Below, piece by piece: positions 1 to 64,000 of a DNA stretch of 64,000 nucleotides. The notes under the pieces were generated by a model. The model had not been told where the DNA came from. It did no database searches and was given only the letters and a program-made list of their open reading frames with translations. The stretch is taken from positions 22,835 through 86,834 of IMG/VR virus record IMGVR_UViG_3300044999_000022; one strand, written 5' to 3'. Within the stretch, counting starts at the first letter, position 1. Each line of letters begins with the position of its first letter. The translations under genes and the position numbers were made by a program. The DNA comes from a virus.

Positions 1-1717
1 TATCCCTGTCGCGCTAGCTGAGACCGGCCAGGGTACGGATGCGCTAGTTGTCAACATACCAGTCGCGCTAACCGATAGCGGTACTGGGACGGATTCTCTA
101 GGCGTTGCAGTCCCGGTTGCGTTGACCATTACCGGTACTGGTACTGACACGCTAGGCGTTGCGGCAGCGGTCTCATTCACGGATACAGGTACTGGCACCG
201 ACACGTTGGGCGTGGCCGGTGGAGTAGCGCTAACCGAGAGTGGTACCGGTACTGATACGCTAGGTGTTTCAGCTACCGTCGCTCTTACAGAGACTGGTAC
301 CGGTACAGATGCGCTGGCCATTTCGATACCTGTTGCGCTCTCAGACTCGGGAACGGGCACAGACTCGCTAGTCGTATCGATCCCGGTTGCACTGACTGAG
401 ACTGGTACCGGTACGGATACGCTTGGGGTCGCGCTACTCATAGCGCTGGCCGAGAGCGGCTCAGGCGTTGATACTCTTAGCGTCACGGCAACAGTTCCTG
501 TAGCGGAGACTGGCACCGGCACTGATACGCTGGGCGTGACCGCGACCGTCTCGTTCATAGAGGCTGGTACTGGTATTGATACGCTGGTCGTATCGATACC
601 GGTTGGGCTGTCCGAGACCGGTACAGGTACGGATACGCTGGGCGTCGCACTAGCTATTCCGTTTACGGAGAGCAGCACTGGCACTGCTACGCTCGGGGTA
701 ACTAGTGCGGTTGCGCTAACAGATGGCGGCACGGGTACCGATACTCTAGGGGTTACCAGCCTTGTCGCGCTAGCCGATACCGGTACGGGTACGGACGCTC
801 TAAGTGTTTCGGCCACGGTCTCCCTATTCGAGACTGGAACCGGCGTAGACACTCTTGGCGTTTCGGCTCTGATCGCCCTAGGCGAAGCGGGCGCGGGCGT
901 TGATGCTCTAGGGACGACAGCGACTGTTGCGCTAACGGAGACCGGTACTGGCGCCGACGCGCTCAGCCTCGGCGGGACTCCTATAGGACTAACGGACAGC
1001 GGCACAGGGACAGATACACTTAGCGTTACGGCTACAGTCGTACTGGCCGATGTCGGTACGGGTACCGATGCGCTAGGCATTACGGCGCAGGTCGCGCTGA
1101 GCGATACCGGAACTGGAACTGATAGCCTCGGAGTTGCTATCCCGGTATCGTTCTCTGAGACCGGCATAGGTGTTGATACCCTGGCGGTATCGGCCGCCAC
1201 AGGCATAGCACTTGTCGAGGTGGGCGTAGGTACGGATACGCTCAGCGTTACTGCCACGATCGCGCTAGCTGAAACGGGCACAGGCACTGCCGTACTAGCT
1301 ATTACGTCGCAGGTTGCTTTCGCCGATAGCGGGGCAGCGGTTGATGCGCTGACGATCGTCATACCCGTCGCGTTGCTGGAGACTGGCACGGGTACCGATA
1401 CGTTGGCCGTTACACCAGTTACGGCGGTTGCGTTCCTCGAGACCGGTGTTGGCGCAGACACGCTTACCGTTAGTTCTAGCGTACCGGTTATCTCAATATC
1501 GAACCTGGACGCCGTGCCGGTAGTCCTAGGAAGGGTAGATGCGGTGCCTGTAACTGTCGGTGACTTGGACGTCTCGGTACGTGTGCTCAATCGCCTAGAC
1601 ACCTCAAGCGAGGTCGTGTCCCGGCTTGATAGCCGTCCAACTGTCGTTCAGCGGGTGGACGCGGAACCGGAGGTCATTAACCGTCTAGATATGGAATGGC
1701 AGGTGTTCAAGTCGTGA
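1..1717 (+). CDS. Tandem-repeat structural protein, 5' end outside window
   Basis: The open frame runs in from the left edge (frame starting at base 2), so this is the C-terminal part of a larger protein. About 27 imperfect 18-residue repeats with the core ETGTGTDTLGV and alternating hydrophobic strands fill residues 1 to about 495 of the visible part. They are followed by about seven 10-residue repeats of the form (L/V)DxxxxVxx(R/N). The codons of the repeats are diversified, so this is not a recent expansion. The position just before the head-tail connectors suggests a virion protein, perhaps a fibre or decoration. That role is inference; I recognise no family. Confidence 0.8.
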   Translation, partial: IPVALAETGQGTDALVVNIPVALTDSGTGTDSLGVAVPVALTITGTGTDTLGVAAAVSFTDTGTGTDTLGVAGGVALTESGTGTDTLGVSATVALTETGTGTDALAISIPVALSDSGTGTDSLVVSIPVALTETGTGTDTLGVALLIALAESGSGVDTLSVTATVPVAETGTGTDTLGVTATVSFIEAGTGIDTLVVSIPVGLSETGTGTDTLGVALAIPFTESSTGTATLGVTSAVALTDGGTGTDTLGVTSLVALADTGTGTDALSVSATVSLFETGTGVDTLGVSALIALGEAGAGVDALGTTATVALTETGTGADALSLGGTPIGLTDSGTGTDTLSVTATVVLADVGTGTDALGITAQVALSDTGTGTDSLGVAIPVSFSETGIGVDTLAVSAATGIALVEVGVGTDTLSVTATIALAETGTGTAVLAITSQVAFADSGAAVDALTIVIPVALLETGTGTDTLAVTPVTAVAFLETGVGADTLTVSSSVPVISISNLDAVPVVLGRVDAVPVTVGDLDVSVRVLNRLDTSSEVVSRLDSRPTVVQRVDAEPEVINRLDMEWQVFKS

Positions 1718-2076
1718 CAACCAACTATACGATCGCACTAAATCAGAACAATGACGAGGTCGTACAGCTGACCATTACAGAGGCTGACCCGGGAGACTCG
1801 GGGACGCTATTCAACCTGACCGGATTGGAGGTCGAGTTCTTCATCAAAACGAGCAAGAATACACCAGACTCCGATCCGGCTACAGTGAAACTGACTACAG
1901 TCGGGGGCCAGGTAGTACTCACCAATCCAACGAAGGGCATCGCGACCGTTACCATAGCGGCGGCCAATATCGCGACGGCCGGAGCTCTGTGGTGGAGATG
2001 CGACGTGGTTAACATGGGAGATGCAGCCCCAAGAAAGACTGCCGGCTGTGGCAATCTTAACATCCAACCCGTATAA
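1696..2076 (+). CDS. Small beta-sandwich virion protein, BppU-N-like
   Basis: 126 residues. The ATG overlaps the end of the repeat protein in another frame. The pattern (VVQLTITEAD, then FNLTGLEVEFFIK, then KGIATVTI) is that of the BppU N-terminal/DUF2479-like fold found in phage baseplate and head-associated proteins, in which a short parameter description is followed by a hydrophobic beta strand. This is family resemblance by eye. It sits between the repeat protein and a small membrane protein, among connector genes. Confidence 0.65.
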   Translation: MAGVQVVTTNYTIALNQNNDEVVQLTITEADPGDSGTLFNLTGLEVEFFIKTSKNTPDSDPATVKLTTVGGQVVLTNPTKGIATVTIAAANIATAGALWWRCDVVNMGDAAPRKTAGCGNLNIQPV

Positions 2077-2085
2077 GGAGGTGCT

Positions 2086-2328
2086 ATGATAACATGGGGC
2101 AAGTACTACTGGCCGATAGCTCTGATAGTCGTATCGGTCGCCATGTTTGGGATTCCCGAACTGATCGCGTTGTTCACCAATCAGGCGAACACGCTATCGC
2201 AGTACTCCTGGGATGAGCTGCATGTCAGCGGGATCGCAGTTCATAACGTAGCCTGGCTCGTGAGCCTTATCGTCTGGCTAGTGTTCGTAGTCGTCATAAC
2301 CCTGCATATTTGGTGGAGGAGCTGGTAG
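2086..2328 (+). CDS. Small membrane protein, two TM segments
   Basis: 80 residues with a strong ribosome site (aaggaggtgct) before the ATG. There are hydrophobic segments at about residues 8-30 and 52-75, joined by a polar loop. It ends in TAG immediately before the next ATG. The function is unknown. Membrane proteins in a connector block are unusual but recur in actinophages. Confidence 0.75.
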   Translation: MITWGKYYWPIALIVVSVAMFGIPELIALFTNQANTLSQYSWDELHVSGIAVHNVAWLVSLIVWLVFVVVITLHIWWRSW

Positions 2329-2859
2329 ATGTCTGAGCTACCCGTGGAGACCACGTGGGCTCCAAACGGAACGATGACCTGGGCGACGGCACAGGACGTC
2401 CTGAACATTACAGGCCAGCAGGTCAGCGACCAGCAGGTCATCTACGCAGGGTTCACGATCGACATGTTCACCGGCCGGCCGTACTCGTTCACCGGGCCAG
2501 ACGGTCAGGAGTACAACTGGTACGAGAACACGGGCGACATTGATGCGTACTACCTGAAGCTGGCGGTAGTGTTCCAGACTGTCTGGATTCAGGCTCAGCC
2601 GGACATGATGTCGCGCCTCGACTTGGCGAACGTGCCAGCCAAGGGGCGTCCGCTGACGCTGAATGTTGGCGCGCTGCTCCTAGGCCCACTAGCCAAGAAG
2701 GCCTTGTCAAGGGTCAGCTGGCTGCGTAGCCGTGCCCTGCATGTCAGGTCGCCGTTCGAGGACCTGTACACCGCGAACTCGGTCAACTTCGGCGAGTTCG
2801 TATTCCCCTGGAGCCCAATCGGAGGCTACGGAGGGTTCCCTTCCGGGGTGGACTACTGA
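2329..2859 (+). CDS. Head-to-tail adaptor-like protein
   Basis: 176 residues. It begins right after the previous stop and its last base overlaps the next ATG (TGATG). The sequence has the helical layout typical of head-tail adaptors (gp6/gp15-like): a WATAQDVLNITGQQV N-terminal helix, then helices packed around YYLKLAVVFQTVWIQAQPD, and a Trp/Pro/Gly-rich C-terminus. The order fits the connector block of siphoviruses (adaptor, stopper, completion, terminator). The assignment is by position and layout. Confidence 0.6.
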   Translation: MSELPVETTWAPNGTMTWATAQDVLNITGQQVSDQQVIYAGFTIDMFTGRPYSFTGPDGQEYNWYENTGDIDAYYLKLAVVFQTVWIQAQPDMMSRLDLANVPAKGRPLTLNVGALLLGPLAKKALSRVSWLRSRALHVRSPFEDLYTANSVNFGEFVFPWSPIGGYGGFPSGVDY

Positions 2860-3371
2860 TGGACCCTGCGCTGGTCGGCGCGATAGTCGCCGTGATCGTA
2901 GCTATCTTCGCGTCTATAACCGCGCCGATAGTACTGCAGATGCGCTTGGAGAAGCAGCATCGCGAGGATCGGGCAGATGACTGGGAGCGGCGTACAAAGG
3001 ACCGAGAGGCTGACTGGGCACATCAAGATGCGATTGCGGCAAAGGCGGCGAAGGAGCTGAAGACCTCTAACGGACGCATAGCAGAGGCCGTAGAGGTCAC
3101 TAATGGCAAGCTCGACGTCGTACATACTCTTGTAAACTCCAACATGACTACAGCTATGCAGGCCGAGTATGACGCGGTAACGCGCGAGCTGGCCATGATG
3201 CGTGAGGTCATGGAGTTGAAGCAGGCCGCCGGAGGAGCGCCGTCACCCGAGGCACTGGCGGCCATCAAGGCTACAGAACAGCAACTAAAGGAGCTAGCCG
3301 AAGCTCTAGGAGATCGGGCAAAGCCTGCCGAAAAGCTCCCAGACTCGGAAGCGGGAAATGAGGAGCCGTGA
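2859..3371 (+). CDS. Membrane-anchored coiled-coil protein
   Basis: 170 residues. An N-terminal transmembrane helix (about residues 6-27) is followed by a long charged helix rich in Glu, Lys, Arg and Ala (about 28-150) predicted to form a coiled coil, and an acidic tail. Single-TM plus coiled-coil proteins occur in many actinophage structural blocks and have no settled role. It is translationally coupled on both sides. Confidence 0.7.
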   Translation: MDPALVGAIVAVIVAIFASITAPIVLQMRLEKQHREDRADDWERRTKDREADWAHQDAIAAKAAKELKTSNGRIAEAVEVTNGKLDVVHTLVNSNMTTAMQAEYDAVTRELAMMREVMELKQAAGGAPSPEALAAIKATEQQLKELAEALGDRAKPAEKLPDSEAGNEEP

Positions 3372-3721
3372 GGACTAGGACAGTAACCGATAGGATGGTG
3401 CTAGGCTATCTGGCCTTCTCAGCCCTAGCGATAACCGCGCTGATCATTATCGTGTCAATCCTAGCCGGTCGGACTAGCAGTGTATCGGCGTCGAACACGC
3501 GCTTGATCGCCGGTCAGCAGGCTAGTAATATCGCACAGTGTCGGCAGGGCAACGTGGTCCGGCAGCAGGACATAGCTATCTGGAACCAGTTTCTAGCCGA
3601 CCTCGCGCCCCCGGGAGTACCCCTGCCTCCAAAGGAACGCGCTGAGTTGGTGCAGATCAACCGCCTGATCAGGATCAAGGATACTCCACGCAATTGTTCG
3701 GCGGCCTTTGCGGGCGTATAA
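3368..3721 (+). CDS. Single-TM hypothetical protein
   Basis: 117 residues from a GTG overlapping the previous stop, preceded by gaggagcc. A strong TM helix lies at about residues 13-33. The remainder is polar with two Cys residues (in the AQCRQG and RNCSAAF segments) that could pair outside the membrane. It is probably a partner of the preceding membrane protein. The function is unknown. Confidence 0.7.
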   Translation: MRTRTVTDRMVLGYLAFSALAITALIIIVSILAGRTSSVSASNTRLIAGQQASNIAQCRQGNVVRQQDIAIWNQFLADLAPPGVPLPPKERAELVQINRLIRIKDTPRNCSAAFAGV

Positions 3722-3800
3722 GTGAGGAAGTAAATTCGAATGGAGTACGAGCGAGATTCATCGTTCACCTGGGATATACTAAAGATATAGAACTCGAGAG

Positions 3801-4679
3801 GTGGTTAGCACGTATACACCAGCGAACACGACGGTAACGATCCTCCGGGGTACGAGCTTCGACCCCGAGGGTGACGTTGAGGACGTTACTGCGCAGATCG
3901 CGACGGGTGTGCTGTGCCAGATCAACGCCGCGAGGAATGGGACGTACGGAGTCCGGGTTTTCGAGCCGGGGACGACGGAGCCTAGTACGATCAGGACCTT
4001 TGAAGGGGTCATGCCCTCAGGGACGGGTGTTGAGAACACTGACCGCTTGGTAGACGAGAAGTCAGGCAACGTCTTTGAAGTCATTGCCGTTATCGACCCT
4101 TTGTACGAGTACCTGCAGCCCGATCTGCAGCTGGTGTTGAAGAGAGTTACTGCAACAACTCAAGTGTTATGCCGTAGAGGCAAGGACACACGGCTTATCC
4201 GTAAAGGAAGTACCGTGGCCCGCGTAGTCATATCAGCGAAAGCGATCGTTGGTATTGAGGTTGCTACGCACGAGTTCCTTGACCACGTCATAGGCCCGCT
4301 GGTTACTGCGGACGCTATCCGGTACGCGCCCGAGCGCACAGGTGTCCTAAAGTCTTCGATTCGTTACTGGGTTGTTGGGCAGACGTTGTACGTGGGAGCC
4401 TTTGCGCCATACGCGGCAGACGTCGAACTAGGACACCGTGTGTATCACCGGTTCAAGCACCAGTTGGGCCCTGAAGTTGTCCCTGAAGAGCCGTATCTGC
4501 GTCCGGCGCTGTACAAGTACCGTACGCCGGCAGATCTAGACCCGCCCGCGACCTTCCCAGTTGCGGTAGAGCATCCGGTACTGCCCTTCACGTTCGAGTC
4601 GCTTAGAGCGTACTTTGCGAACCCGAAGGGGCAGATTCACAGCATCTCGACCCGCACGCCGCTAAGGATGCCGCTGTGA
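3801..4679 (+). CDS. Fused head-tail stopper and HK97-gp10-like completion protein
   Basis: 292 residues from a GTG; the exact start is uncertain. The first ~115 residues resemble head-closure/stopper proteins (a beta-rich part with GVLCQINAARNGT and DRLVDEKSGNVFEVI). From about residue 139 the sequence matches the HK97 gp10/tail-completion layout (RYAPERTGVLKSSIRY, then AFAPYAADVELG, then PYLRPAL). A GTG at 4215 with the ribosome site aaaggaag lies exactly at the junction in the same frame, so the second half may also be made alone. These are normally two genes, so this is a fusion or a dual-start gene. Confidence 0.65.
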   Translation: MVSTYTPANTTVTILRGTSFDPEGDVEDVTAQIATGVLCQINAARNGTYGVRVFEPGTTEPSTIRTFEGVMPSGTGVENTDRLVDEKSGNVFEVIAVIDPLYEYLQPDLQLVLKRVTATTQVLCRRGKDTRLIRKGSTVARVVISAKAIVGIEVATHEFLDHVIGPLVTADAIRYAPERTGVLKSSIRYWVVGQTLYVGAFAPYAADVELGHRVYHRFKHQLGPEVVPEEPYLRPALYKYRTPADLDPPATFPVAVEHPVLPFTFESLRAYFANPKGQIHSISTRTPLRMPL

Positions 4680-5191
4680 CTGGCCCGCTCCAGCACCCGA
4701 CGTCCGCACTGGTAGCTGCGTCATGGATCTCGGAAATGATCAACTTCCCGCGCAGTGGTATTAGTACACAGTTGCCTCAGGATTCGCTGACCTGGCCGGC
4801 GTTTCAAGACCTGTACGGCTCGAGCCAGGAGATCCGCCAGTTCATTACGGTTAGGGTTGTCGGCGGTACTCCTCAGCTAGACGTCCCTGTAGCCAAGCCA
4901 GTCGTTGACGTTGCGTGCTTTGCGACCAAGCCGACGTCAAATAAACCCCCATGGTTTGCCGCGGCGCAGACCATGGAGCTGATCCGTCTTGCTACTTACA
5001 ATCGCACGCTAGGCCAATTCGGCCGGGCGTTGACGATCGGGGCGGGCAACGTAAATTATAACAGCGCGCGGGTCAACCAGGCCTGCATGTACACAGAGCC
5101 CCGACAGCTTTTCGGGGACGCTCGAAACTACGCGATCTACTCGGCGGACCTTCGCTTGACCTGGGTGGAGATTGGATACGTGTTGCAATGA
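4676..5191 (+). CDS. Tail terminator-like protein
   Basis: 171 residues, GTG start overlapping the previous stop (GTGA). The order after the completion protein and before the tail tube, and the alpha/beta layout with a central QFITVRVVGG strand and C-terminal LRLTWVEIGYVLQ, suit a tail terminator that caps the tail tube. The functional call rests mainly on gene order. Confidence 0.55.
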   Translation: MTGPLQHPTSALVAASWISEMINFPRSGISTQLPQDSLTWPAFQDLYGSSQEIRQFITVRVVGGTPQLDVPVAKPVVDVACFATKPTSNKPPWFAAAQTMELIRLATYNRTLGQFGRALTIGAGNVNYNSARVNQACMYTEPRQLFGDARNYAIYSADLRLTWVEIGYVLQ

Positions 5192-5751
5192 AGAAGGTCA
5201 AGGTCACGCTCTTCCAGGAACCGATCTCGGTCCCGGATGATGAAGTTCCTGTTCTACAGGGCCAGGGGCTGCTCGAGCAGGTGTACGACGAGGAGGTTGT
5301 GGATGCCCCCAAGGCGGCGGGCAGCGGCCGGCGGCCGAAAGCGCAAGATTCGGGTCAATCCGAAGAACAAGGGCGCGTTCACGCGCCAGGCGAAGGCGGC
5401 GAGGATGGGCGTGCAAGCTTACGCCCGGAGGGTCCTGGCCGCGCCGAAGGGGCGTTACAGCCCGAAGACAAGGCAGCGCGCAGCGTTCGCCAAAGGCATA
5501 GGCGGCGCGTCGCGTCGTCGAGCACGAGGGAGGTGAAACATGGCACGAGTTATTCTCGCACCGCAGATCCTACAGGCCAACGGGCAGTTCACGTTGACAG
5601 GCGCTGCCGGTGTGGCTCCGGGAGGTTCGGGCGCCGGCAACGGTGTGCAGTTCACGAACTTCCCCGGACAGACGTTCCTGTTGGTTATCAACGGTGCGAC
5701 ACTGGCGTCGGGTCAGATCACGGTAGCGGTCGGCGCTACGATTCTCGGTGA
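5188..5751 (+). CDS. Short leader-like ORF with long out-of-frame overlap
   Basis: The ATG overlaps the previous stop (ATGA). The first ~40 codons look genuine (MKKVKVTLFQEPISVPDDEV, then an acidic stretch). After base 5303 the frame overlaps the basic protein below, and after 5540 it overlaps the decoration protein. There it reads as a GC-rich shadow with no stop until 5751. Either the gene really is 187 codons with a triple overlap, or a recoding or sequence error ends it near 5320. Confidence 0.4.
   Translation: MKKVKVTLFQEPISVPDDEVPVLQGQGLLEQVYDEEVVDAPKAAGSGRRPKAQDSGQSEEQGRVHAPGEGGEDGRASLRPEGPGRAEGALQPEDKAARSVRQRHRRRVASSSTREVKHGTSYSRTADPTGQRAVHVDRRCRCGSGRFGRRQRCAVHELPRTDVPVGYQRCDTGVGSDHGSGRRYDSR
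5303..5536 (+). CDS. Small highly basic protein
   Basis: 77 residues from an ATG with gaggagg 12 bases upstream. Lys and Arg dominate. The core KRKIRVNPKNKGAFTRQAKA and SPKTRQRAAFAKG looks like a conserved short phage protein that may bind nucleic acid. Codon third positions are GC-rich in this frame, which supports it over the overlapping frame. The function is unknown. Confidence 0.7.
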   Translation: MPPRRRAAAGGRKRKIRVNPKNKGAFTRQAKAARMGVQAYARRVLAAPKGRYSPKTRQRAAFAKGIGGASRRRARGR

Positions 5752-5929
5752 GGCGTTCGCTGCCTACAACATCGGAGTCAGTACCGGGATCCCGGTCAGC
5801 ACTCAGTGGCTGCTAGGCCCGTTCCCGTCAGCGTTCGACCAGCCGGCAACCAACCAGATCGGGGTCGACTTCGCGACGAGCGTCGCGGCCCTGACCTGTA
5901 TCGCCCTGCAGCTTGCAGGCATAACCTAG
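5540..5929 (+). CDS. Decoration/fibre-like beta protein, copy 1
   Basis: 129 residues, all short beta-prone stretches, with no charge clusters. It is preceded by gaggtgaaac. The central motif GNGVQFTNFPGQTFLLV recurs in the next gene, and both end in (C)IALQLAG-like strands, so the two are tandem paralogues. Sitting before the tail tube gene, it is likely a virion surface protein. The exact place in the particle is unknown. Confidence 0.75.
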   Translation: MARVILAPQILQANGQFTLTGAAGVAPGGSGAGNGVQFTNFPGQTFLLVINGATLASGQITVAVGATILGEAFAAYNIGVSTGIPVSTQWLLGPFPSAFDQPATNQIGVDFATSVAALTCIALQLAGIT

Positions 5930-5941
5930 AGGAGGTGAACT

Positions 5942-6337
5942 ATGGCTCGAGTTTCACTAGTACCGACGATCATCCAGGCGCAGAGCGCCTCAGTTCTGAC
6001 GCCGGCGAACCTGACCACGCTAGCGTCGGCTGGGACGGCTCCAGGAGTCGGAGCCGGCAACGGAGTTCAGTTCACGAACTTCCCCGGGCAGACGGTCCTA
6101 CTGGTCAGCGTGGGTGCGACACCTTCGACAGCGACGATCGTTATCGGCCCGACCTTGTACGGACAGGCAGCGACCGGGATCGCCGTTCCGCTGGTGATCA
6201 GCGTGCTCAACATGTTGGGGCCGTTCTACTCTGCAGCCGAGCTCGTTCTGATCGGGACGAGCGGGGTCACGGCGGTCGACTTCAGCTCTGCAACCGCGGT
6301 GCTCTGTGCCGCGATCCAGCTCGCAGGCGTTTCCTAA
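5942..6337 (+). CDS. Decoration/fibre-like beta protein, copy 2
   Basis: 131 residues, with ribosome site gaggaggtgaac. It shares MAR(V), GAGNGVQFTNFPGQT, the central GATPSTATI strand and the C-terminal AIQLAGVS with its upstream neighbour. The first ~35 residues have diverged and lengthened. The tandem duplication suggests that two related surface subunits are made in similar amounts. Confidence 0.75.
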   Translation: MARVSLVPTIIQAQSASVLTPANLTTLASAGTAPGVGAGNGVQFTNFPGQTVLLVSVGATPSTATIVIGPTLYGQAATGIAVPLVISVLNMLGPFYSAAELVLIGTSGVTAVDFSSATAVLCAAIQLAGVS

Positions 6338-6349
6338 AGGAGGTGAATA

Positions 6350-6943
6350 ATGGCCGTTAACCCGAACAACATCTGTCAGGGCCCAGCAGTTATCTACTGG
6401 AACACGTTCGGAGCTACCGAACCTCCTGACACGAACGCAGCGATCACACAGCCGCCGAACATCACGGGGTCACCGAACTATACGGACCTTGGGGGTACGA
6501 CCGGCGGTGTGGCCTTCATGGTCAGTCACACCTACGGACAGATCAAGGTCGACCAGTTGGTTGACCCGGTCAGCGCGCGGCTGACCGGCAGGGTGATTCA
6601 GGTAACGTTTGGCCTCCTCGAGGCGACGTTGCAGAACCTGTACCTGGCGATGAACCAGGCAGCCAACCAGAACATCCTGACCGGTGTTTCAACACTGGAC
6701 CCGATCACGACAACTTCGGCCACGCAGCCGACGTTCATCAGCCTCGTTCTCGACGGGTGGGCGCCGACGCTGGCAACCGGGATCGCCGCCAGGCGGCGGA
6801 TCATCGTCAGGAAGGTACTGAGCGACGTCAAGGCGACCGCGAAGTATGACATGACGAACCAGGTGACCTGGGAGTGCACCTTTACGGCGTACTACGTCTC
6901 AGGCACCATCGCCCCGTTTCATATTCAGGACCAGACTTCATAA
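6350..6943 (+). CDS. Major tail tube protein
   Basis: 197 residues, with a near-consensus ribosome site (aaaggaggtgaataATG), as expected for an abundant protein. It lies directly upstream of the two tail chaperones and the tape measure gene, the standard place for the tube protein. It is a beta-rich sequence with a central LVDPVSARLTGRVIQVTFGL segment and C-terminal WECTFTAYYV strands, consistent with the siphovirus tube fold. Confidence 0.8.
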   Translation: MAVNPNNICQGPAVIYWNTFGATEPPDTNAAITQPPNITGSPNYTDLGGTTGGVAFMVSHTYGQIKVDQLVDPVSARLTGRVIQVTFGLLEATLQNLYLAMNQAANQNILTGVSTLDPITTTSATQPTFISLVLDGWAPTLATGIAARRRIIVRKVLSDVKATAKYDMTNQVTWECTFTAYYVSGTIAPFHIQDQTS

Positions 6944-6955
6944 GGAGGCGCTATC

Positions 6956-7357
6956 GTGGCGGACACGGATATTCACGGCGTCGCTTCAGACGAGGACAGT
7001 CTCGACGTTCTCAGGTTCTCGTCTGAGGCGAAGGCCGACAAGAAGGCAGACCAGCGCGTGCCACTGTTCTACATGGACGACGAGGTCTACACCGTACCGC
7101 GGTTCCCCCACCCGGCAGTGGGACTGCGCTATCTCAAGATCCTGCACGAAGAGGGGGATGGTGAGGCGCAGTACTACTTGCTCACCGAGATGCTGGGCGA
7201 GGACGGCTACGAGGCCCTAATGGACTTCAGTGAGAAGGGCCGGATTACGCCCGACCAGTTCGACGCGGTCATGGCAAAGGCGCTCCGGATCGTCGGACGC
7301 CAAGACGAGCCGAGCCCAAAAGCCCGCCGGAATGGGCGACCCGTTCGCAGGAGATGA
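6956..7357 (+). CDS. Tail assembly chaperone G
   Basis: 133 residues from a GTG with taaggaggcgctatc. It is acidic N-terminally, with a DUF-type chaperone body (PLFYMDDEVYTVPRF, VGLRYLKIL, MLGEDGYEALMDF). It is followed by a second, -1-frame ORF and then the tape measure gene, the classic arrangement of lambda G/GT-type chaperones. Ribosomes that do not slip end at 7357. Confidence 0.85.
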   Translation: MADTDIHGVASDEDSLDVLRFSSEAKADKKADQRVPLFYMDDEVYTVPRFPHPAVGLRYLKILHEEGDGEAQYYLLTEMLGEDGYEALMDFSEKGRITPDQFDAVMAKALRIVGRQDEPSPKARRNGRPVRRR

Positions 7358-7713
7358 TGTGGGTGTGGCTGCTACTGGATGACGTCTGTAGTGATATGAG
7401 TGTGTATCATCGTGTCAACGACATCCTGAAGCTGCCTGGGGTGGTCTTCTGGCGCTTGGCTGACCGCCTTCCGGCTTACAACGGCGCCGTAACTCGGGGC
7501 ATGGAACGTCTGAGCAAGGAGCTTGAGACCGTCACTCAGGCAGACGCTCGCGAGCTCTTGTACGACTACGTGGCGGAAGAGCTCGTACCGGACGAGGAGC
7601 CGGAGGTCGAGACTGAAACTGTCCTGACGGCGGAGCAGCTAGTAGCGCTAGGACCGGCTGCTCCCGCGCTGGGTCAGGATGTGCCGATATTTGAGGTTGT
7701 GAAGTGTACTTGA
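6956..7713 (+). CDS. Tail assembly chaperone GT, made by -1 frameshift
   Basis: The 0 frame contains AGC CCA AAA, giving the X-XXY-YYZ slippery heptamer CCCAAAA at 7315-7321. Slipping -1 joins residue 122 of the first frame (bases 6956-7321) to the frame re-reading base 7321 and ending at 7713. The joined sequence EPSPK-SPPEWATRSQEMMW is open with no stop, giving about 252 residues. The ATG at 7354 lacks a ribosome site, which supports expression only as a fusion. The mechanism is established for siphovirus tail chaperones. Confidence 0.85.
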
Positions 7714-7733
7714 CAAGGAGGTGACTATCTTCG

Positions 7734-10700
7734 GTGGCTGGCGGTTTTAAGATAGCAGATGCGTACGTCGATGTCGAGGTTAACGAGGACACGCTCGATG
7801 CGGCGATTGCAGCTGCACAGGCGAAGCTGGCGGCCATTAAGGACCGCGCGGTTGCTGTCGGCCTGAGCAAGGAGTCCATGACGGCGTTGGCGGCGCAGAT
7901 CAAGGCCGTCAATGGAATGCTGGCTAATCTTAAGGGCCGCGCAGATATCAGCCTGAACGCCTCCGAGCTGATTGCGCAGATTGCGGCTATCCAGAAGCTC
8001 ATGGATAGCATACAGACGAAGTTCAACATCCAGGTTGACACAAAAGATCTATCGAGCGCGTTTAAGGACGTTGCACTAAGCGCAACCGCCGCCGGTGTAG
8101 CGGTCGTCACGATGGGCGACCGGACGGAGCAGACCCTTGGCACACTGTTCCCTGTGATGAGCCAGTGGATTCAAGGCTGGGGCGTCATGCGAGGGAACGT
8201 CCAGCTGTTCGCGGGCGTACTTACGCAGCTCGGCCTTCCAGCGTTTATCGCGTCTGCTTCAGCGCTCCATCTTATAGTTGACTCCGCATTTGAATTGGCG
8301 TCCGTCCTGATCCCTGCAACGATCGGGATCATAGCATTCGGACTTGCAGCAGCTCCGACGCTTGACGATATCGCGACAAAGATGAGGGCAGTCTGGGTAA
8401 CTTCAACCGCACTGCAGACTACCATCTACCCGCTGAGCGGCGCGTTTGCTCAGATGGAGAATGCTGTCAAGCCGGACGTCATCGAGGGGTTCGGTGAGGC
8501 GCTAGTCCTTGTTAATGACAAGACTGGCGAGTTTATCGCCCTTGCGAGGCAGGCGGGCACGGTTATACTGCAGCTAGAGACCCGCATGGTCACTGCGTTG
8601 GACTCGAGCGGTCTGAGCCAGTTTACCAAGAACGCTGCTCAGGACCTGTCCTTGCTCGGCAACATCATTGGCAACATCTTTGGCATTATCGGTAACTTGC
8701 TCCACGCGGTTCCAGGGTACGCTCAGGTCTTGTTTCAGGCGCTACAGAACTTTACAGGCGCGCTCGAGGCAATTACCTCAAACCCGATTGTGCAATGGAT
8801 CCTGCAGCTAGGACTAGCAGTTCACGGTGCGCTACTCTGGCTGGGTCTTGGAGCGACTGCCGCGGTATACTTCGGCAACGCGTTGATAGGACTGGCGGCG
8901 AAGTTCGGCTTGGCCGAAGAAGGCGCGCTAGCCTTTGACTCGATCCAGTTCGGTACCGGTCTGCTATTGATGTTCTCCTATGTTGGGGATCTTGCGGTTG
9001 CGCTAGTCACGTTTGCCGGCGCGGAAGATATTGCAACTGCTGCTACTGGATCCTTTGATGCGGCCCTAATAGTACTAGACGCTGTCAACCCGTTGGTTTG
9101 GGTTGGGGCGGTTGCGGTAGCACTAGGCGCCCTTATCTATTGGCTGACCCGGTCTACGTCCGCTACGCAGTCGTACAATACAGCCGTTAATTCGGCACTC
9201 CAGAATGCGCCGGTCAGCCAGTTTAGTATTGACCTGACGAAAGAGATGTCGGCTACCATTGGACAGCTATCAATTGCGCAGGTTCAGCTGGCCAATACCG
9301 CCAAGCCGCTAGCAGGCGGCACTCCGCAGCAGATCGAGCGGAGTACTGCAGCCTATCAGGCGCAAGTCAATGTCGTGAAAGGTTATCAGGGCGAGCTACA
9401 GACGCTCCAGACCTACCAAGGGAACTATAACACCCTGCTCAAGGCCTCCGGGAACAATCTTAGCTTTCTGAATACGGCCGGTATCACGTCGAACATGATT
9501 GTCGGCGCGAGCGCGCAGCAGCTGAAGGAATACGTCATCGAGGTCAAGGCTGCAGCTGATGCTCAGGAGGCCTTGGGGCTTGGGACCGGCCGAGCTGCAG
9601 CAGCGCAGAACGCGCAGACCAACATCTTCATGACGGAGACCGTTCCGGCACTGCAGAAGGTGACACAGGCCGAGACCGCAGTCATTACGATGATTACGGG
9701 CGGCCAGCTGGCTGTCGACAACTTCCAGCAGGGTATGGATACTCTGGCGCAGAACTTCATTGCGGCCTCTGGCAGCGGCGCTACGGTAACGTACACTCTG
9801 GACCACATTAAGAGCTCGGCGAACTCTGCAGGGGCTGCGCTAACTGGGACTAGCCAAGCCAGCTACGCGTTGAACCAGGCGTTCTATCAGCAGATTAACA
9901 ATGCACAGAGCGCTATCAACTCGCTACAGGGCATGGGGGCGAGTACCAGCGACCTCACACCTATCATTGGTACGATGGCCGCGCAGATGAAGGGGTTTGC
10001 AGGCAACAACGTCGAGGCGAATTCGACCATCGTTGCCTTGATCAATAACGCGCTTGGTCCTGGCACCGTTTCGCTTCAGACCTTGAATGGTTGGCTCAAG
10101 ACTAACAGTACCACGCTGCAGGGCATGGATGCGGATGTCGCAAAGATTACGATCGACGCAGCCGCGTTTGCCGGCGTGCTGAATCAGGACGTGAACGCGG
10201 CGCTGTCAGCGTCTATCATCCAGGCAGAGGGCGGCCAGAAGGCCTTTGACCAATTCGCGACAGGCGTCTATACCGGTAACACGGCCAGTAACACATTTAA
10301 GGCTTCGGGTGTACAGGTCATTTCGATGCTGCTCCAGCAGTCCGGTAATAGCTTGCCGAAGACGCGCAAGGCTTTCGAAGACTACACTAACAGCCTGGGG
10401 CTGAGCAAGGGCGCCTCAGACGCCCTGTGGACTTCGTTGAAGAATCAGTTGCTTGACCAAACGGCAACGAAGGCAGGGGAGACCCGATCAGCCTTTGTGC
10501 AATTCGCAACGCAGCTTGGCCTGACAAAGAAGGGCGCGGACAATCTGTGGGACTCGCTCCATAAACTAACCGGGGGCAGTCCATACAAGTTGAGCCTGAC
10601 CGAGACCGGTCAGGGTACATTCATCATTAACGGTAACGTCGCGCCTACGCCGTCCGGTGGAGTACCGCTTACCACTGCCGTAACACATCCTGCGCACGCC

Positions 10701-12314
10701 GCAGGCGGACGGATTCTGTTGGGGACAACCCCGACTGCAGATGACGTACTGATCCGGGTGTCCAAGGGCGAGACAGTACTGTCGGCTTATCACTCCGCGA
10801 TACTAGCTCCGCACCTCAAGAGGCTCGGTGTCCCTGGATACGCTGCCGGAGGCGTCCCGAACATCTCAGGGCAGATCTCCGCGCTAGCTGGCGCGACCCA
10901 GTCGGACTGGCAGGCCTTTGTTAACCAGATGACGCAGGCCATGGAAACGGCTATGACGTCCGCCATGAAGACGGCGCAGGCCGCAGCCCAGGCTGCCGCT
11001 AGCGCGGGTGGAGGCGTTGGCAGTGGTGCGGTTGCTAACAGTGCGCAAATCGCCGCGATTGCAGCAGCTCACGGCATTACTGGGGCGCAACTAACCGCGT
11101 TGCTGCAGGTCATCGCACGTGAGTCGGGCGGATCAACGACCGCGAAGAACCCGACCTCGGGTGCGTACGGTATTGCGCAGTTTATCAATGGACCTAGCGA
11201 GTACGCACAGTACGGCGGCAACGTTGGCACCGTTGCAGGCCAGGTTACCGCGATGATCAACTACATCCTACAGCGATACGGGTCGCCGGAGGCGGCTGAG
11301 GCGCATGAGGTTGCTTACGGCTGGTACGACAAGGGTGGGATGATTCCTCCCGGGTTGACGCTAGTGTCGAACATGACCAAGCAAAATGAAATGGTGCTGC
11401 CGGGCGCCGTGATCTCGCAGTTCCAAGACAGCCTAATCGCGATTCCGCATCCTATAACGATGCTGACGTCGGCTATCAAGGCGCTGACGACCGCGACTGC
11501 AAAGGCGTCGAGTACAGCGGCGGCTACGACTACGGCGACGACTGTAGCGAAGGCCGTGGCAACCGCGGTAACTAAGAAGCCGTCAGCTCCCGCTGAGACG
11601 ACGTTGTCTGCGGACGAGAAGAAGGCGAACGAGCTTCGTACCCAAATGGCATCACTGTGGAAGCTCATTCTCGCGGAGGCCAAGCAGGGAAATACAAAGA
11701 CTGCAGCCGCGAACGAAGCCTCCTATCGCAAGATGCAGGCTTCACTGAACAGTACAGAAGCCGCTATTAAGGCGGACAAGCAAGTCATCACAGAGCTGAA
11801 GGCACAGGTTGCTGCGGCCTCTACCGCTGCAAAGGCGGTCCGGGAGAAGATTGCAGAGACCGAGAAGCAGCTCCTAGCAGCTACTAAAGACGGTAACACG
11901 GCGGCGGCCGCTAAGGATGCCAGGAACTTGGCGGCCGAGGAGAAGCAGCTAACAGCGGCAAATCACCACTTGGCCGTACTAGAGGCCGAAGCTAAGGCGG
12001 CAGGCGCTACATCGACGAGCACGTCTTCGACTGCTAAGAAGGGCGTGACTCCTGTAGCCGTAACGTCGGTCGCAGCCTCTGCGATTCAGTACGTTCAGGA
12101 CAAGGCGGCAGAGGCCAGCCTACACAATATCAAGAGCGACCTGTCACAGCAGGTCCAGCAGCAGCTGGTGATCATAGCGGGGCTTAAGAAGTTGGACACC
12201 GATCTAGGCCAGGTGCTCGCGGCGATCAAGGCGAACACTGCCGCAGTTGCTGCGGCAGCGAAGTCCAGCGCTAGTACGGCTCAGAAGGCCCGGTATCCTC
12301 GAGGAGGTACGTAA
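7734..12314 (+). CDS. Tape measure protein with lytic transglycosylase-like domain
   Basis: 1526 residues, GTG start with aaggaggtga upstream. It has an Ala-rich helical N-terminus, several hydrophobic segments (about 110-480), then repeats of Ala/Gln/Ser helices. Residues ~1100-1200 hold a soluble lytic transglycosylase-like domain: ITGAQLTALLQVIARESGG with the likely catalytic Glu near 1128, SGAYGIAQF, then AYGWYDKGG. A Lys/Glu coiled coil fills ~1280-1400. It sets tail length, and the enzyme domain probably opens cell wall during DNA entry. Confidence 0.92.
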   Translation: MAGGFKIADAYVDVEVNEDTLDAAIAAAQAKLAAIKDRAVAVGLSKESMTALAAQIKAVNGMLANLKGRADISLNASELIAQIAAIQKLMDSIQTKFNIQVDTKDLSSAFKDVALSATAAGVAVVTMGDRTEQTLGTLFPVMSQWIQGWGVMRGNVQLFAGVLTQLGLPAFIASASALHLIVDSAFELASVLIPATIGIIAFGLAAAPTLDDIATKMRAVWVTSTALQTTIYPLSGAFAQMENAVKPDVIEGFGEALVLVNDKTGEFIALARQAGTVILQLETRMVTALDSSGLSQFTKNAAQDLSLLGNIIGNIFGIIGNLLHAVPGYAQVLFQALQNFTGALEAITSNPIVQWILQLGLAVHGALLWLGLGATAAVYFGNALIGLAAKFGLAEEGALAFDSIQFGTGLLLMFSYVGDLAVALVTFAGAEDIATAATGSFDAALIVLDAVNPLVWVGAVAVALGALIYWLTRSTSATQSYNTAVNSALQNAPVSQFSIDLTKEMSATIGQLSIAQVQLANTAKPLAGGTPQQIERSTAAYQAQVNVVKGYQGELQTLQTYQGNYNTLLKASGNNLSFLNTAGITSNMIVGASAQQLKEYVIEVKAAADAQEALGLGTGRAAAAQNAQTNIFMTETVPALQKVTQAETAVITMITGGQLAVDNFQQGMDTLAQNFIAASGSGATVTYTLDHIKSSANSAGAALTGTSQASYALNQAFYQQINNAQSAINSLQGMGASTSDLTPIIGTMAAQMKGFAGNNVEANSTIVALINNALGPGTVSLQTLNGWLKTNSTTLQGMDADVAKITIDAAAFAGVLNQDVNAALSASIIQAEGGQKAFDQFATGVYTGNTASNTFKASGVQVISMLLQQSGNSLPKTRKAFEDYTNSLGLSKGASDALWTSLKNQLLDQTATKAGETRSAFVQFATQLGLTKKGADNLWDSLHKLTGGSPYKLSLTETGQGTFIINGNVAPTPSGGVPLTTAVTHPAHAAGGRILLGTTPTADDVLIRVSKGETVLSAYHSAILAPHLKRLGVPGYAAGGVPNISGQISALAGATQSDWQAFVNQMTQAMETAMTSAMKTAQAAAQAAASAGGGVGSGAVANSAQIAAIAAAHGITGAQLTALLQVIARESGGSTTAKNPTSGAYGIAQFINGPSEYAQYGGNVGTVAGQVTAMINYILQRYGSPEAAEAHEVAYGWYDKGGMIPPGLTLVSNMTKQNEMVLPGAVISQFQDSLIAIPHPITMLTSAIKALTTATAKASSTAAATTTATTVAKAVATAVTKKPSAPAETTLSADEKKANELRTQMASLWKLILAEAKQGNTKTAAANEASYRKMQASLNSTEAAIKADKQVITELKAQVAAASTAAKAVREKIAETEKQLLAATKDGNTAAAAKDARNLAAEEKQLTAANHHLAVLEAEAKAAGATSTSTSSTAKKGVTPVAVTSVAASAIQYVQDKAAEASLHNIKSDLSQQVQQQLVIIAGLKKLDTDLGQVLAAIKANTAAVAAAAKSSASTAQKARYPRGGT

Positions 12315-12315
12315 A

Positions 12316-15300
12316 ATGACCGACTCGCTCATCATTGGGAACGCGATAGAACTCATCGGGGAAGTACCGTCAGTAAACCCGTTGTGCCTGGGAGCGATCT
12401 ACGGCATTAGCTCGGAGGCGCATAGCGGCGGCGGTGAGTTGGGCGCGGACATGGGTAACCTTAGTCTCGGCGCTCCACAGCCTACTACGGACTTCGTCGC
12501 GTCCTTGATCCTAGATGGAGAGCGCCCGTTTGGGCGGCGAGCTAGTAACCGAACAATAACGCTGCCGATAAGTATCAGGGCTACGAGCAGGAACACCCTG
12601 GTAGCTGCGCGAGAAGTGCTGCTACACACTGTCGATCAGGATATCTGGACGCTGACCTGGACACATGATCCCGGACCAGGCGGCACGCCGCTCCCATTGG
12701 TCATTGACTGCTTCCGGGCCCAGCCGACGGTCGCTGCATACAGCCTCATCGACGAGGGTCAGTACTTCATGCAGTTGGGGTTGACGATCCCGGCCAAGCC
12801 GTACGCCCGGTCAGATAAGCAGTCCCAGATCAGCTTTGCATCACCAGCTCCCATACCGTCACTAGCTCCGCCGCCTCCTCCCGCGCCCGTTACGATTGAC
12901 ACGTTCTCGACAATATCAAGCGGTCTGTGCAGGCAATCGACGCAGTGTGTCGTCGGACCGAACACGCTGGTATGGGACCCTGATACTTTTGGCGATCCGG
13001 GCGGCCAAGTAACGCCGTTTACCTATACGGCGACGCTACCGTCTCCGGTGGACATAACCGGGATGACTGCGCTGCAGTTCTGGCTGGGGCTGGGTAGCCG
13101 GTACTATACTAATCTGGAGTATCAAGGCAGGACTAACGGAGCGGACATCTACGTTACCCTGACCGACATAAACGGGGTCACGCTCCCGGTATCGCGCAGT
13201 CATGTACGCGCTCCTATAAGTCCGACATCGCAAGTTCCGGTCTTCTCAAGGATCAGCATTCCGCTTCCGAACGGGTTCCCGCTCTTTGACTACAGACACG
13301 TTGCTTCCTACAACATCTTTATGTGCAACCGCCAGGACAGAGGACAGCGCCGCTTCTCCTGGTGCACCGTATATATAGATAACGTTGTTACGCTCCCCTC
13401 GAGCCAGACAGTCTCACCGGCAGTGCGCGGATTCGTCTATACTCTATACGGACTACAGGGCACGGCTAGAGCGTTGATCTCAGGAGCGTTTCAGCAGCCC
13501 CCGACTCCCGGGACACCGACTACGATAACCTCTACAGGAGTTGGGGCATACACGGTTCCTGCGAACACTGCGTTCCTAAAGGTGGAGGGAATCGGGGGTG
13601 CCGGCGCCGGGGCGAGCATGACCGTCTCTGGATTCGGTGGTGGTGGCGGAAGTGCTGAGTACTCCCGCGAGAATGTCTTTCCTTGCCAGCCTGGTGATGT
13701 TATCCCGTATAACGTAGGCGCAGGAGGCACTCCTGGAGCAGTTCCTGTTAATGGCGGTCCGACAGTCTTTGGTCCGAACGGTGCTAACCCGCTTGTCCTG
13801 ATTGCCAACGGCGGATTCTCGGCCGCCCAGAACTCGACCATTGGAGGCCTTCCCGGTACCGGGTCGACGAACAGCGTTCATTTCTCTGGGGCGCAAGGAC
13901 GGACTGCTAGTGGTTCGGTAGGCGGCGGCGGAGCGAGCTCCGGCGGGAACAGCTCAGCTGGCCAGTCGCCGCAGGGGACCATGAACACGACATTCACTAC
14001 TCCAGGCGTGAATGTCTGGGTATGCCCCGCTGGAGTGTTCCAGGTATATGCGCAGCCTACCGCCGGAGGCGGTTCTGGTGCGACTGGTGGGAGCGGGCTG
14101 CGGGGTAGTGCTGGTGGCGGTGGAGAGTCTGCTGGCGGCTTTGCTAACACTACGCCCGGCAATAGCTACAACGTAGTCGTTGGCGCTGGGGGCGCTAGCG
14201 TATCTGGAACAGACGTTAACGGCAATCCCGGACTGGCGTCGTCGTTCCCCGGCGATAACGTTACGATCGCAGCGAACCCGGGTCAGGGCGGGACTCCAGG
14301 GTCGTACTTCAGCGGTAACAATGGAGGGCTAGGCGGTTTTGGAAGTACGGCCCCCACACACTTTCCTGGGGGCCAAGGCGGGCGGTCGTCCCCCTATGAA
14401 GGCGGCGGAGGGTCGTCTGCAGGCACCAGCTCCGCAGGCAATCCTGGTGATGGATACGGTGACGGCGGACCGGCGCCATCTGGTGGAGGCTCAGGCGGCC
14501 AAGGCCCAGGAGGACCCGGTTCGACTCCGGGCGGCGGCGGCGCTGGATCGCCGAACTCGTCCGCTTCAGGCGCAGGAGCTACCGGACAAGTCGTACTGAT
14601 CTATCCAGGCGGGGCACCTACAAATAACGGCGCAGCTGCGGTGGCCGGCGGAGGTGCTGGCGGAGCTGGTGGCGGATCGGCGAACACTCCTGGAGCAGCG
14701 GGGAGCCAACCGGGAGGTGCAGGCGGCGGCGCGGACTCTTCAGGAACACCTGAGGCTGGTGGGGTTGGCGGAGCCGGCCAGTTGATCATTACGCCGTACC
14801 AGAGCGCCCCGTTCAAGAACCTGATCGTCCACCGCCCGCCGCTCGGTACTCCTACCACTTTCCAGCCTATGGTGTCGGTCGGTGCGGGAAGCGATGCCCC
14901 CGATGGGACGCACGAGTATCGGATGCCGCAGTTGTCATCCGGAGTCAATGCAGACTTCGGAGGCACCTATACCATTTACTTGATCAACGCGACATGGTCC
15001 GGGAGCACGAGCCGCCAGATTACGGTTACTGTTAACCAGTATGAGTATCCGGGGGGTCCGAAGTACAGCGTTTCCACACTGCCGATCACGATCACGCCCT
15101 CCCAGGTCATTAACGGTGTAGTCACTGCTGGAGTGCTTACGCTGCCAATAAAGGCTGTCCCTCCGGACAATACGGGTAGCTACTTTACGGTAACCCCGTT
15201 TGACTCGAACAGCTCGGACCGTTTCTATGACTGCCTCTTCCTGGATACGATGGGTGAGTCGGTTATTGTCAACGAACCGACACAGGGATATGTTACCTAC

Positions 15301-15528
15301 TACGCAGATGCACCGCTACCGAACTATGACCTCGGATTGATCTTGGGCAGCCAGAACGGACGCGCGAACGCAATTAGCGTCCTCGACGCAACGATCCTGT
15401 CAGGAGGCGCCTTGACTATCGAGCCTGCCGACGGCGACAACCAGTTGTTCGCCTACTCTGCCGACGGGCTGGCTCCGGCCATCGCGTTCAACTACTATCC
15501 GTACTGGTTCTTCGACAGGTACCAGTGA
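12316..15528 (+). CDS. Distal tail (Dit-like) protein with Gly-rich modules
   Basis: 1070 residues. The ATG at 12316 is chosen over the upstream GTG because gaggaggt precedes it. Residues 1-190 resemble a Dit N-terminal domain (NRTITLPISIRATS, VAAREVLLHTVDQ, LIDEGQYFMQLGLTIPAKPYA). Residues ~415-830 are two large Gly-rich modules (VEGIGGAGAGASMTVSGFGG and related) like those in adhesive phage fibres. The C-terminus is a beta-rich domain. It connects the tube to the baseplate; the Gly-rich inserts are probably receptor-contacting. Confidence 0.75.
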   Translation: MTDSLIIGNAIELIGEVPSVNPLCLGAIYGISSEAHSGGGELGADMGNLSLGAPQPTTDFVASLILDGERPFGRRASNRTITLPISIRATSRNTLVAAREVLLHTVDQDIWTLTWTHDPGPGGTPLPLVIDCFRAQPTVAAYSLIDEGQYFMQLGLTIPAKPYARSDKQSQISFASPAPIPSLAPPPPPAPVTIDTFSTISSGLCRQSTQCVVGPNTLVWDPDTFGDPGGQVTPFTYTATLPSPVDITGMTALQFWLGLGSRYYTNLEYQGRTNGADIYVTLTDINGVTLPVSRSHVRAPISPTSQVPVFSRISIPLPNGFPLFDYRHVASYNIFMCNRQDRGQRRFSWCTVYIDNVVTLPSSQTVSPAVRGFVYTLYGLQGTARALISGAFQQPPTPGTPTTITSTGVGAYTVPANTAFLKVEGIGGAGAGASMTVSGFGGGGGSAEYSRENVFPCQPGDVIPYNVGAGGTPGAVPVNGGPTVFGPNGANPLVLIANGGFSAAQNSTIGGLPGTGSTNSVHFSGAQGRTASGSVGGGGASSGGNSSAGQSPQGTMNTTFTTPGVNVWVCPAGVFQVYAQPTAGGGSGATGGSGLRGSAGGGGESAGGFANTTPGNSYNVVVGAGGASVSGTDVNGNPGLASSFPGDNVTIAANPGQGGTPGSYFSGNNGGLGGFGSTAPTHFPGGQGGRSSPYEGGGGSSAGTSSAGNPGDGYGDGGPAPSGGGSGGQGPGGPGSTPGGGGAGSPNSSASGAGATGQVVLIYPGGAPTNNGAAAVAGGGAGGAGGGSANTPGAAGSQPGGAGGGADSSGTPEAGGVGGAGQLIITPYQSAPFKNLIVHRPPLGTPTTFQPMVSVGAGSDAPDGTHEYRMPQLSSGVNADFGGTYTIYLINATWSGSTSRQITVTVNQYEYPGGPKYSVSTLPITITPSQVINGVVTAGVLTLPIKAVPPDNTGSYFTVTPFDSNSSDRFYDCLFLDTMGESVIVNEPTQGYVTYYADAPLPNYDLGLILGSQNGRANAISVLDATILSGGALTIEPADGDNQLFAYSADGLAPAIAFNYYPYWFFDRYQ

Positions 15529-15529
15529 T

Positions 15530-17689
15530 ATGACAGCTCCTGTTCAGACCGTCGCAGGCAATAGTACTAGTAGCGGTACCCTGACGCTAACACTAGCGAG
15601 CAATATTACTCCCGGCAATACTCTTGTTTTCTGTGTAGCCGGTATCGATGCCAACCAGACCCCAGACCCGCCGGCTCCCTCCTCCGGCAGCGATACTTTT
15701 TTGCTAGCAACGGGGACTACCTCTGGAGCGGCCGCCTCAATTTGGTATGTACTGTCTTCTGGAGGCGGCTACAAGTCCGTTTCCATTACGAATACGGCTG
15801 GCGGTTCTGAGGGCATAGCAGGCTGGCTCTACGAGATGCCTACCGCAAGCGCGCTCGATCGAACAGCGTTCAACGGCGGGACCGGCGGCAGCTCGTTCAA
15901 CTCGAGCGCGACTAGTACTACAGCACAGGCGTCCGAGTTCGCTATCGGGGTCGGAACAGGTGATAATGGGACCGGCGCGTCGACTGCTACCGGTCCCAGC
16001 TCGCCGTGGACGAACCTCGCGCATGAAGATCCTGAATGGACCCCGGGTCCGTCGTGGACCCCGTCAGTATCTGGCTGGCTATCCCTGTCCTCTACGCAGA
16101 CAGTTACTTACTCAGGTACACTGTCTACTACCCAGTTCGTCTGGGGCGCGTGTGTCGCTACCTTTAAGGTCGGCGGGACGCACAGCGGAACCTCAACCTT
16201 GAGCGGGTCTGGGTCGCTGACAGGAATGGGAGACTTCGCCGGATCGGGAAGTCTTTCGGGCACCGGGACGCTCGGCGTCTCAGGGATCTTGCTAGGAACG
16301 GGAGCACAGCTAAGCGGTTCGGGTACTCTGCAGGCCACGATCATCGGGACGCAGCAAGAGACGGCCACCTTTGTAGGCTCGGGTACGCTAACGGCCGCCT
16401 CAGTTGGAGTCGTCCCTGGAGCCGGAGCGCTCAGCGGCCAAGGTACTCTAGGGGGCAAGCTGACCCTAGGGTTCAAGGAAGGCTTGTCTGGTGTTGGGAC
16501 TCTAGGACTTATCGGAGCCGGCGGCGTCGCTGCGTCCGCCGGCTTCGATACCACGTATGCGTTCCCGGGGACCAGCCAGGTTGCGGTAGCCGCACCAGGG
16601 TCCAGTTTCTGGTACTATCTGGGGTCGCTTGGTGTAGTAACGGCACTAACATACAGCTTTGTCTGCCCTGGCGGCTGCGACCAGATGACGGCGACTATAA
16701 TGGTGCCCGCCGAGTATCGTACACAGCTGTTCGACGTTGGATGGCGGGTCCGGATTTACCGCGGAGGCCATACTGTATGGACGGGAAAGCTAGATGAGCC
16801 CCAACCTAGTGCGGATGGCTGGACGCTTACCGCGGTCGGTGACGGCAATCGTGGAACGGACTTCGTAGCATACTATACCGATACCTGGCCTATAGGGCAG
16901 CCCGACGAGGCGGTCAATCTAGCGATCGCACGCGGATTGCCTTGGAACAATCCGGGTATCGGGACTCCGTCCGGGATGTGGCTCGGACAGGAAGTCGACT
17001 CCGGAGCACAGACGGTCACTGACCTGCTCAACCTGGTGTGTACTCGAGGCGGCTTGACCTGGTATGTAAACAGCCAGCCGGGCGGCCCTCCCGGCCCTGA
17101 CCTATCAGTGTTCCCCCTGCCGATGACAGTCAATCGCGTGATCGTTTCTACCAATCCAGCACCACGGTCGCTCGGCGGGGACATCAACACGATCTTTATA
17201 CGGTATGAGGTCTCGGCCGCCTCGTCAACTGTTAGTGGCAGTACAGCTATCTACGGGACTACTATGGTCCAGAATGCGGCCTCGGTGGCTGCTCACGGCG
17301 AGCTAGAAGCGTACCTTGACCTGTCCAGCGCCAACGTTATGACGCAGGCAGCTGCACAAGCGGTCGGCAACTATGTTCTAGGCATCTATCAGCGGGCCAG
17401 CTTCACGGGACCGTTTACCGGTCGTCATGGACAGTTGCTCAACGTCGGAGGCCAGCCTATCGATCCGGGTACTGATCAGGCCGGCACTGTTGCGCGTCTT
17501 GTCCTCACGGACTTTGCCTATGGAGGCGAGGTCACTCCCCAGTTCCCGGTTACGTTTATCGTCGGTAACTACGGTTGGGACGACTTCGCGCAGCAATTTA
17601 CGGCTACGCCGTATCAGGCCCTAGACGAGTCGATATCCGGACTGCTGTCTATGGAGTCGACAGTGCTTACACCAATAACGACGAACTAG
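15530..17689 (+). CDS. Tail hub / tail-associated protein with N-terminal adhesin-like part
   Basis: 719 residues. Residues 1-215 are a Ser/Thr/Gly-rich beta domain. Residues ~215-330 carry SGSGSLTGxG-type repeats. From ~350 the sequence resembles phage hub/Tal proteins (MVPAEYRTQLFDVGWRVRIYRGGHTVWTGKLDEP, then DDFAQQFTATPYQALDESI). Usually the Tal domain is N-terminal, so a surface module appears to have been placed in front of it. It sits right after the Dit-like gene, as expected. Confidence 0.75.
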   Translation: MTAPVQTVAGNSTSSGTLTLTLASNITPGNTLVFCVAGIDANQTPDPPAPSSGSDTFLLATGTTSGAAASIWYVLSSGGGYKSVSITNTAGGSEGIAGWLYEMPTASALDRTAFNGGTGGSSFNSSATSTTAQASEFAIGVGTGDNGTGASTATGPSSPWTNLAHEDPEWTPGPSWTPSVSGWLSLSSTQTVTYSGTLSTTQFVWGACVATFKVGGTHSGTSTLSGSGSLTGMGDFAGSGSLSGTGTLGVSGILLGTGAQLSGSGTLQATIIGTQQETATFVGSGTLTAASVGVVPGAGALSGQGTLGGKLTLGFKEGLSGVGTLGLIGAGGVAASAGFDTTYAFPGTSQVAVAAPGSSFWYYLGSLGVVTALTYSFVCPGGCDQMTATIMVPAEYRTQLFDVGWRVRIYRGGHTVWTGKLDEPQPSADGWTLTAVGDGNRGTDFVAYYTDTWPIGQPDEAVNLAIARGLPWNNPGIGTPSGMWLGQEVDSGAQTVTDLLNLVCTRGGLTWYVNSQPGGPPGPDLSVFPLPMTVNRVIVSTNPAPRSLGGDINTIFIRYEVSAASSTVSGSTAIYGTTMVQNAASVAAHGELEAYLDLSSANVMTQAAAQAVGNYVLGIYQRASFTGPFTGRHGQLLNVGGQPIDPGTDQAGTVARLVLTDFAYGGEVTPQFPVTFIVGNYGWDDFAQQFTATPYQALDESISGLLSMESTVLTPITTN

Positions 17690-17699
17690 GGAGGTTCGC

Positions 17700-18170
17700 A
17701 TGCGAAGGGTTCTTTTGGTCCTGATCGTCTTGCTAGCAGTCCGGCTGATACCGAAAGTGCTCCGGAAAGAAGCTCTCGTACTAGAGCTGCTCATGCTGCT
17801 GGTACAAGTGAGTGCGCTGGCCGCCAAGAACACTTCCAAAGCAACCTCAACAGAGCAGCGCACTACGGCCCTAGAAGCGCGAACTAGCGCTACGGCGGTC
17901 AAGGTGTCTAATGTAGTGGCCGGTAAGACTGGCTTCGCAAACGCCCTCGGTTACGGGCCTACTAGTACTGCTAACATCGGTACGACTAGTGGTCCCGATA
18001 GTGGAGGTACCGGTTTCTATAGCTTCTCTACCGGGCCGCAAATCGGCGGCGCAGCGGCCCACGTACACAACGGCACCCTTCCCAATCTGCCGAGTGCGAC
18101 CCACATTCACGACTTCGGCGGGCATACCCACGACTTTGGCGGTCACAAGCACCCGAGCACAGGCGGGTAA
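17700..18170 (+). CDS. Tail tip protein with His-rich HxH C-terminus
   Basis: 156 residues, with ribosome site gggaggttcgc. There is a hydrophobic basic N-terminal segment (1-40), a short coiled-coil-like part (45-65), and then a Gly/Ser region. The last 40 residues hold HVH, HIH, HTH and HKH pairs separated by DFGG. HxH pairs bind iron or zinc in the needle tips and fibre collars of other phages. The metal role here is inference. Confidence 0.7.
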   Translation: MRRVLLVLIVLLAVRLIPKVLRKEALVLELLMLLVQVSALAAKNTSKATSTEQRTTALEARTSATAVKVSNVVAGKTGFANALGYGPTSTANIGTTSGPDSGGTGFYSFSTGPQIGGAAAHVHNGTLPNLPSATHIHDFGGHTHDFGGHKHPSTGG

Positions 18171-18206
18171 ACCCATTCGGTCACGTAACCAGATAGGAGA
18201 ACTGTA

Positions 18207-18476
18207 ATGCTAGTCAGGTGTAAGATCGGCGGCGAGATGATCGACGCCCCCGAAGGGCAGGACGCGCACAGGGTGCTGGATCTCTCCGGCTGCTCGCACT
18301 GCGTAGACAACCACCCCCTGGAGGTGAGCTGTCGGGAGACTGCGGCAGCTTGTCCTCGCACTCATATGGGACCGTGTTGGAATCCTCCGAACGTCCCCGA
18401 ACGGCCGGCTGGCTGTACTGTCTGCCGCCCGATCCTGTTCCTGCCGAACGTCAACCTGATCTTCGACGGGGTTTAG
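18207..18476 (+). CDS. Cys-rich small protein
   Basis: 89 residues after taggagaactgta. There are eight Cys residues, including GCSHCVDNH and GCTVCRP pairs, suggesting one or two zinc knuckles. It is located between tail tip and fibre-like genes. No family is recognised. Confidence 0.7.
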   Translation: MLVRCKIGGEMIDAPEGQDAHRVLDLSGCSHCVDNHPLEVSCRETAAACPRTHMGPCWNPPNVPERPAGCTVCRPILFLPNVNLIFDGV

Positions 18477-18485
18477 GAGCCATCC

Positions 18486-18944
18486 ATGGCTAACATGTCT
18501 GATCAGACCTGGGTCAACTGGATACTTCAGGCCTGGTTTAGCGGTACCACGGTCGTTACGTTCACTCCAGGGACGAGCGGCGGAGCTGCTATGGTCATCA
18601 GCCCTCCGTACCACCTGAGGCTGATGACCACACAGGGTTCCAACACGTCCAACGGTACCGAGGCAACCTCGGGTAACTGCCCAGGATACACCGCTGGTGG
18701 CTCCACTCTCGGTGCGCAGTTCTGCGTCACCCCGTCTGGAGGACAGCAGACCAACACGAACTCGGTGTCGTGGAGCGCGACCGGTGGGTGGACGGCAATT
18801 CCGTCCATCGAGGTCTGGGACACTGCAGCGACGCCGCTTCGTAAGCTGCAAGGAGCGTTGTCGAGCAGTATCACCGGCGTGACCAACGGCGATACTGTGC
18901 AGTTCGCGGTGGCCGCAATTACCGTGAATGCTTCGGCCTGGTAG
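18486..18944 (+). CDS. Minor tail / fibre-like protein
   Basis: 152 residues with ribosome site taggagcc. It starts DQTWVNWILQAWFSGTT, a start seen in actinophage minor tail proteins, and continues as Thr/Ser/Gly-rich beta sequence ending in TVQFAVAAITVNASAW. It is a likely receptor-contact or fibre subunit by position and composition. Confidence 0.65.
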   Translation: MANMSDQTWVNWILQAWFSGTTVVTFTPGTSGGAAMVISPPYHLRLMTTQGSNTSNGTEATSGNCPGYTAGGSTLGAQFCVTPSGGQQTNTNSVSWSATGGWTAIPSIEVWDTAATPLRKLQGALSSSITGVTNGDTVQFAVAAITVNASAW

Positions 18945-18950
18945 GCGTAG

Positions 18951-19190
18951 ATGCACTGGCTATATCACTGGGTATGGTTGGACTTCTACGTACCGATATG
19001 GCCGAACATCGCTGCGTCGATTCTCTGTGCAAGCTGGGTCGTGGTCCGCCTACGCAAGCTCAGACAACTGCATATACAGCATCATCAAGAACTTCTCGAT
19101 GCGCAACAGACTCACCACGAGGCCTTGAAGAAGCACATCGAGACGCTGGTCGGCGGACAAGGCGGACGAAAGGAAGGAGGCGGACAATGA
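18951..19190 (+). CDS. Membrane protein upstream of endolysin, holin candidate
   Basis: 79 residues. A Trp-rich hydrophobic N-terminus (residues 3-32) forms one TM helix, followed by a His/Gln-rich coiled coil and a Gly/Lys tail. Its stop overlaps the next ATG. It forms a lysis cassette with the next two genes and may be a holin, an antiholin or a membrane anchor. Confidence 0.65.
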   Translation: MHWLYHWVWLDFYVPIWPNIAASILCASWVVVRLRKLRQLHIQHHQELLDAQQTHHEALKKHIETLVGGQGGRKEGGGQ

Positions 19191-19348
19191 ATGCAGCAAC
19201 GATCGCAGCGGTGTCAACAGCAGCTGTTGCGATCCTCGGCGCCGTCGCGGGCGTCATCAAGGCTTGGCAGGCAGGCAAGTCGGCGACGAAGACGCAGGCC
19301 GCGCTACAGGATCACCTAGCGAGCGAACACGTGGAGGTGAAGCCGTGA
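19187..19348 (+). CDS. Small holin-like protein
   Basis: 53 residues. The ATGA overlap with the upstream stop and aaggaggcgg support it. One Ala/Val-rich TM helix (about residues 4-26) is followed by a charged tail. It directly precedes the endolysin and overlaps it as GTGA. Size, topology and place fit a short class III-type holin, but the activity is inferred. Confidence 0.7.
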   Translation: MNAATIAAVSTAAVAILGAVAGVIKAWQAGKSATKTQAALQDHLASEHVEVKP

Positions 19349-20217
19349 TCATCGACTACTCAACAGCCAGACCGTCTATGGCAGCGCTGCGAGCGGCCGG
19401 TGTTACGGCTGTCGGCAGGTACATCGGATGGGATAGTGTGTCCGGCTTCCCGTCGATCGGGAAGAACATCTCCACAAGCGAGATCGCCGAGCTACACGGT
19501 GCCGGCATCACTCCATTCGTGTCGTTTGAGTATGCGTCTGACGCACCCTCTCGCGGCTCGGGGCAGGGCAGCGCGGATGGGAACCTGGCCACGAAGCAAA
19601 TGGCCGCCCTAGGCGCTCCGCCACTGCTCGGCGTGTACTTCGCGTGCGACTGGGACATGCCGGACTACGACCCGGGACTGCCGGACACGGCAGCGAATGC
19701 GCGGAAGAAGCTGGGCCCCGTTGGGGACTACTTCGCCACGATCAACGAGCAGGCGCCGACCTATCGCGTAGGTGGGTACGGTAGTTACTACGCCGTCAAG
19801 AGGCTGTTCGACGCCGGGCTCATTACGCTGGGCTGGCAGACGGTGGCCTGGTCCGGCGGCCAGCGGGACACCCGCGCACAGCTGTACCAAACAACGGGGC
19901 ACGTCTCCATCGGAGGCGCTGACCTCGACATCCATGAAGGGAACGCTGCTGACTTCGGCCAGTGGATCACTACCCAGCCCGTGACAAACTGGACGGAGAC
20001 ACTAGTGGAACTGCTACCCGTACTTCAGCAGGGGGCGACCGGCGCGGACGCCAAGTCAGCTCAGGGACTCCTGGGAGCGCGTGGGCACGTCGTCGCAGTC
20101 GACGGCAACTTCGGCCCGGCTACCAAGGCCGCGGTCCAGGCCTTCCAGACCGCCAGCGGTCTGGCCAACGACGGGATCGTCGGTCAGCAGACCTGGACGA
20201 AGCTACTGAACAGGTAG
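19345..20217 (+). CDS. Endolysin: DUF1906 glycoside hydrolase-like plus peptidoglycan-binding domain
   Basis: 290 residues. The GTG at 19345 is chosen because ggaggtga precedes it and it overlaps the holin-like stop. Residues 1-~210 match the DUF1906/Rv2525c-like glycoside hydrolase-like domain (IIDYSTARPS, AVGRYIGWD, ITPFVSFEYASD, VYFACDWDMP, YGSYYAVKRLF). Residues ~228-290 are a PG_binding_1 domain (DGNFGPATKAAVQAFQ, DGIVGQQTWTKLL). It would degrade actinobacterial peptidoglycan at the end of infection and is the last gene of the + strand block. Confidence 0.9.
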   Translation: MIIDYSTARPSMAALRAAGVTAVGRYIGWDSVSGFPSIGKNISTSEIAELHGAGITPFVSFEYASDAPSRGSGQGSADGNLATKQMAALGAPPLLGVYFACDWDMPDYDPGLPDTAANARKKLGPVGDYFATINEQAPTYRVGGYGSYYAVKRLFDAGLITLGWQTVAWSGGQRDTRAQLYQTTGHVSIGGADLDIHEGNAADFGQWITTQPVTNWTETLVELLPVLQQGATGADAKSAQGLLGARGHVVAVDGNFGPATKAAVQAFQTASGLANDGIVGQQTWTKLLNR

Positions 20218-20227
20218 CACCCTAAAC

Positions 20228-20272
20228 GTCGGCGCTGGTCTCCGGAAGTCCGCCCCGGAGGCCAGCGCTGAC
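20228..20272. terminator. Bidirectional hairpin between convergent blocks
   Basis: An 18-bp inverted repeat (20228-20245 with 20255-20272, two G-T wobbles) closes a 9-base loop. It lies 10 bases after the endolysin stop and abuts the stop of the convergent - strand gene. It can fold on either transcript, so it likely ends both. Confidence 0.85.
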
Positions 20273-20488
20273 TTATAGGTCCCTCGTTCCGGTTATGCGC
20301 GGACGGGCTGAGCTGCCTTCACGGTGGATGTGAAGGTCGGTTACGAGCACCTCACTAACTGGAGGCTCGCGGTCCCTAACCCTGTTCAGACGCAGCGACA
20401 CTTCATCGGCCGCTCCTCCCATTGTTAGCGAACCGGCTATGGTAAACACGATCGTCGCGGTAACGGTGTACTGCTCGATTTTAGGCAT
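20273..20488 (-). CDS. Hypothetical protein at end of - strand unit
   Basis: 71 residues, ATG with gggagcgg upstream, overlapping the previous gene by about 50 bases. It has an N-terminal beta stretch (YTVTATIVFTIAGSL) then a charged tail. It is the last - strand gene before the terminator. No family is recognised. Confidence 0.55.
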   Translation of the reverse strand: MPKIEQYTVTATIVFTIAGSLTMGGAADEVSLRLNRVRDREPPVSEVLVTDLHIHREGSSARPRITGTRDL

Positions 20489-20766
20489 AAGTTAACCGCT
20501 CCCGGATTCTCCCCGAGGAACTTTGCTTGTATTGCTGCCAGCTCAAGCGCATGCAATACGCGATGGACAGCCTCCTCCGCGTCCTCCTTTGTCTGTATTA
20601 GCATCACGAGGTTGACGACCAATGCGCCGATCTCGACAGCTGTCCATACCTCGAATGTCTCGATGAACTTGTGTAGGAACTCTTCGACTACAGGCTGAGC
20701 TGTCTCTTTGTTAGTCGCCGCTACGCCGCGGTGAATGAGGTCGTACAGCTCGTCAATTGTGGCCAC
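20437..20766 (-). CDS. Small helical protein, paralogue of the next gene
   Basis: 109 residues, all helical. The segment FEVWTAVEIGALVVNLVML then HRVLHALELA aligns by eye with FKDWTDEELGSLFTYAGYFL and RRAVEALGEL of the neighbouring gene, so the two are divergent tandem copies. The function is unknown. Confidence 0.65.
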   Translation of the reverse strand: MATIDELYDLIHRGVAATNKETAQPVVEEFLHKFIETFEVWTAVEIGALVVNLVMLIQTKEDAEEAVHRVLHALELAAIQAKFLGENPGAVNLCLKSSSTPLPRRSCLP

Positions 20767-21046
20767 GGCGAATGAACCTCCTGATCTCTTCCAGGCCTTC
20801 CATAAAGGTTTCCAGCCTGTTCAGCTCGCCGAGCGCTTCAACGGCGCGCCGAAACGGGCCCTGAGCGTGTGGGTCGCGCTTGCGCAGAAAGTAGCCAGCG
20901 TATGTAAATAGCGACCCCAGCTCCTCATCGGTCCAGTCTTTGAAGGCTTCCCCGATCCTCTGTACCTGTTCATGCGCTGCTTCTTCTGACTCCAAGCCGT
21001 TCTTGTCTGTCAGCGCGAGCCGCAGGTCATCCAGACTTTCGATCAT
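20753..21046 (-). CDS. Small helical protein, DWTDEELG family
   Basis: 97 residues. It overlaps its neighbours by 14 and 20 bases. Charged amphipathic helices carry the FKDWTDEELGSLF motif shared with the downstream copy. No known domain is recognised. Confidence 0.65.
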   Translation of the reverse strand: MIESLDDLRLALTDKNGLESEEAAHEQVQRIGEAFKDWTDEELGSLFTYAGYFLRKRDPHAQGPFRRAVEALGELNRLETFMEGLEEIRRFIRRGHN

Positions 21047-21290
21047 TCCGCTCCTTGTGGGCAGCTCGGATGTCTTCTAGTGCGACTACGGGGCGGTCCT
21101 TGACGTCATAGTGTACGTGGCCGCCGGTCTCTAGATACCGCGCGTACCCCTTAGCCGGTCCGTGAATCAGCTGTAGAGCTGTACATGTGGCATGCTCTTC
21201 GAGCAGCATAGCTATGGCAGTGATCTTCTCTTCCGTGGTCAGGCCGGCCTCGCCGAGCTCGTCGACACGTATCCAGGTCAGGTCAGTCAC
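21027..21290 (-). CDS. Hypothetical protein
   Basis: 87 residues, coupled to both neighbours. N-terminal helices (TTEEKITAIAMLLEEHATC) are followed by a His/Gly stretch (ETGGHVHYDVKD). No family is recognised. Confidence 0.6.
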   Translation of the reverse strand: MTDLTWIRVDELGEAGLTTEEKITAIAMLLEEHATCTALQLIHGPAKGYARYLETGGHVHYDVKDRPVVALEDIRAAHKERNDRKSG

Positions 21291-21837
21291 TGCGGTCCTG
21301 AAAACGGCGAAGTTGACGAGCGATCTCGTCCCGTGATGGGAGGCGAAGTTCCTCGACGGGTCCCCCTACTGAGGGCGACCATGACGGCCCCATGTCGACG
21401 TAGCCCTTCGCGACCTCGACGGGCGGAGGCGAATCCGCCCCAAGCATGTCCATCGGAGGGCTGACATACCCTCCATACTGATACTGGAGGCCTGCAGGTG
21501 AGTCGTCCTGGTAGAGCCCGCTTGGACTGGCCCCCAGGTACGGGTCGCCGTATATTGAGCGACGGTCGAACTCCCTAGCCATCCGGTCGTGGTATTGGTG
21601 ACGCGTCAGCTGACGCTCTATGCCTAGAACGGGATGTTGCCTATAGTCGCGATTGGGAGCGCGTACCAGCTCGGGTCCTCTGCACCAGGTACAGAGCTGA
21701 TCTTCTTCAGTAGCGCGCCTCTGGCAGGGGTGGCCGAAGTCGCACTGGCACCTGAAGTGTTCATCCTCGGCTATAACGAACTCTACCCCGTCTATCTTAT
21801 CGAACTGGTCGCGTTGCATATGCGTCCAGCAGGACAT
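21283..21837 (-). CDS. Cys-rich protein with Pro/Gly tail
   Basis: 184 residues from the ATG at 21837, which has gggaggc upstream; the longer ORF start lacks one. The N-terminal third contains RCQCDFGHPCQRR and LCTWCRGPELV, a likely zinc-binding cluster. The remainder is Pro/Gly/Tyr-rich and probably disordered, ending in a charged helix. Unknown function. Confidence 0.65.
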   Translation of the reverse strand: MSCWTHMQRDQFDKIDGVEFVIAEDEHFRCQCDFGHPCQRRATEEDQLCTWCRGPELVRAPNRDYRQHPVLGIERQLTRHQYHDRMAREFDRRSIYGDPYLGASPSGLYQDDSPAGLQYQYGGYVSPPMDMLGADSPPPVEVAKGYVDMGPSWSPSVGGPVEELRLPSRDEIARQLRRFQDRSD

Positions 21838-21847
21838 CTGTGCCTCC

Positions 21848-22033
21848 CTAGTCGGGATAGTCGCCGTAGTCTTCACGTCGCACGACTTCCCCACTGGCGC
21901 GCAGCGTAGGAACTGGCCGCTTAGCTAGCTGCTGCAGGTGCTGTTGTGCAAGATACGTTAGACAGATAGCTACCGTGATGAGGATAGCGCCCCCCATGAC
22001 GATTGCGGTCACAATAACATCGTTAATGTCCAT
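21848..22033 (-). CDS. Small single-TM protein
   Basis: 61 residues from the ATG at 22033 with aggagatct upstream. A TM helix lies at about residues 5-30, then a basic/acidic cytosolic tail. It follows two hairpins that separate it from the VWA gene. Confidence 0.65.
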   Translation of the reverse strand: MDINDVIVTAIVMGGAILITVAICLTYLAQQHLQQLAKRPVPTLRASGEVVRREDYGDYPD

Positions 22034-22050
22034 ATAGATCTCCTGAGTGA

Positions 22051-22087
22051 CAGGCGCCCCCGGGGGAGCGGGAACGGGGGGCGCCTG
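22051..22087 (-). terminator. GC-rich hairpin downstream of VWA gene
   Basis: An 11-12 bp stem (22051-22061 with 22076-22087) lies between the VWA gene and the small TM gene. There is no clear U-run. It is the second of two hairpins here. Confidence 0.55.
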
Positions 22088-22102
22088 CCACGTCCTCAGG
22101 CA

Positions 22103-22149
22103 GAGGGACCCGACCCATTCTGCACCCACGCTTCCTGCTCGGGTCCCTC
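22103..22149 (-). terminator. Hairpin immediately after VWA gene
   Basis: A perfect 11-bp stem (22103-22113 with 22139-22149) lies just after the VWA stop codon. Together with the next hairpin it probably isolates the VWA transcript. Confidence 0.6.
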
Positions 22150-22160
22150 CACGTCATGGG

Positions 22161-22937
22161 CTAGCTGGCCAGGCCGGCCATGAACTGTACGTCGTACGCG
22201 ACCTCGCGCGGGTCGCTGACGCCGGTCAGCGCGTCGACACCGACGTACTTGTTGCTGGCGGCGATCTGCTGCCAGTGCTGCACCGCGGAGTCGTGGCCGT
22301 GGCTGCTCTTCGACTCGTCGAACCCGATGACGGCGACGACGATCACGCAGCGCGGGCCGGCGTTCTGCTGGACCCACTGCTCGAGCTCGTCCTCATCGCT
22401 GACCTTGCCGTCATTGATGATGATGAGCTCGAGCGCGCGGTCGGGGTCGTTCGGGAACTCGGTGTCGAACGCGTGCTTGAGCCCCCTGATCGCCGGCATC
22501 AGGAACGTGCGGCCCCGCTGCTCGACCAACGAGCGGATCTGGGCCATCTTCTCGAGAGCGTTCGCCGAGTTGATGTCCCCGAGGTCACGCGGGTCTTCGC
22601 TCTCGTCCTCGCCGGGCGCGAACTCGATGGGGCTCGGCTCGTTGGCGGCGATGGTCCGGAGGCCGCCACGCTTCGAGCTCCCGCCGGACTGCTCCCTCGC
22701 CGCTTCGGCGTCATCACCCTCCACGACGGCGGCGATCAACGGGATGGCCAGCGTGAGCAGCTCGACCTTGGTCATGGTGCCCTCGGGGTCGGCCATCTCC
22801 AGGTTCGATCCGCTCACGTCCACGACGAGCGCCGGCTCCTTCTTGAGCCGGGTCATCGGCCGCTCGAGCTGCTCCCGCGGGGTACGCTTGCCGGGGGTGC
22901 CGGTAACCGCGGTCTCCTCAATGGCTGTCATAGCCAT
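22161..22937 (-). CDS. VWA-domain protein
   Basis: 258 residues (256 if the second ATG is used). A von Willebrand A fold is suggested by the MIDAS-type PALVVDVSGSN near residue 40, by the downstream LIIINDGKVSDEDEL, and by VIVVAVIGFDESKSS. An acidic insert (residues ~75-125) interrupts the fold. VWA proteins act as Mg-dependent scaffolds in stress and toxin systems, but no partner is seen here. It forms its own unit, with promoter 22981-23009 upstream and two hairpins after. Confidence 0.75.
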   Translation of the reverse strand: MAMTAIEETAVTGTPGKRTPREQLERPMTRLKKEPALVVDVSGSNLEMADPEGTMTKVELLTLAIPLIAAVVEGDDAEAAREQSGGSSKRGGLRTIAANEPSPIEFAPGEDESEDPRDLGDINSANALEKMAQIRSLVEQRGRTFLMPAIRGLKHAFDTEFPNDPDRALELIIINDGKVSDEDELEQWVQQNAGPRCVIVVAVIGFDESKSSHGHDSAVQHWQQIAASNKYVGVDALTGVSDPREVAYDVQFMAGLAS

Positions 22938-22980
22938 CCTTTCGTACGAGGCAAAACCCTATGTTTTGCCCTCTAGAATT

Positions 22981-23009
22981 ATTATATAGCCATATCCAAG
23001 AGAAATCTA
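22981..23009 (-). promoter_or_regulatory. Promoter P1 for the VWA gene
   Basis: On the - strand the -10 is TATAAT (22986-22981) and the -35-like TAGATT is at 23009-23004, with a 17-base spacer. It is AT-rich in otherwise GC-rich DNA and sits between the GT-like gene stop and the VWA start. Confidence 0.75.
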
Positions 23010-23030
23010 GCCCGCCTTCTCGTGCTTTTT

Positions 23031-23630
23031 TCAGTAGTGGAGGTGCTTCGGAGCGCAGCCTCTGCGGACAACGCGGACGGGGATCTTGGCCTCCCTAGCT
23101 TCCTGCCACGTGTACTCGTCTACGTGCGGGAATACCCAAGTGGCCATGTCGCTCCGGATACAGGCCTCGATGAGACGCCGTGGCAGGTACGTAAAGTTGA
23201 ACGTGAACATCGTAGGGTCGTCGATGTCGCTCTGCCATATCTTACGCGCTTCCTCATTGGACAGCGGCGGGTCCCGATCGGTAAGGACCTCTCGATGCCC
23301 CCAAACCCAGTAGTGATAAGCCGTGCTCGCCGGCCACAGGCGAACTGGCGCCGTCCAGACCACGTCTGGCTCTGTAGTCGCACTGATGATCATGGCGGAG
23401 TAGTCGAGCGGGTCGATAGCGCAGTCCGCATCGAGGATAAGCATCCCACTGCTCTGGACCCGGGCTGATACTTGCCAGATACGGGTCAGTAGCAATCCCT
23501 TCTGGCCGAAGGGGTGCTCTGCCGTAGGCATCACGTCAAAGGCGCGGAAGTTAGACGGTGTTGGCCCGCACTCCTTTCCCTGCCACCTGATACGCGCGTG
23601 TACTACGGACTCCAGTGCTGGCCCGTCCAT
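23031..23630 (-). CDS. GT-A glycosyltransferase-like protein
   Basis: 199 residues from the ATG at 23630, which overlaps the polymerase stop (TAATG) and has ggaggccgta upstream. The layout resembles a GT-A nucleotide-sugar transferase: an N-terminal alpha/beta half, then MLILDADCAIDP with a DxD-type motif (Asp-Ala-Asp), and a later WVFPHVDEYTWQEA acidic site. Coupling to the polymerase suggests a role in DNA modification, for example glycosylating a modified base. The fold is inferred by eye, so substrate and activity are open. Confidence 0.5.
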   Translation of the reverse strand: MDGPALESVVHARIRWQGKECGPTPSNFRAFDVMPTAEHPFGQKGLLLTRIWQVSARVQSSGMLILDADCAIDPLDYSAMIISATTEPDVVWTAPVRLWPASTAYHYWVWGHREVLTDRDPPLSNEEARKIWQSDIDDPTMFTFNFTYLPRRLIEACIRSDMATWVFPHVDEYTWQEAREAKIPVRVVRRGCAPKHLHY

Positions 23631-26600
23631 TACGGCCTCCATAGCTCTACAGTTGTCGGATAGGGACGCTTGCCGCCTTTCCAATCTTCGTAACTAACTA
23701 GGTCGCCCCAGTTCATACCGACGTCGGCGCCTACCTTGATCGGGACGTAGTCGCCCATTACGGAGTAGGCGGATTCCTGCATGGTTTCGACTACGGTTTT
23801 GACCACATAGTCCAGGTTATCACGGTGGAACTCCCAATAGAGAGCATCGTGAATAGTGTTACGGCACCAGGCGGTCCCTTTGAGCTTGGGTCGTAGCCAG
23901 TTGAAGGCTTGGACACAAATGTCGCTGGCAATTGACTGTGGGTAGAAGGCGCAAGCCTCATTCTGGATGTCCTTCCGGTTCTGGTCCGTGATCAGGTAGA
24001 ACCGACGTCGTCGCCCGAACGGAGTGACGAGGTCTCTTCCAGATAGCGCCTGTATCTTTGCCTCCTCGCGAAATCGGACAATCCTTGGAATGACCTTGAA
24101 GAACGCCTGCAGGCCTCGCTGAGCCTCTGCAACAGGTAGGCCAAATTCATCAGCGATTGACTGAGCCTCTCGGCCGTAAGCGAGACCGTAGACATAACAC
24201 TTGACGATATTTCGTCGGTCCTTCTTGGACATGATTCCGCGGTGGGATCGTTCGGGCTGGATGACTGGTTCGAGTTCATCAAATAGGTCCCTACTCGGGT
24301 CGGAGAAGATCTCTTGGAAGTATGGTTCTTGCGCGAGCCAGGTTAGTACCCGGAGCTCGATTTGTCCATAGTCGAACTCTCCCAAGAGGTGGTCAGGGTT
24401 AGCGACCTTATACTGGCGTCGTAGTTTATCGCCACGCGGAATGACCTGAAGCGACGGCCGTTTCTGAGAAGTTCGACCTGTAGTAGTGCTGTGGAGTTGG
24501 ATGGTCGTATACACACGGCCATGGTCGAGGAATTTGTGCAGGCCAGATACGTACGTACCATCTAGCTTTGCTACCTTCCGGTGCAGGAGCATCGTCTCGA
24601 GGAACGTAACCGAGGGCCGCGCGGAGTGCGGGTCTACCTCGACCACTTCGGCACCTAGTTGGTTAGTACCGCCCTCATTGGACACGTAGCCTGCGAGACG
24701 TCTAGGGTCGATGGGCCGCCTCTTCTCGCGCTCGAGCATGATCTGCAAGGCTTCGGCGTCGGTAGTCTCGGCCATCTCACCCTTAGTGTTCCGCTTGCGT
24801 GGGATCTGGACGCCTAGCTGTCGGAGTGCGTCCTTGACCTGCATAGGCGATCGCGGATTGATTGCGCCAACCGTCCGATCCATGATGGCCTCGAGGCGGT
24901 CGAGCTCTGCTCGATACTCGCGCTGGAGTTCACGGTTGTACTTGAGGTCGACCGCGAACCCATTGTATTCCGTGAACATGAAGTTTTCCGCTGCAGCGCA
25001 TAGGAAGTCATGGAGCTGCTCCAGCCCCCACTTCTGACCGTCAGCGCGAGGCAGTACGGGTTCGATATAATTATCGTTCCGGATAAGCTGCATGTTGTAC
25101 TCGTCCAAGGCAAACGTGGCTGCGACATCCCATGCGTTGTACTTGTACAGGATCGGCTTTGGGATCGTTCCGTACCGACGTTGCTTGCCTCGTCCGAGGT
25201 ATTGCTCAATCTCCTCATCCCATCTCGGACAGCCTAGCTTCTCGACGCCCTGGTGCTTCAGTCCGTGTATCCCCGGACGTTCGTCTTGTACGTAGGACTG
25301 GTACATTGTATCATGCCAGACATGTAGGCCGCGGATGCCTTTAGCATAGAGTCCTGCGGTATCGAACTTGCCGTTTTGAAATATGAGCTCCATTCCGTCT
25401 CCGGATAGATACTCTGCCAGAGCCCCACGGACAGACTTATAGCGGCAGGCTTTCTGCCCAAACACGATAGCATGGCGGCGTGACCAAGCCATTCCAATAC
25501 ATAGAATCTTATACTTATTGGGGTGATCAAACGTCGAGTTGTGTGTGAGGAGTCCATTAGCGATCAGCGTTCCTGTCGAGGTCTTGAGGGAAACGACTTC
25601 TCGTTCTCCTACTGGAGTGATCGATAGTATACGTGCTTTGTCATAGTTGAGGCGCTTATGCCAAACCCGTTCGGCCTGACGCAATAGCCTCTCGGGGCGG
25701 AAAGTGCCTAGAGTGCGAAGGATGTCCCACCGCGCCCCGATTGACCAGGACTCATGAGGATTGCCGCTAAGTCTGTTAAGACCTCGATAATGGTTGCCTA
25801 GATCATGCGCCTTCAATATCTGGGCGACCTTATCCGCGACCGGACCGACGTTCTGTGAGAACTCCAGCATCGGATGATTGCTGGCAGGGTTCGATAGGCA
25901 GCCCTCGCTGTCTAGAAAGCCCGCCATATAGCCGCCGTCGCGAGTTTCGTTAACCTCCCAAGGCTCCGACGTAAAAGGTATGAAGTATTCAGGTCGAGGT
26001 AGTGCTTGCTGGCCCCAGCAGCGACTGTTCGGATTTGCAAAGCGGGCTGCGAGGTCTTCTGTAGTGCCCCAGCGCCACTTTGTATCAACGCCCCGCGGAC
26101 CGCGCGTCTTATAAGGCCAACGATGCAGCCCGCTGCAGACAACGCTCCCACGGTCGGTCTGCACGCGGTAGCATTGACGCGTAATGCGTCCGACGGACTC
26201 GACGATCGCGGGGCTCATCGTAGTGATCGGATCCGCACTAAACCCGACTAGCTCATCCCCTACCTCGAGGCCGCCGGCATCGGTCCAGGTTAGGTCCCGC
26301 CTGAGCACTTTCGTCTCTGGAACGAGGCATTCCTTGTCCAGGTCGGTCTCGATGTCGACCGTTAGTCTCTTGAAGTGCTTCTTCATGTAGGCTATCGCGG
26401 TCAGGGCAGCCTTCTCGGTATTCCAGACCGTATAGTACGGCGCTTCCCACTTGGGAGGCTTAGTAACGAGTTTGCCGATGTCGGTCGCCATAGACGGGAA
26501 CGACGACGCCGAGCGCAGGCAAGCGGCAGGATGGAACGTCGGGATGATCCGTACCCCAGGCAGCTCGAACTCGTTCTCACGATACGGACCGACGCGGAGG

Positions 26601-27031
26601 TTGGAAATTACGACCTTCGTCCGCAGGATGCTCTGAGCCGGCACGTTGCCCAAGGCTACGATATCCCTAACGCCTCGGTCCTTGAGTTCGGCCATTAGTC
26701 GCGGCCTGCACGCTGCGACTGCGGCAGCTGGTGGCTTGATATTCTCCCTCTTGTGGACGCATAGGCAGGCGTTTGTGATAAACGCCTTACTACGATCGAT
26801 GTGGTAGTACTGCAGTACCTTGTCCAGCAACCTACCAGATGCGCCGATAAACGGCTTGCCCAGCCGGATCTCGTTCTGACCCGGGTTCTGGCCCACAAAG
26901 GCAATGTCAGCCTTTACCGGACCGTATGAAGGGACGAAACCGTAATCGGGTCCATTAAGCGGGCAGCGCTCACAGACCGCTAGGGGATGCCGGCGCTGAA
27001 TCCCGGCATCCCCTTCGATAACTTCAGTCAT
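23630..27031 (-). CDS. polA: UDG-DNA polymerase I fusion carrying an intein
   Basis: 1133 residues. Residues 1-190 are a family-4-type uracil-DNA glycosylase domain: Cys20/Cys23, FVGQNPGQNE, TNACLC with Cys91, Cys108, and the HPAACLR motif. This is an Fe-S-type Cys arrangement. Residues ~205-234 and 499-640 form the 3'-5' exonuclease, with DIET motif at 226-229. The intein is residues 235-498. The polymerase domain follows: motif A DYGQIELRVL near 887, motif B RRNIVKCYVYGLAYG at 939-953, motif C IHDAL near 1060, with Ala in place of the usual Glu. UDG-Pol I fusions are known from SPO1-like phages. Confidence 0.92.
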   Translation of the reverse strand: MTEVIEGDAGIQRRHPLAVCERCPLNGPDYGFVPSYGPVKADIAFVGQNPGQNEIRLGKPFIGASGRLLDKVLQYYHIDRSKAFITNACLCVHKRENIKPPAAAVAACRPRLMAELKDRGVRDIVALGNVPAQSILRTKVVISNLRVGPYRENEFELPGVRIIPTFHPAACLRSASSFPSMATDIGKLVTKPPKWEAPYYTVWNTEKAALTAIAYMKKHFKRLTVDIETDLDKECLVPETKVLRRDLTWTDAGGLEVGDELVGFSADPITTMSPAIVESVGRITRQCYRVQTDRGSVVCSGLHRWPYKTRGPRGVDTKWRWGTTEDLAARFANPNSRCWGQQALPRPEYFIPFTSEPWEVNETRDGGYMAGFLDSEGCLSNPASNHPMLEFSQNVGPVADKVAQILKAHDLGNHYRGLNRLSGNPHESWSIGARWDILRTLGTFRPERLLRQAERVWHKRLNYDKARILSITPVGEREVVSLKTSTGTLIANGLLTHNSTFDHPNKYKILCIGMAWSRRHAIVFGQKACRYKSVRGALAEYLSGDGMELIFQNGKFDTAGLYAKGIRGLHVWHDTMYQSYVQDERPGIHGLKHQGVEKLGCPRWDEEIEQYLGRGKQRRYGTIPKPILYKYNAWDVAATFALDEYNMQLIRNDNYIEPVLPRADGQKWGLEQLHDFLCAAAENFMFTEYNGFAVDLKYNRELQREYRAELDRLEAIMDRTVGAINPRSPMQVKDALRQLGVQIPRKRNTKGEMAETTDAEALQIMLEREKRRPIDPRRLAGYVSNEGGTNQLGAEVVEVDPHSARPSVTFLETMLLHRKVAKLDGTYVSGLHKFLDHGRVYTTIQLHSTTTGRTSQKRPSLQVIPRGDKLRRQYKVANPDHLLGEFDYGQIELRVLTWLAQEPYFQEIFSDPSRDLFDELEPVIQPERSHRGIMSKKDRRNIVKCYVYGLAYGREAQSIADEFGLPVAEAQRGLQAFFKVIPRIVRFREEAKIQALSGRDLVTPFGRRRRFYLITDQNRKDIQNEACAFYPQSIASDICVQAFNWLRPKLKGTAWCRNTIHDALYWEFHRDNLDYVVKTVVETMQESAYSVMGDYVPIKVGADVGMNWGDLVSYEDWKGGKRPYPTTVELWRP
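25538..26329 (-). other. Intein with LAGLIDADG-type endonuclease inside exonuclease motif I region
   Basis: 264 residues. It starts with Cys235 (CLVPETKVLRRDLTW, block A) and contains the block-B-like GSVVCSGLHRW. It has one clear DOD motif (GYMAGFLDSEGCLS) and ends with REVVSLKTSTGTLIANGLLTHN (blocks F and G). The next host residue is Ser499. It interrupts the polymerase four residues after the DIETD exonuclease motif. Splicing rejoins DLDKE with STFDHP. Confidence 0.93.
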
Positions 27032-27087
27032 TCAGGCTCCTCGTGCGCGGCGTGGGAGCTCTTGGCCACACCCTCAGCGGCGGTCAT
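27028..27087 (-). CDS. Possible 19-residue ORF between two genes
   Basis: The ATG overlaps the upstream stop (ATGA) and the TGA overlaps the polymerase ATG. Its acidic C-terminal codons double as the polymerase ribosome site (gaggagcc). It may serve mainly as a translational coupler. The ribosome site for the ORF itself is weak. Confidence 0.3.
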   Translation of the reverse strand: MTAAEGVAKSSHAAHEEPE

Positions 27088-27284
27088 GCGAGGTCCACCG
27101 GAGCCGCATCGGTCGCGACGCGCTCTGTGGGCGCGTGAAAGAACCACTCCCAGCCGACGCTCGCGGTCTTGTTGGGACTGATGTCGCCGCGGATAATGAC
27201 GACGAAGCTACCAGGTAGCTGCTGCTGACCAACGATCTTTGCGGCCTCGCGCGCAATGGGCTCTAGTTCCTCGGCGATGTTCAT
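27084..27284 (-). CDS. Hypothetical protein
   Basis: 66 residues, coupled to its neighbours. An N-terminal helix (AEELEPIAREAAKIVG) is followed by a beta hairpin (SFVVIIRGD) and GWEWFFHAPTE. Unknown family. Confidence 0.6.
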   Translation of the reverse strand: MNIAEELEPIAREAAKIVGQQQLPGSFVVIIRGDISPNKTASVGWEWFFHAPTERVATDAAPVDLA

Positions 27285-27433
27285 TCCGTCAGCTCCTTGA
27301 TTGTGAAAAACTGGGCGGCGATCGGGATGGCCCAGTGCTGCTGGGCGTTTGGATTGAGGTCGATCGTGTACCCGTCGATCGGTTCGCTACGTTCGTCGCA
27401 GAACGTAATCAGTATCCGAGTCAATCCGTCCAC
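27281..27433 (-). CDS. Small hypothetical protein
   Basis: 50 residues from the GTG at 27433 with aagga upstream; the longer frame upstream is an overlap shadow. It contains TRILITFCDERSEPI and DLNPNAQQHW. It overlaps the next gene by four bases. Unknown function. Confidence 0.5.
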   Translation of the reverse strand: MDGLTRILITFCDERSEPIDGYTIDLNPNAQQHWAIPIAAQFFTIKELTE

Positions 27434-27906
27434 TTCCTTGTGTCCGGGATGGGGCCTGAGACGGGCCTGGAGTGCTGCTCGTCGGCGGAGGGGCGCCCCG
27501 GCATTGACTTGTTCGCTCCTCCGATGACGGCGGCCTCCCAACCGATGGCTCCGTAACCGGCAGTGTCGAGCCAGTTGTCGCGAACTTGTGGAGCGCCCAC
27601 GTTGCGCGCCTGCTTGAGGGCGATCTCGATGATCGCGTTGTCGAACGGCTCCAGCATCCTGCCGTCCGGGCCGCGATAGCCGAGTGCGTTGAGCTGATCG
27701 GTATGCCGCTTCATGACCTCGTATGGCTCACCATACTGGCCGTTGCGATCAGTACACGTAGCTGCGATCGCTCCATTGAGTAGTTCTTCTCGAGGAAGGC
27801 CTACAGGCTTTTCGACCCGTTCGACCCGTTCAGCAGCGCCCCCGCCGCCGGCGCCGACGGTCGGGTAACCGGGTCCGCCTTGATATACTACTCGTTCGTT
27901 CGCCAT
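27421..27906 (-). CDS. DUF6378/MazG-like protein
   Basis: 161 residues. A Gly-rich N-terminus is followed by a helical domain with RNGQYGEPYEVMKRHTDQLN, DNAIIEIALKQARN and DNWLDTAGYGAIGWEAAV. This is the pattern of the DUF6378 group of MazG-related all-alpha proteins that bind or cleave nucleotides. It lies directly downstream of the transglycosylase in the deazaguanine cluster and may police the nucleotide pool. The C-terminal ~35 residues are disordered. Confidence 0.65.
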   Translation of the reverse strand: MANERVVYQGGPGYPTVGAGGGGAAERVERVEKPVGLPREELLNGAIAATCTDRNGQYGEPYEVMKRHTDQLNALGYRGPDGRMLEPFDNAIIEIALKQARNVGAPQVRDNWLDTAGYGAIGWEAAVIGGANKSMPGRPSADEQHSRPVSGPIPDTRKWTD

Positions 27907-28733
27907 GGTCCACCTGCTAGCTCGTCTAGGAATTCGATGTTGTGTTCGATGAGTTGGCGCGTCTCGGTGCTGTACTCGTAGGGCGTGGTCTGGAAGAAGT
28001 TCGCCGGCCGAGGTACGCCTTGGGAACCTAGCAGGTCATGGCCTGCTAGCGCTGCAGTAAAGGGAGCTGCCGTATCCATACTGCGCACTAGGCCTTGACA
28101 GGCCGCCAGCTCTCCCGGCCAGTCATCATTATACCCGAGCAGGTGGATGTCGAACGCCGGACCGAACTCGTTCTTGGTCCAGCTTGCGAGGTCGTACCTA
28201 GCCATCGTGTCACCGACCGTCCTGGAGAATGCCCGGCCGATCGCGATGGTGCTAACTCGAGTGTCCGGACGCACGACAGCCATGGCCGCGATGTTTGTAA
28301 CGAAGGCACGAGCTTCCTCAACTGTCTTGCCGTGGGCGACTGCGGCGATCCTGATAACTGGCGGCGGTACCGCTCGGCGTCCCTGATAGAACGCCAACCG
28401 CTTCGTCTGGTACAGCGACAGGAAGAGATCGACCATTTCGAGCGTGATGACCGGGTTGTCGAGGACGTCCGGCGCGATGACCTCTGTAGCGTGGTACCGC
28501 TCGGCTAGGTCGACCAGGGAGTTCCCAGAGACCGATTCGGCCTCCCACGCGCCGTTGTCGAGAAGGCGGATCTCGGGAGTGAGATTCACCGTACGTGACT
28601 GGCTGTAGTACTTCCGGTAGTCCGCCTGCTGGCCGTCGCGTAGGCAGCCTGCAAGCATCATCTGGTATGGACGGCCACTGCAGTACCTACTCGCGAGGCA
28701 GCCGGGAGCTATGAGCGCAACCTGAATAGGCAT
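27888..28733 (-). CDS. dpdA: DpdA-like DNA 7-deazaguanine transglycosylase
   Basis: 281 residues from the ATG at 28733; the start is uncertain because the ribosome site is weak. It is a TIM-barrel TGT-like sequence: LLDNGAWEAE, EVIAPDVLDN, a conserved acidic and Gln/Gly-rich middle (KRLAFYQGRRAVPPPVIR), VSTIAIGR, then FDIHLLGYNDD. In phages such proteins exchange guanine in DNA for a 7-deazaguanine made by FolE-QueD-QueE. All three of those genes are in this window, two of them in the same unit. The family call is by motif pattern. Confidence 0.75.
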   Translation of the reverse strand: MPIQVALIAPGCLASRYCSGRPYQMMLAGCLRDGQQADYRKYYSQSRTVNLTPEIRLLDNGAWEAESVSGNSLVDLAERYHATEVIAPDVLDNPVITLEMVDLFLSLYQTKRLAFYQGRRAVPPPVIRIAAVAHGKTVEEARAFVTNIAAMAVVRPDTRVSTIAIGRAFSRTVGDTMARYDLASWTKNEFGPAFDIHLLGYNDDWPGELAACQGLVRSMDTAAPFTAALAGHDLLGSQGVPRPANFFQTTPYEYSTETRQLIEHNIEFLDELAGGPWRTNE

Positions 28734-29128
28734 AACAGAGTCGACGCCCACGTGACTGCGACGTTTGCGAGCTGCAGCAGCTCGTGCCGAAGGTTTACGC
28801 GGTCCTTGTCGTAGGTTAGACACTCGCCGACCTCACCGAACTCCTCCACGGCTGCTGCGAGACGACCGAAGTCGTCTATCTCGTTACCGTCGATTGACTT
28901 CTCGCCGTGCTTCCTCCGCATGAACTCGTGCTCGGCTCGCAGGTCGGCGTATGCGCTCTCGAGCGCGAGGTTAACGTGCTTCCTTCGGGGCAGCTCTTTA
29001 AGCGCTACTCGCTTGAGCTCTTCCCACTCGTCATTGGTAAGCACTAGTGTCGGGCCGCCGAGAACGGCTGTCAGAATGGACACGTGTCCACGCTCGTCGT
29101 GCCGTATGGACACTTCAGGCGTACTCAC
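28709..29128 (-). CDS. MazG-like nucleotide pyrophosphohydrolase
   Basis: 139 residues, GTG start overlapping the folE stop. The C-terminal half has AAAVEEFGEVGECL and LRHELLQLANVAVTWAST, the helix pair of MazG-like all-alpha NTP pyrophosphatases. The N-terminal half is an extra alpha/beta stretch (LVLTNDEWEELKRVAL). It may hydrolyse non-canonical or host nucleotides to support the deazaguanine pathway. Confidence 0.7.
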   Translation of the reverse strand: MSTPEVSIRHDERGHVSILTAVLGGPTLVLTNDEWEELKRVALKELPRRKHVNLALESAYADLRAEHEFMRRKHGEKSIDGNEIDDFGRLAAAVEEFGEVGECLTYDKDRVNLRHELLQLANVAVTWASTLLCLFRLRS

Positions 29129-29733
29129 ACGCCACCTCCTAGCAAGTTAAACAATTCGGTCTTGCAACCGTTGACATCGGCCTGGAAGATGCCGCGCATG
29201 GCGGACGTGATTGTTTCCGTACCATACGCTAGCGCTCCGCGTATCGTCATGCAGCTATGCTGTGCCTTCATGACGACTGCGACTCCCTTGGGATCTAGAA
29301 TGTCGTTCAGGGTATCGGCGATTGCGGACGTCAGTTCCTCCTGGTTTGTCAGCATTTTCGCTGAGGACTGGACTTGCCGAGCGAGTTTCGACAGGCCGGC
29401 GATGCGCCCGTCAGGGATGTACCCTATATGACACACCCCGCTAAACGGCGCGATGTGGTGGGCACACAGACTCGTGAACAGGATGTTCTTCTCAACAACC
29501 AACTCCTTGGAGTCTGACGTAAATGTTGTGAAGGTCCACTTCTCTTGTCCATTGGTCAGTTCCCTGACCATATCAACGAATCGCCGCGGTGTGTCTACCA
29601 TGTGAGGACTGGTCGGGTCGTATGCCTCGCCGCAGACCTTCTGCAGGAACATGTCGATAAGCACCTCAGGAGATGCTTCCCGGACTCCGAGACGCCATGG
29701 CTGCGCATTCGGGTGCTGAAAAGTATCAGTCAC
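29125..29733 (-). CDS. folE: GTP cyclohydrolase I
   Basis: 202 residues from the GTG at 29733 with ggaggcgatgag upstream. It has the FolE signature (LFTSLCAHHIAPF, GYIPDGRIAGLSKLAR) and the zinc site Cys90 with His92/93 plus a later Cys (QHSCMTIRG). It converts GTP to dihydroneopterin triphosphate, the first step towards 7-deazaguanine. It is overlapped at both ends by neighbouring genes in the modification cluster. Confidence 0.93.
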   Translation of the reverse strand: MTDTFQHPNAQPWRLGVREASPEVLIDMFLQKVCGEAYDPTSPHMVDTPRRFVDMVRELTNGQEKWTFTTFTSDSKELVVEKNILFTSLCAHHIAPFSGVCHIGYIPDGRIAGLSKLARQVQSSAKMLTNQEELTSAIADTLNDILDPKGVAVVMKAQHSCMTIRGALAYGTETITSAMRGIFQADVNGCKTELFNLLGGGV

Positions 29734-30074
29734 CTCATCGCCTCCATAACGTCTCCGACGTCGTGAGGGCCCTCGTTTACTACGCCGTACGGCGGGATGC
29801 CTGGAGTAGCCCACGCCTTCTTCCAGTTGTGCGCATCGGCATCTTGCCACCTCAAACGCGCCTGCTGGGCCTGCGACGACTGAACGACCTCGCGACTGAG
29901 GGCATACAGTCCCGCTGCCCGAATCGCCTTCGCGCGGCTTCGTGACCTGCGCCGACCGAGTGCCTCCTTCAGGTACGCTCGGTCGATCTCGGTCGGGCGC
30001 GCTGCGACAGCGCCTGCTCGCAGCTGGCGCTGGCGTCGTACGTTCTCTGCGCTCGATAGTCCGGCTTTTTTCAC
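29730..30074 (-). CDS. Basic hypothetical protein between queD and folE
   Basis: 114 residues from a GTG overlapping the queD stop (GTGA). The Arg-rich N-terminal half (RRQRQ, RRRSRSRAKA) suggests nucleic-acid binding. The C-terminal part is acidic. No family is recognised. Its place inside the deazaguanine cluster makes it a candidate accessory factor. Confidence 0.6.
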   Translation of the reverse strand: MKKAGLSSAENVRRQRQLRAGAVAARPTEIDRAYLKEALGRRRSRSRAKAIRAAGLYALSREVVQSSQAQQARLRWQDADAHNWKKAWATPGIPPYGVVNEGPHDVGDVMEAMR

Positions 30075-30580
30075 GGTATCACAGGGTCCTTCTTGATGAC
30101 GATTATGTCCTTGAGAATGGAATGGATCGCGATGTACATCCGCCGGCGGGCTTCGCTTGTGGGGGGCTCTTCTGCCAGGTCCTCCAAGGTAGCCATAACG
30201 CGATCGGAAACCGGAAGGTTTCCAGGCATCCACCATGCCCAGGTCTTCGGCGTCTCGCTAACTCCGACCGCAGTGACCTCTGGGTACATGTTGACGGCGA
30301 CCTCATAGATCGCGTGCGCCATGTTCTCTGCTGTCGGATTGCCAACGAACTGCTCTAGCTCGTTGATCAGCTCGTGGTCGAAGTTGAGATCTAGCCACTT
30401 CTTGAACTTGTCCAGCTCGCGGTAGTCCCGAACGAAGCCGACCTTGTTGAGGCCTTGTGATTCCAGGACGAGGCGTACGGTATAATTATGGCCGTGCATA
30501 CGGCTACATGGGTGGTCGTCCGGCAGTCCGTTTAGCTGATGGGCCGCGCTGAAGGTGAACTCTTTCTCTATACGATACAC
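30071..30580 (-). CDS. queD: 6-carboxytetrahydropterin synthase
   Basis: 169 residues from the GTG at 30580 with aggag upstream. The zinc ligands His14, His29 and His31 (SAAHQLNG, CSRMHGHNYTV) and catalytic Cys25 are present, followed by FVRDYRELDKF, LNFDHELINE and NPTAENMA. It makes 6-carboxy-tetrahydropterin, the second pathway step. The last ~45 residues extend beyond the usual ~120-residue fold. An in-frame Cys-rich extension of 67 codons lies upstream (see 30581-30781). Confidence 0.88.
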   Translation of the reverse strand: MYRIEKEFTFSAAHQLNGLPDDHPCSRMHGHNYTVRLVLESQGLNKVGFVRDYRELDKFKKWLDLNFDHELINELEQFVGNPTAENMAHAIYEVAVNMYPEVTAVGVSETPKTWAWWMPGNLPVSDRVMATLEDLAEEPPTSEARRRMYIAIHSILKDIIVIKKDPVIP

Positions 30581-30781
30581 GTAATGACTCCTAAAGTGAA
30601 GGCGGCAAGCGGGACCAGTCGCTCTCTGCTGGCAAACCCCTACCCTGCGCGCGGCCGCTCTCCAGTTACAACAGGACGTAAACTCCCGCTGACCGTGGGG
30701 GCGGCATCTGACAGGTACCGGTTTCGCCCGCTTCTTGCAGCGGTACGGTACTCTTGCTCTTACCTGCGACTTGGCCTTCAC
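30581..30781 (-). other. Cys-rich in-frame extension upstream of queD
   Basis: A frame open from a GTG at 30781 runs without a stop into queD. It encodes 67 residues with six Cys (YRCKKRAKPVPVRC, then FTSCCNWRAA, then GVC and PACRLH), spaced like a small zinc finger. No good ribosome site precedes the GTG. It may be untranslated leader, a zinc-finger fusion, or a decayed gene. Confidence 0.4.
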
Positions 30782-30793
30782 GACTAGATAGGG

Positions 30794-31342
30794 CTAGCCC
30801 GGAAGGAGGCTAGACTCCTTCGGGGTGGACCTGGTATGGCTGCCAGCTCCGGGGCCGGTCTTGTGCGCGGTGGCCTCGTCGTACGGGCTGAAGCCGCGGA
30901 GCTGGACCCACCGCTCTTCCAGGTCCGGCCACTTGTCCTTCTGCTTCTTGTCGACGGCGCGCCGGCCCATGAGCTGCTCGCCGAGGTAGAACTCCGGCTC
31001 GGTCGGGATGTCGAGCTCCTTGCCGTCCAGGCACTCCTCGTACTTGCCGATCGCCTTCAGGATCATGATGATCGTGTACAGCGCGCCCTTCGTGCCGGCC
31101 TCCTCGTCGGCGCCCCAGAGGCACGCGTTCGTGAAGTCCTTACGGTTCGCGAACTCCTGCCACGGTCCCGGCGTGTCCTGAACCGTGAACTCGAAGGCGA
31201 GCATCGGCTTGCCGAAGTTGTTGTCCGAACCGGACTCGGTGAGCTCGACGCCCGTGATGGCGAAGTGGTACTTGCCGATCGGAAGGGGTTCCCGATCGCC
31301 GGCCTGCTTCTCCTGCTCGGAGACGTTTACGCGGATACCCAT
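30794..31342 (-). CDS. DUF669-like single-stranded DNA-binding protein
   Basis: 182 residues from the ATG at 31342 with aaggagtaacagc upstream. The pattern PIGKYHFAITGVEL, KPMLAFEFTVQD, TIIMILKAIGKYEECLDGKEL and then a disordered Pro/Gly/Ser tail matches the DUF669/OB-fold ssDNA-binding proteins that accompany Sak4-type recombinases in phages. It would coat ssDNA in replication and recombination. Confidence 0.65.
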   Translation of the reverse strand: MGIRVNVSEQEKQAGDREPLPIGKYHFAITGVELTESGSDNNFGKPMLAFEFTVQDTPGPWQEFANRKDFTNACLWGADEEAGTKGALYTIIMILKAIGKYEECLDGKELDIPTEPEFYLGEQLMGRRAVDKKQKDKWPDLEERWVQLRGFSPYDEATAHKTGPGAGSHTRSTPKESSLLPG

Positions 31343-31346
31343 GCTG

Positions 31347-31646
31347 TTACTCCTTGCTTGCCTTTGCCGTTGTCTTGGGAACATAGTGCGGAGTGACTTG
31401 GATGTTGAGTGTGGTACCGTAGTGCCCGCCGGCGTGCCCGCTGGCGGTGATGTAGTACCGGTTCTCGTAGTCGGCCTGTACAGGAGTCAGATCATCTGCT
31501 CCGATGGCCGCGATCAGAAGGTCGGCAGCCTTCTTGCGAAGAGCGTCCGCGCGCGCATCGCTGGTGTCACTGTCGTGGTCCCGGCGATGCTCCAACTGGG
31601 CTACGACTTCATCGCGCGTCCCAGAGGCCGTGATGCTGAAACTCAC
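31347..31646 (-). CDS. Hypothetical alpha/beta protein
   Basis: 99 residues from a GTG overlapping the upstream stop. An N-terminal strand (SFSITASG) is followed by a helix (RADALRKKAADLLIAAI) and C-terminal strands (RYYITASGHAG, TLNIQVTP). The SITASG/ITASGHAG repeat suggests a small symmetric fold, common next to phage recombination genes. Function unknown. Confidence 0.65.
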   Translation of the reverse strand: MSFSITASGTRDEVVAQLEHRRDHDSDTSDARADALRKKAADLLIAAIGADDLTPVQADYENRYYITASGHAGGHYGTTLNIQVTPHYVPKTTAKASKE

Positions 31647-31858
31647 GGTGCTACTCCCTTGTCTGCCGTCGTTGATGTGTTGGTCTCCATCGGGATGCCG
31701 ATATGTGTCGTACTCCCGCCGGTGATCGTTGCCGAATGCACGTCGTGCCCCGCCTTGCAGAGCTTGCCCACGAACTCGCACAACAGGTTGTCCGCATCCT
31801 CGGGGAGCCCGTTGTGATGAACGCCGTGTCCGAGAATGTGGATGTCCCAGTGTCCCAT
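31643..31858 (-). CDS. His-rich small phage protein
   Basis: 71 residues, ribosome site ggaaggaggtgaagt. MGHWDIHILGHGVHHNGLPEDADN is a conserved-looking start, followed by LLCEFVGKLCKAGHDVHSATITGG. It resembles short conserved actinophage proteins of unknown function. The His cluster could bind metal. Confidence 0.65.
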   Translation of the reverse strand: MGHWDIHILGHGVHHNGLPEDADNLLCEFVGKLCKAGHDVHSATITGGSTTHIGIPMETNTSTTADKGVAP

Positions 31859-31878
31859 TTTACTTCACCTCCTTCCGT

Positions 31879-32736
31879 TCATGAGATAACTATGCCCTCG
31901 TACAACTCGTCCATTGACGAGTTAACAAGGACACGCTCGAAAGCGCCTGTCCTGCTCTTGGCCACGTACCCCTCGGTCAGGCCGGTAAGCAAGCAGCGCC
32001 TCTGGTCTGTGACGATCTTGGTCTTGCCTTCCGCCTGCTTGTCCTCTAGTACGTACAGATACAGTACGTTCGAGAACATTCCGGCTGCCTGGTTCTTCAG
32101 CTTACCGGGCAGGTCAGGATACGTCCACGTGATGCCGGCGTTGTTGCGCTCCGACGCCTCGTGACACACAAAGATGAAGTTGACGGGCAGGTCGCGAAAG
32201 GCTCGAATCATGCGACGCATCTGACTGATGGACTGGCCCCACTCGCGGACACTCGGCACGTCGATGTCGACTGGACCGCCTCCCGGCCGGCCAGTCTTCT
32301 CTAGATCGACCATGATGTCACGCATGGACAGCTTCTGCGCTTCAGTGCCGGTGTCGACTACTATCGTCTTAAATGGCAGTTCGCCGCCGGAGCCTATGAC
32401 GCGCTGGCATTCCGTCCAGACGTCCACGTACTGCTGGAACTCCCGTATGTGCATTGTTACTGCCTCGGGAGCCCACCGGCGCAGGGTGTCTAGCTCTGCG
32501 GCGTCGGGAACGGTATACAGTACCGGTGACATCGCAGGAACGCGGGCCGCAGTCGCGGCTAGCGCCGTCTTGCCCGCGCCCGGCTTGCCGTAGATCATGA
32601 TCTTGGCGTGGTGCGGACGCTCGGTTACTCGTGATACTGGAAAGCCGGCAAACTCTGGAGGGTTCCAGGTTCTCGCCAAGGCTTCTATGACGGCCTCGGC
32701 CTCGGCAGCCTTCTCTAGGTCATCCGCTGTTGTCAT
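31879..32736 (-). CDS. Sak4-like RecA-fold ATPase
   Basis: 285 residues. It has Walker A GKPGAGKTA (about 50-58), Walker B FKTIVVDTGT near 125, then VNFIFVCHEA (sensor-like). The compact RecA core with these motifs is typical of phage AAA_24/Sak4 single-strand annealing recombinases. It is flanked by a Cas4/RecB-like nuclease and a DUF669-like ssDNA-binding protein, which supports a recombination role. Confidence 0.8.
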   Translation of the reverse strand: MTTADDLEKAAEAEAVIEALARTWNPPEFAGFPVSRVTERPHHAKIMIYGKPGAGKTALAATAARVPAMSPVLYTVPDAAELDTLRRWAPEAVTMHIREFQQYVDVWTECQRVIGSGGELPFKTIVVDTGTEAQKLSMRDIMVDLEKTGRPGGGPVDIDVPSVREWGQSISQMRRMIRAFRDLPVNFIFVCHEASERNNAGITWTYPDLPGKLKNQAAGMFSNVLYLYVLEDKQAEGKTKIVTDQRRCLLTGLTEGYVAKSRTGAFERVLVNSSMDELYEGIVIS

Positions 32737-33926
32737 TGTCGTTGTCGTTTCCTTTCTACCTCATACCATGGAGGTGTTTGCACAAAACCTGCGCCCAGTT
32801 CACCCTGGAAGTCATGACCGGCGCGCTTGGCTAGGCACGGGCTGAGAAAGGCACATCGCCCGCAGCGCATGAGATTCGGGTGTGGACGAACGTTATCTGG
32901 GTCCATGTACAGGATCTCGTGCGTTGCCTGCATCAATTCCCGCCCGATGACGTCTATCTGAGCTGGTGTCTTGAAGATCTTGAACTGCCTGAAGTACTCT
33001 TTGCCTTCCTGCTGCAGCCAGTATAGGTAGGCGTCGTAGCGACCTTGCCTGAACCCGACCTTGTCCTTCTTGAAAGTGCGAAGGGCAGTATAGTAGTCCG
33101 TCAGCTGCAACTTGTTAACGCTGTATCCCCCGCCCTGCAGTAGCTTAGGCGGCTTCGGATAGGTCTTCCGGAACTGGTTGTAGATGGCCCCGCAGACCTG
33201 GATGTCCAATTGCCAGGCAGCCCACAGGTACATACCTAGCTGGGTATCTTGCTGCAAGTAGTCGATGTCTTCATAGGACAGTAGCTGGGCGGCGCTCTTG
33301 TGGTCAACTAGCCACAGACTACCTACCGGGTCCTCGAAGATAGCGTCGATACGGCAGCCGAAGACTACAGGCAGTCCTCTCCACTCATGGGGCGGAGCAA
33401 CTGAGACCCTGCCAGACTGGACGGCCTTTGACGCGACGATCTTCTCCAGCAGTGGCTCGTAGCGGTCCATGTACTTCTGCCAGCAGCGCATGCACCGGCA
33501 GCGCAGGTTCAGCTCTACTTGATACTCCTGCTCGACGACGATCGGTGTGAACAGCTCGAAGTCCAGACTACGAACGACGTTCACAAGCATGTTACGCCCT
33601 AGGCGGCGCCGCTCGGCATAGTCCTCAGCGTCTTGGGCGTCGAGGACGATCTTTCCTAGGCGGCCTAGGTACTCATCGATCTGAACGTTACACTCTTGCT
33701 GGAATACCTCCCAAGCGTCGTCCAACAATTGCTGCTTCGTGCGCTGGCGCCATACATGAGGATCGTAAACCTCTTTGAGCGCTAGATGCCATGCCCTACC
33801 GAACTCCAGCGGCTTTGGCGTCCTGATCGGCTCCCAGCCGTCCCGGTATTCCCAGGCCCACTCTTGCGGGCACTCATCAAGTCCACGTATCTCGGACGAG
33901 TGGATCTCGTGTACCAGCTCGTCCAC
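32733..33926 (-). CDS. Cas4/RecB-like PD-(D/E)XK nuclease with Fe-S cysteines
   Basis: 397 residues from the GTG at 33926 with ggaggagcac upstream. The nuclease core GCRIDAIFED then SLWLVDHKSA supplies the Asp and Asp-x-Lys residues. The C-terminal RCGRCAFLSPC is like the Fe-S Cys set of Cas4/AddB nucleases, with the early Cys33-region residue (DECPQEW) as a possible fourth ligand. An internal CRCMRCW adds a second Cys cluster, which is unusual. It probably processes DNA ends with the adjacent ATPase. Confidence 0.82.
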   Translation of the reverse strand: MDELVHEIHSSEIRGLDECPQEWAWEYRDGWEPIRTPKPLEFGRAWHLALKEVYDPHVWRQRTKQQLLDDAWEVFQQECNVQIDEYLGRLGKIVLDAQDAEDYAERRRLGRNMLVNVVRSLDFELFTPIVVEQEYQVELNLRCRCMRCWQKYMDRYEPLLEKIVASKAVQSGRVSVAPPHEWRGLPVVFGCRIDAIFEDPVGSLWLVDHKSAAQLLSYEDIDYLQQDTQLGMYLWAAWQLDIQVCGAIYNQFRKTYPKPPKLLQGGGYSVNKLQLTDYYTALRTFKKDKVGFRQGRYDAYLYWLQQEGKEYFRQFKIFKTPAQIDVIGRELMQATHEILYMDPDNVRPHPNLMRCGRCAFLSPCLAKRAGHDFQGELGAGFVQTPPWYEVERKRQRQ

Positions 33927-34396
33927 TAGTGCTCCTCCGCCCAAACATTGGCGGCCTTTGTATAGCACCCTCCAGGATGACCTTGAGCGGCGTACAAGCA
34001 GTCCTTATCGTGTACCTGTACCGGCAATAGATTACGTGGACGCTTCGTCATCCCAGTTGGCGGCGGTGCTTGAATCCTGCTGCCGGTCTTGTTCGCCACC
34101 TCTCGGAGATCGGCCAGGCTGGACATTGCGTAGACGCCTTGGACGTCGTAACCGAGATGGCGCGCGAGATACCGGGCCTCTTCAATACCTTCGACCGTAT
34201 TGGTGAACACTCCGGAGGACTGGTCGTTCCTGCCGATCAGCACGCAGTAGTTCAATCCCTGGCCAGGGAGCGGCGCTAGTTCGTCCTTGTCTCCATGGGC
34301 AGGACACGCCCGCATGCTCGAGATTGCAACGCCCGGAATATTGTCAATGACGCATGTACAAGTTGGTTCGCTTGGATCGCTATCACTATCTTTCAT
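33926..34396 (-). CDS. Hypothetical protein, probably translated from a leaderless mRNA
   Basis: 156 residues. The -10 box ends six bases before the ATG, so transcription likely starts at or next to the start codon and no ribosome site is present. It contains several Cys (CTCVIDN, RACPAHGD, DCLYAAQGHPGGC) and a central EARYLARHLGYDVQGVYA stretch. It is first gene of the recombination/modification unit. No family is recognised. Confidence 0.65.
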   Translation of the reverse strand: MKDSDSDPSEPTCTCVIDNIPGVAISSMRACPAHGDKDELAPLPGQGLNYCVLIGRNDQSSGVFTNTVEGIEEARYLARHLGYDVQGVYAMSSLADLREVANKTGSRIQAPPPTGMTKRPRNLLPVQVHDKDCLYAAQGHPGGCYTKAANVWAEEH

Positions 34397-34402
34397 ACTA
34401 AT

Positions 34403-34430
34403 AGTATATCATTGGAAGAAGACGAATCTC
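34403..34430 (-). promoter_or_regulatory. Promoter P2 for the recombination and deazaguanine unit
   Basis: - strand -10 TATACT (34408-34403), with GAGATT at 34430-34425, 16-base spacer. It lies right after a terminator and six bases before the ATG at 34396. The unit it starts may run ~11 kb to 23031. Confidence 0.65.
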
Positions 34431-34489
34431 GCTGATATTCCACCGAAATTTCGAGGAATTTATTTGGCGGACAATCCGACGTATGCAGT

Positions 34490-34503
34490 GCCTAATTTTA
34501 GGC
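34490..34503. other. 14-base palindrome near P2
   Basis: A perfect inverted repeat (GCCTAA with TTAGGC, two-base centre) lies between the terminator and P2, about 60 bases upstream of the -35. It is a possible operator; no second copy was noticed. Confidence 0.3.
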
Positions 34504-34543
34504 AAAAAGAAAGGGCCGACGCTCCTGGCTGGAGCGCCGGCCC
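34500..34543 (-). terminator. Intrinsic terminator of the QueE unit
   Basis: A 13-bp GC stem (34513-34525 with 34531-34543, one G-T pair) has a five-base loop and is followed on the - strand by a U-rich run (CTTTCTTTTT). It is the most classical terminator in the window. Confidence 0.9.
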
Positions 34544-34549
34544 GTGGGT

Positions 34550-34648
34550 CTACTTGAACATCTGTTGGCGAAGCCGCCGCATAGGCTTGCGGTTCCGCAG
34601 CGCCTTAAGCGTGAGCCATAGCGAGCGGCGACGACGGCGATGCCACAT
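34550..34648 (-). CDS. 32-residue Arg-rich peptide
   Basis: A strong ribosome site (gaggaggtatca) precedes the ATG. The peptide MWHRRRRRSLWLTLKALRNR and onward is extremely basic and amphipathic. It is followed at once by the intrinsic terminator. It could bind RNA/DNA or a host protein; no homologue is recognised. Confidence 0.65.
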   Translation of the reverse strand: MWHRRRRRSLWLTLKALRNRKPMRRLRQQMFK

Positions 34649-34659
34649 TGATACCTCCT

Positions 34660-35253
34660 CTACTGCTCCGTGAGCGGGATCCAGAACGAGCCGGTCGGCG
34701 GGCCGCTGAAGACCCACCCAGCGTTCCAGGTCTTGCGGACCGTCAGTCCGTGCCACCAGATCTGGTAACCCCGCTGGGGGGTGCTGATGAACTCGTGGTG
34801 CTGGTTGTACATCCGGCCGACCGAGTTATGCTTGATCCCTCCGAACATGAACAGCGTCTGGGGCAGCGGCACATCGCGATTCTTCGGCACGTCCAGCAGC
34901 TCGACCGCATTGTTCGTGCCGGGAATGCCTCCGATGACGTATTGCGGGTGGGCTGCCAGCGCGATCAGGACGGTGCCCTTGAGGACAATCCCGGTCCAGA
35001 TCTGGAGCGCGTCACCAGCCGTGCAGCCGAACACGTACAGCTCGGCATGGTTGGCAGCGTTTCCGGCCGTGAGGCACTGGCCGCGTTCGCCGTTCGGATG
35101 GATCGTGCCCTCAAAGTGGTACCCCGTAACTGCATGGCGCTGTACGATAGCCGCCGGTCTTGTGAGGGCGGCGCTGGCTGGTCCCGCTGTCATGGAAATA
35201 CCTCCGATCCCGATTGCGGCTGCTACCGCGACGGCTAGCCACTTTTGTTTCAT
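34660..35253 (-). CDS. Secreted lectin-like protein
   Basis: 197 residues with a clear Sec signal peptide (basic start, hydrophobic core to about residue 22, AGPASAA cleavage site). The mature part has GERGQCLTAGNAANHAELYV then GDALQIWTG, like a ricin-type beta-trefoil unit, and a second QxW-like GYQIWW. It would be exported by the host cell. It may bind cell-surface glycans or released phage; that role is speculative. Confidence 0.7.
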   Translation of the reverse strand: MKQKWLAVAVAAAIGIGGISMTAGPASAALTRPAAIVQRHAVTGYHFEGTIHPNGERGQCLTAGNAANHAELYVFGCTAGDALQIWTGIVLKGTVLIALAAHPQYVIGGIPGTNNAVELLDVPKNRDVPLPQTLFMFGGIKHNSVGRMYNQHHEFISTPQRGYQIWWHGLTVRKTWNAGWVFSGPPTGSFWIPLTEQ

Positions 35254-35305
35254 TGATCACCCTCTCGGGCCTGAATTGCTGCAGAATTTCTACAGCGCCT
35301 ACGTG

Positions 35306-35926
35306 TTAGGGCTTCTGGTAGACCGCCATTGCCGTGTCCGTGGCGATGATCGGCCAGTCCAGCTTCGAGGGGGAGTTACCGAGGATCAGGTAGGCCCCCG
35401 AAGACATGTGCTCCGTGACCTGGGCTTCCAGCGCCATGGCGACGTCGTAAACCCAGATGGGTCGGTTGTGGAAGACGATGTCGTACGAACCGTAGCCATT
35501 GAAGAGCAGGGCATCGTTTACGACTGCCGACGCTGCAGAATCGTATTGACGTATCAGGGCCCTAGCGCTTGCGACATACTCTGGATTGATGTCGAAGCCG
35601 TCAGAGTCGAGGCCGAAGACCTTATCGACCATAACTAGCTTCGTGCCGACGCCGCAGCCGACTTCAAGAAGGGAAGTCGGCTGGCCCATGTAGTTCGTCT
35701 GTGTGTGTAGTAGCACAGCATTGACCAGGTAGCCGAAACGGCTCAGCGGGTGTGGCTTGAAGTTCCAGTGATCACCGGTTTTGCTGTTGTCGATCGACAC
35801 GGCCTCCAGGCCGACCAGTTCGTTGATCAGGTTGCGAACGCTCTGGTCCGCCCACGAGAAGTCGAACCCTGCGACGTCGTGGTCGAGGTCCGCTTCTCCT
35901 ACCAGCTTCGGCGCCTCGTCGGTCAT
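35306..35926 (-). CDS. Class I SAM-dependent methyltransferase
   Basis: 206 residues from the ATG at 35926 (ggaggaacg upstream); a GTG at 35992 in the same frame would add 22 residues. Motif I SLLEVGCGVGTKL, motif II DGFDINPEYVASAR, and NDALLFNGYGSYDIVFHNR follow the Rossmann methyltransferase order. The substrate is unknown: a small molecule, protein or DNA are all possible. It lies in the same unit as queE. Confidence 0.8.
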   Translation of the reverse strand: MTDEAPKLVGEADLDHDVAGFDFSWADQSVRNLINELVGLEAVSIDNSKTGDHWNFKPHPLSRFGYLVNAVLLHTQTNYMGQPTSLLEVGCGVGTKLVMVDKVFGLDSDGFDINPEYVASARALIRQYDSAASAVVNDALLFNGYGSYDIVFHNRPIWVYDVAMALEAQVTEHMSSGAYLILGNSPSKLDWPIIATDTAMAVYQKP

Positions 35927-35988
35927 CGTTCCTCCGTATGTGTTTTGTATGTAACGAACTACGTCCGTATAGCTGAACAGTGAGTCGC

Positions 35989-36285
35989 TCACGACTGCTG
36001 TGCCCGTGCTTGCTGGACTTGCTTGGCGACCTTCTCGATTGCCAAGATTGCGTTAAATGCCAACTTGAGATCGGTTATGAGACCGGCGCGCTTGTCTGCG
36101 TCCTTTGCGTACGGGAGTACTCCGCGCCGAACTAGGTAGTCGAAGTACCCATCAGGATCGTCCAGGATGAATGCGAGCGCGTGAACGGCAGGCGCCAGTG
36201 CTGTATGCCCGATGTCGGCCGGCCCCGGATCGACAGGAGCCTTTCCCAGGAGGACCTGCTCTACGGGTTCGAAGTCGACGCTCAC
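35989..36285 (-). CDS. Hypothetical helical protein
   Basis: 98 residues from a GTG overlapping the upstream stop (GTGA). Contains FILDDPDGYFDYLVRRGVLPYA and a C-terminal Gln/Ala helix. No family is recognised. Confidence 0.6.
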   Translation of the reverse strand: MSVDFEPVEQVLLGKAPVDPGPADIGHTALAPAVHALAFILDDPDGYFDYLVRRGVLPYAKDADKRAGLITDLKLAFNAILAIEKVAKQVQQARAQQS

Positions 36286-36482
36286 GACTGTCCATTCACG
36301 CGTATCTGCAGCGCAGCCGACTCGAGCGTCTCCGCTGTCGTGCTGGCGTCGGTTGACGTACTCAGCAGGCGAAGACGGCCGTGAGGGCATACGGCGATAA
36401 GGATCACGCCAACAACCTCATCCTCTGAGACGTGGACGATCTCCGCTACCTTGGCAATAATTTCTCCGACGGTCTGGCTCAT
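36282..36482 (-). CDS. Hypothetical protein
   Basis: 66 residues, ribosome site gagggacc. An N-terminal helix (GEIIAKVAEIVHVSEDEVVG) is followed by a short beta part. Coupled to its neighbours; unknown function. Confidence 0.6.
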   Translation of the reverse strand: MSQTVGEIIAKVAEIVHVSEDEVVGVILIAVCPHGRLRLLSTSTDASTTAETLESAALQIRVNGQS

Positions 36483-36724
36483 GGTCCCTCAATCAGCGTC
36501 AATCCGAGTGGGAGCTTCCTTCTGTGGCGGACGATTTCGTATCTGGCCGTGCCTAGTCCATAGTGCCACTGCAGGGCAATGCCGCCGTTGACCTTATCTC
36601 CATTGTAGTATACGTGCCAGTAGTAACCGAACTCGCACTCAGTGATCTCGATCCGGTACCGGTGGACGCTCTGGGACGAGGTCTCGATTGAGGTACTGCT
36701 GGTCGGTGAAGTGTTGGCAGTCAC
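36479..36724 (-). CDS. Hypothetical protein with 86-base overlap
   Basis: 81 residues from a GTG with gggggcactcact upstream. A Ser/Thr-rich start leads to a beta-rich HRYRIEITECEFGYYWHVYYN core. It overlaps the upstream gene by 86 bases in another frame. Unknown function. Confidence 0.5.
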   Translation of the reverse strand: MTANTSPTSSTSIETSSQSVHRYRIEITECEFGYYWHVYYNGDKVNGGIALQWHYGLGTARYEIVRHRRKLPLGLTLIEGP

Positions 36725-36824
36725 AGTGAGTGCCCCCGGGACATTGTGCGTGCTGGCGGTTCGCCTCTTCGACGTCTCCCGCCGCGAATGCCTTGCCCGC
36801 AGCCTTACAGGGATCGCACGTCAC
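36639..36824 (-). CDS. Cys-rich small protein
   Basis: 61 residues from a GTG. CDPCKAAGKAF and CPGGTHCDCQH form a probable zinc knuckle. The C-terminal ~25 residues overlap the next gene. Unknown function. Confidence 0.5.
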   Translation of the reverse strand: MTCDPCKAAGKAFAAGDVEEANRQHAQCPGGTHCDCQHFTDQQYLNRDLVPERPPVPDRDH

Positions 36825-37048
36825 GGATGGGCCCTCACCTCGTCCAGGAGTGCCTGGTACTCGCGATGCGCCGCCCGCTTGGTAGCGGCTCGTTCGTTGT
36901 TGTCGTCTCCATGCAGTTCTGACTCGTCGACCACATAGCCATTCACGATTTCATACGCCTTGAGCGTGTGCGGCTTCTCGTCCCAGTACCACTTGCGATA
37001 CCTCGTGCGAAGGACGATCTCACCAAGAGGCTTTTCAGTTTTGGACAT
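36821..37048 (-). CDS. Hypothetical protein downstream of queE
   Basis: 75 residues from the ATG at 37048 with ggaagcggtag upstream. Charged; RTRYRKWYWDEKPHTLKAYE and a helical C-terminus. It begins three bases after queE ends. Unknown function. Confidence 0.6.
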   Translation of the reverse strand: MSKTEKPLGEIVLRTRYRKWYWDEKPHTLKAYEIVNGYVVDESELHGDDNNERAATKRAAHREYQALLDEVRAHP

Positions 37049-37050
37049 TA

Positions 37051-37869
37051 CTACCGCTTCCTTTCCTCTTCCCATATGAGCGTTTGTAGCCGCGTACTGA
37101 GACCGAACCCTCGGTCGATTGCGCGTTGCCCTAGCCGTATCGTGCCCGCTAGGACCTCCCTGCGCGTACGTCCTTCTGGCATGAGCATCACCTTCCCTGG
37201 CGGGATCTCGTAGCGGTCGGTCAGTAGGTCGACCTCTTCGAGGTCCTCCTCTATCTGTGCCTTAGTAATCACGAACTTGAAGGTAACGTTCTGGAGGCCG
37301 GCAAAGAACTGTAGCGGGGCGTCTACGCGTCTTGTCTGCGTAGTGTTGCCGCTGGAGTGCAACTTCGGCGAGACGACGTAGTGCGCAACGTGCCCGTGAA
37401 GCAGGAAGCCTGGCAACTTCGTACCCGCAGTCTCGATGTGGATCTGATAACCGGCGTGCTCGAGCGTGTGGGCCAGCTCGCCTAGCAAGTCTGTAGCCCT
37501 AGTAAAGAGCGCAGGCTCGTCCCGCGTCATCAGCCTACCGCCGGTCTGCAACAGCGGTTCGCCTCCTGAGAAGACTACGATACAAGGATCGGCCAGCTCA
37601 AGGAGCTTCGTACGGACCTCCATGACAGTCATCTCATGAATTTCGGCTTCGCGGGAGTAGACAATCTTGTCCTCGTGTCGCTTGGCTGTCGCTTCCGTAA
37701 AGGCCCAGGTGTAAGCGGTATCGCACCAGCCGCAACGAAGATTGCATATCGCGAGCCGTACCCAGAGAGCTCGCTGGCCGATGAAGGATCCCTCACCCTG
37801 AAGGGTCGGGCCGAAGATCTCGTTGATCCGCAGTTTCGGAAGGTCGAGCCTCAAGTGGGTTCCGCTCAT
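37051..37869 (-). CDS. queE: 7-carboxy-7-deazaguanine synthase, radical SAM
   Basis: 272 residues. NEIFGPTLQGEG and the CX3CX2C cluster Cys42, Cys46, Cys49 (AICNLRCGWCDTAYTW) are diagnostic for QueE. IVVFSGGEPLLQ and IHIETAGT follow. It uses an Fe-S cluster and SAM to turn 6-carboxy-tetrahydropterin into 7-carboxy-7-deazaguanine, the third step. It is in a separate unit from folE/queD/dpdA, under the promoter at 38417-38445. Confidence 0.93.
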   Translation of the reverse strand: MSGTHLRLDLPKLRINEIFGPTLQGEGSFIGQRALWVRLAICNLRCGWCDTAYTWAFTEATAKRHEDKIVYSREAEIHEMTVMEVRTKLLELADPCIVVFSGGEPLLQTGGRLMTRDEPALFTRATDLLGELAHTLEHAGYQIHIETAGTKLPGFLLHGHVAHYVVSPKLHSSGNTTQTRRVDAPLQFFAGLQNVTFKFVITKAQIEEDLEEVDLLTDRYEIPPGKVMLMPEGRTRREVLAGTIRLGQRAIDRGFGLSTRLQTLIWEEERKR

Positions 37870-38071
37870 TAACTACCTCTCGTGTCGTACGGTCCTCATA
37901 GGTGTACACCGTAGCAGTTTTTACTGGCCACTCATACACCCACTGCTGGTGTGTAGTACAGAAATACGTGTACATGCCATTTGAGTCTTTGACGCTCTTC
38001 ATGGTGAGACTGCACGGAGCCTTCTTGTCGAACCAGCTGCATTCTCGGGGCTTACCGGAACTCCACGACAT
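37793..38071 (-). CDS. Hypothetical Cys/Trp protein overlapping queE start
   Basis: 92 residues. PRECSWFDKKAPCSLTMKSV and YFCTTHQQWVYEW suggest a small metal-binding fold. Its last 77 bases overlap queE in another frame, where the sequence looks unconstrained. Unknown function. Confidence 0.55.
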   Translation of the reverse strand: MSWSSGKPRECSWFDKKAPCSLTMKSVKDSNGMYTYFCTTHQQWVYEWPVKTATVYTYEDRTTREVVNERNPLEARPSETADQRDLRPDPSG

Positions 38072-38077
38072 GACGCC

Positions 38078-38368
38078 CTATCTTGATAGCTCGCATTTAC
38101 AGGATAGGTAGCCGCAGCGTATGCAGCCCCGTCCTCCGTTGCCCCTAAGCCGCAGGCAAACATTACAGCCATGATTTGGGGAACGGCGTCCCCAGCGTAC
38201 GGTATTATGGCCGCAGCTTTTGTATGGCACGCGACCTATCCTTACCGGAAGGCGCACTCTAGTGCTGATACTGTACGGAGGATACCCTACAGGCCCTGTG
38301 TCCTCAGTCAGGTTCCACTCAGGACTGTAGTTCTTGATCCCCTGAGGGTACCTGCGTGCCGTTTCCAT
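38078..38368 (-). CDS. Zinc-finger-like protein, first gene of QueE unit
   Basis: 96 residues, ribosome site gagggggtc. The C-terminal half has KSCGHNTV, HGCNVCLRL, GCIRCGYLSCKC, seven or more Cys in CxxC pairs, so one or two zinc sites are likely. The N-terminal half is Pro/Tyr-rich. Possibly a nucleic-acid-binding regulator. Confidence 0.65.
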   Translation of the reverse strand: METARRYPQGIKNYSPEWNLTEDTGPVGYPPYSISTRVRLPVRIGRVPYKSCGHNTVRWGRRSPNHGCNVCLRLRGNGGRGCIRCGYLSCKCELSR

Positions 38369-38416
38369 AATGACCCCCTCTCCAGCTGGATCGCTTGGAT
38401 ATTCTCATATACTATA

Positions 38417-38445
38417 ATTATACTATGCCCTACGGGTAAAAATCC
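38417..38445 (-). promoter_or_regulatory. Promoter P3 for the QueE unit
   Basis: - strand -10 TATAAT (38422-38417), -35-like GGATTT (38445-38440), 17-base spacer. The first ATG (38368) is about 45 bases downstream of the expected start. Confidence 0.75.
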
Positions 38446-38452
38446 AGCCGAC

Positions 38453-38857
38453 CTATCGGGGCGGGATTGGTCCCGCCGCCTGACCGTTTGCCGCACTGTT
38501 TGCCTTCATGATTGCAGTGCGTATGCCTTCGTACGAAACCTTAATGGCCTCCTTGATCTCGTCCTCGGTCGGCAGGAGGCCGTTGAGGACGTGCACGTTA
38601 GCCTGGAGCGGTAGCTCCACGCCGAGGAGCACGGCCCCGTGAAGCGGTCGGCCGCGCGCTGCGATGATGAGTCCGTATCCCGTGGTCTGGACGACGACCT
38701 CCGTCTTGGGATCCTGTACCTGGAAGGTACCCCACACGACGTCCCAGGTCGCGACGTCGAGACCGAACTTGCCGCTATCGAGGTTCCTGGCGACCAGGTC
38801 GCAGAGTCGCTGCTGGCAGTTCGGGACGGAGGTAACTTTCTCTTCGTTCTCACTCAT
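38453..38857 (-). CDS. Hypothetical protein downstream of helicase
   Basis: 134 residues, overlapping the helicase stop. VPNCQQRLCDLVARNL and a beta-rich centre (TEVVVQTTGYGLIIAA, GAVLLGVELPLQANVHV) end in a disordered Pro/Ala tail. No family recognised. Confidence 0.6.
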   Translation of the reverse strand: MSENEEKVTSVPNCQQRLCDLVARNLDSGKFGLDVATWDVVWGTFQVQDPKTEVVVQTTGYGLIIAARGRPLHGAVLLGVELPLQANVHVLNGLLPTEDEIKEAIKVSYEGIRTAIMKANSAANGQAAGPIPPR

Positions 38858-40706
38858 CTCCGAGCATCTCCTTCAGGATCTTCCACTTTCGGATGTTTGT
38901 GTCTCTGACCTTGTTGTCTACTGTGCCGGGCGCAAAGAAGTCCACGACCTCAACGGGCCATACTTGCCCAATCCTGTGCACCCGGTCTTCTGCTTGGCGG
39001 TTCTTAAACGGCGACCAGCATCGATCTAGAAAGACCACCGTGCTCGAGCTGGTTAGCGTGATGCTCTCGCCACCCGCCTTTATCGTACCGGCGAAGACGT
39101 CCAGCTTTCCTGACTGGAAGTTGTCTACGATCCAGTCCTTGTGCGAATCAGGAGCCGCACCGGTATACGCCCCGACCTTTAGGCCCTCCTGGATCAGGCG
39201 GACAGTTACGAGGTCGATCATACTACGGCTCTGGCTGAAGATGACCGTCTGTCCTGAGCGGTCCTCCAACCAGTCCACTAGGTCGTCTAGCTTGGCGGAC
39301 GGCTCAATCAGGCGAACCTTGCGAACAGGCTCGCCCCATCGGTCGACTCGTTCGGTAGGGGTCCATTCAAGGCTGGCGAGCGCAGCTTGTTGTAGGCGCA
39401 CGAGTTGGGCGACAACAAACATCCGATTTACTTCTAGGGGCTCATCTTGATGTTCGCCGATCCAGGCCTTGAACTTCCGCTTCAGGTCGTCGTAGACCTT
39501 CTGCTGCGACGGGTACAGTTTGACGTTCACGACGCTGAAGTACTTCTCGGGCAAGTCGATGCCGACGTCCTTCTTGAGACGGCGGATGTAGAACGGCGCG
39601 ATAGTCGCGTGGAAGCGCTCAATGCGAGCGGGATCAAGGCCAGTTACTGACTGATGCATGACGTGGCCGCGATCGTCGCCTTCGCCGTCTAGGCCAAGCC
39701 AGCGACCTTCGACTTCTTCTGTTGTACACCAGTCGCGCACGAAGATCTTCAGTGGGTTCTTGACGCCGCCGGACGGGAACTTGGCCGGTGCGACCCAGTT
39801 CAGCGGACTCCACATATCTTCCGGCTTGTCGTCCGCAATGCTGCCCGAAGCGCCCGTCTTGTAGACGGTCTTGAGGCTGATTACCTTGAGGCGCTGCTGC
39901 GCCTTCGGGTTCTTGATCCGATGTACCTCATCGGCAATGACGTGGAACCATTGGACCCGCGTCATGGTTGCCATATCTTTCAGCCGCAGTGCCTCATAAT
40001 GACAAATATAGAACGTCGCCGTCTTGTCCTGCACCGCAGTTATAAAAGGCGCGCGGTTCTTGCGGTCAATAACGGCTAGATCAGCTCGAGACAGTCCTAG
40101 AAGCTCTAGGAGCTTTCTTTGCCAGAATTCGTGTACTGAACGAGGCGCGATAATAAGAGTCCGTAGACCTCCGCCGGGATGGGCCGCCCGAAGGTGGGCG
40201 TCTATAGCTATGCACTGATAGGTCTTTCCAGTCCCCGGCTCGTCTGCAATAAGCCTGCCGGAAATTTCAGGGATACCTAGGCGTTCGACTAGCTCAGATT
40301 GAAACGGATACAGATAGGCATCAACCTGTACGTCTGGGGGCAACCGCTTGCCGGAATGATCATACGCCGCGTGGCAAGCTACGCACAACGCTACGTACCG
40401 TGCAGGCTGGGCCCTCGTACCAGTACCGTGTATCCGCGCCCAATGCGCGGCTATTTGTCCGCAATGCATCTGGCAGTGGTACTGTGCAGCAGGCCCGTTC
40501 TGATAACGATTCCGTAGATGGTCTGCCTGATAGGCGTTGTTCTGCTCAGGGTTATCGCGCCGAAAAGCCTCCTGCCGCGGTCGCTGCCTCGCGTTATGAC
40601 AGGCAGCACAAAGGTAGTCTTGTATACGCCGCCTAGCGGCGGTCCAATTTCCGCCGACTACGAGAGTAGCCTTACACTGGCGGCAAACCTTTGCGACCTC
40701 GTTCAT
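38850..40706 (-). CDS. SNF2-type DNA helicase with N-terminal HNH-like zinc region
   Basis: 618 residues. Residues 1-40 are a zinc ribbon (CRQC and CAAC). Residues ~76-120 resemble a small HNH-like domain (HCQMHCGQIAAHWARIHG, then YVALCVACHAAYD). From ~135 there is a two-lobe SF2 helicase: LIADEPGTGKT Walker A, VIADEVHRIKN motif II, and LTSSSTVVFLDRCWSP with RQAEDRVHRIGQ motif VI. The zinc/HNH part is related to two free-standing genes at 52.7 and 56.6 kb. It probably remodels replication or recombination intermediates. Confidence 0.88.
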   Translation of the reverse strand: MNEVAKVCRQCKATLVVGGNWTAARRRIQDYLCAACHNARQRPRQEAFRRDNPEQNNAYQADHLRNRYQNGPAAQYHCQMHCGQIAAHWARIHGTGTRAQPARYVALCVACHAAYDHSGKRLPPDVQVDAYLYPFQSELVERLGIPEISGRLIADEPGTGKTYQCIAIDAHLRAAHPGGGLRTLIIAPRSVHEFWQRKLLELLGLSRADLAVIDRKNRAPFITAVQDKTATFYICHYEALRLKDMATMTRVQWFHVIADEVHRIKNPKAQQRLKVISLKTVYKTGASGSIADDKPEDMWSPLNWVAPAKFPSGGVKNPLKIFVRDWCTTEEVEGRWLGLDGEGDDRGHVMHQSVTGLDPARIERFHATIAPFYIRRLKKDVGIDLPEKYFSVVNVKLYPSQQKVYDDLKRKFKAWIGEHQDEPLEVNRMFVVAQLVRLQQAALASLEWTPTERVDRWGEPVRKVRLIEPSAKLDDLVDWLEDRSGQTVIFSQSRSMIDLVTVRLIQEGLKVGAYTGAAPDSHKDWIVDNFQSGKLDVFAGTIKAGGESITLTSSSTVVFLDRCWSPFKNRQAEDRVHRIGQVWPVEVVDFFAPGTVDNKVRDTNIRKWKILKEMLGDE

Positions 40707-40741
40707 GTAGTCCGCCTAGACTGAAGGTACCCCGACAGGTA

Positions 40742-41134
40742 TCATGATGCCTGCTGCTCGTCCAATGCCTGCTCAAGCAGCAACACTCGCCGCTCGAGTG
40801 CATCGATACGTGCTCGATCATGCAGCCAGCGTTGGCCGCTCCTAGTAAAGGCCCGCTCGGTCGGCGGCTTTACTATTTGCCATTCGCTGGGGATGCCTCG
40901 TCCGCCACGCTGGAGCTGCTTAATGCAGCCCATCGTCTGCAGCCGTCGCATAATGGGCGTGTAGTGACTGATGTTGTACCCGAGCTGTTCGATCAAGTAC
41001 GTCGTGTGCCCTGTGTAGAGGCGGATGGGGTGCGAGACCTCATCTATCGCCTCTGCAAGCAGCGTGACCTTGCTCTCCGCTGCCATCGCCTCGTAGACGA
41101 TACAGCACTGCTCATACAGTCGCGCATCAACCAC
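40742..41134 (-). CDS. Winged-helix-like regulator with coiled-coil tail
   Basis: 130 residues from the GTG at 41134 (gaggaggtgaacc upstream). A helix-turn-helix is suggested by TTYLIEQLGYNISHYTPIMRRLQTMGCIKQ followed by a wing (GGRGIPSEWQIV). The tail RIDALERRVLLLEQALDEQ is a coiled coil for dimerisation. A likely DNA-binding regulator, lying just after the tRNA-like cluster. Confidence 0.6.
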   Translation of the reverse strand: MVDARLYEQCCIVYEAMAAESKVTLLAEAIDEVSHPIRLYTGHTTYLIEQLGYNISHYTPIMRRLQTMGCIKQLQRGGRGIPSEWQIVKPPTERAFTRSGQRWLHDRARIDALERRVLLLEQALDEQQAS

Positions 41135-41168
41135 GGCTGGTTCACCTCCTCTCAATGCCAACACCTAG

Positions 41169-41237
41169 TGGACCGGACGGGATTCGAACCCGCAAAATCC
41201 GCGATAGGGTGCGACCCTACTCCTGAACTGCCGGCCC
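41169..41237 (-). tRNA. tRNA-like element A, possible tRNA-Ala(CGC) with reduced D arm
   Basis: 69 bases. The 7-bp acceptor (GGGCCGG with CCGGTCC, one G-T), discriminator A and a perfect T arm (GCGGG TTCGAAT CCCGT) are clear. The best anticodon arm is GTAGG-GTCGCAC-CCTAT, with U33 and anticodon CGC. Only about 10 bases separate acceptor and anticodon stems, so a normal D arm is missing, and the variable region is 10 bases. It may be a degenerate or unusual tRNA. Confidence 0.5.
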
Positions 41238-41252
41238 TTGTGGGCCTGCCCG

Positions 41253-41353
41253 GGGCTGGAAGCGTCCAGGCGAATGAACTCCTGGCGGCCTTTGACCCGA
41301 ACCCCGGGCAGGACACCGTCCCGCGTAGCAGTCGAGAGCGCGTTTCCCAGCCC
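41253..41353 (-). ncRNA. Structured element B closed by a 7-bp helix
   Basis: GGGCTGG/CCAGCCC ends close a 101-base segment. Within it, an alternative 11-bp perfect helix pairs 41245-41255 with 41302-41312, and an inner 5-bp stem lies at 41266-41270/41281-41285. The two outer helices are mutually exclusive at their edge. There is no T loop. Possibly a structured RNA. Confidence 0.35.
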
Positions 41354-41420
41354 GAATAACCGCACTTGTCTGCGAACGGATTAAGGGCCGAACTCAGCTG
41401 CATAGCAGGACGCCTATAGT

Positions 41421-41480
41421 GGAGGACACGGAGCTCCCTAACAGTTGCACTCGACCGCTGGGTCTCACTCCGTGTCCTCC
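41421..41480 (-). ncRNA. Structured element C, 13-bp perfect hairpin
   Basis: A perfect 13-bp stem (41421-41433 with 41468-41480) closes a 34-base loop that itself holds a 4-bp hairpin. There is no coding sequence across it. It is too long-looped for a simple terminator. Confidence 0.4.
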
Positions 41481-41482
41481 TA

Positions 41483-41543
41483 CGAGGACGAACGCCAGTC
41501 AGCCGCGAAGTCGACCTATTACTACGCGACCTATCCGTCCTCG
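41483..41543 (-). ncRNA. Structured element D closed by 8-bp helix
   Basis: CGAGGACG/CGTCCTCG (41483-41490 with 41536-41543) closes a 61-base segment that abuts elements C and E. Its dimensions resemble a shrunken tRNA body, but no T loop is present. Confidence 0.35.
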
Positions 41544-41544
41544 C

Positions 41545-41568
41545 ACAGGGGGCCGGTATCCCCCTGTG
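41545..41568 (-). terminator. Hairpin E between tRNA-like elements
   Basis: A 9-bp stem CACAGGGGG/CCCCCTGTG with a six-base loop lies 10 bases 3' of tRNA-like element F. It may be a terminator or a processing signal. Confidence 0.45.
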
Positions 41569-41577
41569 TACCACAAG

Positions 41578-41657
41578 TGGGAGGCGCGGGAATCGAACCC
41601 GCCCTTCCGAACTCCACGAAGGATAAAAGTTCGGCGTGCCCATTACACTATCCTCCC
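41578..41657 (-). tRNA. tRNA-like element F with enlarged anticodon loop, possible tRNA-Lys(UUU)
   Basis: 80 bases. Acceptor GGGAGG/CCTCCC (position 7-66 mismatched), D arm GTG-TAATGGG-CAC, a 5-bp stem CCGAA/TTCGG, variable AAGG, perfect T arm GCGGG-TTCGATT-CCCGC, discriminator A. The anticodon loop is 18 instead of 7 bases. Read from its 5' side it is C-U-UUU-A, then about 11 extra bases. It could be a tRNA with a tiny intron-like insert, a degenerate tRNA, or a class II-like molecule. Confidence 0.6.
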
Positions 41658-41662
41658 CGGCC

Positions 41663-42151
41663 TTACTCGGCCTCGCCGACGTCGGCGCCTTCCTCTTCGT
41701 CCTCTTCGTCGAAGCCCTCATCGAGCTCGTTCTCGACAGGCGCGGCCGCGTCGGCGCCTTCAGCCGGCGCTTCGCCGTCCTTGGCCTCGTCGTCCTTCTT
41801 CTTCTGCCCGCCCGCGGCACGCTTCGGCCGATTGATCCACCACTCGGTGGCCTCATCAATCTTCACGCCGGGCCGCGTAGTGGTGTGCCCGTGCTCGTTG
41901 GTCTGGAGCTCGTCGTACTCCTTGCCGGCTGCGTCGAAGTGCTTGACGGGCATGCCGTTGCTCTTCGCGTTCCGGGACAGGATGTAGATCTGAGCGGTGT
42001 TCATCGTCGCCGGTGCATGACCGTTGTCGACAAGGTGGTGATGGAACTCGACCGGGGTCGACCAGCCATCAGGGAGCTTGTGCTTGCGGGGCTTGACGGG
42101 AGCGGCCGGCTTCGTCTCGGTCTCGGCGGCCTTCTCCTCAGTGTCTGCCAT
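41663..42151 (-). CDS. Acidic-tailed protein, first gene of helicase unit
   Basis: 162 residues. A conserved-looking core KLPDGWSTPVEFHHHLVDNG, AQIYILSRNAKSNG, EATEWWINRPKR is followed by a strongly acidic disordered C-terminus. The core (TPxxF, then xYIxxxxKxxG, then a Trp helix) is faintly like the SPFMYI proteins at 51.8 and 61.5 kb. Possibly a small DNA-mimic or binding adaptor; unknown. Confidence 0.65.
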   Translation of the reverse strand: MADTEEKAAETETKPAAPVKPRKHKLPDGWSTPVEFHHHLVDNGHAPATMNTAQIYILSRNAKSNGMPVKHFDAAGKEYDELQTNEHGHTTTRPGVKIDEATEWWINRPKRAAGGQKKKDDEAKDGEAPAEGADAAAPVENELDEGFDEEDEEEGADVGEAE

Positions 42152-42189
42152 ACGTCCGCCTCTCGGCTAGAAAATTACGCTTACGATTA

Positions 42190-42195
42190 ATTCTA
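42190..42195 (-). promoter_or_regulatory. Promoter P4, extended -10 type
   Basis: - strand TGATAGAAT with TG two bases before the -10 (TAGAAT at 42195-42190). The sequence 17 bases upstream (GCGTTT) is a poor -35, so an extended -10 promoter is proposed. It lies about 40 bases before the ATG at 42151. Confidence 0.5.
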
Positions 42196-42272
42196 TCACC
42201 ATATCCTATGGAAAACGCTAGAAATTACCTGAAAATCCCTTAGAAGTTTCTTGTCAATATACCAATGGACAG

Positions 42273-42319
42273 GTGAAGGGGCTCCGGCCTGGGGGGGGAT
42301 AGGCGCGGAGCCCCTTCAC
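42273..42319 (-). terminator. Strong hairpin after the large secreted protein gene
   Basis: A perfect 13-bp stem (42273-42285 with 42307-42319) lies seven bases after the stop of the 42326 gene. There is no U-run. It separates that unit from P4. Confidence 0.75.
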
Positions 42320-42325
42320 GTCTTG

Positions 42326-43546
42326 TTACGGCAGGTGGGCCTCGTCGGTCCACTTGTAGAACGAACCGCCCCACGGTGAGGCTGTCGTCATGCCGCGGAG
42401 TTGCGCGCCCGTACCGTCAGGGTTGACGATCAGGCCGGTCTTCACATTCGTCAGGGTCCCGTTGGACGCCTGCACGAACTCCTGGAATGGGCCCGTGTTA
42501 CAGCTCGTCAGGATGAGACCGTTCGGCAGAGGATCACTGGCCCAGCCACCGCCCGGGTCGCTGACGCACAACCCAGTTGCGATACCAGTCCTGCCGTTTA
42601 CAGCTTCGAACCTCCAGGTGTTCACTGCGCCGGTGAATGCTGGCTGCTGGAGGAACTGCGTAGCAGGGTCGGTCTTCGTTGCCGACCAGCCCGCGATGAC
42701 GGCGCCAGCGTGGAAGTGCTGTTGGTACACATCGAAGCCATTCCCGAACGGGTTGACCTCATCGCCCAGCACGCCGGGCACATGAACCCTGGTCGCGCTC
42801 ACCTGGAGGGTGAACGTCTCCGATGCCACCGCGCCGTCGGCGGTGTCGGTGACTGTCGCGAAGTCGAACGTTCCCGGCGCCAGCGTGCTGTCGGTCGCGA
42901 CGAGGATGTTGCCCGCGGTGACGAGGCCGGTAGCCGGATTCACCGGAGTGATCGGTGCGGAACTCGCCACCGTAACCACCGACTGATTAAGGCTACCGCC
43001 TTGATCCGTACAGACATTTTTGGACCCCGAGACGTAACCGTTGCAGCCGACCACGAAGTGTCCCGTGAATACAATGTTCGGGTACTCCGTGTTCGGCAGG
43101 TTGTCGAGCCGCTGAGAGAACGTCTCGGCCGTCGCACCGGCGAGTGTATTTGCCGCCGTGACGACGATCTGGAAGATCGCCCTCTCGGTCGCGCCGTGCG
43201 ACGGGTTCGGCGAGCCGGTGATGCTGAACGTGTACAGTCCGGTACCGAACGTTACCGGCGGGGTGACCGTGAACGGTGACGAGCAGCTTGTGAGGCTGCT
43301 CGTTGTCCAGCCCGCCGGACCCGTGGCCGCTAGGGTCGAGTGATCGATGTTGTGACACGCCAGCGTTGCCGATCCGGCGGCCGCGTTGGGCGCGCTGAGC
43401 TCGATCCACGCTTGTGTCTCAGGCGGGTTCGCCTGGAACGACGTGTCATTGTAGGTCGCGGCACTTGCCGCTCCCGCTAGTGCGCCCGAACCACCTCCAA
43501 TCATGGCTAGGGTTGCTGCCCCTGCCAAGATACTCTTCCAGTGCAT
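42326..43546 (-). CDS. Secreted multidomain protein with lectin-like C-terminus
   Basis: 406 residues from the ATG at 43546 (gaaggg upstream). The Sec signal peptide is MHWKSILAGAATLAM and onward, ending AGAASAAT. Residues ~35-290 are two Ig/cadherin-like beta repeats (GLYTFSITGSPNPSHGATER, then TFDFATVTDTADGAVASETF). Residues ~300-406 look like a ricin-type unit (GLCVSDPGGGW, LILTSCNTGPFQEFVQ, GLIVNPDGTGAQLR). An upstream in-frame ATG at 43681 would add 45 residues before the signal. Exported during infection; role unknown. Confidence 0.75.
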   Translation of the reverse strand: MHWKSILAGAATLAMIGGGSGALAGAASAATYNDTSFQANPPETQAWIELSAPNAAAGSATLACHNIDHSTLAATGPAGWTTSSLTSCSSPFTVTPPVTFGTGLYTFSITGSPNPSHGATERAIFQIVVTAANTLAGATAETFSQRLDNLPNTEYPNIVFTGHFVVGCNGYVSGSKNVCTDQGGSLNQSVVTVASSAPITPVNPATGLVTAGNILVATDSTLAPGTFDFATVTDTADGAVASETFTLQVSATRVHVPGVLGDEVNPFGNGFDVYQQHFHAGAVIAGWSATKTDPATQFLQQPAFTGAVNTWRFEAVNGRTGIATGLCVSDPGGGWASDPLPNGLILTSCNTGPFQEFVQASNGTLTNVKTGLIVNPDGTGAQLRGMTTASPWGGSFYKWTDEAHLP

Positions 43547-43587
43547 ATCGCACCCTTCGAGTTCCGGCTCCTGCGGCCGGTGGCCAG

Positions 43588-43677
43588 ACCATCTGGCTGG
43601 GAGCGACGCCAAGAGCGCGTACCGGAAGAGATCATCAGTACGCTGGACACTCTCAACGTCGCCGCCAGCCAGATGGT
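43588..43677 (-). promoter_or_regulatory. Long leader hairpin over two in-frame starts
   Basis: 21-base arms (43588-43608 and 43657-43677) match at 19 positions and enclose 48 bases. On the mRNA the 5' arm begins within two bases of the ATG at 43681, which has a good ribosome site (aggaggtga). The second start, 43546, lies downstream of the hairpin. This could switch between starts or attenuate expression. Confidence 0.6.
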
Positions 43678-43722
43678 ACATGGCCTGTCACCTCCTGCCC
43701 CCAAAATTTTGCTTATATGCTA

Positions 43723-43751
43723 ATTATACTGTAGGCATCTGGAACAAATCC
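43723..43751 (-). promoter_or_regulatory. Promoter P5 for the secreted protein gene
   Basis: - strand -10 TATAAT (43728-43723), -35-like GGATTT (43751-43746), 17-base spacer. Same layout as P3. Confidence 0.75.
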
Positions 43752-43786
43752 AGCCACCCTCCTTGGGTTTTTTGATGCCTTTTAGA

Positions 43787-43978
43787 TCACGATACCCGGC
43801 TGTTCTCGCAGATGCAGTGATCGGTAACTCTTGCGAAGCCGGCGACCCGCTCAAAGAACATACCGTTTCTGCGCACGAGCAGCTCGATTATGCCGTAACC
43901 GGTGTGACTAAGCTTGACGTTATTCGCGCCGTGTATCCGCTTGTACCGCAGTATAGTGCAGTACTCGCACTCACTCAT
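43787..43978 (-). CDS. Small hypothetical protein
   Basis: 63 residues, ribosome site caggagcc. SECEYCTILRYKRIHG and a beta-rich part (GYGIIELLVRRNGMFFERV) with late Cys. Last gene of its unit. No family recognised. Confidence 0.55.
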   Translation of the reverse strand: MSECEYCTILRYKRIHGANNVKLSHTGYGIIELLVRRNGMFFERVAGFARVTDHCICENSRVS

Positions 43979-43997
43979 TAGGCTCCTGTCGGTAACG

Positions 43998-44291
43998 TTA
44001 TACTTCGCCCTCGGAAGGCGCTCCCGGCAGGTCGGTCCACTCGTCCTCTACTAGGGCTCCGCCTACAGGACGGCGGCCAGGCTCGATTGGGTCCCACGAG
44101 GTACGGCCGGTCTCGTACCGGACGTCCATGAGCGCCAGCGTCTTGCGCCCACCTAGCTGAGCTCTAGGCTCGGGCGGGATCGGCGGGAGCCCTTGAATGC
44201 GGAGTAGTGTCATGCCCCGCGGGCCATGAACGTAGATTACCCCACGCGCATTGTCGACCTCGAGGGCGCAATTCCTGATAGTGGTACTCAC
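43998..44291 (-). CDS. Hypothetical protein
   Basis: 97 residues from a GTG overlapping the upstream stop. An N-terminal beta part (VIYVHGPRGMTLLRIQGL) leads to a Pro-rich middle and an acidic end. Unknown family. Confidence 0.6.
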   Translation of the reverse strand: MSTTIRNCALEVDNARGVIYVHGPRGMTLLRIQGLPPIPPEPRAQLGGRKTLALMDVRYETGRTSWDPIEPGRRPVGGALVEDEWTDLPGAPSEGEV

Positions 44292-44533
44292 GGCGTGGTC
44301 GCTCCCTCGTGTACCTGGGGCATTCCGACATGAACGAGTAGGAGATCATGTGTCGGACCGTAGTACTCGGTAACGCTATGACGAGACCAGCGGTCTTGGG
44401 TCATCTTGTCGTATAGGCGCTGTAGGTACTCTGGAGCCGTAATGCATATCCAGTTGTCCTGCTTGAACTCCAACCAGAGATCGCCGTCGGCGTCCTCAAT
44501 GATGCGGCTAGTCAGCCGTGCGTCACGGTACAT
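44288..44533 (-). CDS. Hypothetical protein
   Basis: 81 residues from the ATG at 44533 with ggagagga upstream. IIEDADGDLWLEFKQDNWIC then a helix (APEYLQRLYDKM). Unknown function. Confidence 0.6.
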   Translation of the reverse strand: MYRDARLTSRIIEDADGDLWLEFKQDNWICITAPEYLQRLYDKMTQDRWSRHSVTEYYGPTHDLLLVHVGMPQVHEGATTP

Positions 44534-44759
44534 TGTCCTCTCCATCTCGCGGGTCGTCGCAGTCGTCCCTGGCGACTGCCATGCCATCTCGGAATCCTTG
44601 GATGTGCATCGTCCACACGACGAAGTCGGTTAGTGTCGGCTTCGTGTCAGACTCCATGCAATCCCTAATATAGTCGCTCCAGGCGCGGGACAGCTCTGCC
44701 TTCACTGCAGCAGAACTGTCCGCATCCCAGCCATCAACCGGCTTGTGCAGTAGCGGCAC
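44523..44759 (-). CDS. Hypothetical helical protein
   Basis: 78 residues from a GTG with ggaggcgg upstream. Helical (AVKAELSRAWSDYIRDCME) with an acidic C-terminus. Overlaps neighbours by 11 and 26 bases. Confidence 0.55.
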   Translation of the reverse strand: MPLLHKPVDGWDADSSAAVKAELSRAWSDYIRDCMESDTKPTLTDFVVWTMHIQGFRDGMAVARDDCDDPRDGEDNVP

Positions 44760-45030
44760 TTTCCGCCTCCGGGTTAAACGTGAACTGTACGTAAGAACCT
44801 GCCGGGAACTCCTCGCTTGCCTGGCCTTCTGAGACGGTTACGCGATGAACCTCGATCGTCATCGGCGGCCTCCGAGACCTAGCATGCCTCCGGAGGAGGA
44901 TCGTGAGCGACTCAGCTGTACAGTCGAAGTCGCGGCCCTCCAACACGAAGTGTTCCTCACCGTTCGTCCATAGCGGCCAGTCATACTTGGCCGGCCGTCC
45001 TAGCGCCGGAGTCGGGTGTGGGGTGGCCAT
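44734..45030 (-). CDS. Small protein with possible DNA-binding N-terminus
   Basis: 98 residues, ribosome site aaaggagga, first gene after P6. GRPAKYDWPLWTNGEEHFVLEG, DFDCTAESLTILLRRHARSR resembles short phage DNA-binding adaptors. The C-terminal half is beta-rich. Identification is weak. Confidence 0.55.
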   Translation of the reverse strand: MATPHPTPALGRPAKYDWPLWTNGEEHFVLEGRDFDCTAESLTILLRRHARSRRPPMTIEVHRVTVSEGQASEEFPAGSYVQFTFNPEAESAATAQAG

Positions 45031-45058
45031 ATATTCCTCCTTTGTTTGTACTTATCTA

Positions 45059-45087
45059 ATTATATCACCATTCTCCGATGAGATCAA
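45059..45087 (-). promoter_or_regulatory. Promoter P6
   Basis: - strand TTGATC (45087-45082), 17-base spacer, TATAAT (45064-45059) with TG at the extended -10. Best sigma70-like match in the window; about 30 bases before the ATG at 45030. Confidence 0.85.
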
Positions 45088-45932
45088 CCCCCTCCGTTGC
45101 CCTTGCCTTTGCCGAGCACATTCCCTACGGCCGCCATCTCTGGGGTGAGGAAGGGGAGCTCGAAGCCCTGCTCCCTCCATGAGGTTACCTGAACGACGGC
45201 CTCGTCCTGCCGGACGACATGCTCCCAGCAGGCACCACAGGCGTCGCTATCAGCTAGCTTGCGCCGATTGTTGTGCCCACGGGCCTTGCACAGCTTTGCC
45301 GCCTTTCGGGCCAGGAAGTGCTTGCTGGTAAAGTGGTCCGGCTCCCACCCGACGTCTACGGGCTGATGCCCTTTACCTTTCCGGACTTGTGCACGGTGGC
45401 GCTTGACATGCTTGAGTGCTGCTTCGACGGAGAGCTCACCGGACTCGACACGCTTCTGGGTATTAACTGAAAGCTCGAGGAGGCCCAGGTATCGGCTGAT
45501 GTTATAGGCGCTAGTACCGAGCGTATCGGCGACCTGCGCCTGCGTCATCTCCGCCTCATCGCGCAGGCGCCCGTAGGCTCGGGCGCGCTCCATAGCGTTG
45601 AGCTGCTTGCGATGGTCGTTTTCATGCATTCCGACGATGATGGCGTGCATCCATTGAGGCATATTGTTCGGCAGTTGAATGACGCGTGCGGCTATCATGT
45701 AGCCGGGCCGGATAAGGCGGCACGCTGTCCAGCGGCGCTCGCCGGCCTCGAGTATATAGCGGTCCTTGCCACGCTCCGTGTCTTCACGGACGAGTACCGA
45801 CTGAAGTAGTCCGTATCGCATGATGGAGTTCCGAAGCTCTGCAACGTCTCCAGCCTCCACTCGAGGATTGTCAGGGTTGGGGCGAATATTGAGCGCCGGG
45901 ATCTCGATCTCGGCGACGATGCGACTGCTCAT
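45084..45932 (-). CDS. ParB-like nuclease-domain DNA-binding protein
   Basis: 282 residues from the ATG at 45932 (aggaggcaac). ParB N-terminal pattern: IRPNPDNPRVE, LRNSIMRYGLLQSVLVR, ILEAGERRWTACRL. A helix-turn-helix follows (EMTQAQVADTLGTSAYNISRYLGLLEL). The C-terminal third has a Cys pair (SDACGACWEHV) and a basic Gly/Lys end. No ParA is visible, so a role in gene regulation or DNA handling is as likely as partition. Confidence 0.85.
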   Translation of the reverse strand: MSSRIVAEIEIPALNIRPNPDNPRVEAGDVAELRNSIMRYGLLQSVLVREDTERGKDRYILEAGERRWTACRLIRPGYMIAARVIQLPNNMPQWMHAIIVGMHENDHRKQLNAMERARAYGRLRDEAEMTQAQVADTLGTSAYNISRYLGLLELSVNTQKRVESGELSVEAALKHVKRHRAQVRKGKGHQPVDVGWEPDHFTSKHFLARKAAKLCKARGHNNRRKLADSDACGACWEHVVRQDEAVVQVTSWREQGFELPFLTPEMAAVGNVLGKGKGNGGG

Positions 45933-46135
45933 GTTGCCTCCTGTACGTGTCTGCCTGCGGCTGCAGGCGATCCGGTATGGGCCTCGATGAGGTGGTCCAG
46001 CCGGCTGCGTAGCTTGATCGCTTGTTCCCAAGTAATCGGCTCGATCGTTGTGACGTTGGCGCTGTACACGAAGAGTACCTCTACCATGTCCGGCGCTGCA
46101 GTACTGATACGCGCGCCGACGTCTTGAGTAGACAC
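45929..46135 (-). CDS. Hypothetical protein
   Basis: 68 residues from a GTG with gaggaaac upstream. A beta strand (DMVEVLFVYSANVTTI) is followed by a helix (WEQAIKLRSRLDHLI). Coupled to the ParB-like gene. Unknown function. Confidence 0.6.
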   Translation of the reverse strand: MSTQDVGARISTAAPDMVEVLFVYSANVTTIEPITWEQAIKLRSRLDHLIEAHTGSPAAAGRHVQEAT

Positions 46136-46362
46136 TACTGTTTCCTCCTCTGTAGCACTTGCCGGAATATCCGGTCTATTGGGTCCTCTTCCCGTTGGGA
46201 AGCTGCCAATTCATTCAGCCAGTGACAATGGAGCCGGTTGGTCTGGTTAGCCTCAAGGCAGAGCGCGCAGTATTCCTCGCCCTCGGCAGGCGGGTTAGTG
46301 CAGGGATCGCAATGCCAGAGCGCTGCACAGGGGCACTTACACGCCGGAGGAGGCGTCGTCAC
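46135..46362 (-). CDS. Cys-rich zinc-binding protein
   Basis: 75 residues from a GTG with gagggg upstream. Nine Cys and several His in ACKCPCAALWHCDPC, EYCALCLEA, LHCHW indicate two zinc sites. A charged helical C-terminus. Likely protein- or nucleic-acid-binding. Confidence 0.65.
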   Translation of the reverse strand: MTTPPPACKCPCAALWHCDPCTNPPAEGEEYCALCLEANQTNRLHCHWLNELAASQREEDPIDRIFRQVLQRRKQ

Positions 46363-46366
46363 AGGT

Positions 46367-46804
46367 CTATCCCCTCATCATCTGGCGGGCTACGGTTACG
46401 ACCGCACGTCTGTCCAGTACGTTACTCAGTTGAGGCCACTCCTGCTCGGGCGCGATATCAGCCATGAGGTTCCGGCACCCTCCGAGCATGTTTGCGATAA
46501 AGTTGCGTACGATCGTCGCGGTCGGCCTGCGACACTTTGCGTGGACCCACCAGCCAAACCTTGGCGACTGGGTGAACCCGAACGAGTCGCCCTTCTTCAT
46601 CTTGTTGCCGGTACTCCCGCACGGGCAAGCTAGCGCCGGGCGCGCGATCATGGCATCGATCGTCGCGCCCGCAGGCACGTTCGGCATTTCGCTGGTATGC
46701 ATTGGGACCTCGCTGCGCATTGCGTTGAGCATGTCGCGCGCGAACTCCTCGGCCGCCTCCGCATTCGGTATTGTGATCAGTATGGTCCTTGCAGGGGAAG
46801 GCAT
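46367..46804 (-). CDS. Hypothetical protein with zinc motif
   Basis: 145 residues, ribosome site aggagaacc. An N-terminal alpha/beta part (ARTILITIPNAEAAEEFARD) is followed by ALACPCGSTGNKMKKGDSF and WWVHAKCRRP, a probable CxC...H/C zinc site, then helices. Unknown function. Confidence 0.65.
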   Translation of the reverse strand: MPSPARTILITIPNAEAAEEFARDMLNAMRSEVPMHTSEMPNVPAGATIDAMIARPALACPCGSTGNKMKKGDSFGFTQSPRFGWWVHAKCRRPTATIVRNFIANMLGGCRNLMADIAPEQEWPQLSNVLDRRAVVTVARQMMRG

Positions 46805-46847
46805 ATTGGTTCTCCTATTCCATGCTGGCTAGCAGCGGCATATGCTA

Positions 46848-47009
46848 GCTAGCTGCTACTGACACCTGGCAGGTATTGCCAGGTGGCCGAAGACAGCGGT
46901 CGGTAGGCTCCATATACAGAAATATGTAACGTGCGAGCTGTGCCGTTAGCACGCAGCCTTCACATACACAAAAGTCGTCGTGGGTCGGCGCGGGTTCGCG
47001 CAATTTCAC
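46848..47009 (-). CDS. Small Cys-rich ORF
   Basis: About 53 residues from a GTG at 47009 with gaggagacgca upstream. DDFCVCEGCVLTAQLARYIF and DRCLRPPGNTC hold five Cys. It follows the DUF3631 gene in the 47.07-46.81 kb gap. The exact 3' end is less certain than the start. Confidence 0.45.
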
Positions 47010-47071
47010 TGCGTCTCCTCACCGTCAGGCATGTATTGGGCGTACAGCTCCTTGGACGGGTACAGCCCTGT

Positions 47072-48250
47072 TCATTCCGCCTCTACCTGACGCTCGAACT
47101 CGTCCGACTCAGGCTGGTCGACGTGGGGGTCTTCTTCCTTGGCCCACATGTGGAAGTCTGCAGCGGCGTAACCTCTGCGGTTCTCCTTATTGAGCCAGAA
47201 CTGCTGGGTCTCGATACCGTACGGTCTTAGCAGAGCTGCTATCTTCCTAGGTGCTACGGTCGGTTCCTCGAGCCAGTCTGCCCAAGCACACCGGCCGTGG
47301 AGCTTCCGCTGAGTAGCCATCATCTTGATGAGCTCACCGGTCGGCATCTTCGCGTCCGGCTGCGTCGCAGCCGCGACGGTCTGGATGAACTCCATGCCCG
47401 TCGAGATATGAGGCTTGCCTGTAATGTTGCAGAACAGCTCGAGCACAGCTTCCCGCGCCCGCTTGCCCCATTCCTCGCTCGCCAGGTCGCCTAGAGCTAC
47501 TAGGACGCGCGCGATCTGCTTCTGGCGGTTGAACATCTGGTGCGGCATCTCGGGGCGCAGGTTCAGTTCCGGCCCGCGATCCGTTAGCCATTCACGGAGC
47601 CCTTCACGGATCCGCTTGGCCTCCGCCCTATACAGGTCGGGCTCGTAATCATCAATCTCGGCTGTCATCGGTGCCTGTAGGAGGTGAACCTCGACGCACC
47701 TGGACATCATCGTCTTCGGCAACTTGCCGATTCCGGCAAATGCTGCCGGCCCGAAGCAGGGGAACCTGACTACGTCGTTTCCTACAACTCGTAGCACGAA
47801 TCCGTCCTGGTAGGCGCCTTCGTTCAAGATGCCTCGTAGCACCCTGCCGCGCTCTCCCGTACCGGACTTGCCCCAGATGCCGTCGGCCTCGTCGAAGCAC
47901 AACGTTGGGTGCTCCTGCTCGATGATCTTGTAGATCGACGGGGCGCTCGCGTTCGGCGTCATGACTGCATTGCAGGCCAGCGCCAGCAGCATTCGCAGTA
48001 CGGTTGTCTTGCCGGAATCTTCTCCGGGCGCGAATACGCCTAGGCGCGGGGTCGCGAAGTATAGCTTGTAGACGTACGTATGCGCAATCCAAAGCGTGAT
48101 CGCGACTAGTTCGGCTTCCGACGCGTAGATGAAACGCGATACGAACGCGTATATCTCATCCAGAGGTGTTACGACCGGCTTAGTGAAGCCCGGTGGGATC
48201 ACCTGTTCCATCAGGTGGTCCAGCAGCGGCTGGTCCGCTATTGATGTCAT
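47072..48250 (-). CDS. DUF3631-type ATPase, replicative helicase candidate
   Basis: 392 residues. The pattern AITLWIAHTYVYKLYFATPRL, Walker A APGEDSGKTTVLRML, Walker B PTLCFDEADGIWG, then sensor and lid helices (GLREWLTDRG, RKIAALLRPYGIETQQFW) matches DUF3631 proteins, which follow primase domains in phage and plasmid primase-helicases. No primase active site is present here, so it may act as a stand-alone helicase or loader. Confidence 0.8.
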   Translation of the reverse strand: MTSIADQPLLDHLMEQVIPPGFTKPVVTPLDEIYAFVSRFIYASEAELVAITLWIAHTYVYKLYFATPRLGVFAPGEDSGKTTVLRMLLALACNAVMTPNASAPSIYKIIEQEHPTLCFDEADGIWGKSGTGERGRVLRGILNEGAYQDGFVLRVVGNDVVRFPCFGPAAFAGIGKLPKTMMSRCVEVHLLQAPMTAEIDDYEPDLYRAEAKRIREGLREWLTDRGPELNLRPEMPHQMFNRQKQIARVLVALGDLASEEWGKRAREAVLELFCNITGKPHISTGMEFIQTVAAATQPDAKMPTGELIKMMATQRKLHGRCAWADWLEEPTVAPRKIAALLRPYGIETQQFWLNKENRRGYAAADFHMWAKEEDPHVDQPESDEFERQVEAE

Positions 48251-48575
48251 TCTCTTCGTCCACCTCCTCGAGTTCCTTAACTGTCGGGATCGACACTTCG
48301 CGACGGCACCGCCGGCACTGCGCCGCGACCCCGTCCCATTCCTCCGTAGGGTCGATCCAGGCTAGCAGGTCTTCCACACCCTCACAGGCGCAGGGCTTCT
48401 TGGAGTCCTCCAAGCCTCCACTATACCCGACTAGGTACATGTAGGCCCCGAAGGCCGCCTTGGTCTTGAATAGGTAACTGCGGGCCTTCACCGTCATGTC
48501 TGCTATCTCGGCATGCATTGAGTGCCGCTCGCGCAGCTTGGCGTAGTATCGCAGGGCGAGTTCAGCTTCCGTCAT
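48180..48575 (-). CDS. Hypothetical protein with zinc cysteines
   Basis: 131 residues from the ATG at 48575. The N-terminal helical part (TEAELALRYYAKLRERHSMH) precedes KKPCACEG and QCRRCRREV, a likely zinc ribbon. The last 70 bases overlap the DUF3631 gene. Probably a helicase partner by position. Confidence 0.6.
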   Translation of the reverse strand: MTEAELALRYYAKLRERHSMHAEIADMTVKARSYLFKTKAAFGAYMYLVGYSGGLEDSKKPCACEGVEDLLAWIDPTEEWDGVAAQCRRCRREVSIPTVKELEEVDEENDINSGPAAAGPPDGTGDPTGLH

Positions 48576-48969
48576 CGGCACCGTTAATCATCTCCTGCGC
48601 CTTCTCCCACATATTGAGTGCTTCCTCCTTGCCTATATTCTCGAACATCCATATTCTGGCGCTCAAGAACCCCGCGACGTAGAGCTCCATGGCGTAGCCT
48701 TCTACGTCATGCGCGCCGATTACTCGAACCGGTGGGTTGTCCATTGCCTGCTGGTATGCGTTCCATGCGGCCCGCAGCTCGGGAACATCCGTCTCGAGCG
48801 CCTTGTAACCGGCCTCGTGTAGGTGTATGGCACACATCAGCGCTGTGCCGGTGTAGCTGCCATCCGGCCCGATGCCTACAAGGTTCCCGTAAACCTCGTC
48901 GGTTACGAAAGCCAGGCCCTTGATGCCGTGCGTGTTCTCTCCGTCATAGTACCAGGTCTTCTCTTCCAT
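48562..48969 (-). CDS. Hypothetical protein, first gene of the helicase/ParB unit
   Basis: 135 residues, ribosome site ggaggtggac. YYDGENTHGIKGLAFV, a central helix-rich part (LRAAWNAYQQAMD), GYAMELYVAGFLSARIW. No family recognised. Confidence 0.6.
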   Translation of the reverse strand: MEEKTWYYDGENTHGIKGLAFVTDEVYGNLVGIGPDGSYTGTALMCAIHLHEAGYKALETDVPELRAAWNAYQQAMDNPPVRVIGAHDVEGYAMELYVAGFLSARIWMFENIGKEEALNMWEKAQEMINGADDGS

Positions 48970-49009
48970 GTCCGTCCACCTCCTCCCTTTATTTTTTACC
49001 TATAATTTA

Positions 49010-49038
49010 ATTTTACCATACCACCCGAGTAAAATCTA
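49010..49038 (-). promoter_or_regulatory. Promoter P7
   Basis: - strand -10 TAAAAT (49015-49010), -35-like TAGATT (49038-49033), 17-base spacer, same -35 variant as P1. Lies ~40 bases before the ATG at 48969. Confidence 0.7.
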
Positions 49039-49266
49039 GTCCTCTCTTTCGTCGTCTTCTTTGAACTTGTCCCGGAGCCGCTTCTTCGTGAGCGCCCTTC
49101 CGAGTTGCCACTCCACGTCCGCGATAATCAGTGCGAGCCAGAAAATCAGCACACTGTACCAGTTTCCAGGCCCGAAAAAGGCTGCTAGAGCCATCAGTAC
49201 GTTGATCGCAGCAAACGTGTCGTAGATGTTCCATCCTGCGTCGTCGAAACGCTTTCGCCACTTCAT
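49036..49266 (-). CDS. Two-TM membrane protein
   Basis: 76 residues from the ATG at 49266 with gggaggaggc upstream. An amphipathic start (KWRKRFDDAGWNIYDTF), then hydrophobic helices (INVLMALAAFFG, SVLIFWLALIIADV), then a charged tail KKRLRDKFKEDDERED. Could act on the host membrane or superinfection; unknown. Confidence 0.7.
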   Translation of the reverse strand: MKWRKRFDDAGWNIYDTFAAINVLMALAAFFGPGNWYSVLIFWLALIIADVEWQLGRALTKKRLRDKFKEDDERED

Positions 49267-49562
49267 CTTGCCTCCTCCCACCGCCGCGCAGGGGCCGCAT
49301 TGCACCTGGGCTTCCCTGCGCGACGGTGGCCTGACGCATCGATGCCTGGCCACATGCTACGGTAAGCGGCCGATATTGTAGGGCCTTTGCCACGGCAACC
49401 AACCGCGGAGGTATGACAACCCCATGACGGGCCTCCTTTCTCTCGGTGAAGGGCCTTGGCGCCGCCTCTGGGCGCCGCTCTCCCTTCAGGAGACTGCTCG
49501 AGCCATGCTGGTAGGCGCTTCCAGGCACCTAACTCGAGCAGTCCGCTCAAGGGAGCTACCTG
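49267..49562 (-). other. Hairpin-rich intergenic segment without a clear gene
   Basis: 296 bases. Contains an 11-bp perfect inverted repeat (49492-49502 with 49533-49543) with a nested 7-bp stem, and a GGCGCC-rich hairpin near 49455-49480. An ATG at 49425 with gaaaggagg could start a 22-residue peptide. No tRNA was found. Either a structured RNA, a terminator region or a decayed gene. Confidence 0.4.
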
Positions 49563-49700
49563 TCAGGGCTGAGATCCTCCCCTTCGGCAGTTTCTCCCGG
49601 GCGTCTGTGCTTTGAGCAGCTCGCACAGCCAAACATGGCGCGTAGCCGAACAGTGGGGCCTGAACGGCCAGGCCGCGTAGAGCCTGATCATGAGTTCCAT
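49563..49700 (-). CDS. 45-residue basic peptide
   Basis: ATG with aggagaagca upstream. MELMIRLYAAWPFRPHCSAT then three more Cys or basic residues (WLCELLKAQ, GRNCRRGG). Size below usual gene-calling limits. Unknown function. Confidence 0.45.
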   Translation of the reverse strand: MELMIRLYAAWPFRPHCSATRHVWLCELLKAQTPGRNCRRGGSQP

Positions 49701-49708
49701 TGCTTCTC

Positions 49709-49903
49709 CTAGCGTGGCCACCAGTACCACTTACCGCCCGTGAACTTCACACGGGCGCCACACTTCTTGACGTCGCGGCACTCCAGGACCTTGCCCTCTT
49801 CGTTAGGTCCCGGGTCCGCCTGAATAGTGGCTACACAGCACTTAAACATGCCGCTAACTTGGATCGTGCTCCCGATAGTGTCGCTCTGCATCAGAGCTTG
49901 CAC
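49709..49903 (-). CDS. Small Cys-containing protein
   Basis: 64 residues from a GTG, or 60 from the ATG at 49891; the start is undecided. FKCCVATIQAD, LECRDVKKCGARVKF and a GGKWYWWPR end suggest a compact zinc- or disulfide-stabilised fold. Confidence 0.55.
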   Translation of the reverse strand: MQALMQSDTIGSTIQVSGMFKCCVATIQADPGPNEEGKVLECRDVKKCGARVKFTGGKWYWWPR

Positions 49904-49910
49904 CCCCTGC

Positions 49911-50123
49911 TTAGTTGCTCGCCTCTATCGTCGAATGTCCCTGAGGCTGCCCGGCGCCCGACACCGTCGCGCGAATTCTGAGTGCCCGGGCGATATCTCC
50001 GCTCGAACCGTGTCCCACATGGGTGCCTCCAGTGTCGCGGCGTCTGCCGTGCCAGGTGCGCTTCCACCGCTGAAGCTGGCCGCTACCCCGGTTGAGATAC
50101 CGTACCGGTACGGTGTTACTCAC
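49911..50123 (-). CDS. Basic hypothetical protein
   Basis: 70 residues from a GTG overlapping the upstream stop. Arg/Gly/His-rich (RWKRTWHGRRRDTGGTHVGH). Coding status is less sure than its neighbours because the composition is low in hydrophobic core residues. Confidence 0.4.
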   Translation of the reverse strand: MSNTVPVRYLNRGSGQLQRWKRTWHGRRRDTGGTHVGHGSSGDIARALRIRATVSGAGQPQGHSTIEASN

Positions 50124-50388
50124 GCTTGACCCACCTTCCGTCTATCAGGATGTGACCATCCTCGATCATCGCCTTTGCGGTCGCCTGTATCTCGAGCTGG
50201 CCGCCCGGCCCTATACCCATGACCGCATAACCGTGCCGGACCATCTTGACCAGCATCAGGTCGATCACGGCGTTCTGACCGCCCGGCCTGAACGCGTCCG
50301 TATGGCCGCCGGTCATGATGACCTGCACGGCCTTGTCGGTATCTAGCTGAACTGTATCTTCGGGCCACGGCATCGCCGGCTCGTTCAT
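50116..50388 (-). CDS. Hypothetical alpha/beta protein
   Basis: 90 residues from the ATG at 50388 (gagggctcc upstream). AVQVIMTGGHTDAFRPGGQN, MLVKMVRHGYAVMGIGPGGQLEIQA. Unknown family. Confidence 0.55.
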   Translation of the reverse strand: MNEPAMPWPEDTVQLDTDKAVQVIMTGGHTDAFRPGGQNAVIDLMLVKMVRHGYAVMGIGPGGQLEIQATAKAMIEDGHILIDGRWVKRE

Positions 50389-50630
50389 TTCGGAGCCCTC
50401 CGGGCGACATAGCAGGCAACGTCGCCGTCTACCAGCTCGATGCTCTTGATCCACCTTGGGTCCAGGGACTGTGTTCCGGCCGCCGGGCGGGCGCTCCATT
50501 CGAGCTCACCAGTCCCGGTCGACGCCGGCCAGAGGTAAACCAGGACGCTTTCGCGGTCATAGAATTGGACGCCGGGAATGCGGTACCGGACTCGGTACCG
50601 CTTCCCCCGCTCCAGTTGGCGTATGTCCAT
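50385..50630 (-). CDS. Small beta-rich protein
   Basis: 81 residues. RGKRYRVRYRIPGVQFYDRESVLVYLW, then SIELVDGDVACYVARR: a small beta-barrel (SH3/Sm-like) pattern, perhaps nucleic-acid or protein binding. Coupled to neighbours by a four-base overlap. Confidence 0.6.
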   Translation of the reverse strand: MDIRQLERGKRYRVRYRIPGVQFYDRESVLVYLWPASTGTGELEWSARPAAGTQSLDPRWIKSIELVDGDVACYVARRAPK

Positions 50631-50633
50631 CGT

Positions 50634-50972
50634 TTAGTGCGCCTGGTACCACTCGCGATAGTCCAGCGACAGCCGGCCCTTCGGGTCGAGCTGCATCGAG
50701 ATGCGAATCTGGTCCTCGCGAACCTGGATGCCGGTCCACTTCGCGTCGCCGAACTTCGGACTCGAGACCGAGCCTTCATGCTCGCCTTCGCGGTCACCCC
50801 ACGGCAGGGCTGCGAAGACCTCCTGCGCGGAATCGCCGGCGTCCCACGCCTCCTCGAGCTCGGCCGTGACCGCCTTGAGCCAGTTGATGTACCGGCTGGT
50901 CAGCGGCGTGCGGTAACCCTTTCCAGGGCGCAGCTCCTCGCTGTCGACGTCAGTCGTTGCTGCTTCTTGCAT
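50634..50972 (-). CDS. DYREFY-family small protein, copy 1
   Basis: 112 residues, ribosome site gaaggagcagtc. SRYINWLKAVTAELEEAWDAGDS, KWTGIQVREDQIRISMQL, GRLSLDYREWYQAH. It aligns along its length with the protein at 62607-62927 (YLRFVKNAMTELEALWEVCD, ELRISVHL, DLTVDYREFYTRH), so these are paralogues in distant units. Function unknown. Confidence 0.7.
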   Translation of the reverse strand: MQEAATTDVDSEELRPGKGYRTPLTSRYINWLKAVTAELEEAWDAGDSAQEVFAALPWGDREGEHEGSVSSPKFGDAKWTGIQVREDQIRISMQLDPKGRLSLDYREWYQAH

Positions 50973-51006
50973 GACTGCTCCTTCGTTACCGGATGTCTAT
51001 CCGGCG

Positions 51007-51075
51007 TCACCGGCGAATGCTCGTCGGGGTACCGATCCCGGCCTCCGCGTTCGGGATCGGCACCTCGTCGGACAT
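51007..51075 (-). CDS. 22-residue peptide directly after P8
   Basis: ATG 28 bases after the -10, ribosome site aaggaaag. MSDEVPIPNAEAGIGTPTSI and RR. It may be a leader peptide for the following gene rather than a functional protein. Confidence 0.4.
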   Translation of the reverse strand: MSDEVPIPNAEAGIGTPTSIRR

Positions 51076-51102
51076 GCCCCGAGTTTCTTTCCTTGTTACT
51101 TT

Positions 51103-51131
51103 ATTATATCCCAGGCCCCTATTGGAAATCA
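51103..51131 (-). promoter_or_regulatory. Promoter P8
   Basis: - strand -10 TATAAT (51108-51103), -35-like TGATTT (51131-51126), 17-base spacer. Same nGATTT variant as P3 and P5. Confidence 0.75.
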
Positions 51132-51140
51132 AGTCCTCGA

Positions 51141-51305
51141 TTAAGGACAATTGCCGCACCTACAGCCTTCCCGGTGAAGCACTACTGTATGCGCTGCCTG
51201 ATAGGCTATCCGATCGTTAATCTCTTCTAGGCGTGCGACGCGCTCTATGGTCTCCTCGAGTTGCTGCCTTAGCTCGTCTATTTCCCTTACGGCTTCCTCG
51301 TCCAC
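51141..51305 (-). CDS. 54-residue coiled-coil protein with Cys end
   Basis: GTG with gcaggaggtacgga upstream. An acidic coiled coil (DEEAVREIDELRQQLEETIE) leads to HREGCRCGNCP, a probable metal site. It is below usual size limits but has a strong ribosome site and lies between a hairpin and P8. Confidence 0.6.
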   Translation of the reverse strand: MDEEAVREIDELRQQLEETIERVARLEEINDRIAYQAAHTVVLHREGCRCGNCP

Positions 51306-51324
51306 TCCGTACCTCCTGCATGCT

Positions 51325-51361
51325 GAACCGGAGCTGGCGAGGTCTGGGCCAGCTCCGGTTC
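51325..51361 (-). terminator. Perfect 13-bp hairpin
   Basis: GAACCGGAGCTGG (51325-51337) pairs with 51349-51361; 11-base loop. It follows the 51376 gene and precedes the 54-residue gene. There is no U-run, so partial terminator or mRNA stabiliser. Confidence 0.6.
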
Positions 51362-51375
51362 GGATTCAGTTGTAA

Positions 51376-51708
51376 TTACCCGGTTGAATGCAGCGGGCGG
51401 CCCTTCCTTTCACGGGTGAGCAGCCCGGCGACCTCTTCCCGGGTCTCTGCGAGTTGCTCCGCAAGGTGTCCGATCTCGTCTCGGCACTCCTGGATCGCAG
51501 CCTCCATATCGGCGCGATCCTGCTCGGCCCAGCGGTCTTCGATTTCGACCCTGAACATGCCGCGGTCTAGCAGGTCGTCTAGAAGACGGCCTGCGCCAGA
51601 CTCGGACGCAAGCGAACGTCGGAACGTCCGGTACTGCTCCCCAGGATCGCTCCACAGAACGCGCCACCTGCGCGTAGGCCTCATTGTCTCTTGTTGCGCT
51701 GTTGCCAT
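51376..51708 (-). CDS. Helical hypothetical protein
   Basis: 110 residues, ribosome site aaggaggtgaaat. Strongly charged coiled-coil character (QDRADMEAAIQECRDEIGHL, AEQLAETREEVAGLL). Unknown function. Confidence 0.65.
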   Translation of the reverse strand: MATAQQETMRPTRRWRVLWSDPGEQYRTFRRSLASESGAGRLLDDLLDRGMFRVEIEDRWAEQDRADMEAAIQECRDEIGHLAEQLAETREEVAGLLTRERKGRPLHSTG

Positions 51709-51738
51709 ATTTCACCTCCTTGGTCGGACAAGGCCTAA

Positions 51739-51760
51739 GGCCGCCTCCTTCAAGGCGGCC
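51739..51760 (-). terminator. Hairpin after the acidic SPFMYI gene
   Basis: 8-bp GC stem (51739-51746 with 51753-51760), followed by the ribosome site of the next gene. More likely an intercistronic element than a full terminator. Confidence 0.45.
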
Positions 51761-51787
51761 TCGACCTTGACCGGCCAGCTCAGGACC

Positions 51788-52660
51788 CTACTCGGCCTCG
51801 GCGCTGGCCAGCTCCTGCTCCTTCCCGGCCTCGGCAACGGTACCGGCGGCCGCCTCGGCGGTCTGAGCGGCCCGCTCGGCCTGCTGCGCGGCCTTCCTGG
51901 CCCGACGCGCGGCCGCCTTCGCGGACTCGATCTGGCGGGCCAGCGCGCGGGCGACATACTCGGTTGCCCACTCGTAAGCGCTGTTCGGCTCCACCACCAT
52001 CCGGTCGGTACCGTCGTCCGACTGCGTGGTGTCGAACTTGCCCTTATCCGCCATGATGTACATGAAGGGGGAGCCGATTTCCTTCGGCCCGGTACCGGCG
52101 TCGTTCAAAACCCCGGCCTCCTTCAGCATCTCATTGACGACCTCGGTGAAGGCGTACGGCGTCAGGAGCTTCGCGCGCCGGCCCTTCTTGGTGTCCTTCT
52201 CGTCGGCGTCCTCGTCGGCCTCGTTGTTGAGCTCGTCATCGTCGAGCTCGTCCTCCGGGGCCTCCTTGGGCGTACGGAGCGGCGTCTGGTCGACGACTTC
52301 ATCGTCGTCCTCGTCGTCATCGTCGTCCTCGTCGTCCTCGTCGTCCTCTTCCGGCGCTGCCGGCTCGTCGACGATCTCGGCGTCCACGACGCCCTCGGTC
52401 AGCTCGCCGACCGGCTCGAGCAGCTGCTCGATCTCTGCGACGGTCTCGTTCGGATCGGTCGAGCCGCCACTCTCGCCCGGCTCGAACGACTGGCCCTCCT
52501 CGGGGTCGTCGTCCTTGACGGCGTCCTCATCGGCCTGGCGCAGCTCCTCCGCTGCGGGCTGCTCAACCTCGCCACCCGCTTCGGTGATGCTCTCCTGGAG
52601 CGTGTGCTCCAGGTCCTCGGGCGGAGTCGCCCTGTTACTACGTGGTCCCCTGTTACTCAT
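51788..52660 (-). CDS. Acidic protein of the SPFMYI family, copy 1
   Basis: 290 residues from the ATG at 52660 (aggaggtacggc). A very acidic disordered N-terminal half includes a ~20-residue Asp/Glu run. The core RAKLLTPYAFTEVVNEMLKE, then IGSPFMYIMADKGKF and DRMVVEPNSAYEWATEYV, is followed by a long Ala/Arg/Gln helix. The core matches the protein at 61497-62159. The acidic part could mimic DNA; that is speculation. Confidence 0.7.
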   Translation of the reverse strand: MSNRGPRSNRATPPEDLEHTLQESITEAGGEVEQPAAEELRQADEDAVKDDDPEEGQSFEPGESGGSTDPNETVAEIEQLLEPVGELTEGVVDAEIVDEPAAPEEDDEDDEDDDDDEDDDEVVDQTPLRTPKEAPEDELDDDELNNEADEDADEKDTKKGRRAKLLTPYAFTEVVNEMLKEAGVLNDAGTGPKEIGSPFMYIMADKGKFDTTQSDDGTDRMVVEPNSAYEWATEYVARALARQIESAKAAARRARKAAQQAERAAQTAEAAAGTVAEAGKEQELASAEAE

Positions 52661-53042
52661 GCCGTACCTCCTGTTTGGCCGCCTTTCTAGCGGCCCTGTG
52701 CCGCCGAAACCTCTTGTTCCGACAGTCTTTGCAGAGACTCTTTCGAGACCCAACCGGGGAACGATTATCGTCGTTCAACTCGACCCCACAGTCCCGACAA
52801 TGAGTCGCAAGTCCTAGAGGCAATCCGGGCCAGCGAGCTGCCCTCTGTAGCGGCGCGTCATACTCTACATGACAACCACGACATAGAGGTACATAGTTCC
52901 GCGGATCGCCTCGGTCGGTATCATGTACCCAGGCCCATTCCTGAGCCCGCCGGCCGCAACACCCGTCGCAAAGAAAGGCCGAAGCGGTGCCGCGCGCAGC
53001 ATGCACACGCTGATGCTGCCCGGCATACGACAACTCACACAT
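52653..53042 (-). CDS. HNH-like zinc protein, copy 1
   Basis: 129 residues, ribosome site aaaggagacc. FLCDGCCGRRAQEWAWVHD, then YVPLCRGCHVEYD give an HNH-like fold (His, Cys pair, His). A second zinc ribbon follows (HCRDCGVELNDDNRS, SLCKDCRNKRFRRH). The gene at 56448-56798 has the same two modules, and the N-terminus of the SNF2 helicase has related ones. Possibly a nicking or homing-type nuclease. Confidence 0.75.
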   Translation of the reverse strand: MCELSYAGQHQRVHAARGTASAFLCDGCCGRRAQEWAWVHDTDRGDPRNYVPLCRGCHVEYDAPLQRAARWPGLPLGLATHCRDCGVELNDDNRSPVGSRKSLCKDCRNKRFRRHRAARKAAKQEVRHE

Positions 53043-53085
53043 CCTTGGTCTCCTTTGCTATCGGGGTTTTTTTGCTTCTATTTTA

Positions 53086-53115
53086 ATAATATCACAGACC
53101 TCCCGTCCATTTCAA
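53086..53115 (-). promoter_or_regulatory. Promoter P9
   Basis: - strand TTGAAA (53115-53110), 18-base spacer, TATTAT (53091-53086) with TG upstream. Followed by an A-rich leader into the HNH-like gene. Confidence 0.75.
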
Positions 53116-53187
53116 GATGCCACTCGGATAAATTTCTAGGCCTCGCCAAGATCTTTTCCGACGAACGTCCATCTGGAACGCTCGCAC

Positions 53188-53215
53188 CCGAAGGCGAGCT
53201 ACCGCCCGCCTTCGG
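53188..53215 (-). terminator. 12-bp hairpin before P9
   Basis: CCGAAGGCGAGC (53188-53199) pairs with 53204-53215 (one wobble), four-base loop, just after the stop of the 53226 gene and before P9. Confidence 0.65.
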
Positions 53216-53225
53216 ATGCCAGCCT

Positions 53226-53666
53226 TCAGAAGCTGGTTTGGCCTTGCCACTCGATGAGAAACTCCGCCTGGTTGATGAAGGCCCAGACGATCGAGAGGCC
53301 GTAGTACGTGAAGGCGAGGTCCTCCGACGCGTGGTACGGGCCGTCGGGGGACTCGGAGACCAGCTCCTCGCCAGTCATCTCGACATGGACGCCCTTATAG
53401 GTCAGGCCGCGAGCCTCCCAACTCTGGACCCTATCCACGGCTCCCCTGAGCGAGACGTCTGAAAGCCTGGCCTGTGCTACCAGTCCAGCGAGCCCCTCCT
53501 CACGCAGGATGACGGGCCCGAGGCTTTCCTGCAGGAGGTCCTCCTCCGGCTTGTTCGTGATCAACATCCAGCCGGTCAGGTCCATCTTGACCTGATACAC
53601 ATCCGGACGCGCAAGATACGGCCTCGTAACGAAGTCCGCCTGCGGGCCCGGCTTCTTGACTGGCAC
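53226..53666 (-). CDS. Hypothetical protein
   Basis: 146 residues from the GTG at 53666 with gggaagggga upstream. KMDLTGWMLITNKPEEDLLQE, ARLSDVSLRGAVDRVQSW, DLAFTYYGLSIVWAFINQA. Preceded by a two-hairpin element (53667-53745). No family recognised. Confidence 0.65.
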   Translation of the reverse strand: MPVKKPGPQADFVTRPYLARPDVYQVKMDLTGWMLITNKPEEDLLQESLGPVILREEGLAGLVAQARLSDVSLRGAVDRVQSWEARGLTYKGVHVEMTGEELVSESPDGPYHASEDLAFTYYGLSIVWAFINQAEFLIEWQGQTSF

Positions 53667-53745
53667 GCCATCCCCTTCCCGAGACACCCAACTTGAGTGC
53701 TCGCCACTGGCGATTGCCTTCGTGCCAATCGCCAATGGCCAACAG
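53667..53745 (-). other. Two-hairpin intercistronic element E9
   Basis: On the - strand, TGGCGATTG pairs with CAATCGCCA around a loop containing GAAGG. A second, weaker stem (GAGCAC with GTGTCTC) follows, then the ribosome site. Same layout as the elements at 59.8-63.0 kb. Confidence 0.5.
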
Positions 53746-53907
53746 TCAGTTAGTGCTCAGAGCGACTTCCAGCGCCCCTAGCCACTCGCCGCCATCCGGG
53801 CTCCAGAAGATGGCACCGAACTCGACGGTGTAGTTACCGTGAGTCGGGCACGGCTCTCCGGTAATCTTAGGGGCCGGGATCTGTATCTCGGCCATCCTGT
53901 CCCACAT
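53746..53907 (-). CDS. 53-residue protein
   Basis: ATG overlaps the upstream stop (TGATG) with gggagcg upstream; a second ATG at 53893 is possible. EIQIPAPKITGEPCPTHGN, VEFGAIFWSPDGGEWLGALE. Small beta-rich fold; unknown function. Confidence 0.6.
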   Translation of the reverse strand: MWDRMAEIQIPAPKITGEPCPTHGNYTVEFGAIFWSPDGGEWLGALEVALSTN

Positions 53908-54068
53908 CAGAGCGCTCCCGGCTCAGGGCCCGCTACGGCGTTGATCACGAGCGCGTCGCCTTCTCGCATCTTGAGGAGTAGCGCGACTACCCGGCTGCTC
54001 ATGAGGTAGTTCTCTTGCTGCTCGTCTTCACCGGGCTTGACGATCTCGACGTTGTACCGAACGCTCAT
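53907..54068 (-). CDS. 53-residue protein
   Basis: ATG with aggagaaacgga upstream, overlapping the upstream stop. VRYNVEIVKPGEDEQQENYL, then a helix (SSRVVALLLKMREGDAL). Unknown function. Confidence 0.6.
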   Translation of the reverse strand: MSVRYNVEIVKPGEDEQQENYLMSSRVVALLLKMREGDALVINAVAGPEPGAL

Positions 54069-54280
54069 TCCGTTTCTCCTTTGACGATCAGGCCGCCCCT
54101 GCCGTCCTCACCCAGAACGCCTAGGCGTTCCAGCTCGAAGACGTGCCATAGTATGTGAAGCGTGAACTGTTCGTCAGTGAGTTCATCGAACATGGGATCG
54201 TCAAAGTTCGGGCACTCTTCCGACGGCTTGCCGCTGAACGGGCACTTTTCCAGTGCGGGTGTATACTCTAGCCCGGCCAT
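54065..54280 (-). CDS. Hypothetical protein
   Basis: 71 residues from the ATG at 54280. EKCPFSGKPSEECPNFDDP and an amphipathic helix (EQFTLHILWHVFELERLGVL). The longer ORF upstream is an overlap shadow. Unknown function. Confidence 0.6.
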   Translation of the reverse strand: MAGLEYTPALEKCPFSGKPSEECPNFDDPMFDELTDEQFTLHILWHVFELERLGVLGEDGRGGLIVKGETE

Positions 54281-54585
54281 CCGTGCTCCCGTAGTGCTTC
54301 GAAGATCGCGTCCGAGCACCTCATAGTCGACCATGTATTGGCGCCGCAGGGCGCCTCGGCGTCCTCCTTCTGGGCGTCCTCACGATCTTCATCGTACTCG
54401 TCCGAGTCCTCATCAGGACAGCTCGCGATGAAGGCGACTTCAGCCGGACCCATGCTGCTGGCATCTGCGTCCGCGGTGAGACACTCCGCGATGTACTTCC
54501 AGTCATCGACTCGGAGTGTTACGCTCATGAGGTCCTGATCGGACAGGCCCTCAGGGTCGGTGCGGATGTAGTGAGAAGTGCTCAT
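54268..54585 (-). CDS. Acidic hypothetical protein
   Basis: 105 residues from the ATG at 54585 overlapping the upstream stop (ATGA). LMSVTLRVDDWKYIAECLTA, an acidic middle (DEDSDEYDEDRED), then a Cys/helix end. Its VTLRVDDWKYIAECL segment recalls VALTLPRSEWEALLRAL in the next gene upstream, suggesting relatedness. Confidence 0.6.
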   Translation of the reverse strand: MSTSHYIRTDPEGLSDQDLMSVTLRVDDWKYIAECLTADADASSMGPAEVAFIASCPDEDSDEYDEDREDAQKEDAEAPCGANTWSTMRCSDAIFEALREHGWPG

Positions 54586-54725
54586 GAGTTGTCCTCCATT
54601 TGAGCCTTGAGGTGTCTGTGCGCCTCTCGCGCATATAGGGGCATCCCCACCTTGTCTAGCGCCCGTAGGAGTGCTTCCCACTCGCTACGCGGGAGCGTTA
54701 GCGCCACGAACTCTTCAGGATTCAT
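54582..54725 (-). CDS. 47-residue protein
   Basis: ATG with ggaggccggcaa upstream. EEFVALTLPRSEWEALLRAL, KVGMPLYAREAHRHLKAQ: two helices. Below usual gene-calling size but well spaced and coupled. Similar N-terminal pattern to the following gene. Confidence 0.6.
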   Translation of the reverse strand: MNPEEFVALTLPRSEWEALLRALDKVGMPLYAREAHRHLKAQMEDNS

Positions 54726-55245
54726 TTGCCGGCCTCCATTCCGGATACTTGTCGCCGGGGCTTCTCGACTTGGTCGTCTTGGAGGGATAGTTACCGTTCG
54801 GGTGCTCGCAGTTGCCGCCGACGTTCAACGTCAACCCTTCCGGCGAACGCCTGATCGGTGTCGGTCGAGCATCAGGCGTGTAGATTGCCTTGATTCCGTT
54901 TGGTGTCTGCGAGTTCACAGCCCGCATGCGCGGGGATGCCATTCGGGTAACTCGTGGCTGCCGCCGGTGTGTCGGGTTCGGCGCTCGGGACTGCTGCTTG
55001 CTGACCCGTATGAGCGTCTGCATGAACTGTTCTTTGGTCATGACCGGCCTGAACTCTGCCGGCTCTGCAGGCTTCCGAACGTAGTTGACGAACGGTGCGG
55101 ATTCTTCCGCGGTGCCTGTAGGCCTAACTGACTTCGGCCTCGAGCTCGTCGTCTTCGGTTTCGGCTGTTGCGTCGTGATCCGATCGGGTACCTTCGTCCC
55201 GTCGGACATCGCTGCGCACAGCTTCAAGAAGGTCGACTTGTCCAT
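54715..55245 (-). CDS. Basic, low-complexity protein
   Basis: 176 residues, ribosome site aggagggg. Pro/Thr/Arg-rich throughout (KPKTTSSRPKSVRPTGTA), with one helix (MTKEQFMQTLIRVSKQ). Probably disordered. Overlaps the upstream gene by 122 bases in another frame. Confidence 0.55.
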   Translation of the reverse strand: MDKSTFLKLCAAMSDGTKVPDRITTQQPKPKTTSSRPKSVRPTGTAEESAPFVNYVRKPAEPAEFRPVMTKEQFMQTLIRVSKQQSRAPNPTHRRQPRVTRMASPRMRAVNSQTPNGIKAIYTPDARPTPIRRSPEGLTLNVGGNCEHPNGNYPSKTTKSRSPGDKYPEWRPANES

Positions 55246-55504
55246 TCTCCCCTCCTATGAACCGTCCGAAAACCATTACGGTTCCATCAACGGTTCGTGT
55301 CTTGGACTCGAAGTGTCCTACGGGCCTGAAGGCCCTGATGACTCCGGTCCGGATCTGCTGCTGCAATGCAGTTGCAGACTGAACCCTCGCCTTCGGGAAC
55401 TCCTTGACAACTCCCCACTTGCCGGGGTTGTCCCTGAGCTCGTCGGCCTCTTCACTGTAGGTCGACTTCGACGCCCTCACGGCGTCGGGATTGCTCCATT
55501 TCAC
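55124..55504 (-). CDS. Hypothetical protein with 122-base overlap
   Basis: 126 residues from the GTG at 55504 (gaggaggcagc upstream). The N-terminal half is charged; GVIRAFRPVGHFESKTRT and GTVMVFGRFIGGENGQVDLL form a beta part; the acidic end overlaps the next gene. Unknown function. Confidence 0.55.
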   Translation of the reverse strand: MKWSNPDAVRASKSTYSEEADELRDNPGKWGVVKEFPKARVQSATALQQQIRTGVIRAFRPVGHFESKTRTVDGTVMVFGRFIGGENGQVDLLEAVRSDVRRDEGTRSDHDATAETEDDELEAEVS

Positions 55505-55754
55505 GTGCTGCCTCCTCTCTTTCATCGTTCAGTTGCTTGATCGCCTCCAGTAGCCGTCTGGCCCTGGCGGGATCCTTAGGCACGTACGGTAGCACTGACA
55601 AACCGTTCTTGATGGGCCTATACTTCTTAGCCCTCCCGGCATGGTCATACGAGTAGCTACCCTGCGGAGGAAGGACAATGCGCCCAGTACCCGTTGTGCT
55701 CCTATGAGTCGGACGCCTTGCTGACGCCTGACCCTCTGGTGGATCCTCATCCAC
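55452..55754 (-). CDS. YVPKDP-family small protein, copy 1
   Basis: 100 residues from the GTG at 55754 (gggaggtgagcca). A Pro/Arg-rich start leads to LPYVPKDPARARRLLEAIKQLNDE and a charged helix. The motif recurs at 58118-58459 (GVYIPKDPERAEHLLEALWLV) and at the right edge (VSYLPRDAGRRERLLAAIRS). Each copy is close to a class-B promoter cassette. Function unknown. Confidence 0.7.
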   Translation of the reverse strand: MDEDPPEGQASARRPTHRSTTGTGRIVLPPQGSYSYDHAGRAKKYRPIKNGLSVLPYVPKDPARARRLLEAIKQLNDEREEAAREMEQSRRREGVEVDLQ

Positions 55755-55830
55755 TGGCTCACCTCCCTTCCAATCCGACCTCGTCCTGTCGAGGCCGAAC
55801 TGCACCGGAGATGTTTACTTGTTTCTTTTT

Positions 55831-55861
55831 ATTATATCATAAGGCCTTGAGGACCTGACAA
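55831..55861 (-). promoter_or_regulatory. Promoter cassette P10 (class B)
   Basis: - strand TTGTCA (55861-55856), 19-base spacer, TGATATAAT (TATAAT at 55836-55831). Upstream AT-rich TTATCTATTATTCAT and downstream A-rich leader match the cassettes at 58.06, 62.2 and 63.7 kb. Confidence 0.8.
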
Positions 55862-55889
55862 TAGGCCACCCCCAATCTTTATCTATTAT

Positions 55890-56108
55890 TCATGTTCGGG
55901 GACTGACTTCACTGAAACCGAGCTCGACTTGCATGATCAGGCGCTTTCCCGCTGGAAGGCCGCTAACTCCTACGATCGAAGGGTGATCAGCGTATTCCAG
56001 CGCTGCACCTAGCACGTTACGTAGGTCGCCGTCAGACAGTGCGAGTAGACGCTCGAGGAGCGCATTGGCTTCCGTGCGCCCTGTACGGTCGAGTGGGTTG
56101 TTAGTCAT
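55890..56108 (-). CDS. Hypothetical protein
   Basis: 72 residues from the ATG at 56108 overlapping the upstream stop. Helical LLERLLALSDGDLRNVLGAA then a beta end (KRLIMQVELGFSEV). Last gene before P10. The longer ORF start is rejected as a shadow. Confidence 0.6.
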   Translation of the reverse strand: MTNNPLDRTGRTEANALLERLLALSDGDLRNVLGAALEYADHPSIVGVSGLPAGKRLIMQVELGFSEVSPRT

Positions 56109-56382
56109 TACGGGCGGCCCGCTCAAGGGCGTCCCAGAACGCATCGGCCGCCTTGATCTCGTCGTCGCCGGTGTACAGCTGTATGTATGGCCGCATGGGC
56201 TCGCCGATCCCGACCTCGAAAGTTCCATCCGCCATCGTGAGGTGCCCGACGACCTCCTCACCGAGACCGAACGACGCGAACGTACCCTCCTTGATGCCGT
56301 GGAAGTTAACCTGTGCCTTCCACTCCATACCGACGTCATCGTGGCCGACGTCGGTGGTGATCTCGAAGTCACGCAGTTGCAT
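56101..56382 (-). CDS. Hypothetical protein
   Basis: 93 residues, ribosome site aggagggc. DFEITTDVGHDDVGMEWKA, VVGHLTMADGTFEVGIGEPM, an acidic/helical C-terminus (DEIKAADAFWDALERAA). Beta-rich; unknown function. Confidence 0.65.
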   Translation of the reverse strand: MQLRDFEITTDVGHDDVGMEWKAQVNFHGIKEGTFASFGLGEEVVGHLTMADGTFEVGIGEPMRPYIQLYTGDDEIKAADAFWDALERAARND

Positions 56383-56447
56383 GACAGCCCTCCTTGGATA
56401 TATAGGATTCGATATCGCTAGCTAGCAGCAACCGCCGCTAGCCCGAT

Positions 56448-56798
56448 CTATGAATGGCGGTCCTGCCACCACTTCCTCCAAAGGGCCGCAGCGCATTCCT
56501 TGCATGAATGCTTACGGCCCTTCGAGCGATTCTCGTCCGTAAGTTCTACGTCACAGTGCTTGCAGGTAGCCCAAACGGTGCGGCCTGGCCGATCATAATG
56601 GCGGTGACATGCTACACACAATGGGACATAGCTGCCCATGTCTCGTGGGTCGCGATCGTGTACCCATGCCCATTCCTTAGCCCGCCCGCCACAGCCGCCT
56701 TCGCACAAGAAACGGCCTGCAAAGCCGCGCTTGTCCCTCAAGCTGGAATGAAACCGCGCATGCTCTTTAGTTCCTGCCTTCAGCGGCTCGTACTGCAT
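56448..56798 (-). CDS. HNH-like zinc protein, copy 2
   Basis: 116 residues, ribosome site tagggag. FLCEGGCGGRAKEWAWVHD, YVPLCVACHRHYD, then CKHCDVELTDENRS and HSCKECAAALWRKW. Same two-module layout as 52653-53042. The His and Cys positions of the HNH-like core are conserved between the copies. Confidence 0.75.
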   Translation of the reverse strand: MQYEPLKAGTKEHARFHSSLRDKRGFAGRFLCEGGCGGRAKEWAWVHDRDPRDMGSYVPLCVACHRHYDRPGRTVWATCKHCDVELTDENRSKGRKHSCKECAAALWRKWWQDRHS

Positions 56799-56826
56799 AA
56801 AACTCCCTACTTTTGACAGGGCGGCT

Positions 56827-56907
56827 CTACGTGAGAAGCCCGGTCAGAATTACCAGCACTGCTGCCGCGATGAGGACGCCTATGGCTTCACGGGCTGTCA
56901 GCATCAT
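56827..56907 (-). CDS. 26-residue single-TM peptide
   Basis: ATG with gggaggtgcg upstream. MMLTAREAIGVLIAAAVLVI and LTGLLT: essentially one TM helix. Too short for most gene callers; well-formed ribosome site. Confidence 0.6.
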   Translation of the reverse strand: MMLTAREAIGVLIAAAVLVILTGLLT

Positions 56908-56925
56908 CGCACCTCCCTTCCGATC

Positions 56926-56945
56926 CAGCCTCTCGCGAGAGGCTG
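56926..56945 (-). repeat. 20-base perfect palindrome
   Basis: CAGCCTCTCGCGAGAGGCTG, between two small genes. Could be an operator or an intercistronic hairpin without loop. Confidence 0.5.
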
Positions 56946-56961
56946 AACCGCACTGGAAGTG

Positions 56962-57210
56962 CTACGCGTCGGGGTCGACGCCGTGATGTCTGGCCATCAT
57001 CTTGATGAACTCGACGTTCCAGTTCTGCCGCTGCCCGCGCTCGGTGCAGGATGCGAGCATCTGCGCGAGGAACAGGTACCGCAGCTGGATGTCGTCCGGC
57101 GTGAACTGGCCGGTGAACTTGTCGAGTACCTCTGCCGAGGCCTGATTGGCGAGGAGTGTGATGAACTCCTCGTTGTCCTTCAGTACACCTGACGGGCTGT
57201 TGTCAGTCAT
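56962..57210 (-). CDS. Helical hypothetical protein
   Basis: 82 residues from the ATG at 57210. DNEEFITLLANQASAEVLDK, IQLRYLFLAQMLASCTERGQ, NVEFIKMMARHHGVDPDA. Unknown family. Confidence 0.65.
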   Translation of the reverse strand: MTDNSPSGVLKDNEEFITLLANQASAEVLDKFTGQFTPDDIQLRYLFLAQMLASCTERGQRQNWNVEFIKMMARHHGVDPDA

Positions 57211-57529
57211 TGGTCTTCTCGTCCTCGTCATAGTAATCGAACCTGCCGGACGCCAGCAGGCGCTTGCACGCGTGTTGGAGCCTGAGCTCGGCGCGGTCGC
57301 GCGAGTCGTAGTCCTCCTCGTTGGAGGGCATCATGTTCGCGAAGGCCTGGTCGCCGATCATGAGCGCCCTTGCGAGGAACTCCTGGAACGGCTTGAACAT
57401 GTCCCGGAGTGCCTCGCTGTCGTTGAACTCGTCCTGAACGCGGTACCTCAGGGCCTCGAGGATCTCCTCGACGTCCCTGCGGTCCTCGCCGGTGAAGTCC
57501 TTACTGGTGTCGACCGGCTGAGCGGTCAT
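57203..57529 (-). CDS. Hypothetical acidic protein
   Basis: 108 residues, ribosome site gaaggagcacc. EDRRDVEEILEALRYRVQDE, ELRLQHACKRLLASGRFDYY and an acidic end. Unknown function. Confidence 0.65.
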   Translation of the reverse strand: MTAQPVDTSKDFTGEDRRDVEEILEALRYRVQDEFNDSEALRDMFKPFQEFLARALMIGDQAFANMMPSNEEDYDSRDRAELRLQHACKRLLASGRFDYYDEDEKTND

Positions 57530-57794
57530 GGAGGTGCTCCTTCAGTGTGGGGGTGAAGTCGGACTGCTTCTGCGTACTCGCGCGCCCGTCTTCGCCGACG
57601 TTGTGAACCTTGTCGGGCTCGTACCGCGTAACCATACCGCCGAACTCGTCGGTCATAGTCATCGCGACAACTCGCATGCCCGAGCCTCGCTCGGCACCCT
57701 CGTCGACCATCTCCTCCACGGCCATACCAAAGTGCCCGAGCTGATCGAAATCAGCACTGACTTGCTCGATTTCGATTACGAGCTTCGTAGCCAC
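57501..57794 (-). CDS. Hypothetical protein
   Basis: 97 residues from a GTG with aaaggagccaca upstream. A beta-helix-beta start (TKLVIEIEQVSADFDQLGHF, MRVVAMTMTDEF), then a disordered end that overlaps the next gene. Confidence 0.6.
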   Translation of the reverse strand: MATKLVIEIEQVSADFDQLGHFGMAVEEMVDEGAERGSGMRVVAMTMTDEFGGMVTRYEPDKVHNVGEDGRASTQKQSDFTPTLKEHLHDRSAGRHQ

Positions 57795-57833
57795 TGTGGC
57801 TCCTTTCTGAAACGCTCCTACGAGCGCTCCGAG

Positions 57834-58007
57834 CTACGCATGTTGTGCGTAGCTCGCAACGTTCGTATGATTGTCTCCCGCCTGATGCAGTCCATCGTGC
57901 AAGGTGTCCAAGTACTCATCGCTATGCTCGTCCAGCCCGCCATCGAAGGTCGGATGCAAGTTGTGAATGCCTGTTAGGTGTGCAACCTTTTCTGCGTGCG
58001 CGCTCAT
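57834..58007 (-). CDS. 57-residue His-rich protein, first gene after P11
   Basis: ATG with acggagacgagc upstream. AEKVAHLTGIHNLHPTFDGG, LDEHSDEYLDTLHDGLHQAG. Nine His residues. It directly follows the P11 leader. A 10-bp hairpin (57831-57855) overlaps its last codons and may end or attenuate the transcript. Unknown function. Confidence 0.65.
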   Translation of the reverse strand: MSAHAEKVAHLTGIHNLHPTFDGGLDEHSDEYLDTLHDGLHQAGDNHTNVASYAQHA

Positions 58008-58062
58008 GCTCGTCTCCGTTCGTTGTGCCTATGCACGTTATTTTTATTCTTCTTTTATTTTT

Positions 58063-58093
58063 ATTATATCACAAGTCCCCTAGGGACTAACAA
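58063..58093 (-). promoter_or_regulatory. Promoter cassette P11 (class B)
   Basis: - strand TTGTTA (58093-58088), 19-base spacer, TGATATAAT (58068-58063). The spacer contains the inverted repeat AGTCCC-C-TAGGGACT. The leader TAATAAAAATAAAAGAAGAA and upstream ATGAATAATATATGAAT are shared with P12 and P13. Confidence 0.85.
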
Positions 58094-58117
58094 TAGGCCG
58101 CTTCGATTATTCATATA

Positions 58118-58459
58118 TTATTCATGGCCTTCCCAATCAGCGTCGAACTCCTGCGGGTTGACTTCTTTTATGACAGGCCAGCAGTCGCGCAGGACAGGCT
58201 GTCCGGCCTCTTCCCTATAACCCCGATCAACGTTTACAAGCCAGAGGGCTTCCAATAGGTGCTCAGCTCTCTCAGGGTCCTTCGGTATGTATACCCCTTC
58301 AGGCATGCCCACACGCACCACACGTGGACGCTTGCCGTGATAGTCGTCAAACTGCACTTGCTGCGGCGCTTCAATACCCTGTTCCGACCTACGAGGCATC
58401 GCACGCCCTTTTTTGAGATGCTTAGCCTGCGTCTGCCCCTTGCCGTACTTCTTAGTCAT
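58118..58459 (-). CDS. YVPKDP-family small protein, copy 2
   Basis: 113 residues. A Lys/Arg-rich start (MTKKYGKGQTQAKHLKKG), VVRVGMPEGVYIPKDPERAE, HLLEALWLVNVDRGY, and an acidic end. Shares the IPKDPxRAxxLLEAL core with 55452-55754 and the right-edge gene. Confidence 0.7.
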   Translation of the reverse strand: MTKKYGKGQTQAKHLKKGRAMPRRSEQGIEAPQQVQFDDYHGKRPRVVRVGMPEGVYIPKDPERAEHLLEALWLVNVDRGYREEAGQPVLRDCWPVIKEVNPQEFDADWEGHE

Positions 58460-58471
58460 TGCGACCTCCGT

Positions 58472-58497
58472 GTGGGGGCTGCTTTCGCAGCCCCCAC
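58472..58497 (-). terminator. 11-bp hairpin with GAAA tetraloop
   Basis: GTGGGGGCTGC (58472-58482) pairs perfectly with 58487-58497; on the - strand RNA the loop is GAAA. It lies between two genes and next to a ribosome site; probably a stabilising or insulating intercistronic hairpin. Confidence 0.65.
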
Positions 58498-58502
58498 GAT
58501 CG

Positions 58503-58790
58503 TCACTTACCGGTCGGCGCTAGCTCGTTGGTGTAATGCTGTGGGTCGTAGACGGTCTCGTCTACGAGGGCTGCCTCCGCGAGCTTCCGCTCATCGGCGT
58601 GTGGGAATTGCTCGTTACCCATGTCCGCCTGATACGTCAGCAAGATGGCAACGACCTCCAGGTTGACTTCCTTCGGGAACTCCTCAAGGAAGTCCGCGTC
58701 GCGAAGACACGCTACGAGTTTGTGCCATTCAGGCGAGCCTGGTATGGGTACGTCGACTTCATACTCCCTAAGGACGCGTAGCTTAGGCAT
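58503..58790 (-). CDS. Hypothetical protein
   Basis: 95 residues, ribosome site aaggacg. LRVLREYEVDVPIPGSPEWH, VNLEVVAILLTYQADMGNEQ. Overlaps the upstream gene by eight bases. Unknown. Confidence 0.6.
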   Translation of the reverse strand: MPKLRVLREYEVDVPIPGSPEWHKLVACLRDADFLEEFPKEVNLEVVAILLTYQADMGNEQFPHADERKLAEAALVDETVYDPQHYTNELAPTGK

Positions 58791-59067
58791 TATCGTCCTT
58801 GTCAGTTCCTAGGAGATGGTGAATGAAGGCAGCGGCCTCGATGCCTTCCTCGTCGATAGTGCCGTCATCGTATAGCGGGTACCGAACGCTAGTCCAGTAC
58901 CCTCGCGTGTCGTCGTATATCGTGTTCTTGGTCTCGGCCGTCTTGATCCCGTCGCTGAAGACGAGGTCTACAACGAGCGGACGGTCCGGAGGGTACTCCA
59001 GCCTGACGACGACTCGTTCGTCGAAGTACTTCCACGGCAGTGGGATCTGCTCGACAGGTAGTTCCAT
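58783..59067 (-). CDS. Hypothetical beta-rich protein
   Basis: 94 residues from the ATG at 59067, overlapping the upstream stop (TGATG). LPWKYFDERVVVRLEYPPDR, LVVDLVFSDGIKTAET, GIEAAAFIHHLL. Unknown. Confidence 0.6.
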   Translation of the reverse strand: MELPVEQIPLPWKYFDERVVVRLEYPPDRPLVVDLVFSDGIKTAETKNTIYDDTRGYWTSVRYPLYDDGTIDEEGIEAAAFIHHLLGTDKDDNA

Positions 59068-59318
59068 CACTTGTTCCGTAGCTGGAAGTCCGCGATGTCG
59101 CGGACCTCCTGATCGGTGAGCGGCATGTCATAGATGGTCCGCAGTAGGATGCAGGCCTTCTCGGCGACCGCAGGGAGGACGTTATACGCGAAGAAGTTCA
59201 TCACGATATGCCAGTCCTCCCTACTGGAGGGCTTGCGCCCGCCCAGCTCGAGTTCCACCGCGGCGGCCAGCAGTTCGTTCGGCGACCGCAGGGTCGGTTC
59301 GTTACTCACGGTTACCAC
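59067..59318 (-). CDS. Helical hypothetical protein
   Basis: 83 residues from a GTG (a second GTG at 59309 is possible). SPNELLAAAVELELGGRKPS, VMNFFAYNVLPAVAEKACIL, LTDQEVRDIADFQ. Unknown. Confidence 0.6.
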   Translation of the reverse strand: MVTVSNEPTLRSPNELLAAAVELELGGRKPSSREDWHIVMNFFAYNVLPAVAEKACILLRTIYDMPLTDQEVRDIADFQLRNK

Positions 59319-59731
59319 TCATCTCCGTCATCGGTGTCCATCATGATGACCGACCATCCGCGCTGCTCGAACAGCTCCTTGACGGCCTCTGCGCGCTCGT
59401 CTACGAGCTTGCCCCACCTCTCGTACCAGGCATCGACCTCCGCTTGGTTCAGCATGGCGCCGACGCCTGCCTGATACGGAACGAGGGTCTCGATGAATGT
59501 CTTGTCATGCTCGCCCGTACCCTGCGTCCATTCGGACCGCATCATAGTCTCGTACTCCGCATAGACCTCCTCGGGGTACGGCGCCATTGTAAAGCCGAAC
59601 AGTACCCTGAGCAGGGCACGCTGCTGAACTTCTCCAGCGGCCTCGCAGTCCTCGGCGTGCGTACCGTCGGTACGACCACACTCGGTGCATGAGTACTTCT
59701 GACCGTCTGCGGTCCAACTGTAGTGCGCCAT
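59312..59731 (-). CDS. Hypothetical protein with N-terminal zinc-like motif
   Basis: 139 residues from the ATG at 59731 (gggagag). YSCTECGRTDGTHAEDCEAA is a probable zinc site. The rest is helical (EEVYAEYETMMRSEW, VDAWYERWGKLVDERAEAVK). Preceded by two-hairpin element E5. Confidence 0.65.
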   Translation of the reverse strand: MAHYSWTADGQKYSCTECGRTDGTHAEDCEAAGEVQQRALLRVLFGFTMAPYPEEVYAEYETMMRSEWTQGTGEHDKTFIETLVPYQAGVGAMLNQAEVDAWYERWGKLVDERAEAVKELFEQRGWSVIMMDTDDGDEW

Positions 59732-59808
59732 CACTCTCCCTTCCCGAACGCCTACCGTTAGGCGAACGTGGCGCGGTGCGGTCGCATTCCGCACCTCACC
59801 ATGATCGT
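59732..59808 (-). other. Two-hairpin intercistronic element E5
   Basis: Stem 1 GGTGCGG/CCGCACC (59775-59781 with 59789-59795) with loop AATGCGA, then stem 2 GCCTA/TAGGC (59750-59754 with 59759-59763), then the ribosome site. It shares the sequence CATGGTGAGG with E3/E4-type elements. Confidence 0.65.
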
Positions 59809-60069
59809 CTAGCAGCCTGAGACCGAGCCACCCTGCGACTGACAGTACGCAGGCGTGCTACTACTTGTAGAGGTGCCTAGCGTGCTGGCCACCTTGGAGA
59901 CCTGCACCCCAATGATGATCCCGCAGATGACGCTGAACAAGACACCGATGCCGATCACGATCGCGATGAACTTGGTCGCTGCGGCGGTCGTCCGCGCGTT
60001 GTTAAGCATTGCTATCTGCCACTCGGCCTCCGTCATCGGAGGGCGCGCGTAAGGCTGGTTCATAGTCAT
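59809..60069 (-). CDS. Single-TM protein with extracellular Cys end
   Basis: 86 residues from the ATG at 60069 (gggaaggc). A polar start (YARPPMTEAEWQIAMLNN), a TM helix ~35-60 (FIAIVIGIGVLFSVICGIII), and a Ser/Thr-rich end with two Cys (AYCQSQGGSVSGC). Confidence 0.7.
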   Translation of the reverse strand: MTMNQPYARPPMTEAEWQIAMLNNARTTAAATKFIAIVIGIGVLFSVICGIIIGVQVSKVASTLGTSTSSSTPAYCQSQGGSVSGC

Positions 60070-60147
60070 TATTGCCTTCCCGGATGTCGCTCCTTGCAAA
60101 CATCCTGGAATGCGCCCCCTTCGCGAAGGCGCAAACCAGGCGGTTCG
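60070..60147 (-). other. Two-hairpin intercistronic element E6
   Basis: Stem 1 around GCGCC-TTCGCGAAGG-GGGCGC and stem 2 GGATGT/ACATCC (loop ttgcaaggagcg), then the ribosome site. Same order as E1-E5, different stem sequences. Confidence 0.5.
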
Positions 60148-60594
60148 TCAGCGCGCGCGGTGCGCGTTCACGATGGCGGTTATGTCTCCGCCCTCGGGGT
60201 GCTCCACTAGAAACGCGCTGATCGCATACATAGCCTCATGGGCTGACTCGTGACGCTCGCCTGTGAAGCCGGCACCGACCCAGACGGTCCCGCCTCCCGT
60301 TGAGGTAACGATGCGGTTGGACAAGGTATTGTAGACATAAACCATACCGCCGCCTTGGAGCATGTGATCGGAGTGGCCTGCTGTCTTGGCCTCCTCGCGA
60401 TTCGCTACCGCGGACTCGATGATATAGAACCTGCACGCAGGATCGTATAGCTCCTGATGTGCCTTGGCAGGCTTCGTTGGAACGATCGTGAACCTGCGGT
60501 CGACCGGCGTGGCCTTCCTACGTGTCTCGCGTTCGTCTGCCTCACGCAGTTCCGCTTCGACCAGTTCGGCCCGCAGTTGTGCTGCGGTCTTCAT
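60148..60594 (-). CDS. Hypothetical protein
   Basis: 148 residues from the ATG at 60594 (aggaggcatc). A helical charged start (LRAELVEAELREADERE), then beta-rich RFYIIESAVANREEAK, GGMVYVYNTLSNRIV, GTVWVGAGFTGERHES. Unknown. Confidence 0.65.
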   Translation of the reverse strand: MKTAAQLRAELVEAELREADERETRRKATPVDRRFTIVPTKPAKAHQELYDPACRFYIIESAVANREEAKTAGHSDHMLQGGGMVYVYNTLSNRIVTSTGGGTVWVGAGFTGERHESAHEAMYAISAFLVEHPEGGDITAIVNAHRAR

Positions 60595-60671
60595 GATGCC
60601 TCCTTGCCTAGTGGCCACGGAATGCTGTTGAACCGCAGGTCGTTTATCACGACCCATACCTCTTTGGGCAT
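60591..60671 (-). CDS. 26-residue peptide
   Basis: ATG with aggaggcagc upstream; the TGA overlaps the next ATG. MPKEVWVVINDLRFNSIPWP and LGKEAS. Its codons include the ribosome site of the next gene, so it may be a coupler as well as a product. Confidence 0.55.
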   Translation of the reverse strand: MPKEVWVVINDLRFNSIPWPLGKEAS

Positions 60672-60682
60672 GCTGCCTCCTA

Positions 60683-60973
60683 CTAGAAGTCGATACCGAA
60701 CAGGCCCGCGAGGTACCGCGATCCTGTTATTGCTTCAGCGTGGTCGCCGCCGTCATGGACGTCGTCAGCCATGTTCGAGATGAATGCGCGGAACGAAGAC
60801 TCGAAGGTCATGTGAGTGAAGTCCTCGTCATAGCGGTACTCATCAACGTAAGCGACCATGAACGCGGCGTACTCGTCCATCGTAATACGAAGGACGATCT
60901 GCATCGCTGTGGCCTTTTGTTCCTGAAGGTCCGCCATAGCGGCCTCTAGGAGCTTACGTGCTTCTAGTGACAC
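60683..60973 (-). CDS. Helical hypothetical protein
   Basis: 96 residues from the GTG at 60973 (aaaggaggagca). EARKLLEAAMADLQEQKATA, RITMDEYAAFMVAYVDEYRY, SSFRAFISNMADDVHDGGDH. Preceded by element E4. Confidence 0.65.
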   Translation of the reverse strand: MSLEARKLLEAAMADLQEQKATAMQIVLRITMDEYAAFMVAYVDEYRYDEDFTHMTFESSFRAFISNMADDVHDGGDHAEAITGSRYLAGLFGIDF

Positions 60974-60988
60974 TGCTCCTCCTTTCCT

Positions 60989-61061
60989 GCACGCTACAAG
61001 CTGTAGTCGTACATGGCGTCGGGGTAGACACCTTCGCATGCCTACCCCGCACCATGAGCGG
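60989..61061 (-). repeat. Two-hairpin intercistronic element E4, twin of E3
   Basis: 73 bases, the same length as E3 at 61424-61496. Stem 1 GGGGTAG/CTACCCC (61021-61027 with 61042-61048), stem 2 CTACA/TGTAG (60994-60998 with 61002-61006). Loop and flanks (GCGAAGGTG, CCGCTCATGGTG, GCCATGTACGA) are identical to E3, while stem 1 differs by compensating changes. Confidence 0.75.
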
Positions 61062-61409
61062 CTAGGCGGACTTGTTGGTCACGGTGATCGAGTACGTCCC
61101 CTTCTTGGTCCAGTGCTGCAGGACCTCATGGGACCACCAGTGCGGGTAGGCCAGCTCGTTTTTGTACAGCACCTCATCGCTGTACGCGCCGGTCGAGTAC
61201 GCCGTAGTGCGGTGCTCCCACTCCCGGTAGGCGTGGCCGCAGGCGTGCTTGGTCAGCCACTCCTGCGAGACCGTCCCGGTCGAGGCGGTGCTGTGCTCAT
61301 ACTTGTGCGTCGTGGTGCACGTTGCCGCACTCGCCGGCCCCGCTCCCGCAAGAGCAACGCCCCCCGCGAGGATCGCGGTTGCCGTCAGGCCCGCTAGGGT
61401 CTTACGCAT
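61062..61409 (-). CDS. Small secreted protein
   Basis: 115 residues from the ATG at 61409. A Sec signal peptide (MRKTLAGLTATAILAGGVAL to AGPASAA) is followed by a ~85-residue mature part with two Cys (ATCTTTHKYE, HACGHAYREW) that may form a disulfide, and Trp-rich AYPHWWSHEVLQHW. Exported by the host cell; role unknown. Confidence 0.75.
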   Translation of the reverse strand: MRKTLAGLTATAILAGGVALAGAGPASAATCTTTHKYEHSTASTGTVSQEWLTKHACGHAYREWEHRTTAYSTGAYSDEVLYKNELAYPHWWSHEVLQHWTKKGTYSITVTNKSA

Positions 61410-61423
61410 GCTGTTCCTTTCTT

Positions 61424-61496
61424 GCACGCTACAAGGTGTAGTCGTACATGGCGTGGGGACGATCACCTTCGCCTGACCGTCCCCCACCATGAGCGG
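61424..61496 (-). repeat. Two-hairpin intercistronic element E3
   Basis: 73 bases. Stem 1 GGGGACG/CGTCCCC (61455-61461 with 61478-61484), stem 2 CTACA/TGTAG (61429-61433 with 61437-61441). It sits between the stop of the upstream gene and the ribosome site of the secreted protein. See E4 for covariation. Confidence 0.75.
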
Positions 61497-62159
61497 TTAC
61501 TTCTTGTTGGCGTCCGCGGTCGCCTTGGCGGCCTTGATGCGGAGCTGCCTGAGGTTGTGCTCGTTCATCCAGTTGACGAACGCCTCGATGTCCGTGATCT
61601 CCATACGGCCATCGGCGGCGTGTCCGACGGGGAACTTGCCCTTGCCCGCCTGGATGTACATGAACGGGCTGTTGACCGTCCCCAGACCCGCGTCCACGCG
61701 TGCCTGGTTGAAGATCTTCGTCGCCTGGTACGGCGTGAGGACGAACGGCTTGCGGTGCTTGCCGCCCTTGACCTTGCCCTGCGGGGTCTCTTCGGGCTGT
61801 CCGGCCGTAAGGGCCTTCAGGGCCTCGTCGAAGAGGCCACCCTCGCCGGTCTCGTCCTCGAGGGCCTCTTCGGCCTCGTCCGTCGTGGACTCCTCCGGCA
61901 GGGTCTCGTCGACGATTTCGCCCTCGAGCACCTCAGCGGTGTCCGCGAGTACCTCGTCGATGACCTCGGCCGCCGTCGGCGTCCACAGCTCCATGCCGGT
62001 TCCCACTACGGTGGTGGTCTTCGGCGCCTGCGGGCGGGTCCTGCGGTTACGTGCTGGCATTGTCTTGCCTTTCTGTTGTGACGCCCCTTGCGGACGCCCT
62101 GCAACGTACATCGCTAGTGTACGCTCTAGGTCGTCCGCAATGGTTGTCTGCCCTGACAT
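61497..62159 (-). CDS. SPFMYI-family protein, copy 2
   Basis: 220 residues from the ATG at 62159 (aaaggaggtgag). An internal ATG at 62060 with gaaaggcaag aligns with the start of copy 1, so a 187-residue form is possible. Acidic middle, then KHRKPFVLTPYQATKIFNQA, VNSPFMYIQAGKGKFPV, ITDIEAFVNWMNEHNL. Same core as 51788-52660. First gene after P12. Confidence 0.7.
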   Translation of the reverse strand: MSGQTTIADDLERTLAMYVAGRPQGASQQKGKTMPARNRRTRPQAPKTTTVVGTGMELWTPTAAEVIDEVLADTAEVLEGEIVDETLPEESTTDEAEEALEDETGEGGLFDEALKALTAGQPEETPQGKVKGGKHRKPFVLTPYQATKIFNQARVDAGLGTVNSPFMYIQAGKGKFPVGHAADGRMEITDIEAFVNWMNEHNLRQLRIKAAKATADANKK

Positions 62160-62220
62160 CGTTTCTCACCTCCTTTCGTTACGCCCCTGGGGACGTTATT
62201 TTTATTCTTCTTTTATTTTT

Positions 62221-62251
62221 ATTATATCACATGTACCGCGGGGCCTATCAA
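62221..62251 (-). promoter_or_regulatory. Promoter cassette P12 (class B)
   Basis: - strand TTGATA (62251-62246), 19-base spacer, TGATATAAT (62226-62221). The 30-base A-rich leader is nearly identical to P11, and an upstream ATGAATAAAATATGAATAAT element is shared. Confidence 0.85.
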
Positions 62252-62284
62252 TAGGGCACCCTGATTATTCATATTTTATTCATC

Positions 62285-62361
62285 TACACCCTTCTCGGTA
62301 CGTTTCTTACAAACGTCCGCGGCGAGGTACGGCCTTCGCGCACCGTACCTCACCGTGCACG
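62285..62361 (-). other. Two-hairpin intercistronic element E2
   Basis: Stem 1 GAGGTACGG/CCGTACCTC (62324-62332 with 62343-62351), stem 2 ACGTTT/AAACGT (62300-62305 with 62311-62316). It lies after the 62362 gene and just upstream of cassette P12, so here it may serve as the terminator of the previous unit. Confidence 0.65.
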
Positions 62362-62496
62362 CTAGTCGGTCGCGTCTATCGACCACCCATCAGGAGTGGC
62401 CGGAAGGCCGATTGCCTGCTCTTCACTGACGACCTCGAACGTCAGCACCTCGCGTCCGTGCTCGTCCTTCATCGTGACGATCTGAGGGTACGCCAT
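62362..62496 (-). CDS. 44-residue acidic protein
   Basis: ATG with ctaggaggactggt upstream. MAYPQIVTMKDEHGREVLTF, EVVSEEQAIGLPATPDGWSI. Small beta-strand/acidic protein; unknown. Confidence 0.6.
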   Translation of the reverse strand: MAYPQIVTMKDEHGREVLTFEVVSEEQAIGLPATPDGWSIDATD

Positions 62497-62506
62497 ACCA
62501 GTCCTC

Positions 62507-62605
62507 CTAGAGCATTGCTTCGATTGACGGCCACTGCAGGATGGTCAGGAGCATGTCCCAACCGAAGTGAACTACGGGGATGATGAACGGGATGATTGGC
62601 CACAT
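62507..62605 (-). CDS. 32-residue hydrophobic peptide
   Basis: MWPIIPFIIPVVHFGWDMLL and TILQWPSIEAML, essentially one membrane segment. Starts just after the DYREFY gene; the ribosome site is weak, so it may depend on coupling. Confidence 0.5.
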   Translation of the reverse strand: MWPIIPFIIPVVHFGWDMLLTILQWPSIEAML

Positions 62606-62606
62606 G

Positions 62607-62927
62607 TCAGTGCCTCGTGTAGAACTCGCGATAGTCGACCGTGAGGTCGCCCTTGGAGGTCAGGTGTACCGAGATGCGGAGCTCGTCCTCACCGAACTCG
62701 TACGCGATCCACTTGCGGTTACCGTACTTGTCGTTCGCGCGGTTCGTCCACGACAACTTACGGAACAGCTCCTCAGGAGTGTCACACACCTCCCAAAGTG
62801 CCTCGAGTTCGGTCATCGCGTTCTTCACGAACCGGAGGTATGCCGCATCCATCTGGATGCGGAACCCCTTCGGACTCGCGTATAGGACCTTGTTTGAAGA
62901 GGTCCCAGAAGGGTTTGTACCTTGCAT
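62607..62927 (-). CDS. DYREFY-family small protein, copy 2
   Basis: 106 residues, ribosome site aaaggaacg. YLRFVKNAMTELEALWEVCD, RKWIAYEFGEDELRISVHLT, GDLTVDYREFYTRH. Paralogue of 50634-50972, same domain order without the acidic N-terminus. Preceded by element E1. Confidence 0.7.
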   Translation of the reverse strand: MQGTNPSGTSSNKVLYASPKGFRIQMDAAYLRFVKNAMTELEALWEVCDTPEELFRKLSWTNRANDKYGNRKWIAYEFGEDELRISVHLTSKGDLTVDYREFYTRH

Positions 62928-62941
62928 GGTACGTTCCTTTC

Positions 62942-63011
62942 TTTTCGAACGTTACTCTTGTAGTAACGGTCGCGGCGAAGGTACGGTCGCATCCGCACCT
63001 CACCGTAATCG
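62942..63011 (-). other. Two-hairpin intercistronic element E1
   Basis: Stem 1 GGTGCGG/CCGTACC (62993-62999 with 62980-62986, one wobble), stem 2 CGTTACT/AGTAACG (62950-62956 with 62962-62968), then the ribosome site of the DYREFY gene. Confidence 0.65.
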
Positions 63012-63341
63012 TTACTTCCAGACGTACGCGTGCATCTCCCGGAAGTCCTTGATGAATGTCCCTGCGCACCACTTGTCGGCGACCCTCATGGTCAGGATGT
63101 GATGTTCGCCTCCGCCGCCCACTTCAGGTTCTCCTTCCGATCGTTCCATGTTCGCGAACGACTTCCTGATTTCGTCCTCCGAGTGTTCATGGAGGTCTGT
63201 GAACGCGTTGTCCGCGTATCCCGTGATGACTTCATGGACGTTCTGTTCCAATATGTCATCAGGCTCGTCCGCAACCCCGAGTTCGTTCTCGATTGCGTCC
63301 TTCGTGACCTCAATGAGGTCATTCAAGGTCAGATCCTTCAT
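63012..63341 (-). CDS. Helical hypothetical protein
   Basis: 109 residues from the ATG at 63341 (aaaggaacgg). LNDLIEVTKDAIENELGVAD, NVHEVITGYADNAFTDLHEH, then a beta end (HHILTMRVADKWCAGTFIKD). Unknown. Confidence 0.65.
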   Translation of the reverse strand: MKDLTLNDLIEVTKDAIENELGVADEPDDILEQNVHEVITGYADNAFTDLHEHSEDEIRKSFANMERSEGEPEVGGGGEHHILTMRVADKWCAGTFIKDFREMHAYVWK

Positions 63342-63354
63342 ATCCGTTCCTTTC

Positions 63355-63603
63355 TTATAGGTCACACCCACACGATCCGTTCACACTGCGGTACTCTCTG
63401 CAGGTCGTACATAGGTTCGACTTCGCGGTACTGAACCCGCCGGGCAGTTTCAACATAGTGGCCTTCTCGATCATGTCGTCACTCGGCATGAACCCTCCCG
63501 CGTCACACCCGCATCTTTCGTACGCGAGGTACTGTGCCGGTGTGTACATCCTCTTACGTGCCGCGTCACTCTTTTGTTGTATCGAACTCTTTCCCCTAGG
63601 CAC
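63355..63603 (-). CDS. Small Cys-rich protein, first gene after P13
   Basis: 82 residues from the GTG at 63603 (gaggaggtgactata); a GTG nine bases upstream is closer to the ribosome site. A Lys/Arg/Tyr-rich start (KSDAARKRMYTPAQYLAYE), then RCGCDAGG, CTTCREY and SCGCDL, six Cys that suggest zinc binding. Confidence 0.65.
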   Translation of the reverse strand: MPRGKSSIQQKSDAARKRMYTPAQYLAYERCGCDAGGFMPSDDMIEKATMLKLPGGFSTAKSNLCTTCREYRSVNGSCGCDL

Positions 63604-63671
63604 TATAGTCACCTCCTCTCGTCGCCGTACATCGTCCCGATGTACTATATTTTTATTTTTCTTTTATTTTT

Positions 63672-63702
63672 ATTATATCATACGTCCCTAGTGTCCTATC
63701 AA
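63672..63702 (-). promoter_or_regulatory. Promoter cassette P13 (class B)
   Basis: - strand TTGATA (63702-63697), 19-base spacer, TGATATAAT (63677-63672), A-rich leader, and an upstream ATGAATAATATATAAATAT element. Fourth copy of the class-B cassette. Confidence 0.85.
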
Positions 63703-63743
63703 TAGGGCACCTCGAATATTTATATATTATTCATGCAGGGCAT

Positions 63744-63887
63744 TTAGTGAACGGCCGCCCCGATCCCCGCGATGCACAGCGCGAGTACGAGCAGCGATAG
63801 GAGTACGACCAGGCACCCCGCACACCCTCCGGTGCATCCCTTAGAGGTTCCGGTTGTCTGCCCTGAGGTATTCTTGTACGTCCTCAT
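63744..63887 (-). CDS. 47-residue membrane protein with CxGGCxGC
   Basis: ATG with gaaaggaaaacgaac upstream. A polar start, GCTGGCAGC (three Cys), then a TM helix (LVVLLSLLVLALCIAGIGAA). Below usual gene-calling limits. It could anchor at the host membrane; unknown role. Confidence 0.65.
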   Translation of the reverse strand: MRTYKNTSGQTTGTSKGCTGGCAGCLVVLLSLLVLALCIAGIGAAVH

Positions 63888-63901
63888 GTTCGTTTTCCTT
63901 T

Positions 63902-64000
63902 CTATCGTGACTCATTGATGGACCGGATGGCCGCTAGGAGACGTTCCCGTCGTCCCGCGTCCCTAGGGAGGTAGGACACTAGCGGTAGTCCATTCCTCTT
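63902..64000 (-). CDS. YVPKDP-family protein, 5' end outside window
   Basis: Only the last 32 codons plus stop are visible. KRNGLPLVSYLPRDAGRRER then LLAAIRSINESR matches the C-terminal core of the genes at 55452 and 58118. Its promoter lies to the right of the window. Confidence 0.65.
   Translation of the reverse strand, partial: KRNGLPLVSYLPRDAGRRERLLAAIRSINESR

Follow-up and report, generated by a model that had tools for sequence, protein, structure and literature searches.

A putative 7-deazaguanine DNA-modification module without QueC in a soil phage related to QueC-carrying phages

The window, that is, the whole stretch of 64,000 nucleotides analyzed here, comprises bases 22835-86834 of the 86,834-bp IMG/VR virus record IMGVR_UViG_3300044999_000022, from a soil phage. 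The record is linear and without terminal repeats, and both contig ends lie within minus-strand early-type genes. It carries structural, lysis and replication genes, including those for terminase, capsid, endolysin, a primase-like protein, polymerase and helicase. The similarity of its structural genes to those of Streptomyces phages gives no more than a hint to the host. The genes of the module were verified and lie on the same strand throughout:

37051-37869, minus strand: queE (phrog_2076, QueE-like, 9e-45; TIGR03365, 5e-27)
34513-34543, minus strand: terminator-like hairpin dividing the queE block from the queD/folE/dpdA block (pattern match only)
30071-30580, minus strand: queD, 6-carboxytetrahydropterin synthase (PF01242, 2e-29; TIGR03367, 3e-24)
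29730-30074, minus strand: ORF for a small basic protein of unassigned function, between queD and folE
29125-29733, minus strand: folE, GTP cyclohydrolase I (PF01227, 1e-50; phrog_2197, 3e-47)
28709-29128, minus strand: possible MazG-like nucleotide pyrophosphohydrolase, weak (EExGE motif; phrog_2831, 3e-5)
27888-28733, minus strand: dpdA, predicted minimal DNA-guanine transglycosylase of the phiST/CP220 family (AF2 model, PDB fold match, family profile)
27421-27906, minus strand: DUF6378 protein, encoded between the dpdA and polymerase genes (PF19905, 2e-10)
23630-27031, minus strand: UDG-PolA fusion DNA polymerase, a context gene (PF00476, 6e-52; PF03167, 8e-24)

FolE, QueD and QueE of the known 7-deazaguanine pathway are all encoded here, as a preliminary description of this DNA had stated. 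Each matches its own family in profile searches (Pfam, PHROG and NCBIfam). The CxxxCxxC motif was seen in the QueE sequence, which is 40% identical to QueE of syntenic IMG/VR phages. For QueD, whose probable start is the GTG at 30580, the figure was 55% to Arthrobacter phage Sonali and about 24-28% to the QueD of its kin; it is nearer to the Arthrobacter phages Sonali and Mufasa8 than to its own kin. The basic ORF fits between queD and folE, as described earlier, and overlaps the ends of both. No relatives of it were found.

In this phage, queE is placed between helicase and nuclease genes, and it had been proposed to belong to a separate transcription unit. The hairpin at 34543-34513 on the minus strand (13-bp stem with 11 G-C pairs, loop of 5, T-rich tail TTTCTTTTTG) is the strongest terminator-like site of the region, in which 12 such sites were found versus 9.6 expected. 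On one side of it lie queE and the genes around it, on the other the nuclease-RecA-SSB-queD-folE-dpdA block. Because this strong predicted terminator, recognized by its pattern, stands between queE and the other module genes, two transcription units are plausible, and so, by inference, is separate control of queE. We weighed the methyltransferase encoded at 35306-35992 as a possible modifier of 7-carboxy-7-deazaguanine (CDG) and rejected it, since its matches were to methyltransferases in general and it had no relatives in phages.

Two MazG-like proteins had also been claimed for the module, and the claim stood in part. The ORF at 27421-27906 matches DUF6378, which we take to be MazG-like; single-sequence hhalign of it against MazG of the kin gave no match. 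The MazG-like call for the ORF at 28709-29128 is weak: it matches only phrog_2831, a group of unknown function, and no Pfam family. Single-sequence hhalign again gave no match, and the AlphaFold model had a pLDDT of 46. It has one IMG/VR relative, whose neighbours are a PolA gene and two ORFs that, judged by eye, are thymidylate-kinase-like and cytidylate-deaminase-like. These neighbours would suit a role in the nucleotide pool and prove nothing.

The ORF at 27888-28733 (281 amino acids), called a DpdA-like transglycosylase in the preliminary description, had no match in Pfam, NCBIfam or TGT profiles. A tblastn search against isolate phages found none, and single-sequence searches were likewise empty. 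The link to DpdA emerged only through the syntenic IMG/VR kin of queE. Among them are phages that share the replication module, and in every such phage a homologue of this ORF lies beside PolA. Structure prediction, which had been suggested as a check, gave an AlphaFold (AF2) model with pLDDT 87 and pTM 0.88 from an input of nine sequences. The best PDB matches of this model were tRNA-guanine transglycosylases (E 2.5e-6, probability 1.0). Among its best viral fold matches were a protein of Cellulophaga phage phiST (TM 0.75/0.81) and one of Vibrio phage nt-1, a phage in which DpdA2 has been described (PMC6884629).

A family profile of 49 sequences matched 7ui4, a DNA-guanine transglycosylase of solved structure, at 5e-5. 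All 49 were needed: the nine-sequence profile gave spurious PDB matches only. The match to 7ui4, a bacterial DpdA, spans residues including the HLLG and S-x-D motifs; the two proteins differ in length (436 versus 281 amino acids) and share no close sequence similarity. In hhalign, the DpdA profile aligned only weakly with the single sequence of either E. coli TGT or the transglycosylase of Bipper. An iterative profile united this phage's DpdA with the phiST, CP220 and BSTP5 proteins, so that the family takes in proteins of Campylobacter phage CP220 and Bacillus BSTP phages. Its members are short (median 255 amino acids), and the CxCxxC zinc motif present in E. coli TGT was absent from all 49. 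Residues D59, D89 and D220 are invariant across the family and kept in this phage; D59 and D220 look like TGT motifs by eye, their catalytic equivalence being judged by motif rather than by superposition. The model, its TGT fold match and the 7ui4 profile match support the earlier call and indicate that this ORF encodes a genuine, though highly divergent, DNA-guanine transglycosylase.

We presume that the phiST/CP220 family corresponds to DpdA3, a subfamily that, according to work by Cui and colleagues in 2023, reportedly allows complete guanine replacement. The same work reportedly detected both dCDG and dDG in the DNA of phages, and described a CDG decarboxylase. In the DNA of Campylobacter Firehammervirus, the genus to which CP220 belongs by taxonomy, dG is completely replaced by 7-deazaguanine derivatives (review, PMC10273834).

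A search of the entire 86,834-bp record for QueC with PF06508 gave no match, and the identical search was positive in 17 of 22 related records. A profile built from the QueC proteins of the kin, run without an independent positive control, also gave no match in this record. No ORF of the record carries SGGxDS, the defining motif of QueC (PMC13329287), and no queC was found beside the primase-like genes. When 20 other large ORFs were scanned against PHROG, no amidotransferase or ligase was seen among them. A search for QueC and QueF had been proposed earlier; the QueF match in the genome was weak and was FolE itself, which we attribute to the shared tunnelling fold. QueC is thus absent from this record: the earlier statement that there is neither QueC nor Gat-QueC held over the whole 86.8 kb with two profiles and a motif scan. 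With FolE, QueD and QueE found and QueC not, the visible pathway ends at CDG, as first described. Because QueC was not found, we placed the module with the QueC-less kind and not with the preQ0 branch.

Mycobacterium phage Bipper (KU728633) lacks QueC alone; that it might use CDG was pointed out in 2019 (PMC6884629). Like this phage, it encodes FolE, QueD, QueE and a transglycosylase, but its transglycosylase was not detected as a member of the DpdA family found here. QueC was also absent from the isolates phiST (79 kb) and MA9V-3 (103 kb, circular), which have the same DpdA family and FolE/QueE, and from the metagenomic records behind loci L024, L026, L124 and L126, four records that may be incomplete. 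This phage is therefore not the first of its kind. The phiST module (NC_020842; queD-queE-folE-MazG-...-dpdA) resembles the present one in its DpdA family, FolE/QueD/QueE, a nearby MazG gene and the lack of QueC. In contrast to this phage, all of its genes form one tight cluster, with a kinase-like P-loop gene before dpdA and no PolA beside it. phiST has a Bacteroidetes host, and its DpdA lies in a different branch of the tree.

The DpdA family is encoded at 114 IMG/VR loci, of which the best 80 were kept and four phiST-like loci were added. In this set, 56 loci were polymerase-linked, contained folE and had 5.5 kb or more of upstream sequence. QueC was found in all 56, and a MazG-type gene lay within 2.5 kb of dpdA in 50 of them. 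The 56 include near-duplicates and, being related by descent, are not independent events. The gene order in the kin is helicase, nuclease, RecA-like, SSB-like, primase with the adjoining queC, queD/queE, folE, MazG-type genes, dpdA and pol. In this phage, the primase-like genes are far off at the left of the contig, away from the module. The UDG-PolA gene, which here contains a putative intein, adjoins dpdA in this phage and in nearly all kin. The soil-phage kin (L084, L099, L103, L105, L107; L006-L011, L025) share the replication module and the DpdA family, with dpdA beside UDG-PolA. All of them with enough sequence have queC, unlike this phage. They also differ in that their two MazG genes belong to other families and their queE adjoins folE.

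In a maximum-likelihood tree of DpdA, this phage fell within the QueC-carrying clade, together with L084, L099, L103, L105 and L114 (fork support 94/79); its branch is long, and the exact position of that branch is uncertain. As 56 of 56 comparable polymerase-linked relatives have QueC, its loss in this phage looks secondary. This contrast with QueC-carrying kin is the new point here. The preliminary description recognized the module correctly, and the observation is real. Its reading is partly supported, with the pathway stop and DpdA borne out; the two alternatives it named, direct insertion and a QueC from the host or an unseen gene, are both weighed below. The QueC-keeping clade, the most informative point, was not visible from the window alone.

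Judged by homology, FolE, QueD and QueE would convert GTP to CDG. The minimal DpdA would replace guanine of the phage DNA with a 7-deazaguanine base, as suggested by its fold, its invariant aspartates and its kin. The base inserted would be CDG or a QueC-independent derivative of it, for example plain 7-deazaguanine formed by decarboxylation. The modification would protect phage DNA from host restriction, an effect shown for other phages (PMC6884629). We give an even chance to this explanation, a restriction-protecting module in which DpdA inserts CDG or a QueC-independent product of CDG. We infer a base at the CDG level as the most likely one because the phage groups in a QueC-carrying clade yet its record lacks QueC. 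The presence of QueC in 56 of 56 comparable kin speaks against CDG-level insertion and implies that QueC is normally needed in this clade.

The main rival is that the host supplies QueC. Host QueC would convert CDG to preQ0, the phage FolE, QueD and QueE would boost CDG flux, and DpdA would insert preQ0 or a derivative. Phages that have DpdA alone and rely on the host pathway have been described (PMC6884629, PMC8306585), and QueC is widespread in bacteria, as seen in control genomes. However, keeping three of the four steps and dropping only the last would be unusual in a clade whose 56 comparable members all keep QueC, and we consider host supply rather unlikely. Neither the DpdA family nor the phage terminase had a match in scans of 84,980 prokaryote genomes, so that no host could be assigned.

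Without terminal repeats on the contig, queC may sit on a piece of the phage genome missing from it. The early-type genes at both ends fit this possibility, as does the adjacency of queC in the kin to a primase gene that is here moved away from the module. Yet the record is longer than most kin records (86.8 kb versus ~50-54 kb), holds the structural, lysis and replication genes named above and has no queC beside its primase-like genes, so that we regard a queC on a missing part as improbable. It is very improbable that the module genes serve host folate or queuosine metabolism instead of phage DNA modification: FolE is common to folate synthesis, and a boost to host tRNA queuosine has been suggested for phages without DpdA (PMC6884629), but membership of the DpdA family is well supported, dozens of phages show dpdA in linkage with folE, queE and polymerase, and Firehammervirus DNA has its dG replaced (PMC10273834).

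For insertion of a CDG-level base, residue 166 of DpdA was considered as a possible specificity switch. Its loop, which is conserved and probably binds the base, corresponds in the alignment to the GG loop of 7ui4. Of the 42 rows grouped as QueC-positive, a few of them short contigs that may lack QueC, 38 have P at this residue and four have S. The residue is S in five of the six other QueC-less rows and G in this phage. The pattern is suggestive only, because four of the QueC-less rows (phiST-type) are a single clade and S also occurs in QueC-positive relatives near this phage.

The recurrent MazG-type and kinase-like neighbours of dpdA and the small size of the enzyme led us to a further reading, in which minimal DpdAs would act on the deoxynucleotide pool and not on finished DNA, with full guanine replacement occurring before replication. 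P-loop kinase-like genes lie near dpdA in phiST, BSTP5, Youna2, CP220 and L026. MazG or HD hydrolases would remove dGTP, the small transglycosylase (~255 amino acids, lacking the CxCxxC zinc motif) would replace the base of free dG nucleotides, the triphosphate would be restored by kinases, and the linked PolA would incorporate it. The scheme is akin to that of Z-genome phages, which replace adenine. MazG profiles built from the other group found nothing in pathway loci without the DpdA family (L003-L005, L012-L023), a small sample with some short loci. We regard exchange in the pool as a long shot. If it were true, the substituted base in this phage would be the negatively charged 7-carboxy-7-deazaguanine.

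The module extends QueC-less guanine modification, as predicted here, to another phage lineage. QueC-carrying kin and a QueC-less relative provide a natural contrast for a change in the base specificity of a DNA transglycosylase. The standard profiles tried do not detect this DpdA family, which is widespread among phages from metagenomes. Its genes are almost always in linkage with a DNA polymerase gene, and often with nucleotide-pool genes as well. This linkage makes it directly testable whether complete guanine replacement takes place before or after replication.

Within the window, the following features were located:

25538-26329, minus strand: putative intein within the UDG-PolA polymerase gene (23630-27031)
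34660-35253, minus strand: small protein closing the queE block
35306-35992, minus strand: SAM-dependent methyltransferase near queE
41577-41657, minus strand: tRNA with anticodon tta, called by ARAGORN

The putative intein is about 264 amino acids long, with CLVPETKV at its N-terminus and LLTHN at its C-terminus, followed by S. Polymerases of related phages aligned with the UDG-PolA protein in two blocks flanking it. In Campylobacter phage CP220, whose DpdA is of the same family as that of the window, dpdA has, according to the annotation, an HD-phosphohydrolase/P-loop gene on one side and a thymidylate-kinase gene on the other (L042, 4751-7244).

The small protein begins with a sequence resembling a signal peptide, and its match to ricin-B-lectin-like sequences is weak (0.005, under the cut-off). 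A search for phage relatives of the methyltransferase found none. The tRNA, the only one called by ARAGORN in the window, is UAA-suppressor-like, and it may be a false call.

Among phages with no QueC in their records, the one at locus L026 encodes FolE2, an alternative GTP cyclohydrolase, at 10723-11568 (PF02649, 3e-71); no FolE was found at this locus. An ORF of another such phage (L024, 12994-13968) appeared FolE2-like by eye.

To the left of the window, locus L001 carries two primase-like ORFs, spaced about 1.1 kb apart:

7274-8674: first primase-like ORF
9817-10746: second primase-like ORF

Only the second matched a primase profile. In their place, the relative L009 has a single 756-amino-acid protein. 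The terminase and capsid genes in L001 and L002, which make up the left 22 kb of the record, resemble those of Streptomyces phages, Zuko and Lizz among them, whereas the replication module of the record is that of the DpdA-family phages. The record is therefore a mosaic genome.

Follow-up and report, generated by a model that had tools for sequence, protein, structure and literature searches.

Folded gaps between the genes of an uncultivated tailed phage keep their pairing while their sequence drifts

The window, a 64,000-nucleotide stretch of an uncultivated tailed-phage contig, was analyzed by gene calling and folding, and E1 to E6 and E9 were found to be stop-to-start gaps of minus-strand genes (Table 1). 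They typically share a layout, in which a longer hairpin (P1) begins about 6 nt past the stop codon and the next start follows about 15 nt after the end of a shorter hairpin (P2). In the gene runs that hold elements, the remaining junctions mostly overlap or nearly touch. Among the 39 junctions of the G000 early run, 15 were 12 nt or shorter, 5 measured 13–59 nt, and 19 were at least 60 nt long. A promoter motif at 62226 is followed in series by E4, E3, E2, and E1, which sit between genes approximately 0.7 to 2.5 kb behind it with no motif copy in between, and E5 is the only element that a promoter motif adjoins. Gene order and promoter motifs suggest that the E elements share one transcript.

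Table 1. Folded features of the window; z-scores are those of the RNA folds against 200 dinucleotide shuffles.
Feature	Coordinates	Strand	Description	Fold z-score	Basis
E1	59732..59808	(-)	P1 59769-59801 (12 bp), P2 59745-59768 (8 bp), linker 0, ribosome site next	-2.41	folds
E2	60070..60147	(-)	central stem 60111-60133; P2 ~60082-60105 in centroid fold only	-3.47	folds
E3	60974..61061	(-)	P1 61013-61055 (18 bp), P2 60989-61012 (10 bp), linker 0	-5.32	folds
E4	61410..61496	(-)	P1 61448-61490 (17 bp), P2 61424-61447 (10 bp), linker 0	-4.41	folds
E5	62281..62361	(-)	P1 62321-62354 (13 bp), P2 62296-62319 (9 bp), 1-nt linker	-4.76	folds
E6	62928..63011	(-)	P1 62973-63005 (13 bp), P2 62946-62972 (10 bp), linker 0	-4.69	folds
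E9	53667..53745	(-)	strong P1 53699-53743, P2 53686-53698, linker 0, loop ACGAAGG	-6.13	folds
Long single hairpin	51709..51787	(-)	24 pairs, within gap		folds
Single hairpin	51306..51375	(-)	14 pairs, within gap		folds
Strong single hairpin	58460..58502	(-)	43-nt gap		fold
Second-class hairpin	49486..49550	(-)	UUGAGC...CCUGAAG core with G-G mismatch; then further hairpin and ribosome site

The initial annotation had described a set of two-hairpin intercistronic elements, and such elements exist, as all seven are minus-strand gaps with fold z-scores between -2.4 and -6.1. The order that it gave (stop codon, hairpins, ribosome site) holds, except that the minimum-energy fold of E2 is a single branch of 19 pairs, with competing folds and two hairpins in the centroid fold only, and that E5 lacks a called start. 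In E3 and E6, too, alternative folds are in competition. E5 is the hairpin part of a longer gap (62160-62361, 202 nt), and a 4-codon open reading frame and the promoter motif, but no called gene start, lie 3′ of it. The short linker that was proposed between the hairpins is almost absent, being 0 nt in five elements and 1 nt in E5. Of the GCGAAGG loop, exact copies are present in E2 to E5 (four of seven), while E9 has a variant and E1 and E6 have merely TGCGA.

E1, E3, E4, E5, and E6 belong to a single dispersed family, and these five are the rows of alignment A7, from which E2 and E9 were excluded because they aligned poorly. All 60 of the 60 P1 cells in the alignment pair, and both sides have changed at 5 of the 12 pairs. 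The covariation score of 0.467 exceeded all 500 shuffles and every slid control, which bears out the proposed covariation, while the count of further pair types was not above shuffles (391 of 500 reached its value). E3 and E4 are similar from the stop codon to the ribosome site although unrelated genes flank them. Both measure 73 bases when the count starts just past the stop codon and runs through the second hairpin, and their first stems read GGGGACG/CGTCCCC and GGGGTAG/CTACCCC, as had been reported; the inner pairs have changed as well and still pair, and the P1 differences between the two elements are compensated pairs. Two-sided changes were likewise found in the G011 family.

Gap stems also differ from coding hairpins in the kind of mismatch that they contain. 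Read on the mRNA strand, the gap stems held 37 G-T mismatches and 10 A-C mismatches (p 1e-4), whereas the asymmetry was absent from coding hairpins (80 G-T, 104 A-C), and selection therefore acts on the RNA. Together with the two-sided changes, this result upholds the claim that pairing is selected at the RNA level. For gaps of 45–200 nt, a range that leaves out the 202-nt gap of E5, the mean fold z-score was lower on the sense strand in seven of eight genomes, the exception being G010.

Dense folding is common in the gaps of seven related phages. At gap lengths of 55–115 nt, to which the dense-fold and branch counts were restricted, 49 of 124 gaps folded densely, compared with 140 of 2480 shuffled gaps and 64 of 1240 coding windows. 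Of the 49 dense gaps, 27 have one branch, so a second hairpin is optional. A linker of zero length was found in 12 of 21 two-branch gaps, 17 of 58 shuffled folds, and 11 of 30 coding folds, and as a trait it is only mildly special because dense control folds often have short linkers too.

The proposal of one shared motif was not sustained, as the distant relatives each have a private sequence family with the same layout as the E elements. A covariance model (R1) built from E1, E3, E4, E5, and E6 gave no comparable-score match that could be accepted beyond this contig. On the opposite strand, R1 scored 20.8–33.7 bits at four of its source elements and 13.4 bits at the fifth. Its extra matches at G010 74298-74372 (32.3 bits) and at 51702-51777 (27.2 bits) and 58441-58509 (24.2 bits) of the window therefore show no more than that a strong GC hairpin can score, which is not evidence of homology, and they were rejected as homologues. 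Structured gaps turn over between orthologues. Under a first definition, a structured gap was kept after orthologous genes in 11 of 227 pairs, which is not above expectation, and under a second definition in 9 of 227 compared with 1.5 expected, with six of the nine pairs from one gene family; the outcome thus depends on the choice of definition, and both counts cover pairs below 60% identity at junctions other than 'long' ones.

Rfam 15 gave 0 matches at the curated gathering score for the whole window, three sub-threshold matches with none near threshold for 52000-64000 at E up to 5, and three tRNAs and nothing else for nine loci in the relatives. The element region had no DNA match among 50,697 named phage records. 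In terms of the suggestion that the motif was undescribed, these searches agree with it, but the elements are not one motif. Close relatives of the contig were found neither in named phages by megablast or distant blastn, nor by a helicase scan of viral contigs, nor through the E3/E4 flank pattern. Protein-level matches in named phages were all below 60% identity (polymerase, helicase, a ParB-like protein, and a 392-aa protein), and the 531-aa frame at 122-1717 had no match there. Two scans of bacterial genomes for the host found no relative. An AT-rich promoter pattern retrieved five contigs, 0 of which matched R1. A search with CCTCNGTTGA...TGAAAGGAGGT retrieved a single contig, G004, and missed other copies because the gap limit had been set too short.

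A second class of hairpin, with an invariant G-G mismatch, is present in all seven of the seven phages, with the core YUGARC...YUGAR and the same position after the stop codon. The scan returned 15 places, three of which were removed by eye (G000 9119, G011 9526, and G012 72239). A matched A-U or G-C core pair was found at 12 of 12 places, a check that is free of selection. In the inner stem, 153 of 168 cells pair, a figure inflated by the scan's demand for at least 11 of 14 pairs, and in the outer stem 69 of 96 pair, which does not exceed the best permutation (70).

In summary, the interval between stop codon and ribosome site forms a folded RNA, and its sequence drifts while pairing is kept. 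The explanation that we favor, with slightly less than even confidence, is that the elements mark boundaries within a polycistronic phage mRNA, with P1 ending the upstream message and P2 leading the next. P1 would close the upstream unit, either by blocking 3′-to-5′ decay or by serving as a double-strand endonuclease site, and P2 would be the 5′ leader hairpin of the following unit. The two hairpins together could give separate lifetimes and yields to units of one transcript. The role in mRNA processing or stability that the initial annotation put forward would be compatible with the results. A precedent is described for the Clostridium cip-cel operon, in which processing at intergenic stem-loops sets unequal transcript levels (PMC4423207). 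As in the published account of that operon, stem-loops lie at gene 3′ ends inside an operon and unequal yields are proposed; in contrast, cip-cel is bacterial, has single stem-loops near processing sites, and had its transcript ends and effects measured.

Translational control could account for the folds by itself if they shield the next ribosome site from upstream RNA or keep it locked until a ribosome has finished the upstream gene, which we regard as unlikely. Shuffling the gap body raises the accessibility of the ribosome site in the second class and in several gaps of the G004 type, with real and shuffled values of 0.26 and 0.45 at G004 3568-3632, 0.09 and 0.38 at G004 15139-15213, 0.17 and 0.42 at G005 25218-25297, and 0.21 and 0.44 at G010 63270-63365. 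The ribosome sites of E1, E4, and E6 were more accessible than 83, 100, and 87% of shuffles, respectively, but those of E2 and E3 exceeded just 67 and 43%. Over 69 structured gaps, all with a recognised ribosome site, accessibility was 0.44 compared with 0.43 for shuffles (p 0.80), and translational insulation, taken as a freer ribosome site, thus had no overall effect. Pairing between the upstream gene and the downstream start was higher than in shuffles rather than lower (11.0 and 8.2, p 1.6e-5).

A reading of the elements as dispersed repeats, carried along with gene cassettes and supplying homology for gene exchange while RNA structure is tolerated or secondary, is rather improbable. The similarity of E3 to E4 between unrelated flanking genes, the private family in each phage, and the turnover of structured gaps between orthologues would all fit such repeats. 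However, exchange requires sequence identity, yet it is the sequence that changes while the pairing stays, and the strand asymmetry shows an RNA-level constraint.

Transcription terminators or attenuators between genes are suggested by GC-rich hairpins directly past stop codons, and for some bacteria it has been proposed that terminators can lack a U run. The E elements, however, have no U-rich tract after the stem, and 0 of the seven are among the minus-strand terminator-like sites of a scan that finds a canonical terminator at 34513-34543. With four elements in series past one promoter motif, efficient termination would shut off the genes that follow, and termination by the E elements is unlikely, the reading as a whole having a low probability. 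Lower still is the probability that they are antitermination RNAs like the put RNA of phage HK022, which is described as approximately 70 nt of two stem-loops, promoter-proximal and in need of particular bases (PMC9378689). By description, E1, E3, E4, E5, and E6 resemble it in their two adjacent stem-loops and length of about 70 nt; put, however, occurs once per early promoter and close to it, whereas E4 to E1 are repeated copies between genes deep in the run, and their stem sequences drift freely. A further reading is that the elements are DNA palindromes maintained through template switching or because proteins bind them, with no RNA selection. A single template-switch event can produce compensated changes, but this highly improbable reading is already contradicted by the mismatch asymmetry, its absence from coding hairpins, and the lower sense-strand z-scores.

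Several known systems share traits with the elements. RNase III sites between the genes of phage T7 are likewise hairpins in a polycistronic phage mRNA; their cleavage is proven, and that of the E elements is hypothetical. The PeSL cassettes of T-even phages, which consist of a promoter and a stem-loop, are also small and dispersed between accessory phage genes, but a promoter motif accompanies E5 only. The closest in kind are the extended start-associated sequences of cluster K mycobacteriophages and selective RNA processing. In the published description (PMC3203893), the start-associated sequences (ESAS/SAS) have a single inverted repeat whose 17-bp arms are conserved, a 13-bp block, a consensus that varies among subclusters, and a function given as unknown. 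The E elements resemble them as numerous inverted repeats directly upstream of the starts of non-structural genes, E5 excepted (PMC3203893), and differ in usually having two hairpins with arms that drift while pairing is kept; the 13-bp block GGGATAGGAGCCC as given there was absent from the E gaps on inspection of the gap sequences. The 17-bp repeats of cluster O mycobacteriophages are also described as many inverted repeats per phage genome, part of them intergenic, with approximately one third of the copies inside genes, a resemblance to protein sites on DNA, and invariant arms (PMC4351075), whereas the arms of the E elements vary.

Structured intergenic spacers of phages tend to be dismissed as terminators or noise. 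Here the sequence turns over and the pairing persists, related phages share the layout and not the element sequence, and the strand test tells selection on RNA apart from palindromes in DNA. Should the boundary reading be right, RNA shape alone would give the genes of a single transcript their separate yields. It is possible, though somewhat doubtful, that this phage lineage partitions its polycistronic accessory mRNAs with fast-evolving private boundary RNAs and shares a slowly evolving second-class hairpin. If so, that hairpin would constitute a new RNA family and might act as a recognition site for a host or phage nuclease or RNA-binding protein. It also offers a concrete target for finding the factor that recognizes it.

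The elements E1-E6 and E9, which the initial annotation had described as two-hairpin RNAs between genes, were each found to occupy a stop-to-start gap on the minus strand when gaps were defined with our own gene caller. Typically, a longer hairpin (P1) follows the stop codon and a shorter one (P2) precedes the next ribosome site. Every element folded better than its dinucleotide shuffles, with z-scores of -2.41 to -6.13. E1, E3, E4, E5, and E6 can be aligned from the stop codon onward in the order TAR, CG, YAYGGTG, variable stem, GCGA-containing loop, return stem, and CGCCRYG. The common layout is also present in E2 and E9, but neither of these aligned well with the family in sequence.

Among the aligned elements, P1 was paired in 60 of 60 cells and two-sided changes were seen at 5 of its 12 pairs, which bears out the compensatory change originally proposed. 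The P1 covariation score (0.467) was higher than those of 500/500 shuffles and of all slid controls, but the count of further pair types was not above that of the shuffles (391/500 shuffles reached it). P2 is altered throughout, with two-sided changes at 5/5 inner pairs in the same elements, although its arms were taken from the folds and its pairing is by construction. The E-element observation is real. When the stop codon was included in the fold of E6, the stop codon and the next bases (TAACG) could pair with an arm of P2, which in principle would allow a ribosome positioned there to change the fold. Read by eye, the product of the gene separating E3 from E4 is a small protein whose start looks like a signal peptide.

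The source virus record is 86,834 bases long, and the window (its positions 22835-86834) includes genes for tail, polymerase, helicase, and ParB-like proteins. No DNA match to the window was found among 50,697 named phage records, and protein matches to named phages were remote only; related uncultivated contigs (G001, G004, G005, G010, G011, G012, and G013) were picked up via polymerase and ParB-like alignments. A 116-aa frame is similar (40% identity) to the SNF2-type helicase at its residues 63-120, a segment outside the helicase domains and before the part matched in G004 and G005. With its tta anticodon, a tRNA predicted by ARAGORN would decode a stop codon, but this prediction is doubtful because the Rfam tRNA model falls below threshold at that site.

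Of the 124 same-strand gaps in seven phages that were 55-115 nt long, 49 folded densely, compared with 140/2480 shuffled gaps and 64/1240 coding windows. In the window's own genome, gaps had a mean fold z of -2.01 (n = 40) and coding windows one of -0.46 (n = 80); the other seven genomes differed in the same direction. The dense gaps had one branch in 27 cases, two in 21, and three in 1. Median values for the two-branch gaps were a stop-to-P1 distance of 6 nt, stems of 13 bp (P1) and 8 bp (P2), and a distance of 15 nt to the start; short linkers were frequent in control folds too.

The same layout recurs in the relatives with private sequences. Six or seven gaps of G012 consist of a stop, a variable strong stem, a GGCTACC..GGTAGYC hairpin, and a ribosome site, while in four gaps of G011 the base of the stem is invariant, its top covaries, and a GGCC..GGCC hairpin is present, with two-sided changes at 3/18 pairs and a covariation score (0.241) higher than all 500 shuffles. 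Two-branch gaps are present in G004, G010, and G013 as well, and in G010 an orthologue (40% identity) of the gene before E3 likewise precedes a two-branch gap, whose sequence differs. Over all orthologue pairs, conservation of structured gaps was weak. The phenomenon is wider than the two-hairpin family first envisaged, being a trait of a phage lineage, but less uniform, comprising private families that often have one hairpin. One strong G011 gap hairpin has a 3′ arm that runs into a TATAAT-like sequence, and therefore some G011 gap hairpins may overlap promoters.

A second class of hairpin, with the core YUGARC...YUGAR, was sought by a scan of 13 records that gave 15 places, of which 12 in seven phages were kept. 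The G-G mismatch was invariant (12/12) and a second column paired in 0/12; the core pair was matched as A-U or G-C in 12/12, which the scan did not require. All but one (11/12) lie inside a called same-strand gap, close 3′ of the stop codon. In several copies the outer 3′ stem strand is the ribosome site, with accessibility below that of shuffled gaps. Rfam gave no match apart from tRNAs on nine copy-bearing loci of the window's own genome and the relatives.

Coordinates of hairpins, promoter cassettes, and neighboring features
Feature	Position	Strand
Second-class hairpin, window copy	window 49486-49550	-
Second-class hairpin, copy in the window's own genome (G000)	5365-5482 in locus L007	-
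Second-class hairpin, further copies	G004, G005, G010, G011, G012, G013	
Repeated promoter cassette	window about 55.8, 58.07, 62.23, 63.68 kb	-
E6	window 62928-63011	-
Gene between E3 and E4	window 61062-61409	-
SNF2-type helicase	window 38850-40706	-
116-aa frame	window 56448-56798	-
Predicted tta tRNA	window 41577-41657	-
Strong gap hairpin of G011	24183-24289 in locus L042	-

Selection on RNA structure, as the initial annotation had argued, is well supported by the mismatches tolerated in stems that were chosen by a strand-neutral rule scoring only Watson-Crick pairs. Gap stems of eight genomes carried 37 G-T and 10 A-C mismatches on the mRNA strand (p 1e-4), versus 80 and 104 in coding hairpins. 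Because G-T pairs in mRNA and A-C does not, the constraint acts on the transcript, and this asymmetry counts against palindromes that persist through template switching or because proteins bind the DNA there.

Among candidate readings of the gap element, the best supported is a transcript boundary. P1 would serve as a 3′ cap or cleavage stem for the upstream unit and P2 as a leader hairpin for the next; any consequence for yield, like cleavage and protection themselves, is inferred. By reading, hairpins or short inverted repeats precede the ribosome site in leaders after promoter motifs at ~55.8, 58.0, 62.2, and 63.6 kb, which fits P2 as part of a start and P1 of an end. Gap lengths split into ≤12 nt and ≥60 nt, the pattern that would follow if each junction were either coupled or bounded. 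In the window's own genome, 17 junctions of the early run are tight, 17 hold a hairpin, 4 are hairpin-free, and 1 is long; the corresponding counts in the structural run are 30, 3, 3, and 0. The repeated promoter cassette is ordered as ATGAATAAT, CCTATTG.TAG., extended -10 TGATATAAT, A-rich leader, hairpin or inverted repeat, and ribosome site; its part CCTATTGATAGG is palindromic and is perhaps an operator.

Freeing of the ribosome site by gap folds was not seen over 69 structured gaps (accessibility 0.44 vs 0.43 in shuffles, p 0.80). Termination is unlikely because the E elements have no U run and no terminator-like call in our scan, and four of them follow a single promoter motif one after another.

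Further systems for comparison are the T7 RNase III sites and the T-even promoter stem-loops. No description of intercistronic phage hairpins of this kind was found in searches of the open-licence literature. Among phage elements, those closest to the present ones are the extended start-associated sequences of cluster K mycobacteriophages (PMC3203893), which share the location and have a consensus that varies by subcluster, but have conserved arms and a 13-bp block that are both absent from the elements here. For the boundary reading, the Clostridium cip-cel operon (PMC4423207) provides a precedent in which effects were measured.
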